Shown here piece by piece: positions 1-33,779 of a stretch of DNA of 33,779 nt. The position numbers and the translations under genes are program-made. Each line of letters begins with the position of its first letter. The first letter of the stretch is position 1. Under the pieces are notes generated by a model. The model had not been told where the DNA came from, searched no databases, and saw only the letters and a program-made list of their open reading frames with translations. Source of the stretch: Acidimicrobiales bacterium (GTDB taxonomy: Bacteria > Actinomycetota > Acidimicrobiia > Acidimicrobiales > AC-14); NCBI GenBank assembly GCA_025463925.1, contig JAODBK010000044.1, positions 1-33,779 of the forward strand, given 5' to 3'.

Positions 1-1152
1 CTGACCGCCACCACCACAGAGCGCGGCAGCACCGACGCCACCGCCCCTGCGCTTGAGTTCCAGGGCGAGGTGCAGCGCGATCCGGGCGCCGGACATGCCG
101 ATCGGGTGGCCGAGCGCGATGGCGCCGCCGTTCACGTTGACGACGTCGTCGCTGATGCCGAGGTCCGCCATCGACGCCAGCCCGACGGCGGCGAACGCCT
201 CGTTGAGCTCGAACAGCTCGATGTCGGCAAGCGCAACGTCGCTGCGCTCCATCGCCTGCTTGATGGCCCGGCTCGGCTGCGTCTGCAACGACGGGTCGGG
301 GCCGGCGACCATCCCGTAGCTGACGAGCTCGGCCAGCGGGTGGGTGCCGAGCTGGTCGGCCTTCTCGCGGCTGGTGACGATCAGCGCGGCGGCGCCGTCG
401 GAGATCTGCGACGCGTTGCCCGCGGTGATCGTCCCGTCCTTGGCGAACGCCGGCTTCAGGGTGCCGAGCGACTCAGGCGTGGTGCCGGGCCGCACCCCCT
501 CGTCGGCGTCGACGATGATCGGGTCTCCCTTGCGTTGCGGCACCTCGACCGGGGTGATCTCGTCGGCCAGGCGCCCTTCCTTGATGGCGGCCGCGGCCCG
601 CTCGTGGCTCTTGGCCGCGAGCTCGTCCTGCGCTTCGCGGGAGATCGAGTACTGCGCGTTGTAGGTCTCGGTGCCGGCGCCCATGTGCACGCAGTCGAAG
701 GCGCACCACAGCCCGTCGTTGATCAGCGAATCGACCAGCTCGCCGTTGCCCATGCGGTAGCCGGCCCGCGCCTTCGGCAACAGGTACGGCGCGTTGGTCA
801 TCGATTCCATTCCGCCGGCGACCACCACGTCGGCCTCGCCGGACTGGATCATCTGGTCGGCGAGGTAGAGCGCGTTGAGACCCGAGAGGCAGACCTTGTT
901 GATCGTGAGGGCCGGCACGCCCATCGGGATGCCCGCCTTCTGCGCCGCCTGGCGCGCTGTGATCTGGCCCTGCCCCGCCTGGAGCACCTGGCCCATGATC
1001 ACGTAGTCGACCTGATCGGCGCCCACGCCGGCCCGTTCCAGTGCTCCCCGGATGGCGATCCCGCCGAGATCCATGGCCGAGAAACCGGCCAGCGCGCCGG
1101 ACAGTTTGCCGATCGGCGTGCGGGCACCGGAGACGATGATGGAACCGGGCAT
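1..1152 (-). CDS. Acetyl-CoA acetyltransferase (thiolase), 3' end cut by window edge
   Basis: This thiolase condenses two acetyl-CoA to acetoacetyl-CoA, or runs in reverse in beta-oxidation. The 384 visible residues begin [15 protein letters not shown]. The acylated cysteine is in NKVCLSG (C88), the catalytic histidine in [10 protein letters not shown] (H349), and the second active-site cysteine in ALCGGGGQ (C379), so only about ten C-terminal residues are missing. The ATG at 1152 is supported by a GGGAGGT ribosome-binding site 7 nt upstream. The gene diverges from ccr across a 99-bp shared promoter region, and its product feeds the acetoacetyl-CoA to crotonyl-CoA to ethylmalonyl-CoA route. 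Sequence alone cannot separate a biosynthetic from a degradative thiolase; the neighbours favour a biosynthetic or assimilatory role. Confidence 0.95.
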
Positions 1153-1183
1153 AGAGCGGACCTCCCAAGCGAACGAGGCGTCC

Positions 1184-1189
1184 AGTCTA
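1184..1189 (-). promoter_or_regulatory. Candidate -10 box of the thiolase gene
   Basis: The minus strand reads TAGACT here, matching the actinobacterial TANNNT -10 consensus, about 31 nt upstream of the thiolase ATG. The transcript would therefore have a short leader carrying the GGGAGGT site at 1160-1166, unlike the leaderless-looking ccr on the other side. No clear -35 is visible. Confidence 0.45.
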
Positions 1190-1210
1190 CGGACGCGATC
1201 ATGGCCCCAG

Positions 1211-1248
1211 CGAACGTGCGACTCGACATTACCCGTGGGTAACGTTCG
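1211..1248. promoter_or_regulatory. Nested palindrome in the thiolase/ccr divergent promoter (candidate operator)
   Basis: An inner inverted repeat, TTACCC-GT-GGGTAA (1229-1242), is flanked by an outer one, CGAACGT (1211-1217) and ACGTTCG (1242-1248). The right half contains the ccr -10 box TAACGT, so a bound repressor would block ccr directly. A similar element (TTACCGGCGGGTAG, 12421-12434) overlaps the hbd promoter. The size and symmetry suit a TetR-like dimer. That is inference, and no regulator gene is in the window. Confidence 0.5.
1240..1245 (+). promoter_or_regulatory. -10 box of ccr (leaderless arrangement)
   Basis: TAACGT matches TANNNT and ends 6 nt before the ccr ATG at 1252. This is the spacing expected when transcription starts at the A of the start codon. 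There is no Shine-Dalgarno sequence in the remaining space, which fits leaderless translation. Confidence 0.55.
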
Positions 1249-1251
1249 CGC

Positions 1252-2604
1252 ATGCCGGACATGCGCGACGTCGCCCAGGCCATCCTCTCGGGAGCGCCGG
1301 CCGAGGACATCGCGGCCCTCCCGATCCCCGAGAGCTACCGCGCCGCGGTGATCCTCCGCGATGAGGCCGACATGTTCGCCGGGCTCCCGTCAGAGGAGAA
1401 GGATCCCCGCAAGTCGCTCCACGTTCAGGAGGTCGCCACCCCCGAGTTGGCGCCCGACGAGGCGTACGTCGCGGTCATGGCGAGCGCCATCAACTTCAAC
1501 ACCGTGTGGACGTCGATCTTCGAGCCGCTCCCGACGTTCGGCTTCCTCGACCGGCTCGGCAAGGAGAGCCGTTGGGGCGCCCGGCACGCGCTGCCGTACC
1601 ACGTCGTCGGCAGCGACGGCGCCGGCGTCGTGCTGAGGGTTGGCGACGCGGTGCGCAACTGGAAGCCCGGCGACCGCGTCACCATCCACTGCAACCACGT
1701 CGACGACCAGGACCCGAGCGCGCACAACGACTCGATGCTCGCCAGCAACCAGCGCATCTGGGGCTTCGAGACGAACTTCGGCGGGTTGGCGGACCTCACC
1801 GTCGTGAAGGCGAACCAGTTGATGCCGAAGCCGGCCCACCTCAGCTGGGAGGAGTCGGCGTGCAACGCGTTGTGCAACTCCACGTCGTACCGCATGTTGG
1901 TGAGCGCGCACGCGGCGCCGATGAAGCAAGGCGACACCGTGCTCGTCTGGGGCGCGACCGGCGGGCTCGGCGGCTACGCGGTCCAGTACGTGCTCAACGG
2001 CGGCGGCACGCCGGTCGGCGTCGTGTCGAGCGCCGACAAGGTCGCGTTGCTCAACGAGATGGGCTGCGAGGCCGTGATCGACCGCAAGAGCGAGGGCTTC
2101 CGGTTCTGGAAGGACGAGCACACCCAGGACGAGGGCGAGTGGCGTCGGCTGGGCAAGCGGGTGCGCGAGCTCGTCGGCACCGACCCGGACATCGTGTTCG
2201 AGCACCCCGGCCGGCAGACGTTCGGTGCGTCGGTGTTCGTCGCGGCACGCGGCGGCACCATCGTCACCTGCGCGGCGACGAGCGGCTTCATGATCGAGTA
2301 CGACAACCGTCACCTGTGGATGAAGCTGAAGCGCATCGTGTCGTCGCACTTCGCCAACTACGCCGAGGCGTGGGAGGCCAACTCGCTGGTCGCCAAAGGG
2401 CGGATCCAGCCGATTCTCTCGGCGGTCTATCCGCTCACCGAGGTCGGGGAGGCCGCGTTCCAGGTCCACCACAACCTGCACGAGGGCAAGCTCGGTGTGC
2501 TGTGCCTCGCGTCGCAGGAGGGCCTGGGCATCGACGATCCGGCGTTTCGCGAACAGGTCGGCGAGGACAAGATCACGCTGTTCCGACGGCACGGTGCGGC
2601 ATGA
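1252..2604 (+). CDS. ccr: Crotonyl-CoA carboxylase/reductase
   Basis: Ccr reductively carboxylates crotonyl-CoA with NADPH and CO2 to (2S)-ethylmalonyl-CoA, the signature step of the ethylmalonyl-CoA pathway and a source of extender units. The 450-residue protein is a full-length medium-chain dehydrogenase/reductase with a nucleotide-binding loop WGATGGLGGYA near residues 233-243. The four CO2-site residues described for Kitasatospora Ccr (Asn81, Phe170, Glu171, His365) have clear counterparts: N81 in SAINFN, F172-E173 in WGFETNFGG and H366 in SSHFANY. This argues for a carboxylating enzyme rather than a plain crotonyl-CoA reductase. The stop overlaps the start of the epimerase gene (ATGA), so the two are probably translationally coupled. 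The start at 1252 fits the -10 box at 1240. Confidence 0.97.
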   Translation: MPDMRDVAQAILSGAPAEDIAALPIPESYRAAVILRDEADMFAGLPSEEKDPRKSLHVQEVATPELAPDEAYVAVMASAINFNTVWTSIFEPLPTFGFLDRLGKESRWGARHALPYHVVGSDGAGVVLRVGDAVRNWKPGDRVTIHCNHVDDQDPSAHNDSMLASNQRIWGFETNFGGLADLTVVKANQLMPKPAHLSWEESACNALCNSTSYRMLVSAHAAPMKQGDTVLVWGATGGLGGYAVQYVLNGGGTPVGVVSSADKVALLNEMGCEAVIDRKSEGFRFWKDEHTQDEGEWRRLGKRVRELVGTDPDIVFEHPGRQTFGASVFVAARGGTIVTCAATSGFMIEYDNRHLWMKLKRIVSSHFANYAEAWEANSLVAKGRIQPILSAVYPLTEVGEAAFQVHHNLHEGKLGVLCLASQEGLGIDDPAFREQVGEDKITLFRRHGAA

Positions 2605-3011
2605 ACGCGCCGATGCTCATCGAGATCGACCACGTGGCGATTGCGGTGAACGATCTCGAAGCCGCGATCGCGTACTACCGCGACGTCTTCGGCGCGACCG
2701 TCGACCATCGCGAGCTGGTCGAGTCCGACGGCGTGGAAGAGGCGTTGTTGAAGGTGGCCGAGTCCTACGTGCAGTTGCTCACGCCCACGCGTGACGACTC
2801 GCCGGTCGCCAAGTACCTGGAGAAGAAGGGCGAGGGGATCCATCACGTCGGGTACCGCGTGGCGGACTGCGCGGCGGCGCTGCAGTCGGTGAAGGACGCC
2901 GGCGGCAAGGTGATCGACGAGGTGCCGCGCCCGGGCTCGCGGGGGACGACGGTCGCGTTCGTCCATCCCAAGGCGGCATTCGGGACGCTGATCGAACTCG
3001 TGCAGGAGTAG
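2601..3011 (+). CDS. mce: Methylmalonyl-CoA (ethylmalonyl-CoA) epimerase
   Basis: This 136-residue vicinal-oxygen-chelate (glyoxalase-fold) protein interconverts the 2S and 2R forms of methylmalonyl-CoA, and in this pathway also ethylmalonyl-CoA. Two beta-alpha-beta-beta-beta modules are visible, starting at IDHVAIAV and GIHHVGYRV. Likely metal ligands are H11, Q58 (YVQLL), one of H81/H82, and E132 (LIELVQE). Its ATG overlaps the ccr stop (ATGA), so it is made with Ccr. That pairing makes sense, because Ccr yields the 2S epimer while the downstream mutase uses the 2R epimer. The family assignment is firm; the C4 versus C5 substrate preference is inferred from context. Confidence 0.95.
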   Translation: MNAPMLIEIDHVAIAVNDLEAAIAYYRDVFGATVDHRELVESDGVEEALLKVAESYVQLLTPTRDDSPVAKYLEKKGEGIHHVGYRVADCAAALQSVKDAGGKVIDEVPRPGSRGTTVAFVHPKAAFGTLIELVQE

Positions 3012-3047
3012 GGAGCCGAGCCGCTCGGCGACCGGAGGCCCCTGAGG

Positions 3048-3053
3048 CAGACT
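3048..3053 (+). promoter_or_regulatory. Weak -10-like box before the exonuclease gene
   Basis: CAGACT ends 6 nt before the GTG at 3060, the same spacing as at ccr, the carboxyltransferase gene and asd. The first base departs from TANNNT, so this is a weaker call. It supports the GTG start because no Shine-Dalgarno sequence precedes it. Confidence 0.3.
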
Positions 3054-3059
3054 CGGCGG

Positions 3060-3944
3060 GTGAAGGTCCATCTGCTCGACGGCACCTACGAGCTGTTCCG
3101 TCACCATTTCGCCGTCCCGGCCCACTCCAACGCCGCCGGCGAGCCGGTAGCCGCGACCCGCGGCGTGGTGGGCTCGGTGATCAACCTGCTCGAGTCGGGC
3201 GTGAGCCACATCGGTGTGGCGACCGACCACGTGATCGAGTCGTTCCGGAACGACCTCTATCCGGGCTACAAGACGAGCGCCGGGATGCCGCCCGAGCTGC
3301 TGTCCCAGTTCGGGCTGCTCGAGGACGCGCTGGCCGCGATGGGCGTCGTCGTGTGGCCGATGGTCGAGTTCGAGGCCGACGACGCGCTGGCCGCGATGGC
3401 GGCGGTGGCGGCGGCCGACGACCGGGTGGAACAGGTGCAGGTCATGACGCCGGACAAGGACCTCGCGCAGTGCGTCGTCGACGGCCGCGTCGTGCAGGTC
3501 GACCGCCGGAAGGGCGGGACCACCCTCGACGAAGCGGCCATCCTCGAGCGCTACGGCGTGCCGCCCGAATCCATCCCGGACTGGTTGGCGCTGGTGGGCG
3601 ACTCGGCCGACGGGTTCCCGGGCCTGCCGGGGTGGGGGGCCAAGTCGGCGGCCGCGGTCCTGCGCCGGTTCGGCCATCTCGAGGAGATCCCGGTCGACGC
3701 GCGCCGGTGGGAGGGGTGCAACGTCCGCAACGGCGGCACGTTGGCCAACACCCTCGTCGCCAACCTCGCCGACGCGGTGCTCTTCCGGACGCTCGCCCGG
3801 CTGCGCCGCGACGCGCCGGTGTCGGCGGTCGACGACCTCCAGTGGGTCGGCCCGACGCCCGGATTTGCCGGAGTGTGCGAGCGGGTCGACGCCCCCAATC
3901 TGCTCCGCCGGGTCGAGGTGCTGGCCGCCGGGCGGCACCGGTAG
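3060..3944 (+). CDS. Stand-alone 5'-3' exonuclease (PolI N-terminal/FEN-like domain)
   Basis: The 294-residue protein resembles the 5' nuclease domain of DNA polymerase I without the polymerase. Acidic metal-binding motifs occur in order: LLDGTYELFR near the N-terminus, YPGYKTS, EFEADDALAAM, TPDKDLAQ, and LVGDSADGFPGLPGWGAKSA followed by the helix-hairpin-helix region. Such nucleases trim flaps or RNA primers in DNA repair and replication. The GTG start gives VKVHLLDGTYE, placing the first catalytic Asp at residue 7 as the family requires. The gene lies 48 bp after the epimerase with no functional link to it. Its TAG stop (3942-3944) is also the first half of the next gene's -10 box. Substrate preference cannot be judged here. 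Confidence 0.88.
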   Translation: MKVHLLDGTYELFRHHFAVPAHSNAAGEPVAATRGVVGSVINLLESGVSHIGVATDHVIESFRNDLYPGYKTSAGMPPELLSQFGLLEDALAAMGVVVWPMVEFEADDALAAMAAVAAADDRVEQVQVMTPDKDLAQCVVDGRVVQVDRRKGGTTLDEAAILERYGVPPESIPDWLALVGDSADGFPGLPGWGAKSAAAVLRRFGHLEEIPVDARRWEGCNVRNGGTLANTLVANLADAVLFRTLARLRRDAPVSAVDDLQWVGPTPGFAGVCERVDAPNLLRRVEVLAAGRHR

Positions 3945-3947
3945 CCT
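3942..3947 (+). promoter_or_regulatory. -10 box of the carboxyltransferase gene, overlapping the upstream stop codon
   Basis: TAGCCT fits TANNNT and ends 6 nt before the GTG at 3954, implying a leaderless transcript. Its first three bases are the exonuclease stop codon. No Shine-Dalgarno sequence fits in the 9-bp gap. Confidence 0.5.
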
Positions 3948-3953
3948 CGGCTC

Positions 3954-5513
3954 GTGACCGAGCACCCGATGCGCGAGCGGTTGGACGAGCTGGCCGACCG
4001 CAAGGAACAGGCGTTGCACGCCGGATCCGACCGCGCCGTCAAGCGCCAGCACGACCGCGGCAAGATGACGGCGCGCGAGCGGGTCGAGTACCTGCTCGAC
4101 GACGGCAGCTTCGTCGAGCTCGACCAGCTGGCGCGCCACCGCGCGTTCGGGGTCGGCCTCGACGACGAGCGCCCCTACACGGACGGCGTGATCACCGGAT
4201 TCGGCACCGTCGACGGCCGGCGGGTGTGCATCTTCAGCCAGGACTTCACGGTGTTCGGTGGCGCGCTCGGCGAGGTGTTCGCCGAGAAGATCCACAAGGT
4301 GATGGATCTGGCCGCGTCGGTCGGCGTCCCGATGATCGGCCTCAACGACGGCGCCGGCGCCCGCATCCAGGAGGGCGTCGTCTCCCTCGCGATGTACGGC
4401 GGCATCTTCCACCGCAACGTCGCCGCGTCCGGCGTCATCCCGCAGATCAGCGTGATCATGGGGCCGTGCGCCGGTGGCGCGGTCTACAGCCCGGCGCTCA
4501 CCGACTTCGTGTTCATGGTCCGCGAGACGAGCTACATGTTCATCACCGGGCCCGACGTGGTCAAGACGGTCACCGGCGAGTCGGTGACGCAAGAAGAGCT
4601 CGGTGGCGCGATGACGCACGCCAGCAAGTCGGGTGTCGCGCAGTTCGCGGCCGCCGACGACAAGGCGTGCCTCGACGAGGTCCGCTACCTGCTCTCGTTC
4701 CTCCCGGCCAACAACCTGGAGGAGCCGCCCTGGGTGCAGCCCACCGACGATCCCGAGCGCCCGACCAGCGAGCTCATCGACCTCATGCCGGCGAGCCCGA
4801 ACCAGGCCTACGACATGAAGAAGGTCGTGAGCGCGATCGTCGACGACGGCGACTTCTTCGAGTACGCCCCGCACTGGGCCATGAACCTGGTGTGCGGCTT
4901 CGCCCGGCTCGACGGTCACCCGGTGGGCATCGTCGGCAACCAGCCGCAGGTGCTGGCCGGTGTGCTGGACATCGACGCCAGCGAGAAGGGCGCCCGCTTC
5001 GTCCGCACGTGCGACGCGTTCAACATCCCGCTGGTCACGTTCGTCGACGTGCCGGGCTTCCTACCAGGCACCGATCAGGAGTACGGCGGCATCATCCGCC
5101 ACGGCGCCAAGTTGCTCTACGCGTACTGCGAGTCCACCGTGCCGCGGATCCAGATCGTCACCCGCAAGGCGTACGGCGGCGCGTACGTCGTCATGAACTC
5201 CAAGTCGATCGGCGCCGACCTGGCGTTCGCGTGGCCGTCGGCCGAGCTGGCGGTGATGGGCCCGTCGGGCGCGGTCGAGATCGTGTACCGGCGCGAGTTG
5301 GCCGACTCGCCCGACCCGGAGGCCCGCAAGGCGGCGCTCGTCGACGAGTACACCGAGCGGTACGCCAACCCGTACCTCGCGGCCGAGCGGGGCTACGTCG
5401 ACGACGTCATCGACCCGGCGAGCACGCGGTCCGTGCTCATCAAGGGCCTCGCAGTGCTCCGATCGAAGCGGGAAGAGCTGCCGAAGCGGAAGCATGGCAA
5501 CGTCCCCCTCTGA
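3954..5513 (+). CDS. pccB: Acyl-CoA (propionyl-CoA) carboxylase, carboxyltransferase beta subunit
   Basis: The beta subunit moves CO2 from carboxybiotin to propionyl-CoA (or acetyl-CoA), giving (S)-methylmalonyl-CoA in the cytoplasm. The 519-residue length is typical. The N-terminal half carries the acyl-CoA-side oxyanion motif GPCAGGAVYSPALTDF, and the C-terminal half the biotin-side motif KAYGGAYVVMNSK. PGFLPGTDQEYGGIIRHGAK is the usual crotonase-fold signature. The biotin-carrying alpha subunit is not in the window and must be encoded elsewhere. The small epsilon-like gene overlaps its last 20 nt. A propionyl-CoA role is inferred from the epimerase and mutase neighbours; acetyl-CoA or longer substrates remain possible. 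Confidence 0.92.
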   Translation: MTEHPMRERLDELADRKEQALHAGSDRAVKRQHDRGKMTARERVEYLLDDGSFVELDQLARHRAFGVGLDDERPYTDGVITGFGTVDGRRVCIFSQDFTVFGGALGEVFAEKIHKVMDLAASVGVPMIGLNDGAGARIQEGVVSLAMYGGIFHRNVAASGVIPQISVIMGPCAGGAVYSPALTDFVFMVRETSYMFITGPDVVKTVTGESVTQEELGGAMTHASKSGVAQFAAADDKACLDEVRYLLSFLPANNLEEPPWVQPTDDPERPTSELIDLMPASPNQAYDMKKVVSAIVDDGDFFEYAPHWAMNLVCGFARLDGHPVGIVGNQPQVLAGVLDIDASEKGARFVRTCDAFNIPLVTFVDVPGFLPGTDQEYGGIIRHGAKLLYAYCESTVPRIQIVTRKAYGGAYVVMNSKSIGADLAFAWPSAELAVMGPSGAVEIVYRRELADSPDPEARKAALVDEYTERYANPYLAAERGYVDDVIDPASTRSVLIKGLAVLRSKREELPKRKHGNVPL

Positions 5514-5673
5514 CGAAGAGCTGGCCGCGATCATCGCCGCGGTCGAGCAGGTGTGGCCGCGACCGGCGCCGCCCGCTCCTGGCTCGGGTCAGGCGCCGGG
5601 CAACTGGCGCTGGTCGGGACGGTGGTTCTCGCAGAGCCTGCGGGTCGCGGCCGACCGCCGTCGCCCGATGTGA
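5494..5673 (+). CDS. Small acyl-CoA carboxylase epsilon-like protein (59 residues)
   Basis: A 59-codon gene starts at ATG 5494 inside the end of the carboxyltransferase gene and ends at TGA 5671-5673, overlapping the next gene's GTG. It begins MATSPSDEELAAIIAAVEQV, an acidic amphipathic helix, then a Pro-rich linker and a Trp/Arg segment (NWRWSGRW) before a basic tail. This layout matches actinobacterial AccE/PccE epsilon subunits, which bind the beta subunit and raise holoenzyme activity; they typically have a [P/D]EELAA-type helix and a C-terminal Trp-Arg motif. The position directly behind the beta subunit supports this. Sequence identity in the family is low, so the name rests on layout and context. 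Confidence 0.75.
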   Translation: MATSPSDEELAAIIAAVEQVWPRPAPPAPGSGQAPGNWRWSGRWFSQSLRVAADRRRPM

Positions 5674-6689
5674 TCGAGCTCACCTCGGTCGCCGACGACG
5701 GCGCCGTCTTCCACGACGGTCTCAAGGTGCTCCACCGCGACGAACTCGCGCCGGACACGGAGCACACCTGCGACGGCGTGACGTTTCGCACCCTGGCGCG
5801 TCCACCCGGCGCGCGCCTCGCGACCATCGCGACGGTCAACGACGTGCACTTCGGAGAGACCGAGTGCGGCGTGATCGAAGGGCTCGAGCTCGGGCCGGTG
5901 TTCAGCGTCGAGCCCGGCGCGATGCCGTACCCGGAGGTGATGAACCGCGCCGCGGTCGCCGAGATCGCGGCGCTCGGCGCCGATGCCGTGGTCGTGAAGG
6001 GCGACCTCACGCGCGACGGCACCGACGACGAGTACGCGGCGTTCCTCGACTGCTACCGCGCGCTGGGCGACGCTCTCCACCACGTGCGCGGCAACCACGA
6101 CGCATACCGCGGGCAGACGTACGCGAGCGACGCGCCGTTCTCGGTCGAGCTCGACGGCGTCCGGCTGGCCGTGCTCGACACCGTGCGGCCATTCCATGAG
6201 AACGGTCAGGTGCGCGCCGATCAGCTGGCGTGGCTCGACGACTACGCGTCAGCCCGCGACGACCGTCCGATCCTCGTGTTCGGGCACCACCACGTCTGGG
6301 CACCCGGTTCGAAGAGCCGCGAGGCCACGTACTTCGGCATCAACCCCGACGACTCGGAGCGGCTGGTCGAGCTGGTCGCCCGCCGGCCAGCCGTCGTCGG
6401 GTACTTCGCCGGCCACACCCACCGCAACCGGGTGCGCCGCTTCGCGGCCACCGGCGACGTGCCCTGGGTCGAGGTGGCGTGCGTCAAGGACTTCCCCGGC
6501 GCGTGGGCCGAGTACCGGGTGTTCGAGGGCGGCATCCTCCAGGTCTTCCACCGGATCTCCACGCCCGATGCGCTGGCGTGGACCGAGCTGACCCGTCACA
6601 TGTTCGCCGGCACCTACGAGGCCTATGCCATGGGGACACTGGCGGACCGCAGCTTCGCCTTCGGCCTTTCGCCGGAGAAACCGGCGTGA
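5670..6689 (+). CDS. Calcineurin-like metallophosphoesterase
   Basis: The 339-residue protein shows the five metal-binding blocks of this superfamily: NDVHF (D58, H60), KGDLTRDG (D112), RGNHDA (N142, H143), FGHHHVW and AGHTHRN. These coordinate two metal ions for phosphoester hydrolysis. About 50 N-terminal residues precede the catalytic domain and are not recognised. I chose GTG 5670 because it overlaps the epsilon-like stop (GTGA) and because the same frame further upstream only mirrors another gene. The CpdA/class III cyclic-nucleotide phosphodiesterase group is the closest-looking one, but the substrate cannot be assigned. No signal peptide is visible, so it is probably cytoplasmic. Confidence 0.88.
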   Translation: MIELTSVADDGAVFHDGLKVLHRDELAPDTEHTCDGVTFRTLARPPGARLATIATVNDVHFGETECGVIEGLELGPVFSVEPGAMPYPEVMNRAAVAEIAALGADAVVVKGDLTRDGTDDEYAAFLDCYRALGDALHHVRGNHDAYRGQTYASDAPFSVELDGVRLAVLDTVRPFHENGQVRADQLAWLDDYASARDDRPILVFGHHHVWAPGSKSREATYFGINPDDSERLVELVARRPAVVGYFAGHTHRNRVRRFAATGDVPWVEVACVKDFPGAWAEYRVFEGGILQVFHRISTPDALAWTELTRHMFAGTYEAYAMGTLADRSFAFGLSPEKPA

Positions 6690-6690
6690 T

Positions 6691-6718
6691 CCGCCGGTTC
6701 GACCGGTCGAAACGGCGG
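6691..6718. terminator. Palindrome between convergent genes (possible bidirectional terminator)
   Basis: Arms CCGCCGGTTCGACC and GGTCGAAACGGCGG pair at 13 of 14 positions with no spacer; the central bases would form the loop. It lies between the metallophosphoesterase stop and the monooxygenase stop on the other strand. There is no T-tract on either side, so intrinsic termination is uncertain. Confidence 0.45.
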
Positions 6719-6729
6719 CGCGTGCAAGG

Positions 6730-8661
6730 TCAGCGGACCACGTAGTCCGCCGGTTCGAGGGCGAGCGTCATCTCCCAGTACTGATCGAGCGGCCACGGCG
6801 AGAGTGTGTAGACCTTGCCGGCCGGGTTCTTGTAATGGCTGTGCCTGATGGACGGGTGGGCCCACACGAGCTGGCTGATCTCCCGCTGGTGCCGCTCGGC
6901 ATAGTCGTCGTGCACGTCGCGGCGCACCTCGATGCTCCGCGCTCCCGACGCCAGCACGGTGTGGATGGCCGCCATGGCGTGGCTCGTCTGGAACTCGGAG
7001 TGGAAGAACAGGCTGGCGCTGTGGGCCAGGTTCGTGCCGGGTCCGTAGAGGCAGAACAGGTTCGGGAAGTTGGGGACGGTGACGCCGAGATAGGCGGTGG
7101 GCTCGTCGCCCCATTGGTCGCGCAACGAGATCCCGTTGCGGCCGGTGACCTCCATCGGGGCGAGGAAGTCGTTGTGCTTGAACCCGGTGGCGTAGCAGAT
7201 GACGTCGGCCCGGCGATGGGTGCCGTCGACGGTGACGACGCCGTCGGGGACGATCCGGTCGATCCCCGTGCGCACGAGCTCGACGTTCGGCTGGCACAGG
7301 CATTGGAGCCACGAGCCGTCGTCCTGGAGGATCCGCTTCCCCATCGCCGGATAGTCCGGCATGCACTTGTCGATCAGGTCCGGCCGATCGCGCAGACCCG
7401 CCATGATCCACGCCTTCAGCAGATCGCCCCGGCGGGCATTGGTCTCGTTGACCGCGACGGTGTTGCCCGCGAAGCCCGGATCGAAGCGGTACTGCTCGGT
7501 GCCGGCGGCGATGCCGGGATAGGTCATGAGGAACCGGAACCACCGCGCGTAGAAGGGCAGGTGGCGCAGCGCCCAGCGGTCCCCCGGTGGCACCGTCGTG
7601 CGATAGACGGGGTTCGGGAACATCCACTGAGCGGTTCGTTGGTAAATCGTCAGCTGCTCGACGTCGCCGGCGATCGTCGGAGCGATCTGGAAGCCGCTGG
7701 CGCCGGCGCCGATCAGCGCGAACCGTGAACCGGCGACATCGAGGTCGTCCGGCCACCGCGACGAGTGGAACGAGGGCCCGGAGTAGGTGTCCATCCCCGG
7801 GATGTCCGGCAGCTTCGGCAGGTTCAGCGAGCCGACCGCACTCACGACGAAACGGGCGTCGAGCACGTCGGCCGTGCCGTCGGGACCCTTGACGTCGACG
7901 CGCCAGGACGCGCTCGACTCGTCCCACGTGATGGCGGTGACCGTCGTCCCGAACCGGCAGTGGGGCCGAAGCCGGTACTTCTCGAGAACGGTCGCGAAGT
8001 AGTCGCGCAGCTCCGGCTGTCGGCAGTAGTACTCGCTCCAGTGGTCGGCCGGCTCGAACGAGTAGCAGTACTGGTGGCTGCCGACGTCGACCCGAGCGCC
8101 GGGATACCGGTTCTCCCACCAGGTGCCGCCGGGACCGTCGTTCTTGTCGAGGATCACGAACGGGAGTCCGGCCTGTGAGAGCCGGATGCCGGCGAGGATG
8201 CCGGATTCACCGCAGCCGATGACCACCACTGGCGAGGCCGCCCTCACCTCGTCCGGCACGTCGTCGGCCCATCGGACGGCCCGGCTGTCCTCGCCGTCGA
8301 ATTGCATGTCCTCGAACAGCATCGGCACGATCCGCCCTTCGAGCGGCTTGCGCGCCATGAAGGACATCATCGCCAGCAACACCTCGCTCGCCAGTGGGTG
8401 CGGTTCGCAGCCGTGGTCGCGATAGGCGGCGATCACCGCGAGCGCCCGCCGCCGGATGTCGGCCTGCTCGGCCGCGGACAGGCCGCACTGGTAGTCGGTT
8501 GCCGATGCCAGCTCGGGCAGCTTGGGCCGGACGATCCACGACGGGTCGCCGCTCATGTGGACGAGCGAGCAGAGGAGGGCGGGCACGTTCATGTCCTCGA
8601 GCGCGACCGCGATCGCCTCGTCGTCGTCGCCGAACGGCACGCCGGCGTGCGGGTTCCTCAC
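6730..8661 (-). CDS. Flavin-containing Baeyer-Villiger-type monooxygenase (4-hydroxyacetophenone monooxygenase-like)
   Basis: These enzymes use FAD, NADPH and O2 to insert oxygen into ketones, making esters or lactones. The 643-residue length matches the HAPMO subgroup (about 640), which has a roughly 140-residue N-terminal extension. That extension is present here before the FAD-binding motif VIGCGESG (about residues 147-154). DKNDGPGGTWWENRYPGAR follows, as in Baeyer-Villiger enzymes. The fingerprint FxGxxxHxxxWP appears as YSGPSFHSSRWP, with Tyr for the first Phe. The NADPH motif is GAGASGFQ. The start is GTG 8661, with GGGAGGT about 13 nt upstream. It is convergent with the phosphoesterase. 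The natural substrate is unknown, and neighbours do not suggest one. Confidence 0.9.
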   Translation of the reverse strand: MRNPHAGVPFGDDDEAIAVALEDMNVPALLCSLVHMSGDPSWIVRPKLPELASATDYQCGLSAAEQADIRRRALAVIAAYRDHGCEPHPLASEVLLAMMSFMARKPLEGRIVPMLFEDMQFDGEDSRAVRWADDVPDEVRAASPVVVIGCGESGILAGIRLSQAGLPFVILDKNDGPGGTWWENRYPGARVDVGSHQYCYSFEPADHWSEYYCRQPELRDYFATVLEKYRLRPHCRFGTTVTAITWDESSASWRVDVKGPDGTADVLDARFVVSAVGSLNLPKLPDIPGMDTYSGPSFHSSRWPDDLDVAGSRFALIGAGASGFQIAPTIAGDVEQLTIYQRTAQWMFPNPVYRTTVPPGDRWALRHLPFYARWFRFLMTYPGIAAGTEQYRFDPGFAGNTVAVNETNARRGDLLKAWIMAGLRDRPDLIDKCMPDYPAMGKRILQDDGSWLQCLCQPNVELVRTGIDRIVPDGVVTVDGTHRRADVICYATGFKHNDFLAPMEVTGRNGISLRDQWGDEPTAYLGVTVPNFPNLFCLYGPGTNLAHSASLFFHSEFQTSHAMAAIHTVLASGARSIEVRRDVHDDYAERHQREISQLVWAHPSIRHSHYKNPAGKVYTLSPWPLDQYWEMTLALEPADYVVR

Positions 8662-8683
8662 GCTCTGGTTCTACCTCCCGGAG

Positions 8684-8700
8684 CCGGCCCGTGTGGCCGG
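8684..8700 (-). terminator. Short hairpin after the GGDEF gene
   Basis: CCGGCC-CGTGT-GGCCGG forms a perfect 6-bp stem with a 5-nt loop, 22 nt past the GGDEF-protein stop on the minus strand and upstream of the monooxygenase start. No T-tract follows. In DNA this GC-rich, such a hairpin can arise by chance. Confidence 0.3.
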
Positions 8701-8721
8701 TGTGGGGAGGCGAGAACCGAA

Positions 8722-9510
8722 TCAGTCGGCGGTGGCGACTTCGACGTGGCTGGTGCCGTTGGTGCGGGCCTGGTCCAGCGCCCGCTGCGCGCGGGTGAGG
8801 ACCTCGCCGGCGTCGAGCGCATGCGACGGGTAGGCCGCGACCGCGGCCGAGAAGCGCAGCAGCGACCCGCCCTTGCGCAGCATGGCCATGCGCAGCCGCT
8901 CGGCGGCCCACACGCCGCCGGCCTCGGGGGTGTCCTCGAGGATGACCGCGAAGCGCGCGGCGCCGATGCGGCACGCGGTGTCGGAGTCGCGCAGCGTCTC
9001 CCGCACCGTTTGCGCGAACGACGACACCGCCTCCTCCCGGTACGAGTCGCCGACGCCGTCGCCGTCGAGACTGATCAGCAGCAGCGCGACCGGCTGCAAC
9101 TGCCGCCGGGCGGCCGCGATGCGGTGGTCCAACGCGACCTGGAAGTAGCGATCGTCGAGCAACCCGGTCTCGCGGTCGAGCAGCGGCGGGTGCTCCATGG
9201 CCTGCTGGGCTTCGTGGCGGGCCTCGAGCTGGCGGGCCGCGATCATCTTGGCGAAGCGGCTGGCCGCCTCGACCGCCTCGCGGCTGGCTTCGACGGCGTC
9301 ACGCAGTTGCACGACCTCGGCGGCCAACGCGTGGGCGGCGTCATCCTGGCGGCGCAGGCGGTCGGCCATGGCGGCGGTGGCGCTCCCGGCCAGGGCGGCC
9401 CCGGCGGCGGCGCCGATGGCCAACGTCGGCGATCCGGAGGCTGCTGCCGCGGCGCCCAGCGCGACTCCCGCGGCGGCGGGGACGATGCCGAGGAGGAGGC
9501 GACGATCCAT
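8722..9510 (-). CDS. Membrane-anchored degenerate GGDEF-domain protein
   Basis: The 262-residue protein has an N-terminal hydrophobic Ala/Gly-rich region (about residues 3-48, probably two membrane spans), a helical, probably coiled-coil segment (about 50-110), then a diguanylate-cyclase-like fold beginning DRETGLLDDRYF. The catalytic GGDEF motif reads GAARF, and the usual inhibitory RxxD site upstream is not obvious, so it is probably not an active cyclase. It may bind nucleotide or act as a structural partner. I took ATG 9510 (MDRRLLLG); GTG 9519 or TTG 9546 would add 3 or 12 residues, and no start has a good ribosome-binding site. It lies 66 bp downstream of ecm on the same strand. Confidence 0.8.
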   Translation of the reverse strand: MDRRLLLGIVPAAAGVALGAAAAASGSPTLAIGAAAGAALAGSATAAMADRLRRQDDAAHALAAEVVQLRDAVEASREAVEAASRFAKMIAARQLEARHEAQQAMEHPPLLDRETGLLDDRYFQVALDHRIAAARRQLQPVALLLISLDGDGVGDSYREEAVSSFAQTVRETLRDSDTACRIGAARFAVILEDTPEAGGVWAAERLRMAMLRKGGSLLRFSAAVAAYPSHALDAGEVLTRAQRALDQARTNGTSHVEVATAD

Positions 9511-9576
9511 CCCCAGCACGATCGGTCGCCGGGCCGCGAGAATCAAGGGCCGGGTGGACTTTTCATCGCCTGCGAA

Positions 9577-11514
9577 CTACCCGCTTCGGTGCGATTCGGC
9601 CAACCGGGAGATGTCTTCCATCATCCGGGTGAACTCGAAGTCCTTCGGCGTGTAGACCGCGGCCACGCCGAGGCTCGCCAACTTCGCCTGGTCGTCGGCC
9701 GGGATGATGCCCCCGACGACGACCGGCGCGTCGACGCCGGCGTCGCGCAGCAACCGGACGACCTCGGGCACGAGCTCCAGGTGGCTGCCCGACAGGATCG
9801 AGATCCCGACGACGTCGACGTCCTCGTCGCGGGCGGCGGCTGCGATCTGCTCAGGGGTCAGCCGGATGCCCTGGTAGACGACCTCCATCCCGGCGTCGCG
9901 GGCCGCGACCGCGACCTGCTCGGCGCCGTTGGAGTGCCCGTCGAGCCCGGGCTTGGCGACGAGGAGGCGCGGTGGCCCTCCGGCCATCGCCCGGTTGCGC
10001 GCCGCCAGCTCGGCGAGCGGCCCGACTCGCCCGGCCGCGACGCCGACGCCGGTCGGGGCCCGATACTCGCCGAACACCTCGCGCAGCGCGCCGGCCCACT
10101 CGCCGGTCGTGCCGCCGGCGTGGGCCAGCGCGATCGTGGCCGGCATCACGTTCTCGCTCGACTCGGCGACCCGCCGGAGCTCGTCGAGCGCGGCCGTCAC
10201 CGCCGCGGCATCTCGCGACGCGCGCCACGCGGCCACGTCGTCGCGCATGTCGCTCTCGACCGCGGGATCGACCTTGAGGATCGTCTCCTCGCCGGCCAGC
10301 GGGGACTCCGCCGTCTCGGTGAATCGGTTCACGCCGACAACCGTCAGCTCGCCGGACTCGATGCGGCGCGTGCGCTCCGTCTGGCTGCGGACCAGTCGTC
10401 CCTTGATCTCGTCGATGGCCTCGAACGCGCCACCCAGCTCGAGCACCTCGTCGAGCTCCGCGGTGGCGGCGTCGGCGAGCTCGGCCGTCTTGGCGGCGAC
10501 GACCGGCGACCCGTCGAGGATGTCGCCGTACTCGAGGAGGTCGGTCTCGAACGCCAGCACCTGCTGGATCCGCAGCGACCATTGCTGGTCCCACGGGCGG
10601 GGCAGGCCGAGGGCCTCGTTCCACGCCGGCAGCTGGATGGCCCGGGCGCGGGCGCCCTTCGAGAGGGTCACGCCGAGCGCTTCGAGGACGATGCGCTGGA
10701 CGTTGTTCTCGGGCTGGGCCTCGGTGAGACCGAGCGAGTTCACCTGGACGCCGTAACGGAACCGGCGCAGCTTCGGGTCGGACACGCCGTAGCGGTCACG
10801 CGTGATCCGGTCCCACAGTTCGGTGAAGGCGCGCATCTTGCACGTCTCCTCGACGAACCGGATGCCGGCGTTGCAGAAGAACGAGATGCGGCCGACGACC
10901 TCGTCGAAGTCGGCCGCGTCGACCTGGCCCGACTCGCGCACTGCGTCGAGCACGCCGATCGCGGTCGCCAGCGCGTATGCCAACTCCTGGACTGGAGTCG
11001 CGCCCGCTTCCTGCAGGTGGTACGAGCAGACGTTGATCGGGTTCCACTTCGGGACGTGGCGCACCGTGTGGGCGACCATGTCGACGATCAGCCGGCGGCT
11101 CGGACCGGGCGGGAAGATGTAGGTGCCGCGGCTCAGGTACTCCTTGACGATGTCGTTCTGCGTGGTGCCGGCGAGCAGGCGCGGATCGACACCCTCGTCC
11201 TCGGCGTTGGCGATGTACAGGCCGAGCAACCAGGCCGCGGTCGCGTTGATCGTCATCGACGTGTTCATGTCGGCGACGGGGATGCCGTCCATCAGCTGCT
11301 GCATGTGACCGAGGTGGACGACGGGGACGCCGACCTTGCCGACCTCGCCACGCGCCTGCGGCGCGTCGGGGTCGTAGCCGATCTGCGTCGGCAGGTCGAA
11401 GGCGATCGACAGCCCGGTCTGGCCCTTGGCCAGGTTGGTGCGGTACAGCGCGTTCGATGCCCGGGCCGACGAGTGGCCCGAGTAGGTGCGCATCACCCAG
11501 GGCTTGTCAGCCAT
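9577..11514 (-). CDS. ecm: Ethylmalonyl-CoA mutase, B12-dependent (MeaA type)
   Basis: Ecm rearranges (2R)-ethylmalonyl-CoA to methylsuccinyl-CoA with adenosylcobalamin, the step after Ccr and the epimerase. The 645-residue single chain has the mutase barrel first and the B12 domain last. The N-terminal block RTYSGHSSARASNALYRTNL, followed by GLSIAFDLPTQIGYDPD, is the MeaA/Ecm form; methylmalonyl-CoA mutases have AGFST at this point. The cobalamin lower-ligand motif DxHxxG is DGHSNG, followed by GISILSGSH. Isobutyryl-CoA mutase is an alternative, but there the B12 domain is a separate protein. ATG 11514 gives MADKPWVMRTYSG. A -10-like TACTCT lies 9 nt upstream, so the leader would be only a few bases. 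Confidence 0.93.
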   Translation of the reverse strand: MADKPWVMRTYSGHSSARASNALYRTNLAKGQTGLSIAFDLPTQIGYDPDAPQARGEVGKVGVPVVHLGHMQQLMDGIPVADMNTSMTINATAAWLLGLYIANAEDEGVDPRLLAGTTQNDIVKEYLSRGTYIFPPGPSRRLIVDMVAHTVRHVPKWNPINVCSYHLQEAGATPVQELAYALATAIGVLDAVRESGQVDAADFDEVVGRISFFCNAGIRFVEETCKMRAFTELWDRITRDRYGVSDPKLRRFRYGVQVNSLGLTEAQPENNVQRIVLEALGVTLSKGARARAIQLPAWNEALGLPRPWDQQWSLRIQQVLAFETDLLEYGDILDGSPVVAAKTAELADAATAELDEVLELGGAFEAIDEIKGRLVRSQTERTRRIESGELTVVGVNRFTETAESPLAGEETILKVDPAVESDMRDDVAAWRASRDAAAVTAALDELRRVAESSENVMPATIALAHAGGTTGEWAGALREVFGEYRAPTGVGVAAGRVGPLAELAARNRAMAGGPPRLLVAKPGLDGHSNGAEQVAVAARDAGMEVVYQGIRLTPEQIAAAARDEDVDVVGISILSGSHLELVPEVVRLLRDAGVDAPVVVGGIIPADDQAKLASLGVAAVYTPKDFEFTRMMEDISRLAESHRSG

Positions 11515-11523
11515 GCCCACTCA

Positions 11524-11529
11524 AGAGTA
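11524..11529 (-). promoter_or_regulatory. Candidate -10 box of ecm
   Basis: The minus strand reads TACTCT, a TANNNT match, ending 9 nt before the ecm ATG. Transcription about 7 nt downstream of the box would leave a leader of 2-3 nt. The 40-bp gap to hbd means hbd and ecm could also share a transcript. Confidence 0.35.
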
Positions 11530-11554
11530 GAGGCGGTTCCGCACCTGCCCGAGA

Positions 11555-12409
11555 TCAGCGGTGGTAGTCGTAGAAGCCCTTGCCGGACTTCCGGCCGAGC
11601 AGCTCGGCGGTCACCATGCGGCGCAGTCGCGGCACGGGCGAGTAGTTCGGGTCGCGGTACTCGTCGTAGAGCGCGTCGAGGATCGCCAGCGAGGTGTCCA
11701 GCCCGACGAGGTCGAGCAGCGCGAACGGGCCCATCGGGAACCCGCAGCCGCCCTTCATCGCCTCGTCGATGTCCTCCTTGGACGCGACGCCGAGCTCGAG
11801 CAACCGCACCGCGTTGTTGAGGTACGGGAAGAGCAGCGCGTTGACGATGAAGCCGGCCTGATCCTTGACGATCACGGGGGTCTTGCCGCACGCCTCGGCG
11901 AACGACCGCACCTCGCCGACGACGTCGTCGCTCACCGTCAAGGGCCGCACGATCTCGACCAGGCTCATCACCGTCGCCGGGTTGAAGAAGTGGACACCGC
12001 ACACCTTCTCCGGCCGGCCGGTCTCCATCGCCAGCTCGATCACCGGCAGCGTCGAGGTGTTGGTGGCGAGGATCGTGTGCTCGCCGCAGATCCGGTCGAG
12101 CTCGTTGAACAGGTGCTTCTTGGCGGCGAGGTCCTCGACGATCGATTCGATGACGAGGTCGCACTCGGCCAGCTCGGCGATGTCCGACGTCGCGCTGACG
12201 CGCGACAAGGTCGTCTGGCGGTCCTCCTCGGAGACCTTGCCCTTCTCGACCTGCTTGGCGAGCGACTTCTCCATGCCGGCGACCATGGCGTCGGCCGTCT
12301 CCTGTCGCCGCGACCGCAGCACCACCTCGAAGCCGTTGCGGGCCGCGCACTCGGCGATGCCCGAGCCCATGATCCCGGATCCGACGATCCCCAGTCGTTT
12401 GATGGCCAT
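11555..12409 (-). CDS. hbd: 3-hydroxybutyryl-CoA dehydrogenase
   Basis: This 284-residue enzyme, the usual length for the family, interconverts acetoacetyl-CoA and (S)-3-hydroxybutyryl-CoA with NAD(P)H. The N-terminal Rossmann motif is GIVGSGIMGSGIAE (G10, G12, G15). The catalytic histidine is in VHFFNPATVMSLVEIV, and the C-terminal helical domain has GFPMGPFALLDLVGLD and ends GKGFYDYHR. ATG 12409 gives MAIKRLGIVG, right at the Rossmann fold; starts further upstream only add unrelated residues. It sits upstream of ecm in the same direction and supplies the step between thiolase and crotonase in the route to Ccr. A PaaH/FadB2-type role is possible. The candidate operator at 12421 overlaps its promoter. 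Confidence 0.95.
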   Translation of the reverse strand: MAIKRLGIVGSGIMGSGIAECAARNGFEVVLRSRRQETADAMVAGMEKSLAKQVEKGKVSEEDRQTTLSRVSATSDIAELAECDLVIESIVEDLAAKKHLFNELDRICGEHTILATNTSTLPVIELAMETGRPEKVCGVHFFNPATVMSLVEIVRPLTVSDDVVGEVRSFAEACGKTPVIVKDQAGFIVNALLFPYLNNAVRLLELGVASKEDIDEAMKGGCGFPMGPFALLDLVGLDTSLAILDALYDEYRDPNYSPVPRLRRMVTAELLGRKSGKGFYDYHR

Positions 12410-12417
12410 GGGCCGAC

Positions 12418-12434
12418 AGGTTACCGGCGGGTAG
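12418..12434 (-). promoter_or_regulatory. hbd promoter with ccr-like palindrome
   Basis: On the minus strand a -10-like TAACCT (12423-12418) ends 8 nt before the hbd ATG. It overlaps TTACCGGCGGGTAG (12421-12434, plus strand), which resembles the ccr element TTACCCGTGGGTAA. The likeness continues into the flank: 17 of 22 positions agree between 1229-1250 and 12421-12442. Shared control of hbd and ccr is inference. Confidence 0.45.
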
Positions 12435-12552
12435 CGTCCGCTCTCCAAGTCGGGCCACGCGCGCTGAGCGTTTGTCGCCGCGCAGGGTGAACGGCCATCA
12501 TGGGTCCCTGCGGCGGCGATGCGGCATCGAATCGCCTGGAGGGGTTGGGGAC

Positions 12553-15500
12553 ATGGGTGGGATGCGGCGGGATGGAGCGAGCGCACGGGCGGCCGGCGCC
12601 ATCGCGGTGATGGCCATGATTGCCGGATTCACCGTGGCAGCCTCGGCGGCCGACGTCAGCACGGTGTCCGTCGACGTCGCCCGCACCGGTTGGGACCAGG
12701 CGCAACCCAATCTGGCGCCGGCCACGGTCGGCTCGAGCTTCGGGCCGCTGTTCACCGCCCAGGTCGACGGGCAGGTCTACGCGCAACCGCTGGTGTCGGG
12801 CAACGTCGTCATCGCCGCGACCGAGAACGCCACCATGTACGGCCTCGACGCCACGACCGGCGCGGTGATCTGGCAGCGCCACGTCGGCAACGCGTTCCCC
12901 GCGTCGGCGGTGCCGTGCGGCGACTTGACCCCGCTCATCGGGTTCACGTCGACGCCGGTCATCGACGCCAACGGCTGGGTGTACACGGTCGGCAAGACCT
13001 ATGACGGCGTGGACCCGCACAGCGCGCGGTTCGCGATGTACGCGTTCAGCGTTGCCAACGGCGCCGCCAAGCCGGGTTGGCCGGTCGACGGCGTCTTCAT
13101 CGGTGGTGTCGCGTCGAACGATCCCACCTCCACGCTCGGCGCGTTCAACATCAACCAGCGCGCCGGCCTTTTGCTGATGAACGGCGTGGCGTACGCCGCG
13201 CTGGGCAGCAGCTGTGACGTGGACCCGTACCGCGGCTGGGTGGCCGGCGTGTCGACGTCCGCGGGCACGCTGAGCACCCTCTGGACCGACGAGGTCGGTG
13301 GCGGCACCAACCCGACGGCCGGCATCTGGATGTCCGGCGGTGGCATCGCGTCCGACGGATCGGGCCAGATGCTGCTGTCGAGCGGCAATGGCATCGCGCC
13401 GCCGGTCGGGCCTGGGACGTCGCCCCCGGCGACTCTCGGGAACAGCATCTTCCGCCTTGCGGTGCAGTCGAACGGGACGCTCAAGGCCACCGACTTCTTC
13501 ACGCCGTCCAACGTCGACGCGCTGAACCAGAACGACCTCGACCTCGGTTCGAGCGGTCCGTCCCTGCTGCCCGATTCGTTCGGCACGCCGTCGCATCCGC
13601 ACCTCATGGTGCAAGGCGGCAAGGAGGGCAAGGTCTACCTGATGGACCGCGACAAGCTCGGCGGCCGCGCCCAAGGTCCTGGCGGCACCGACGCCGTGCT
13701 CAGCGCCACCTCGTTCCCGACCGGGATGTGGGGCCACACCGCGACGTGGGGTGGCGACGGTGGCTGGGTGTACGGATCGATGTCGGGCGGCTCGCTGTTC
13801 GCAATGGCCCGTTCGGTCACCGCCGCCGGCGACCCGCAACTGGTCAAGACCGGGACGAGCGTCGACGCGCTCGGGTTCGGGTCGGGATCACCGGTCGTCA
13901 CGTCCAACGGCACCACGGCGGGCTCGGCGCTGGTGTGGGTCGTCCGGTCACCCGACGGCAGCGGCGTGGGCGCCGACCTGCGCGCCTACGACGCGGTGCC
14001 GGTCAACGGCACGCTCCAGTTGCGGTGGAAGTCACCGACCTTCAAGGCCACCAAGTTCACCGTGCCGGCCACGAGCAACGGTCGGGTCTTCGTCGGCACG
14101 CGCGACGGCACCGTGCTGGCATTCCGTTCGACCGCGCCGCCGCCGATGGCGGGCAACCCGGTGAGCTTCGCCAACACCAAGACCGGGCAGTCGCGTGTCG
14201 CCAACGCGGTGTTCACCGCCGGCGCCACGGTGACCGTCAACTCCCTGGCCATCTCCGGCGCGCCGTTCTCGATGGGCGCCGCCACCCCCGCGGTCCCGAC
14301 GACGTTGGCCGCCGGCAAAACCCTGACCATCCCGGTGACGTTCTCGCCGGCCAACGCGGGCAACTTCAGCGGCACGCTCACCGCCAACACCTCATCCGGG
14401 CCGTTCTCACTGACCCTCAGCGGCATCGGCACCACGACCGCGTTGTCCGTCGCACCCACGAGCGTCGACTTCGGCAACGTCCAAGTGGGTCGCACCGTGT
14501 CCGGTGGCATCACCATCTACAACGGCCGCGCCGGCGCGTTGACGATCTCGTCGGTGACGCCGCCGGCCGCGCCGTTCGGCGCCGCCAGCCTGCCGGCCGC
14601 CGGCACGAACGTTCCCGGCAAGTCGTCGCTGTCGGCCAGCGTGTCGTTCGCGCCCACTGCCGCCGGCACGTTCAACGGCAGCCTGGTGCTGAACGACAAC
14701 CTCGGCGAGACCATCACGGTGCCGTTGAAGGGCAACGGCGTGCCGCCGGGCCATCTCACCATCACGCCCACCACGGTGGACTTCGGCACCATCGCGACCG
14801 GCACCGCCAAGACGCTCACCTTCGATGTCGGCAACACCGGCGCCGGCCCCCTGGTGATCTCCAAGGCCAAGCCGCCGGCCGGCACCTTCAGCACCTCGAA
14901 CCCGCTGCCCGAGGGACTGACGATGGCACCGGGGTCGCACCGCTCGCAGACGGTGACGTTCGCGCCCACCACGCCGGGCGCGGCCTCGGCGACCTACGTG
15001 ATCACGGGTGACGACGGCCAGGGCCCGATCACCGTGAACCTGGTCGGGTCGGGCAGCGGCGGGCCGTCGATCGTTCCCGACCCGACTGCCGGCGGCTGGC
15101 AGCTGAACGGCGCGGCGTCGATCGTCGGCACCCAACTCCAGCTGACACCCGCGGTCAACAACGTCACCGGAACCGGCTTCTGGCCGACCTCGGTCGCGTC
15201 GTCGACGCTGACCGTCGGCTTCGACGCGACGATCGACACTGGCAGCGGCGCCGACGGCATGACGCTGGCGTTGATCGATCCCGCGCTGACTGCGAAGTTC
15301 ATCGGGTCCGGCTCGAACGGCATGGGGTACTCCGGCGCGACCGGCGTCGCGATCGCGCTCGACACCTTTGCCAATGCCGGCGACCCCAACGGCAACTTCA
15401 TCGGGATCGCGCAGACCGGTGACAACCTCGGCCTCCATTACCTCGCCACGGCCACCAACGTGCCCGGCCTCCAGAACGCGACCCACCACCTGACGGTCAC

Positions 15501-16884
15501 CATCAACGCCGGGCAGATCAGCGTCAGCATCGACGCCGCGCAAGTGCTGACTGCGACCATCACGTTGCCGCCGCAGGTGCTCGTCGGCTTCACCGGCGCC
15601 ACCGGCGGTCTCAACAACCGGTACGCGGCCAGCCACCTGTACGTCTCGGGCACCGCCGGCCCGCCGCCCCCGCCGCCACCGGGCCCGGTGACGGACCCGA
15701 GCAAGGGCGGATGGCAGCTCAACGGCGCGGCGTCGATCGTCGGCACCCAGCTGCAGCTGACGCCGAACACCGCCGGCGCCGCCGGCTCGGGCTTCTGGCC
15801 GACCGCGCTGTCGTCGAACCAGCTCACCGTCGACTTCGATGCCACGATCGACACCGGCACCGGCGCCGACGGGATGACGCTCACCCTCGCCAACCCGGCC
15901 GCCAGCGCGACCGCGCTGGGTGCCGCGGGGAGCGGCCTCGGGTACGGCGGCATCAACGGCGTCGCGGTGGCGCTCGACACGTATCAGAGCCCGGGTGATC
16001 CGTCGGGCAACTTCGTCGGCATCGCCACGTCCGGGACGGCGAACTCGTTGACGTGGGCGGCGACGTCCACGGCGACGGTGCCGCCGCTGCGGAATGCCAC
16101 GCACCACGTCACCGTCATCGTCTCCAGCGCGCAGTTCAACGTGAAGATCGACGGCCTCACCGTGCTGACGTCGACGGTCACGCTCCCACCGCAGGTGCTG
16201 CTCGGGTTCACCGCCGGCACCGGCGGGCTCACCGACCGCCACGCGGTCGCCAACGTGGCCGTCACCGTCGGCGGCTCGACACCGCCGCCGCCCGCGGTGC
16301 CCGATCCCACCGCCGGTGGCTGGAAGCTGAACGGGTCGGCGTCGATCGTCTCCGGCCTCCTGCAACTGACTCCCGCGACCAACGGGCTCGCCGGCTCGGC
16401 CTTCTGGCCGAACGCCGTCTCGTCGAACGCGATGACCATCGACTTCGACGCCACCATCGACACCGGCAACGGGGCCGACGGCCTCACGCTCACGCTGGCC
16501 AACCCGACTGCTGGGGCCAGCGCGCTCGGGGCCGGCGGCAGCGGTGAGGGATTCGGTGGCATCAACGGGATCGCGATCTCGCTCGACACCTACCAGAGCG
16601 GCGCCGGCGACCCGTCGGGCAACTTCATCGGCGTCGCCACGTCCGGTGACGCGAGCCATCTGGTCTATGCGGCGACATCGGGCGCGATCGCTGCGCTCGA
16701 CAACGCGACCCACCACATCACGGTGACCCTCAACGGCGGCGTGCTGAACGTCAAGCTCGACGGCCTCACGGTGATCACCACCAACGTGAGGGTGACGCCG
16801 CAGGTGCTCATCGGGTTCACCGCCGGCACCGGCGGCCTGAACGACCGCCACGCGGTGAAGAACCTCGTCGTGACGTTGGGCTAA
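12553..16884 (+). CDS. Large secreted protein: beta-propeller, ASH-like repeats and three L-type lectin domains
   Basis: The 1443-residue protein starts at ATG 12553, with GGAGGGG 8 nt upstream. A signal peptide (basic GGMRRDG, hydrophobic core AIAVMAMIAGFTVA, probable cleavage after ASA near residue 33) sends it outside. Residues about 35-530 look like a PQQ/YVTN-type beta-propeller (for example GLDATTGAVIWQRHVG and VFVGTRDGTVLAFRS). Residues about 534-836 contain three immunoglobulin-like ASH/choice-of-anchor units (SVDFGNVQVGRTVSGGI, TVDFGTIATGTAKTLTF). Residues about 837-1443 hold three tandem legume-lectin-like domains separated by Pro-rich linkers, each with a GADGMTL-type loop and an ALDTYQSPGDPSGNF-type metal/sugar loop. 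No sorting signal or C-terminal membrane helix is present, so it is probably released or held by sugar binding. A carbohydrate-binding adhesin or matrix protein is the best guess. Confidence 0.88.
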   Translation: MGGMRRDGASARAAGAIAVMAMIAGFTVAASAADVSTVSVDVARTGWDQAQPNLAPATVGSSFGPLFTAQVDGQVYAQPLVSGNVVIAATENATMYGLDATTGAVIWQRHVGNAFPASAVPCGDLTPLIGFTSTPVIDANGWVYTVGKTYDGVDPHSARFAMYAFSVANGAAKPGWPVDGVFIGGVASNDPTSTLGAFNINQRAGLLLMNGVAYAALGSSCDVDPYRGWVAGVSTSAGTLSTLWTDEVGGGTNPTAGIWMSGGGIASDGSGQMLLSSGNGIAPPVGPGTSPPATLGNSIFRLAVQSNGTLKATDFFTPSNVDALNQNDLDLGSSGPSLLPDSFGTPSHPHLMVQGGKEGKVYLMDRDKLGGRAQGPGGTDAVLSATSFPTGMWGHTATWGGDGGWVYGSMSGGSLFAMARSVTAAGDPQLVKTGTSVDALGFGSGSPVVTSNGTTAGSALVWVVRSPDGSGVGADLRAYDAVPVNGTLQLRWKSPTFKATKFTVPATSNGRVFVGTRDGTVLAFRSTAPPPMAGNPVSFANTKTGQSRVANAVFTAGATVTVNSLAISGAPFSMGAATPAVPTTLAAGKTLTIPVTFSPANAGNFSGTLTANTSSGPFSLTLSGIGTTTALSVAPTSVDFGNVQVGRTVSGGITIYNGRAGALTISSVTPPAAPFGAASLPAAGTNVPGKSSLSASVSFAPTAAGTFNGSLVLNDNLGETITVPLKGNGVPPGHLTITPTTVDFGTIATGTAKTLTFDVGNTGAGPLVISKAKPPAGTFSTSNPLPEGLTMAPGSHRSQTVTFAPTTPGAASATYVITGDDGQGPITVNLVGSGSGGPSIVPDPTAGGWQLNGAASIVGTQLQLTPAVNNVTGTGFWPTSVASSTLTVGFDATIDTGSGADGMTLALIDPALTAKFIGSGSNGMGYSGATGVAIALDTFANAGDPNGNFIGIAQTGDNLGLHYLATATNVPGLQNATHHLTVTINAGQISVSIDAAQVLTATITLPPQVLVGFTGATGGLNNRYAASHLYVSGTAGPPPPPPPGPVTDPSKGGWQLNGAASIVGTQLQLTPNTAGAAGSGFWPTALSSNQLTVDFDATIDTGTGADGMTLTLANPAASATALGAAGSGLGYGGINGVAVALDTYQSPGDPSGNFVGIATSGTANSLTWAATSTATVPPLRNATHHVTVIVSSAQFNVKIDGLTVLTSTVTLPPQVLLGFTAGTGGLTDRHAVANVAVTVGGSTPPPPAVPDPTAGGWKLNGSASIVSGLLQLTPATNGLAGSAFWPNAVSSNAMTIDFDATIDTGNGADGLTLTLANPTAGASALGAGGSGEGFGGINGIAISLDTYQSGAGDPSGNFIGVATSGDASHLVYAATSGAIAALDNATHHITVTLNGGVLNVKLDGLTVITTNVRVTPQVLIGFTAGTGGLNDRHAVKNLVVTLG
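15061..16881 (+). repeat. Three tandem lectin-domain repeats of about 600 bp
   Basis: Units run about 15061-15655, 15694-16275 and 16303-16881. Each opens with DPxxGGWxLNGxASIV and ends with PQVLxGFTxxTGGLxxR. A 29-base block is identical at 15106-15134 and 15721-15749 (615 bp apart), so units 1 and 2 duplicated recently or are kept alike by gene conversion. Linkers are Pro-rich (seven prolines between 1 and 2, four between 2 and 3). Confidence 0.85.
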
Positions 16885-16895
16885 GCAAGGTCCCC

Positions 16896-17558
16896 ATGAG
16901 CGGGACGTTGGCGTTGGTCGGCGGCGGCGAATGGCGCGACGGGTGCCGGTTCGACGCCGATCTGTTGCAGGTGTCGGGCGGCGACGAGGTCGTCGTCCTG
17001 CCGACCGCGGCCGCGTACGAGCATCCCCAGCGGTCCGTGGACACCGCGACCGAGTGGTTCGCCGGCCTCGGCGGCCGGGTGCGCGGGCTCATGGTGCTGA
17101 GCCGGCCCGACGCCGAGGATCCGGCGAACGTCGAGGTGGTGCGCTCGGCCCGTTTCCTCTATCTGTCGGGTGGCTCGCCCATGCACCTGCGGTCGGTGCT
17201 CAAGGACTCGGCGTTGTGGGATGCCCTGCTGGCCGCCTGGCAGCACGGCGCCGTGGTCGCGGGGTCGTCGGCCGGTGCCCAGGTGCTGTGCGACCCGATG
17301 GTCGACCCGCGCGGCGGCGCCTTCACCCTCGGGCTCGGACTGGTCGAGCAGGTCGCGGTCATCCCGCACCACGACACGTGGTCGCCGGAGCGGGCCCGGC
17401 GCACGTTCTCGCTGGCGCCCAAGGGCCTGCCGGTCGCCGGCATCGACGAGCAGACGGCCCTGATCCGCGGTGCCGACGGCCGGTGGCGGGCCGACGGCAA
17501 GGGGAGCGTCATCGTGTGGGTCGACGGCCAGCCGGCCGCCCTCGACGCGCTGCCCTGA
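16896..17558 (+). CDS. Peptidase family S51-like protein (class I glutamine amidotransferase-like fold)
   Basis: The 220-residue cytoplasmic protein resembles the cyanophycinase/dipeptidase E family. The N-terminal LALVGGGEW strand, YLSGGSPMHL loop (about 89-98) and nucleophile elbow AGSSAGAQ (probable catalytic Ser125) are visible. A conserved HHDTW follows, as expected for a family His. Cyanophycinases cut beta-linked Asp-Arg dipeptides and PepE cuts Asp-X dipeptides; neither substrate can be chosen here, and no cyanophycin synthetase gene is present. The gene starts 11 bp after the lectin protein and may share its transcript. Its end is convergent with the cyclophilin pair, with a gap of only 6 bp. 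Confidence 0.8.
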   Translation: MSGTLALVGGGEWRDGCRFDADLLQVSGGDEVVVLPTAAAYEHPQRSVDTATEWFAGLGGRVRGLMVLSRPDAEDPANVEVVRSARFLYLSGGSPMHLRSVLKDSALWDALLAAWQHGAVVAGSSAGAQVLCDPMVDPRGGAFTLGLGLVEQVAVIPHHDTWSPERARRTFSLAPKGLPVAGIDEQTALIRGADGRWRADGKGSVIVWVDGQPAALDALP

Positions 17559-17564
17559 CGCCGC

Positions 17565-18125
17565 TCAGTCGGACCCGGTGACCGTCACCGTCTCGATGAC
17601 GACCTTCTCCTTCGGCGTGCCGGCGCCCGGTGAGCCGACGGCGTCGATGGCCTCCACGACGTCGAGGCCCTTCACCACCTTGCCGAACAGCGAGTACTGC
17701 GGTGGCAGTTGCACGCCGGACGGCCCGCTGATGACGAAGAACTGGCTGCCGTTGGTGTGCGGCCCGGCGTTGGCCATGGCCAGCGAGCCGACCTCGTACC
17801 GACCGGCCTTCGGCAGCTCGTCCTCGAACCGGTAGCCCGGGCCGCCGCGCCCGGTGCCATCGGGGTCGCCGCCTTGGAGCACGAAGCCGGGGATGACCCG
17901 GTGGAAGTGGATCCCGTCGAAGTAGTGGTAGCCGGCCAGGAAGACGAAGTTGTTGACCGTCTTGGGCGCCGCGACCGGATCGAGCGCGATCACCATCGTG
18001 CCCTTCGACGTCACCATCTCGGCGGTGTACTGCTTCGACGGGTCGATGCCCATCGGGGGCGGGCCGTCGAAGCGCTGCGTCTTCGGCGACGAGCCGTCGG
18101 CGGCGGGAAACTCGGGTGTCGGCAC
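17565..18125 (-). CDS. Cyclophilin-type peptidyl-prolyl isomerase, cytoplasmic
   Basis: The 186-residue protein catalyses cis-trans isomerisation of X-Pro bonds. The active-site block [15 protein letters not shown] (Arg, Phe and Gln conserved) and NGSQFFV are intact. The residue matching human CypA Trp121 is Gln in the segment [11 protein letters not shown], which usually goes with weak cyclosporin binding. No signal peptide or membrane helix is visible. GTG 18125 is preceded by AGGAG 5-6 nt upstream, and that site overlaps the stop codon (TAGGAG) of the cyclophilin gene in front, so the two are probably coupled. The pair looks like a tandem duplication. Confidence 0.93.
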
Positions 18126-18133
18126 GGGATCTC

Positions 18134-18940
18134 CTAGCTCTCTGCGATCGTGACCTTGACCATGTGGTGAAGGGTCTTCGGTGTTCCGCTGGTGTCGCCG
18201 TCGGCCTCGATCTTCTTGACGACGTCCATGCCCGCCGTCACCTGCCCGAACAACGAGTAGCTCGGCGGGAGGGCGACACCCTGGTCGCCGGTGATGATGA
18301 AGAACTGGCTGCCGTTGGTGTTCGCCCCGGAGTTGGCCATCGCCAGCGAGCCGACCTTGTAGTCGCCCGCCTTCGGGAGCTCGTCGGCGAACATGTACCC
18401 CGGTCCCCCGGAGCCGGTTCCCGCGGGGTCGCCGCCCTGCACGACGAAGCCGGGGATCACGCGATGGAACACGATGCCGTCGAAGTAGTGGTAGCGGGCC
18501 AGCACCACGAAGTTGTTGGCCGTCTTCGGCGCCTTCTTCGGGTCGAGGACGATGGTGATGGTGCCGGCGTCGGTCTCCATCGTTGCGGTGTAGGTCTTGC
18601 TCGGGTCGACGCACATGGGCGGCGGCTTGGCGAACTTCACCGTGCGAGCAGACGAGCCGTTCGCCTGCGGGCACGGCGTGTCGCCGGTAATCGTCGCGCT
18701 GGCGACGGTCGGCGGAGCCTGGCTCGCGGTCGTCGGCGTGACGGTGGTGGTCCCGGTGCTGGCGACCTTCTTCGACTTCTTCCCGCCGCTGGTGAACAGC
18801 GCGATGCCGGCAATGACCACGACGACGAGTCCGATCGCGATCACCTGGCCGCGGCGGGTCTGGCGCCGGCGCGCCGCCACCATTGCTTCACGCCGGGCCA
18901 GCTGTCCCTCGCGTTGGCGCTGTCGCTTGTCACTGGGCAC
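18134..18940 (-). CDS. Membrane-anchored cyclophilin-type peptidyl-prolyl isomerase
   Basis: The 268-residue protein has a highly basic N-terminus (about 1-32), one transmembrane helix ([18 protein letters not shown], about 33-50), a Thr/Ser-rich linker (about 58-85) and a cyclophilin domain with [15 protein letters not shown] and NGSQFFII. The orientation suggests a domain outside the membrane that helps fold exported proteins. Two cysteines (TPCPQ and PPMCVD) lie just before the domain and might pair. The CypA Trp121 position is Ala. GTG 18940 was chosen because it keeps the basic segment and has a weak GAGAAG site upstream. It is first in a two-gene operon and divergent from lysC. Confidence 0.9.
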
Positions 18941-19011
18941 TGGTTCTTCTCGCTCACTCTTGACGGTCGGTCGCGCCTGCCCGGGCGTCGCGGCGATGGG
19001 CCAGGGCCAAA

Positions 19012-19029
19012 CCGGCGGGTGGCCGCCGG
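19012..19029. repeat. Inverted repeat in the cyclophilin/lysC divergent region
   Basis: CCGGCGG-GTGG-CCGCCGG forms a perfect 7-bp stem within the 123-bp gap between the two divergent genes. It could be a protein-binding site or a chance event in GC-rich DNA. Confidence 0.25.
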
Positions 19030-19047
19030 TGGGCCGCCGGAGCACGT

Positions 19048-19053
19048 TACCGT
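19048..19053 (+). promoter_or_regulatory. Candidate -10 box of lysC
   Basis: TACCGT matches TANNNT and lies 10 nt before the lysC ATG, which would leave a leader of only 3-4 nt. No Shine-Dalgarno sequence is evident before the ATG. Confidence 0.35.
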
Positions 19054-19063
19054 CGGTGGCGAC

Positions 19064-20287
19064 ATGAGTCTCATCGTCCAGAAGTTCGGCGGCACGTCGG
19101 TCGCCGACACCGACCGGATCCGTGCCGTCGCCGAGCACGTGGTCCGGACGCGGCGCCAGGGCAACGAGGTCGTGGTGGTGGTCAGCGCCATGGGGAAGTC
19201 CACCGACGACCTCCTGCGGCTGGCCAACGACCTCCACGAGGAACCCCCGCCGCGCGAGCTCGACATGCTGCTCACCGCGGGGGAACGCATCTCGATGTCG
19301 CTGCTGTGCATCGCGATCAGCCGGCTCGGCGAGCCGTCGGCCAGCTTCACGGGGAGCCAGGCCGGCATCCTGACGGACACCAGCCACGGGAAGGCCCGCA
19401 TCCTGGAGGTCCGGGCCGACCGGCTCCGGGAGTCGCTGGCCGGCGGTCAGATCGTGGTGGTCGCCGGGTTCCAGGGGGTGTCGACGACCCGCGACATCAC
19501 GACGCTCGGCCGGGGCGGCAGCGACACCACGGCGGTCGCGCTTGCCGCCGCGCTCAAGGCCGACGTGTGCGAGATCTACACCGACGTCGCCGGCGTCTAC
19601 ACCGCCGACCCGCGGGTCGTCCCGGCGGCGCGCAAGCTGCACGCCGTCTCCTACGAGGAGATGCTCGAGATGGCGGCCACCGGGGGGCGCGTCCTCGCGC
19701 TCCGGTCCGTCGAGTTCGCGCGGAACCACGGGGTCGCGTTGCATGTGCGCTCGAGCTTCACGTGGGAGCCGGGCACCTGGGTCACCGAGGAGGAAGCGAC
19801 CATGGAGCAGGCCATCATCTCGGCCGTCACCCACGACACGTCGGAAGCCAAGGTGACGATCACTCGCGTGCCGGACAAGCCCGGCATCGCGGCCCGACTC
19901 TTCCGCGCGCTCGCCGACGCCAACGTGAACGTCGACATGATCGTGCAGAACGTGTCGACGGGCGGCACCACCGACATCTCCTTCACCGTGCCGAAGTCGG
20001 ACCTGCCCGCGAGCCAGGGCGTCACCGAGGCGCTGGCCCACGAGATCGGCGCCGAGGCGGTCACCCACGACGACGGCATCGCGCGGCTCAGTCTCGTGGG
20101 TGCCGGCATGAAGAGCCATCCCGGGGTGGCGGCGCGCATGTTCGAGGTGCTCGCCGACGAGGGCCTCAACATCGAGATGATCTCGACCAGCTCGATCCGG
20201 ATCTCGTGCGTCGTGCGGGCCGACCAGGTGGAGCGCGGGGTCCAGGCGCTGCACGCGACGTTCGACCTCGACGCCGCACCCGTTTGA
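19064..20287 (+). CDS. lysC: Aspartate kinase
   Basis: This 407-residue enzyme phosphorylates aspartate, the first step to lysine, methionine, threonine and diaminopimelate. The N-terminal kinase domain starts with [12 protein letters not shown], includes the [20 protein letters not shown] loop, and has [15 protein letters not shown]. Two ACT domains follow (about 262-335 and 342-405, beginning [17 protein letters not shown] and [19 protein letters not shown]), which usually bind lysine or threonine for feedback control. Length and layout match actinobacterial LysC. ATG 19064 places the kinase motif at residue 4. An internal start could give a separate beta subunit. The DUF4012 gene begins within the lysC stop (TTGA). 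Confidence 0.97.
19787..19794 (+). promoter_or_regulatory. Internal ribosome-binding site in lysC
   Basis: GAGGAGGA is one of the strongest Shine-Dalgarno matches in the window and sits 7 nt before an in-frame ATG (19802). It encodes acidic linker residues between the kinase and ACT domains, so coding pressure alone could explain it, but its position is right for beta-subunit translation. Confidence 0.5.
19802..20287 (+). other. Probable internal translation product: aspartate kinase beta subunit
   Basis: The in-frame ATG at lysC codon 247 would give a 161-residue protein beginning MEQAIISAV and containing both ACT domains. Corynebacterium and Bacillus make alpha2-beta2 aspartokinases from overlapping genes with an internal start at the equivalent place (about codon 250). 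Production here is inferred from the site and its ribosome-binding sequence. Confidence 0.5.
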
Positions 20288-22005
20288 CCAAGCGTCGGGT
20301 CCGGCTGGCCGTCGGGCTGGTGATCGCGGCCTGGGTGATCGCGGCGGGCGTCGTGATCCTGCTCGTGCGATCGCAGGCCCTCGCCGGCCGAGACGCCGCC
20401 GACAAGGCGCGCACCGAAGCCTCGCCGGAGGACCTGGTCGCCGCCCGGCCGCTGGGCGACCTCCGCCGAGCCGGGGCGCGGATGCGGTCGGCCCACCGAA
20501 CCCTGCGCAACCCGATCATCTCGCCGCTGCGCGTCCTGCCGGTGATCGGCCGGCAGCTCCGGGCGGCCGACGCGTTGACCACGGCCGGCGCTCAGGTGGC
20601 CGGCGTCGGCGCCGATGCCGTCGCGCAGGCGCAGGGCGCGCTGCTGCTCCCGCACAAGACCGGCGCCGAGCGGGTCGTCATCCTGCGGCGCCTGGCCACC
20701 ATTGCCGAGGATGCCAAGCGGCGGCTCACCGGTGTCGACTACGGGCGGGGCGACGCGCTCGTCGGCCCGGTGCGCAGCGCTCGCGTGTCGCTCATCGACC
20801 AGCTGGCCAAGGTGCGCGACGGCCTGGGAAAGGGCATCGCCGGCGCGCGCGCCGCCGCCGACCTGCTCGACGGCCCGCGCCACTACCTCGTGCTGGCGGC
20901 GAACAACGCCGAGATGCGCGTCGGCACCGGGATGTTCCTGTCGGTGGGGTTGCTCGAGACGCAGACCGGCAAGCTGCACCTCGACAGCTTCCGGCCGGCG
21001 GCCGATCTCGACCTCGGCCCGTTCACCAAGCCGCCCCCGGCCGACCCCGATCTGCTGGCCCGTTGGGGCTTCCTGCACATCGACCGCAACTGGCGCAACC
21101 TCGCCATGTCACCGCGATTCGACGCCGTGGCACCGCTGGCCGCAGGGATGTGGGTGGCCGCCGGGAACGCGCCGGTCGACGGCGTGATCGCGCTCGATCC
21201 GCTCGCGCTGCGCGCCGTGCTCAAGGCCACCGGTCCGATCCAGGCCGGCACGCGCACCGTCGACGCCGACCACGTCGTCGACTACCTGCTCCACGACCAG
21301 TACGTCGACTTCGCCGCCAAGCCCGACGACCCGTCGCGCAACGAGCAGCTGGGCCGGGTCGCGCAAGCGGCGCTCCAGGCGTTGCAGGACCGTGAGTGGA
21401 GCGTCAGCTCGCTGGCGAAGGAGATCGCGGGCGCGGTGCGCGGCCGGCACGTGCTCGCGTGGTCGACGCTGCCGGCCGAGAACGACGCGTGGCGGAACGC
21501 TGGCGTGGACGGGTCGATGCGGCCGGCGTCGCTGCTCGTCGCGGTCGCCAACCGCGGCGCCAACAAGCTCGACCGGTTCCTCGACGTGTCGGTCGACATG
21601 ACGGTGAAGAAGGCGGGCGACCGGCGCGATGTGGTCCTGACGGTGCATCTCGCCAACCGGACGCCCGCCCAGGGCGAGCCGCGTTACGTGGTCGGCCCCG
21701 ACCCGGGCGGCGGCGCCCCCGAGGGTGTCTACCGCGGCATCCTGTCGATCAGCCTGCCGACGCCGGTGCACGGCGGCCGGTTCGACGCCGTGCCCTCGCT
21801 GGTCGCGTTCGGGCCCGACGGTCCGTCCAATGTCGTGGCCGTCGCCTTCGACCTGACGCGCGGCGCCGCTCGGGACTTCGTGATGCGGTTCTCGGTGCCC
21901 AAGGGCCCGATGCGGATCGAACCCTCGGCCCGCGAGCCGGCCGTCCGCTGGCGCGTCGGCGCCAGCCAGCGAGACGACGCCGCCGGGTTCACCCTGGCGC
22001 TCTGA
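20284..22005 (+). CDS. DUF4012 membrane-anchored protein
   Basis: The 573-residue protein has a short basic N-terminus, one transmembrane helix (about residues 9-26) and a large, probably extracytoplasmic domain. The DUF4012 hallmark is present as [24 protein letters not shown] (about 199-222). Function is unknown; members are common in actinobacteria near glycan or cell-envelope genes. I chose TTG 20284 because it overlaps the lysC stop (TTGA) and keeps TKRRVR before the membrane helix. GTG 20320 is an in-frame alternative but would remove the positive charges. Helical segments from about 35 to 190 precede the conserved core. Coupling to lysC is implied by the overlap. Confidence 0.82.
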
Positions 22006-22082
22006 GCGCGACCATTCCACCGCGAAGCGGGGCAAACCGTCCACGTTTCGTGAGTATTTGCGCTGCGTGAACAGGAATCGCG

Positions 22083-22108
22083 CCAGGTGTGAAGAAACCA
22101 ACACCTGG
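22083..22108. promoter_or_regulatory. Inverted repeat at the LPFTG-gene promoter (candidate operator)
   Basis: Perfect 8-base arms CCAGGTGT and ACACCTGG are separated by 10 nt. With the -10 box at 22118-22123, the -35 region would fall within the repeat. This suits a dimeric regulator, or less likely an RNA hairpin, because it lies upstream of the expected transcript start. Confidence 0.45.
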
Positions 22109-22117
22109 GTAACCCGG

Positions 22118-22123
22118 TAGTCT
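22118..22123 (+). promoter_or_regulatory. Candidate -10 box of the LPFTG-protein gene
   Basis: TAGTCT matches TANNNT. Transcription would begin near 22130 and give a leader of about 24 nt carrying AAGGGG (22141-22146), 7 nt before the ATG. This is a conventional leader, unlike the leaderless genes nearby. Confidence 0.45.
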
Positions 22124-22153
22124 GCCGGCAAACTTCGCAAAAGGGGCGGAATC

Positions 22154-22474
22154 ATGATGAAGGTCACGCGAGTGCTGGCCGCGGGTGCGCTTGCCGCCAG
22201 TGCGGCGCTTCCTCTGGCGGCTGGGGTCGCTCATGCTGGGGACTGCGAGTACACCACCTGCGGCAAGACACCGACAGAGGTGCTGCCGCAGGACGTCAGC
22301 CGCAGTGTCCCCGCCGTGGCCCCGGCGGCCGCGACGGCGGCGGTCCAGGCGCAGCAGTCCAGCAGCGGCTCGCTTCCGTTCACCGGAACCGATGTCATCG
22401 AGCTCTCGTTGATCGGCGTCGGCGCGGTCGCCGCCGGCACCGTGCTCGTCCGCCGCACTCGTCGCGCCACCTGA
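22154..22474 (+). CDS. Small sortase-anchored surface protein (LPFTG)
   Basis: The 106-residue protein has a signal peptide (MMKVTRVLAAGALAASAAL to about AHA, residue 28), a short mature region with two cysteines (GDCEYTTCGK), an Ala/Val/Gln-rich stretch, and a complete sorting signal: LPFTG (about 74-78), a hydrophobic helix and the basic tail RRTRRAT. A sortase would link it to the cell wall; no sortase gene is in the window. The mature part is only about 45 residues, too small for a recognisable fold. ATG 22154 follows AAGGGG by 7 nt; ATG 22157 is equivalent. The sugar transferase gene begins 28 bp downstream. Confidence 0.85.
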   Translation: MMKVTRVLAAGALAASAALPLAAGVAHAGDCEYTTCGKTPTEVLPQDVSRSVPAVAPAAATAAVQAQQSSSGSLPFTGTDVIELSLIGVGAVAAGTVLVRRTRRAT

Positions 22475-22502
22475 CGACCCTGGTTCCGGTCCGGACGGCC
22501 TG

Positions 22503-23903
22503 ATGGCGCTCAAGAGCGACGTCCTCGTTCCCTGGTTGCGGACGCGCGAGCGCGCGTCGAGCGCCGGCGTGCACGTCAGCCGTCCGGCGCGGTCGCCGGC
22601 GCTTCTCGCCCCGGTCGTCGACCTGCTGGCGCTGTCCATCGGCTTGGGCTTCGCCACTGGTGGCATCAACCACCTCGGGGAGCTCTACGTCCTCGGCACG
22701 TTCGTGGCGCTGCTCATGTGCGGATCGCCGCGGCTCCGCATCGCGCCCAGCATCACCGCCGAGATGCCGCGCCTGCTCACCGCGCTCACGGTCCCGTTGG
22801 CCGCGATCGCCGCGCTGGCGGCGCACGACCCGCGATTGCCCGACCTGGTGACGCGCGTCCCGCTCACGGCGCTCCTCGTCGTGGTCGGCCGCGGGCTCAC
22901 GTACACCGCGCTGCGGGCGGCGCGGTCGCAAGGGGTGCTCCTCGAGCCGACACTGATCGTCGGTGCCGGGCACCTTGGCGTGCAGATCGCCGAGACTCTC
23001 CAGACCCACGCCGAGTACGGCATGGTGCCGATCGGGTTCCTCGACGGCTTCGACGGCACCGGGTTGCCCCTCCCCGTCCTCGGCGACCTGCCGGCGCTCG
23101 ATCGGGTGCTGTCGGAGTTCGAGATCCGCCGGGTCGTCGTGGCCTTCGGGTCCCACCGAGAAGCCGAGATGGTCGACGTGCTCCGCGCCTGCGAGGCGGC
23201 GAGCATCGAGGTGCACGTGCTGCCGCGGTTCTTCGAGTTGGGCGTCGCCCCGAGCGGTCCCGACACCGAAGAGGTCTGGGGCATCCCGCTCGTCCGCGTC
23301 AAGCGGGCGGCCCTCCGCTCGCGCACCTGGCGAATGAAGCGGGCCTTCGACCTCGTCGTGGCGACGATCGCGCTGGTGCTCTCGGCGCCGATCTTCGCCA
23401 TGGTCGCGCTGGCCGTGCGGGTGTCGAGTCCCGGCCCGGTCCTCTTCCGGCAGAAGCGTGTCGGCCAGGGCGGGCAGCTGGTCCAGGTCCTGAAGTTCCG
23501 CACACTCGAGGTCAACGACGACTCCGACCGGACGTGGTCGGTCGTCACCGACGTCCGCGTCACGCCGGTCGGCAAGTTCCTGCGAGCGACGAGCCTCGAC
23601 GAGCTGCCGCAACTGCTCAACGTGATGCGCGGCGAGATGTCGCTGGTCGGCCCACGTCCCGAGCGTCCGCACTTCGTCAGCGAGTTCAACGAGCGCGTCG
23701 TGCGGTACGACGACCGGCACCGCGTGCCGGTCGGCATGACCGGGTGGGCGCAGGTGCACGGCCTGCGCGGCGACACGTCGATCGAGGAGCGGGCCCGGTT
23801 CGACAACCGCTACATCGAGCACTGGTCGCTGTGGCGCGACATCGTCATCCTCGGCCGCACCATTGCCGCCGTCATGCGCGACACGCTGACCCTCAAGCAT
23901 TGA
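22503..23903 (+). CDS. Polyprenyl-phosphate sugar-1-phosphate transferase (WbaP/CpsE type)
   Basis: The enzyme starts glycan synthesis by placing a sugar-1-phosphate on undecaprenyl phosphate at the inner membrane face. Its 466 residues contain an N-terminal membrane region (about 36-135), a Rossmann-like domain with LIVGAGHLGVQIAE (about 150-260), a further membrane helix (RAFDLVVATIALVLSAPIFA), and the catalytic domain with LFRQKRVGQGG, LKFRTL, DELPQLLNVMRGEMSLVGPRPE and MTGWAQVHGLRG. All are standard for the family. The sugar (glucose, galactose or other) cannot be told. This is the priming enzyme for the glycan locus that follows, although asd and a reverse-strand transferase separate it from the polymerase genes. 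Confidence 0.93.
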   Translation: MALKSDVLVPWLRTRERASSAGVHVSRPARSPALLAPVVDLLALSIGLGFATGGINHLGELYVLGTFVALLMCGSPRLRIAPSITAEMPRLLTALTVPLAAIAALAAHDPRLPDLVTRVPLTALLVVVGRGLTYTALRAARSQGVLLEPTLIVGAGHLGVQIAETLQTHAEYGMVPIGFLDGFDGTGLPLPVLGDLPALDRVLSEFEIRRVVVAFGSHREAEMVDVLRACEAASIEVHVLPRFFELGVAPSGPDTEEVWGIPLVRVKRAALRSRTWRMKRAFDLVVATIALVLSAPIFAMVALAVRVSSPGPVLFRQKRVGQGGQLVQVLKFRTLEVNDDSDRTWSVVTDVRVTPVGKFLRATSLDELPQLLNVMRGEMSLVGPRPERPHFVSEFNERVVRYDDRHRVPVGMTGWAQVHGLRGDTSIEERARFDNRYIEHWSLWRDIVILGRTIAAVMRDTLTLKH

Positions 23904-23932
23904 ATTCGGCCGGGGCCGGCGCGGCCCTTCGG

Positions 23933-26031
<2,099 letters not shown>

Positions 26032-26101
26032 GGTTCCCGGCGCCCTTTCGATCCCGACCCAGCCGATCCCGACCCGGACCAATCCGCCCGGACGCACCAC
26101 C

Positions 26102-26107
26102 TAGACT
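26102..26107 (+). promoter_or_regulatory. Candidate -10 box before the short leader ORF and Wzz/BY-kinase gene
   Basis: TAGACT matches TANNNT and ends 7 nt before a GTG (26115) opening a 14-codon ORF. A second TANNNT match, TACCGT at 26135-26140, could instead start a transcript nearer the kinase gene. Confidence 0.4.
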
Positions 26108-26114
26108 CGTGGCG

Positions 26115-26159
26115 GTGAATCGCCGGGGCGACCTTACCGTTGTCGAGAGGTGCGCCTGA
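26115..26159 (+). CDS. Possible 14-codon leader peptide ORF
   Basis: GTG 26115 opens a reading frame of 14 codons (MNRRGDLTVVERCA) ending at TGA 26157-26159, immediately followed by the GTG of the Wzz/BY-kinase gene. The -10 box TAGACT lies 7 nt upstream of its GTG, so the ORF could be read from a leaderless mRNA and pass ribosomes to the kinase gene. The frame also contains GAGAGG, the likely ribosome-binding site of that gene. It may be a regulatory upstream ORF, or chance. Confidence 0.35.
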   Translation: MNRRGDLTVVERCA

Positions 26160-27665
26160 GTGGGTGCTGCCGACCCGATCAAGGTCGTCTGGGGTTACCG
26201 GTGGTGGCTCGCGGTCTTCATCATCGTCGTCGTCGGTGCAACCTACGCGTCCACCAAGCGGGCCAGCCCGGTGTACGACGCGACCTCGTTGACCGAGGTG
26301 CTCTCCGGGCGCCAAGCCGGCGGCGACTTCGTGTCGCCGGAGGAGCTGCTGCACCTCACCAACATCTACTCGCAGCAGGCGAAGACGCGCGGGGTCGCCG
26401 AGCTGGCCGCGACGAACCTCCAGGGCGTGAGCGCGTCCTTCCTGCAGAGCCACGTCGACGTGTCCGCGGCGGCCGATCTGCAGATCATCAACATCACGGG
26501 CAAGAGCGGCGACCCGGCGTCGGCCGCCGCCTACGCCAACGCCTACGCCAACGGGCTCAACGAGTACGTGGACAAGCAACAGGGCGCCCAACAGAACGCC
26601 GGCCTGCAGAAGATCCAGGCGCGGGTGTCCGAGATCCAGGCGGAGCTCACCGCCCGGAAGCTCACGGCGAATGATCCGAACGCGGCCGCGCTGTACGGCG
26701 AGCTCCAGCAACTGCAGACGCAGGCCGCGACGCTGCGCGGCCGGCCGGTCGACTCCATCCGCATCATCGAGACGGCGTTGGCCCCGAGCACGCCGTCGTC
26801 GCCCCGGCCAACGCGCGACGCCGGATTGGCGGGCATCCTCGCGGCGTTGCTCGGATCGGTGGCCGCGTATCTCCGCAGCCGCCTCACCGATCGCTACGCA
26901 TCGGCCGACGAGGCGGCGACCGACCTCGGTCTGCCGCTGCTCGGCGAGATCCCGCGGTCACCGAAGCACGCCGAGATGGCCGACGAGGCGCTCCGCGCCC
27001 TGCGCACCAGCGTCGAGTTCGGCATGAAGGCCACCGCCGGCCGAGTGGTCCTCGTCACCAGCGCCGGCCCCGGCTCCGGCAAGACGTTCGTCGCCGCCAG
27101 CCTCGGCCGGGCGTTCGCAGCTGGTGCGCAGCACGTGATGATCATCGACGCCGACCTGCGACGGCCGGCGCTCCACAGCCGGCTGAACCTCTCGGCCGAG
27201 CCCGGCCTGGGCGACCTCATCGCCGACGCGCCCACGTCTGGCGCAACCCTCCCGGCCAAGGAGGTCGCGCTCCCGGCCCTCGTGCGGCGCCGCGGCGGCG
27301 AGTTGCACGTCGTGACGTGCGGGCGCCGCGTCGCCGACCCGGCCGAGGCCCTCGCCTCGCCGGCCATGCGCGACGCGATCACCACGGTGCGCGCCGCCTA
27401 CGACGTCGCCATCATCGACAGCCCGCCGCTCCTCGCGGTCGTCGATCCGGTCGTGCTGTGCCGGTACATCGACGGCGTCGTCCTGGTGGTCGACGGGCAA
27501 CGCGACCGCCGCCGGGACACGCGGCGCGCGTTGCAGGTGCTGCGGGCGGTGGATCCGCCGATTCTCGGCATCGTGTTCAACGGCAGCCGTGAGGCGAACG
27601 ATCGGTACGTCTACTACTCGTCGTCCTCGTCGCGAGATCGGACGGCGCTCGAGGCGGCGCCCTGA
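26160..27665 (+). CDS. Wzz-type chain-length regulator fused to a bacterial tyrosine kinase
   Basis: The 501-residue protein controls polysaccharide polymerisation and export. The N-terminal Wzz part has membrane helices at about 14-30 and 222-240 flanking an extracytoplasmic, partly coiled region, with the Pro-rich APSTPSSPRPTRD before the second helix. The cytoplasmic BY-kinase has Walker A GPGSGKT (about 302-308), Walker A' MIIDADLRRP and Walker B VAIIDSPP. A short C-terminal tyrosine cluster, RYVYYSSSSS, is the probable autophosphorylation site. GTG 26160 follows GAGAGG by 9 nt. It heads the polymerase and glycosyltransferase genes, which overlap in series. No partner phosphatase is seen. 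Confidence 0.92.
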   Translation: MGAADPIKVVWGYRWWLAVFIIVVVGATYASTKRASPVYDATSLTEVLSGRQAGGDFVSPEELLHLTNIYSQQAKTRGVAELAATNLQGVSASFLQSHVDVSAAADLQIINITGKSGDPASAAAYANAYANGLNEYVDKQQGAQQNAGLQKIQARVSEIQAELTARKLTANDPNAAALYGELQQLQTQAATLRGRPVDSIRIIETALAPSTPSSPRPTRDAGLAGILAALLGSVAAYLRSRLTDRYASADEAATDLGLPLLGEIPRSPKHAEMADEALRALRTSVEFGMKATAGRVVLVTSAGPGSGKTFVAASLGRAFAAGAQHVMIIDADLRRPALHSRLNLSAEPGLGDLIADAPTSGATLPAKEVALPALVRRRGGELHVVTCGRRVADPAEALASPAMRDAITTVRAAYDVAIIDSPPLLAVVDPVVLCRYIDGVVLVVDGQRDRRRDTRRALQVLRAVDPPILGIVFNGSREANDRYVYYSSSSSRDRTALEAAP

Positions 27666-29119
27666 CGGCCGTCGGCGCGCTCGTCCGGCGGCGACCCGTC
27701 GACGGCCAGCGTCGCGCCGCCCTGTCGGTTGTCGGCGCCGGCGTCGTCTTCGGGATCATCGCCGGGATCGCCGCGGAACCGCTCGGGATCCTGCTCGTCG
27801 TCCTGCCGGTCACGGCACTGGCCGGTTGGTGGCTCATGCAGCATCCGGCAGCCGCGCTGGCCATCGCGGTCGGCGCGGTGGTCGTCTTGGACGAGGACAA
27901 TCAGGGCCTCGTCCCGATCACCAGCCACTTCTACCAACGGCTGCCCGGCATGCCCGTCAACCTGACGGTCGTCGACTTCCTGGTGGCGACGGTCGTGATC
28001 GGCATCGTCTTCGACCGCGCCCGCCGGCGGGCCCGGCTGGCGGTGCCGCGCGCGTTCCTCCCTGTCGCGTTGCTCATCGGCGGCGCCGTGCTCTGGGGCA
28101 TGCTGGTCGGCCGGGCGAACGCATGGAACTCCAACTTCGCGTTCAGCGAGGCGCGCGGCGTCGTCTACCTGCTGCTCGTGCCGGTGCTCGTCGTCAACGT
28201 CGTCGACAGCCCGGCGGTGCTGAAGCGGTTCGTGTGGTTCGCCGGCGCGCTGGCGGCGTTCAAGGGACTGGAGGGCATGCTCGGTTGGTTGGCCGGCCGC
28301 GGTCGCCCGATCGGCCCCACCCACCTCACCTACTACGAGCCGCTGCCCAACGCCATCATGATGGGGTTCCTCGTCACGGTGGCGGCGGCCGCAGTGGCGC
28401 GGGTGCGCATGCCGAGATGGGTGATGACCGCGACCCCGCTCGTCGCCGGCGCGCTCCTGCTCTCGTTCCGCCGGAGCTTCTGGATCGCGGCGGTGGTCGC
28501 CCTCGTCATCGCGGTGCTCGTCGCCAGCGGGCGGCGAGGTCGTCCGGTGGTCGTGCTCCTCGGCGCGCTGGTCGTGGTCGCCGGGTACGCGGTCGTGAAC
28601 GTCGGCGGATCGGCCGCCTCGCAGAACACGCTCGTCCAGCGAGCCACGTCGTTGTCACCGTCGTCGCTCAAGGGAAACGCCGACGACCGCTACCGGCTCG
28701 ACGAGCAACGGAACGTCTTCGAGGAGTTGCGACGGCAACCGATCCGTGGCATCGGGCTCGGCGTGCCTTGGGCCATCCGGTACCCGCTCTCGCAGCACTT
28801 CGTCGACGGCCAGTACTACACCCACGTGGCCGCGTTCTGGTGGTGGACGAAGATGGGCATCCTCGGTCTGCTGGCGTACGTCGCATCGGTCGTGGGTGGT
28901 GCCTGGATGGCCTTCGTGTTGTGGCGGCAGCATCCCGACCCGCGGGGCCGCGTCATCGGCCTCGGCATCGCGGCGTCGTTCATCGGGCTCAGCGTCGCCG
29001 AGCTCACCGGGTCGTTCACCGGCGTCGACTTCCGCCTCAGCATGGGCCTCGCCGCGGCGTGGGGTGGCTTGGCGGCCGCGATCAACCTGATCCAGCCGGT
29101 CGCCGCCATACCCGCGTGA
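27662..29119 (+). CDS. Wzy/O-antigen-ligase-like polysaccharide polymerase, probable CTG start
   Basis: This integral membrane protein has about ten hydrophobic helices and an O-antigen ligase/polymerase-like block: RGIGLGVPWAIRYP, then YYTHVAAFWWWTKMGILGLL. It probably polymerises lipid-linked repeat units outside the membrane. The first conventional start is ATG 27836 (427 residues). However, the same frame is open back to CTG 27662, which overlaps the kinase-gene stop as CTGA. The extra 58 codons have strong G/C third positions and encode a basic segment and a membrane helix (SVVGAGVVFGIIAGIAAEPL). I therefore prefer CTG 27662, giving 485 residues. It shares 4-base overlaps with both neighbours. 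Confidence 0.78.
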   Translation: MTAVGALVRRRPVDGQRRAALSVVGAGVVFGIIAGIAAEPLGILLVVLPVTALAGWWLMQHPAAALAIAVGAVVVLDEDNQGLVPITSHFYQRLPGMPVNLTVVDFLVATVVIGIVFDRARRRARLAVPRAFLPVALLIGGAVLWGMLVGRANAWNSNFAFSEARGVVYLLLVPVLVVNVVDSPAVLKRFVWFAGALAAFKGLEGMLGWLAGRGRPIGPTHLTYYEPLPNAIMMGFLVTVAAAAVARVRMPRWVMTATPLVAGALLLSFRRSFWIAAVVALVIAVLVASGRRGRPVVVLLGALVVVAGYAVVNVGGSAASQNTLVQRATSLSPSSLKGNADDRYRLDEQRNVFEELRRQPIRGIGLGVPWAIRYPLSQHFVDGQYYTHVAAFWWWTKMGILGLLAYVASVVGGAWMAFVLWRQHPDPRGRVIGLGIAASFIGLSVAELTGSFTGVDFRLSMGLAAAWGGLAAAINLIQPVAAIPA

Positions 29120-30216
29120 TCCGGCTGGCCGTCGACGCCAACTGCTTGGCGTGGGGCTGGGGCGGCATCCCGAAGTACGTGGCCCGCGTGACCGCCGAGC
29201 TGGCCCGCTCGGGCGATTACGACATCACCTTGCTCACGAACAGTCGCGGCGCCGCGCTCGGCATCGACGGCGTCACCCACGTCGAGCGACGGCTGCGCGG
29301 CGGCACGCTCTGGCGGAACGCGGTCGTCGCGCCGTGGCTCCGCCGACATCGACCGGACGTCTTCTGGGCCCCGGAGACCGTCGCGCCGTTGTGGGTCGGC
29401 GTGCCGATGGTGATCACGGTTCACGATCTCGCGGCGTTGACCATGCCGGACGTCAAGCCGATGCGGCTCCGCGTCAGCTACCGAGTCTCGGTGCGACGGG
29501 CCGCGACCGAGGCGGCGCGCGTGATTGCGGTGTCGGCCTCGACGGCGCGCGACGTCGAGCGGTTGTGGCACGTGCCTCCCGACAGGGTTCGCGTCATCCC
29601 CGACGCGGTCGACGACCGGTTCACCGTTGGCGACCGGGCCGGGGCACTGGCCCGAGTCGTCGAGCGGTGGGGGGTCAGCGCGCCGTTCGGGCTCTGTGTC
29701 GGCAGCATCGAGCCGCGCAAGGGCCTCGACGTGGCCGTGCAGGCGGCCGGCCTGGCGCGGGCGGCCGGATCACCGTGGCAGCTGGTGATCGCGGGCGACC
29801 GCGGGCACCGCGCCGACGACGTGATCGCGACGGCGGCCGCCACGGGCGCCTGCCGACTCCTCGGTCGCGTCACCGACGACGAGCTCGTCGACCTGTACCG
29901 CGCCGCCGACGCGGTGCTCGTCCCGTCCTGGTACGAGGGCTTCGGCATGACCGCGCTCGAGGCGATGGCCTGCGGCACGCCGGCGGTGATCGCCGCCGCG
30001 TCCGGCGGGCTCGAAGAGGTGAGCGGGCCGGCCGCCGTGGTCGTCGCCGAGCGGACGGCCGAGGCGTGGTGGGCCGGCATCCGGGCGGCGTCGGACCGTC
30101 GCGCCGAGCTGGTGACGCGCGGGTTGGAACTGGCGGGTCGGTACCGCTGGCCGGCGGTTGCGGCCGAAACCGGCGAGGTGCTCGCCGAGGCGGCCGATCG
30201 CAGCCGGTCCCGATGA
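29116..30216 (+). CDS. Family 4-type glycosyltransferase (mannosyltransferase-like)
   Basis: The 366-residue GT-B enzyme starts at GTG 29116, overlapping the polymerase stop (GTGA). The N-terminal domain has DANCLAWGWGGIPKYVARV, a glycine loop typical of acceptor binding, and TVHDLAALTMPD. The C-terminal domain has LCVGSIEPRKGLDVAVQA and the EX7E motif EGFGMTALE in VPSWYEGFGMTALEAM. These are hallmarks of mannosyl/rhamnosyl transferases acting on lipid-linked oligosaccharides on the cytoplasmic face. It is third in the Wzz, Wzy, GT series. The sugar and linkage are unknown. Confidence 0.92.
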   Translation: MIRLAVDANCLAWGWGGIPKYVARVTAELARSGDYDITLLTNSRGAALGIDGVTHVERRLRGGTLWRNAVVAPWLRRHRPDVFWAPETVAPLWVGVPMVITVHDLAALTMPDVKPMRLRVSYRVSVRRAATEAARVIAVSASTARDVERLWHVPPDRVRVIPDAVDDRFTVGDRAGALARVVERWGVSAPFGLCVGSIEPRKGLDVAVQAAGLARAAGSPWQLVIAGDRGHRADDVIATAAATGACRLLGRVTDDELVDLYRAADAVLVPSWYEGFGMTALEAMACGTPAVIAAASGGLEEVSGPAAVVVAERTAEAWWAGIRAASDRRAELVTRGLELAGRYRWPAVAAETGEVLAEAADRSRSR

Positions 30217-30314
30217 GCACGGGGCGCGCGCCGGCACCGGTTCGCGCTCGTCCGCTTGCCTTCGTGCCGAGTCCCCGTCAACGTAAGGCGGTCATGGACC
30301 GGGTGGTGGAGTGA
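30213..30314 (+). CDS. Possible 33-residue microprotein between two glycosyltransferases
   Basis: ATG 30213 overlaps the stop of the preceding transferase (ATGA), and its TGA overlaps the GTG of the next (GTGA), so the frame exactly bridges the 94-bp gap. The product is basic and Pro/Arg/Val-rich (begins MSTGRAPAPVRARPLAF, ends VMDRVVE), with no recognised motif. Third positions are about 70% G/C, lower than in the neighbours, which weakens the case for protein function. It may serve only to carry ribosomes to the next gene. Confidence 0.45.
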   Translation: MSTGRAPAPVRARPLAFVPSPRQRKAVMDRVVE

Positions 30315-31435
30315 CGGCGACGCGCGTCGCGTTCGTCAACGAGGGCCGCCTCGGGGCCGGCGGCATGGGCCATCCCCAGATGGAGGCGGCGCTCCGCGCC
30401 GGGCTCGCCGGCCGAGACGACGTCATCCCCGAGTTCGTGCAGATCCGCCCGATGAGCACATCCGCGCGGAGCATCTCGCGCCCGGTGCCCGGGCTCGCCC
30501 GGTTCGACATCGATTTCCAGCAACAGCGCTGGCAGCTCGTGCAAGCGTTCAAGGGACGGCGCGTCATCGGCCATCACGTGCGACGCGACCGTCCTGACGC
30601 GATCCACGTCCACAGCCACTCGGCCGCGCTGGCGCTCGGGGGGTTGCTGCGCGACCTGCCGGTCGTCGTGTCGGTCGATGCCAGTGTGCAGGCGTGGCAG
30701 GCGATGGGCGTGTGGCGCGAGGTGCGCCGTCACTCGCCGGCGATGGTCGGGTTGAGCCAGTGGCTCGAGCGCCGACTCTTCCGGCAGGCGCTGCTCGTGC
30801 AGGCCTGGACCGCGTGGACGCGCGACACGGTGCTGGCGGCGTGCCCGACGGCTCGCGTCATCGAGCTGCATCCGGGCCTCGACCTCGATCACTACCGACC
30901 GGTGTCGCGCGAGGAACGGTCGCAGCTCCGGGTGCTGTTCGTGGGCGGCCGCTTCGCGCAGAAGGGCGGCCGCGATCTCATCGAGGCCCTCGGGCCGGAG
31001 CTCGGGCGCAGCGTCGAGCTCGATGTGGTCACGCCGTCGTCGTCGGTCGAGTCGCGCGCCGGTATGCGGGTCCATCGCATCGGGCCGGGTGACCGTCGGC
31101 TCGTTCACCTGTTCCAGCAGGCGGATGTGTTCTGCCTGCCGACGCGCGCCGATGCCGTCCCGTGGGTCGTGGTCGAGGCGATGGCGTGCGGCACGCCGGT
31201 CGTCGCGTCGGCCATCGGCGGCATCCCGGATCTGCTCGACCACGGCGCCGCCGGGTCGCTGGTCGAGCCGGGCGACGTGGACGGGTTGCGGGCCGCGCTC
31301 GGGGCGTTGCTGGACGACGGGTCGCGGCGAGCGTCGATGGCCGCCGCGGCGCGCCGGCGGGCCGAGGCCTGTTTCGACGCCCGCCATCAGACGGCGAAGT
31401 TGATCGACGCGCTGGCGTCGGCGCGAGGCGCGTGA
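30311..31435 (+). CDS. Family 4-type glycosyltransferase, variant EX7E motif
   Basis: The 374-residue GT-B protein has an N-terminal domain with EGRLGAGGMGHPQMEAAL and HVHSHSAALALGGLL, and a C-terminal domain with LRVLFVGGRFAQKGGRDLIEAL and PTRADAVPWVVVEAMACGTPVV. The first acidic residue of the usual EX7E motif is Asp here (DAVPWVVVE). The motif GGxxxKGG fits donor-phosphate binding. GTG 30311 overlaps the end of the 33-codon ORF. It is the last plus-strand gene of the locus, and its TGA abuts the stop of the convergent GT2 gene with no gap. The donor is unknown. Confidence 0.9.
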   Translation: MTATRVAFVNEGRLGAGGMGHPQMEAALRAGLAGRDDVIPEFVQIRPMSTSARSISRPVPGLARFDIDFQQQRWQLVQAFKGRRVIGHHVRRDRPDAIHVHSHSAALALGGLLRDLPVVVSVDASVQAWQAMGVWREVRRHSPAMVGLSQWLERRLFRQALLVQAWTAWTRDTVLAACPTARVIELHPGLDLDHYRPVSREERSQLRVLFVGGRFAQKGGRDLIEALGPELGRSVELDVVTPSSSVESRAGMRVHRIGPGDRRLVHLFQQADVFCLPTRADAVPWVVVEAMACGTPVVASAIGGIPDLLDHGAAGSLVEPGDVDGLRAALGALLDDGSRRASMAAAARRRAEACFDARHQTAKLIDALASARGA

Positions 31436-32461
31436 TCAGTAGCGCGGGCGGTGTCCGAACGCGACGACGCCGCGCGTGTGGTGCCAGAGGTAGACGAGCG
31501 GGGTGAGCGCGGACACCGCGGCGAGCGGCAGGACATCGCGGCCTCGCACCGTGCGTCGCCACGCGAGCGCGCCGGCGTTGGCGGCCCACCCGGCGAGGCT
31601 CGCCGCGGCACCGAGTCGCGCCAGTCTCGGGCGCCCACTCGTGATGCCAGCGGCGGTCGTCGCCAGGCCGGCGGCGTACAGCAGCGCGGCGTCGTGCCGG
31701 GCCCGCCGGAGGGTCACCGGGCCGAATCGAGCGCCGGCGTTGAAGGCCCGGAACGCGTCGGGATGCTCGCGGCTCAGGAGCGGATCGAAGTAGTACCGCC
31801 GGGCCAGGCGGATCGGGCCGGTGAACGACGCCGGGTGCGCCGGATGGAAGATCACCAGCTCGGGATCGAACTCGATGTCGAGCGCGGCCCGCTCCAGTCG
31901 GAAGTGCAGGTCGGTGTCCTCGCGGAAATGGAGCTTGCGGTGGGGGTCGTAATACCGCTCGTCGTAGGCCCCGATCGCCCTGAGCGCGTCGGTTCGGTAC
32001 ACGACGTTGCCGCCGAGGTGGCGGTCGCCGCTCCCCGAGAACTCCGTGACGTGGGTGAAGGGCGTCGCCGGCCCCGCGGCCGGCACCTGCACCGGGCCCT
32101 CGACGCCGTCGGGCCCGTCCGGCCGCTGCGTGATCGCGTCCAGTCGGCTCAGCCAGCCGCCGCCCGGCAGCTCGTCGGAGTCGATGAACGCCACCCAGGG
32201 GGTCCGCACCACGGCGAGCCCGGTGTTGCGGGCCGCGCCCGGCCCGCCGTTGTCGGGCCGGCGGATCACGCGCAGGTCGACGCCCGGCAGCTCGGCTCCG
32301 AGGGCGCCATCAATCGGTGGCGACGACGCGTCGTCCACGACCACCACGGGGACCGGGCGCTCGGCCGTGCCCTGCGCAGACAGCGCCGCCAGGAGATCGC
32401 GCAGCGGCCCGGGGTACCCGTGCGCCGGGATGACGACGGTGACGTCCCAGGGGCGGCTCAT
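31436..32461 (-). CDS. Family 2-type glycosyltransferase
   Basis: The 341-residue protein has a GT-A domain: VTVVIPAHGYPGPLRDLLAAL at the N-terminus, VVVVDDASS, RNTGL, and the metal-binding DxD-type motif FIDSDELPGGGWL. EDTDLHFRL corresponds to the catalytic-base region. The C-terminal part (about 245-320) is Ala-rich and hydrophobic and may give one or two membrane helices. ATG 32461 overlaps the stop of the upstream transferase (ATGA on the minus strand). It probably adds a sugar to the growing repeat unit; specificity is not visible. Confidence 0.9.
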   Translation of the reverse strand: MSRPWDVTVVIPAHGYPGPLRDLLAALSAQGTAERPVPVVVVDDASSPPIDGALGAELPGVDLRVIRRPDNGGPGAARNTGLAVVRTPWVAFIDSDELPGGGWLSRLDAITQRPDGPDGVEGPVQVPAAGPATPFTHVTEFSGSGDRHLGGNVVYRTDALRAIGAYDERYYDPHRKLHFREDTDLHFRLERAALDIEFDPELVIFHPAHPASFTGPIRLARRYYFDPLLSREHPDAFRAFNAGARFGPVTLRRARHDAALLYAAGLATTAAGITSGRPRLARLGAAASLAGWAANAGALAWRRTVRGRDVLPLAAVSALTPLVYLWHHTRGVVAFGHRPRY

Positions 32462-33594
32462 CGCGGGGATGCTGCCAGCTCGGCGTGCAGCGCGACGAGC
32501 GGCCGGGCCACGACCGACCACTCGTACGACCGCTCGACCGCGCTCCGGGCGGCGACCGACAGCCGCGCCGCCAAGCCGTCGTCGGTGAGGACCCGCACGG
32601 TGTGCTCGGCCAGCTCCGCCGCGGTGTCGGCCAGCAGCAGGTCCCGACCGTCCTGCAGGTCGAGCCCGTGCGCGCCGAGCCGTGTCGACACCACTGGGAC
32701 GCCGGCCGCCATCGCCTCGAGGATCTTGAGGCGGGTCCCGCTCCCCGCCCGGATCGGCAGCACGACGACGCGGGCCGCCCGCAGGTGGGGGAGCACCGAC
32801 ACGACGGCCCCGGTGACCGTGATCGCTCGACTCTGCAGTGCCACGAGGTCGGGCCCGGCGTCGCGGCCGACGAGTGTCAAGCGGGTGCCAGGGACGCGCG
32901 CCGCGACTCGCGGGAAGACGTCGCCGGCCAACTCACGGGCCGCGGCGGCGTTCGGCCGGTACCCGAAGTGCCCGACGTAGACGATCGTCGGATCGGGCGC
33001 GGGCTTCGCGTAGGTGATCTCGGTCGTGTCGACGCCATTGGGGACGACGATCGTCCGGCGCGAGCCCATGGTGTCGAACGCCGCGGCTTCGGCGGCATTG
33101 GTCGCGCACACCGCATCGACGGCCCGCGCCGCCCACGCCTCGAATCGTTCGGTCTTGGCGGCTTCCCATCGCCAGCGGGCGCGTGGGACGGCCCGGCGCT
33201 CGCCGGCGACCAGGCTGTTCGCCAGCTCGTGCTCGAGGTTGTGCGCGTCGAGGATCACCGGGCGCCGGCCGACAACGGCCGGCACGAGGAACGGCGACTC
33301 GACCTGCACGGTGTCGTAGTGGCCGCGGCGCACGGCATCGGCCTGCGCGTTCGATGCGTGCTTGGCTGCCAGGTACGGCCGTCTGGCCGAACCGGCCAGC
33401 GCCGCCCATCGCGAGCGGGCATGCGGGATGCTGCGCAGCGCGAACGGCTCGTCGCCGGCGCCCGGCACCGGGCCGAGGGCGAGCACGTCGACGTCGGCGG
33501 CCCGGGCCAGCTGTCGGGCCAGGTGCAGCGTCCGTTGCCGGAAGCCGGAGGTCGGGGGCAGCGGCGTCTCGGCGACGACGACCGCGGTCCTCAC
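32458..33594 (-). CDS. Family 4-type glycosyltransferase
   Basis: The 378-residue enzyme begins MRTAVVVAETPLPPTSGFRQRTLHLARQL, the acceptor-side loop, and has DAHNLEHELANSLV and VPNGVD followed by TIVYVGHFGYRPNAAAARELAGDVFP. Its C-terminal motif AGSGTRLKILEAMAAGVPVVST is the form lacking the first Glu of EX7E, common in a large exopolysaccharide transferase subgroup. The start is GTG 33594. It is first of a two-gene minus-strand unit with the GT2 gene (ATGA overlap) and sits just behind the strong hairpin at 33597-33627. Confidence 0.9.
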   Translation of the reverse strand: MRTAVVVAETPLPPTSGFRQRTLHLARQLARAADVDVLALGPVPGAGDEPFALRSIPHARSRWAALAGSARRPYLAAKHASNAQADAVRRGHYDTVQVESPFLVPAVVGRRPVILDAHNLEHELANSLVAGERRAVPRARWRWEAAKTERFEAWAARAVDAVCATNAAEAAAFDTMGSRRTIVVPNGVDTTEITYAKPAPDPTIVYVGHFGYRPNAAAARELAGDVFPRVAARVPGTRLTLVGRDAGPDLVALQSRAITVTGAVVSVLPHLRAARVVVLPIRAGSGTRLKILEAMAAGVPVVSTRLGAHGLDLQDGRDLLLADTAAELAEHTVRVLTDDGLAARLSVAARSAVERSYEWSVVARPLVALHAELAASPR

Positions 33595-33596
33595 GG

Positions 33597-33627
33597 GCTG
33601 CCCGGCGTGGCGATCACGCCGGGCAGC
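33597..33627 (-). terminator. Strong 13-bp stem-loop between the right-edge gene and the glycosyltransferase
   Basis: GCTGCCCGGCGTG, a 5-nt loop GCGAT and CACGCCGGGCAGC pair perfectly over 13 bp. On the minus strand it begins 15 nt after the stop of the right-edge gene and ends 2 nt before the next GTG. No T-tract follows, so it may be a terminator, an attenuator or an mRNA-stability element. Confidence 0.6.
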
Positions 33628-33642
33628 GTACGTGGGGCGCGG

Positions 33643-33779
33643 TCAGGCCAAGAGCGAGGTGATCGACGCCCAGGCCGGCTTGAAGGAGCCGTCGACGCGC
33701 TGCAGGGCGTAGTTGCCCTCGATGTCGGTCATGACGCCGTTGGACGTGCCCCAGGTGTAGAGGTAGATCTTGGCGACGT
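33643..33779 (-). CDS. C-terminal end of a probable glycoside hydrolase-like protein (cut by window edge)
   Basis: The last 45 codons are visible, ending FKPAWASITSLLA and TGA at 33645-33643. The segment KIYLYTWGTSNG, then NYALQRVDGSFKPAW, resembles the C-terminal strand-helix of clan GH-A (TIM-barrel) glycoside hydrolases, where a W-containing strand is followed by a [L/V]xxxDGSxKPAxxAL motif. A hydrolase next to exopolysaccharide genes would fit trimming or release of the polymer. The visible part is short, so the call is tentative. Confidence 0.5.
   Translation of the reverse strand, partial: VAKIYLYTWGTSNGVMTDIEGNYALQRVDGSFKPAWASITSLLA

Follow-up and report, generated by a model that had tools for sequence, protein, structure and literature searches.

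The gene at positions 12553 to 16884 of the window (the whole 33,779-nucleotide stretch of Acidimicrobiales DNA analysed here) encodes a new member of a widespread protein family assembled from known parts, and on balance we favour its being a glycan-tethered display protein with a head, a stalk and a grip. The eight-bladed propeller would be the working head, binding a ligand or a protein or acting on a substrate; the stalk would be made of the three ASH domains, and the three C-terminal L-type lectins would grip a glycan on the cell surface or in the extracellular matrix and in this way stand in for a sortase or membrane anchor, with one full canonical site and two weakened sites in tandem perhaps working through avidity. 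Although not a unique chimera, the protein neatly illustrates a modular surface device whose head is strongly conserved. It should be noted that this reading overlaps with two of the alternatives weighed below, in which the lectins bind a foreign glycan or the propeller is an enzyme, that those two overlap with each other as well, and that the probabilities we attach to the readings therefore do not sum to one.

Domain organisation of the protein

The gene bounds were confirmed exactly, with the ATG at 12553 and the stop codon ending at 16884, and its parts are as follows.

12553..16884, + strand: whole gene, 1443 aa (ATG with upstream GGAGG; codon-position GC 0.61/0.59/0.93)
12553..12648, + strand: signal-peptide-like N-terminus, aa 1–32 (from hydropathy; cleavage site judged by eye)
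12652..14157, + strand: eight-bladed BamB/quinoprotein-like propeller, aa 34–535 (model pLDDT 87.4, fold matches, Cys and invariant residues)
14164..15048, + strand: three ASH/HYDIN/choice-of-anchor-D Ig-like domains, about aa 538–620, 631–729 and 735–832 (Pfam, NCBIfam)
15079..15678, + strand: L-type lectin 1, aa 843–1042 (D901, D937, N941 and D944 all present)
15694..16275, + strand: L-type lectin 2, aa 1048–1241 (D1106, D1142 and D1149 present; S1146 replaces Asn)
16303..16881, + strand: L-type lectin 3, aa 1251–1443, to the protein end (D1309, D1345 and D1353 present; S1349 replaces Asn)

Pfam, NCBIfam and a sequence search of solved structures agree on this order, running from the signal-like stretch through the propeller and three ASH domains to the three lectins. 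The propeller, three ASH units and three legume-type lectins proposed in an earlier note made from the sequence alone are thus borne out by Pfam, NCBIfam and the fold predictions for the propeller and for lectin 2, as is its statement that there is no membrane or sortase anchor: the protein contains no LPxTG motif, and its most hydrophobic segment (aa 15–33, mean 1.90; the runner-up reaches 1.40 at aa 549) lies inside the signal-like region. No lipobox was found in the protein either, the first Cys being residue 122. The ASH stalk is well marked, with scores of 78.9 bits for PF22544 (cut-off 25.5), 70.1 for PF15780 (27) and 95.2 for NF012200 (45), and the ASH/HYDIN-type profiles each match three stretches, as does the NCBIfam choice_anch_D profile (NF012200). 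This gene is the only carrier of PF18483 in its own 4.08 Mb assembly (E ≤ 0.001), and a PADLOC search gave no defence-system match.

The propeller head

The propeller model was built from 39 sequences (pLDDT 87.4) and matches designed eight-bladed propellers (Z 29.5–37.0), the best BamB, YxaL and Rv3035 chains (Z about 32) and the PQQ dehydrogenase PedH (Z 29.1), with a sequence identity of 12–18% to the propellers of the BamB and quinoprotein type; VIA-align was applied to the Foldseek matches, and the fold comparisons cover the families that Foldseek listed. The window propeller is therefore like those of BamB, YxaL, Rv3035 and the PQQ dehydrogenases in having eight blades, and the BamB and PQQ profiles match one blade of it. 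The PQQ_2 match in Pfam is above the cut-off (33.3 vs 27.6 bits) but spans only residues 66–114, and the BamB profile in NCBIfam is matched weakly by all 39 propeller members.

Neither of these families could be assigned, and in each case the fold is of that kind. The propeller scores 21.7 bits with TIGR03075 for the PQQ-dependent alcohol dehydrogenases, for which the cut-off is 480.05 bits, and 34.9 bits with the BamB equivalog TIGR03300, for which it is 285.2 bits. A vicinal cysteine pair is a feature of PQQ-dependent alcohol dehydrogenases, whereas C122 and C221 are the only Cys in the window protein and are not neighbours, which together with the profile score speaks against placing it among the PQQ enzymes; for BamB the lipobox Cys is missing. 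In place of these features, C122 and C221 are themselves conserved, being invariant in 39/39 aligned propellers. Many polar and charged residues are equally invariant in all 39 rows (R44, D124, N189, Q202, R203, D222, N279, D328, D330, K357 and K501 among them), and as a result the alignment suggests a functional site in the propeller.

Such a site could also be catalytic, with the propeller a polysaccharide-acting or redox enzyme and the lectins modules that target it to its substrate. We regard this as unlikely, even though the invariant polar and charged residues, a fold near those of the quinoprotein dehydrogenases and tetrathionate hydrolase, and the GH26 fusions described below, in which the lectin does accompany a glycan enzyme, all speak for it. 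The PQQ scores and the absence of a vicinal Cys pair argue the other way, the best profile stretches on known proteins span about one blade, and BamB, YxaL and Rv3035, which to our knowledge are without catalysis, match the model equally well or better. A shared propeller fold does not fix function, and no specific family for the head was found in the profile libraries searched. Propellers also occur on plasmids, where a tblastn search returned 27 records with matches of the propeller-only type at <60% identity among the 15 matches listed, and remoter propellers lie on Caballeronia and Paraburkholderia plasmids (30–33% identity). We note that, where a name is annotated for these remoter propellers, it is PQQ-binding-like beta-propeller repeat protein.

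The lectin domains and their sites

The lectin matches are far beyond chance. Scores for the whole protein are above the cut-offs for PF18483 (143.4 vs 78.3 bits), PF03388 (59.1 vs 24) and PF00139 (51.8 vs 26.3), and the Pfam families Lectin_L-type_dom, Lectin_leg-like and Lectin_legB each match three stretches (lectin E 1.2e-41). The lectins taken singly each fall under the PF18483 cut-off of 78.3 bits, with 67.8, 61.8 and 40.7 bits. They share 55–68% identity among themselves, and the fold was examined in a model of lectin 2, folded together with 37 other lectins of the family (pLDDT 95.3), to which lectins 1 and 3 are linked by 59% and 68% identity, respectively. Among solved structures this model comes closest to the Methanocaldococcus jannaschii legume lectin 7elv (186 residues aligned at an rmsd of 1.7 and 31% identity, Z 28.1), with seed lectins next (Z 23–25; Pisum lectin Z 25.2), and Foldseek also found YwfG (7yl4/7yl6), ERGIC-53 and VIP36 as fold matches.

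The window lectins resemble the L-type lectins (7elv and the seed lectins) in fold, in the loop-A Asp and in the pair of calcium Asp residues, which all three retain, but only lectin 1 has the full calcium and sugar set including the Asn; the other two lectins have Ser at that position. The earlier note had named the legume-lectin fold and the metal/sugar loop as the points to check, and these hold for the fold (lectin 2) and for the loop of lectin 1 but not for the Asn of the other two. A further difference from known L-type lectins is seen at the Mn-site positions (which we take to be Glu8 and His24 of ConA in the seed lectins), where the window lectins have Ala/Ala/Ser and Asn/Asn/Asn and thus no Glu; as far as we know, animal L-type lectins are without this site too, so that the site is no hallmark of the entire family. 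The window protein also differs in its architecture, as here a tandem triplet ends an ASH-propeller protein with no sortase or membrane anchor.

Site residues also vary across the family. In a set of 38 module rows the loop-A Asp is found in 33/38, the calcium Asp in 27/38 (missing in 11), the Asn in 22/38 and the second Asp in 12/38, with the Mn-site Glu and His both at 0/38, and in a set of 14 rows with remoter modules, which has the three window rows in common with the larger set, the loop-A Asp is found in 11/14, the calcium Asp in 7/14 (missing in seven), the Asn in 7/14 and the Mn-site Glu in 0/14. A study of the bacterial lectin YwfG gives its calcium ligands as Asp152, Tyr154 O, Asn156 and Asp166 and has mannose bound by Asp117 and Asn156 among others (PMC9815576), and work on ERGIC-53 describes a contact between its Asn156 and the mannosyl ligand (PMC3912170). 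When placed on the YwfG scheme, D901, D937, N941 and D944 of lectin 1 correspond to D117, D152, N156 and D166. The family has a real lectin fold with a variable site, and binding is therefore a question to be asked domain by domain; judging from the residues present, lectins 2 and 3 with their Ser for Asn, and all three lectins without the Mn-site Glu, may bind sugar weakly or not at all.

If sugar binding had been lost altogether, the lectin-fold domains would be spacers or oligomerisation modules in a long secreted display protein. The Asn to Ser replacements, the lack of the Mn-site Glu in both sets of modules and the loss of the calcium Asp in some relatives would fit this, and yet the loop-A Asp persists in most rows of both sets and the Asn in over half of the larger one. 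One to three C-terminal copies would also be typical of carbohydrate-binding modules, and relatives fill the same slot with LGFP and F5/8C modules, which have binding members. We think it improbable that these domains have become spacers, and retain the glycan-binding grip as the preferred reading.

Relatives and the exchange of C-terminal tails

Within the same order, 44/298 genomes match the protein (E ≤ 1e-10), mostly through the propeller alone, and 13/298, including its own, carry the lectin (E ≤ 1e-8), which is absent from the other nine genomes of the same family at this threshold. A phylum sample searched with the lectin profile gave matches in 6/396 genomes, again including its own. 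A scan of genome contigs with the single sequence found no relatives, and a scan with the propeller alignment found 450, of which we examined the best 80 loci (L081–L160). These 80 of 450 loci hold 82 open reading frames with the propeller plus ASH chassis and come from 79 Actinomycetota and one Chloroflexota (Tengunoibacter, L130); by class they divide into 77 Actinomycetes, one Acidimicrobiia, one Thermoleophilia and the one Chloroflexota, and the genera include Streptomyces (30 loci) and Arthrobacter (11). L159, a relative with three lectins, is an Acidimicrobiia MAG. The family is widespread, mostly in soil actinobacteria, and is apparently unstudied: we found no name or description for it in the open-licence literature searched.

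The window protein shares about 50% propeller identity and the same order of parts with these chassis relatives. Among the 82 chassis ORFs of the best 80 of 450 loci, the ASH block is present in 81 (the exception, in L140, is a 565-aa propeller-only ORF), and the tails are lectins in 36, LGFP in 21, F5/8C in eight, FG-GAP in seven and others in ten, as typed by Pfam on ten tails, in which Calx-beta and Big_3_5 were also seen, and then, for the others, by how closely they resembled a single reference tail for each class or by a match to a lectin profile. The F5/8C tails also match a NedA-like galactose-binding model. The 36 lectin tails have one copy in 16 ORFs, two in 17 and three in three (L081, L141 and L159), and these last three relatives are like the window protein, the others having either fewer lectins or a different kind of tail (LGFP, F5/8C, FG-GAP or another). 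The three-lectin architecture is consequently not unique. The earlier description of the combination as unusual is right for the order, where 13 of 298 genomes have the lectin, but not for the Actinomycetota, where 36 of the 82 chassis ORFs from the best 80 of 450 loci are lectin-tailed: the layout is rare in the Acidimicrobiales and not in the phylum as a whole.

Exchange of the C-terminal module is evident when the tails are mapped onto a tree of 89 propellers (the 82 chassis ORFs, the window propeller and six further ones), which was made by a quick method and is unrooted with long branches (0.79 for the window). The module label requires at least 13 changes on this tree compared with 45.4 when shuffled, the lectin label requires eight, seven of which are forced by the starred branches, and FG-GAP and F5/8C are each confined to one side of a branch. 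Tails thus seem to pass down a lineage for a while and to be swapped occasionally; gain and loss of a tail look alike here since the tree has no known root. With the propeller plus ASH chassis conserved and its C-terminus changing, the tail has the appearance of a grip that can be exchanged.

Probable export and proposed retention at the surface

We infer export of the family from the N-terminus, where 76/82 chassis ORFs from the best 80 of 450 loci have a hydrophobic segment, and in the same set the C-terminus is strongly hydrophobic in 1/82 (L141) and the last 60 residues contain LPxTG in 0/82. A loose pattern for a lipobox matches the N-terminus of 9/82 of these relatives, seven of them of the lectin type, and a lipid may be what holds some of these.

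FG-GAP, Calx-beta and Big_3_5 tails, which as far as we know are not sugar binders, fit a glycan grip less clearly. For LGFP and F5/8C, binding to the wall or to a glycan is indicated: the mycoloyltransferase MytA has LGFP domains that interact with the peptidoglycan-arabinogalactan wall (PMC11299179), and the F5/8C tails match the galactose-binding model. Taking these modules together with the absence of LPxTG and the hydrophobic N-termini, the tail would keep an exported head at a surface. The idea that the lectins hold the protein to a glycan gains from the swaps with LGFP, F5/8C and FG-GAP and from the 0/82 LPxTG count, but that this is the cell's own glycan is a guess.

The window protein is like the adhesins of the SraP and YwfG type in its predicted export signal, in combining a lectin with repeats and in a possible adhesion role. 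Unlike these sortase-anchored proteins it has no LPxTG motif, and its C-terminal lectins would themselves be the anchor. The comparison raises the possibility that the protein is an adhesin for another cell or for a plant, fungal or algal polysaccharide and does not bind its own glycan, as YwfG, a bacterial L-type lectin whose ligand is known, binds yeast mannan and aggregates yeast (PMC9815576). YwfG has a sortase anchor in addition to its lectin, whereas the lectins here would be the sole anchor and would need the cell's own surface for the head to be displayed. The remaining evidence on this adhesin reading, which we hold to be possible though doubtful, comes from GH26 and is given with the neighbourhood.

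Genomic neighbourhood and the link to GH26

Two features downstream of the gene are of interest.

16896..17558, + strand: peptidase S51-like gene, separated by 11 bases from the end of the chassis gene
22503..33594, strand unassigned: exopolysaccharide-type genes (sugar transferase, glycosyltransferases, GNVR/P-loop chain-length-type protein, Wzy_C)

The S51-like gene is possibly co-transcribed with the chassis gene, and a homologue was found near the chassis in 1/87 other loci (L059). The glycan-type genes begin 5.6 kb downstream of the stop with the sugar transferase at 22503 and reach 33594; an aspartate-semialdehyde dehydrogenase gene also lies in this stretch. A comparison with 87 other chassis loci (80 with flanks of ≤9 kb, plus seven), using predicted genes and tblastn, found a 145-residue piece in L119 as the sole match to the exopolysaccharide genes, and every window neighbour is matched in no more than two of the 87. 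The surface-glycan locus pointed out earlier is therefore real, but it is not kept beside the chassis, and because the neighbours are not kept in relatives its proximity is suggestive only. We note that aspartokinase and semialdehyde-dehydrogenase genes are present in L103. Streptomyces exfoliatus (L095) has three upstream neighbours in common with the window (52–63% identity). In both, the gene next to the chassis on its upstream side codes for a 3-hydroxyacyl-CoA dehydrogenase and is transcribed divergently from it, and further out come genes of the methylmalonyl-CoA-mutase type and for a zinc-type dehydrogenase; this shared context is metabolic rather than glycan-related and is a single occurrence.

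The lectin module is also found away from the chassis and forms the end of GH26 proteins in three genomes (G041, G051 and G090), a position that would suit a carbohydrate-binding module. In G108 the same module terminates a Big_9/cadherin-like repeat protein, and in G053 it is internal to TIG plus PQQ-repeat proteins. Among the 298 genomes of the order, GH26 occurs in 6/13 lectin genomes and 33/285 others (Fisher p 0.003, or 0.0002 for the nine strong lectin genomes, kinship being ignored in both), and this co-occurrence is weak because G041 and G090 share a genus, G053, G246 and G264 share a family, and kinship was left uncorrected. A cellulose-synthase-like GT2 gene and a GH26 gene adjoin the chassis in 12 of the best 80 of 450 loci (L138, L142, L145–L150, L152, L153, L156 and L159), and eleven of these sit in one 14-row clade of Streptomyces-type genomes, L159 being the other, so that they represent few independent events. 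In G246 (L064) a GT2 and a PMT-like gene lie beside the lectin ORF, and there is no GH26 match there.

The GH26 association ties the lectin module to glycan chemistry in the relatives. Both the lectin–GH26 fusions and the excess of GH26 in lectin genomes would suit an adhesin or binding protein for foreign polysaccharides, but the GT2 and GH26 genes beside the chassis in L159 and the Streptomyces-type clade point to a self-made polysaccharide, and a search of the window's own genome (assembly 96.67% complete) gave no GH26. The GH26 link is therefore no evidence for the ligand of the window protein itself, for which retention on a surface glycan remains our preferred reading.

A broader view would see the chassis as a general actinobacterial device that places a strongly conserved enzyme or receptor head on the surface glycan of each lineage through a matching plug-in grip (L-type lectins, LGFP, F5/8C or FG-GAP), and the window protein as the triple-lectin version that reads its own exopolysaccharide. 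We offer this as speculation with a small chance of being right in full. If the exchange of modules is as it seems, the family would provide a natural series in which the same secreted head is combined with different wall- or glycan-binding domains, and with it a way to ask how these bacteria keep hold of surface proteins that have no sortase motif; the surface glycan of each lineage would then also be open to direct inquiry.

Gene neighbours of the chassis gene

Three types of gene lie upstream of the chassis gene, the ORF for the probably exported propeller and ASH protein, both in the window and at the Streptomyces exfoliatus locus L095 (1 of the 87 other loci compared), and the third of these is divergent from the chassis gene in both cases.

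Window 1252-2601, zinc-type dehydrogenase gene
Window 9580-11520, methylmalonyl-CoA-mutase-type gene
Window 11558-12586, 3-hydroxyacyl-CoA dehydrogenase gene
L095:1278-7997, counterparts of these three genes in S. exfoliatus

The window also carries two genes separated by ~3.7 kb, with a sugar-transferase gene in between. The kinase domain of the first starts at residue 319, and this ORF as listed is probably overextended at its start.

Window 18116-20284, aspartokinase-type gene
Window 23945-24955, aspartate-semialdehyde dehydrogenase gene

In Actinoplanes sp. KI2 (L141), whose chassis gene encodes three lectins, two predicted genes separate this chassis gene from a WD40 protein gene upstream of it. 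At L114 and at L109, two chassis genes stand in tandem on one contig.

L141:3024-6881, 1286-aa protein with 13 WD40 stretches
L114:4289-8362 and L114:8938-13002, tandem chassis genes
L109:5792-8731 and L109:8899-11847, tandem chassis genes

Propeller and lectin parts in other proteins

No lectin matches were found in two other propeller proteins of the window's own genome.

G000:C98:8734-9687, 773-aa ORF, 43% identical across a portion of the propeller
G000:C47:50445-51380, 566-aa ORF, 35% identical across a portion of the propeller

The L-type lectin module is terminal in three GH26 proteins, in the manner of a carbohydrate-binding module, and its calcium Asp motif is degenerate in all three. 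Two proteins of another genome (G053) have five TIG stretches, the lectin module between and C-terminal PQQ-type repeats, parts similar to those of the window protein but in a different order.

L050:2467-4320, L067:6071-7876 and L051:5534-7549, GH26 proteins with terminal lectin module
L047:14306-18070 and L048:12026-15742, TIG/lectin/PQQ-type-repeat proteins (1239-1255 aa)

A GT2 and GH26 locus in Streptomyces-type genomes

At 11 loci of Streptomyces-type genomes (L138, L142, L145-L150, L152, L153 and L156), a one-lectin chassis gene adjoins genes for a cellulose-synthase-like GT2, a GH26 protein and a large protein without Pfam match, with a UDP-glucose dehydrogenase gene close by; several are flanked on the opposite side by what we take to be ribosomal-protein/rpoA-type genes. 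This GT2, GH26 and chassis gene group may represent an undescribed exopolysaccharide locus.
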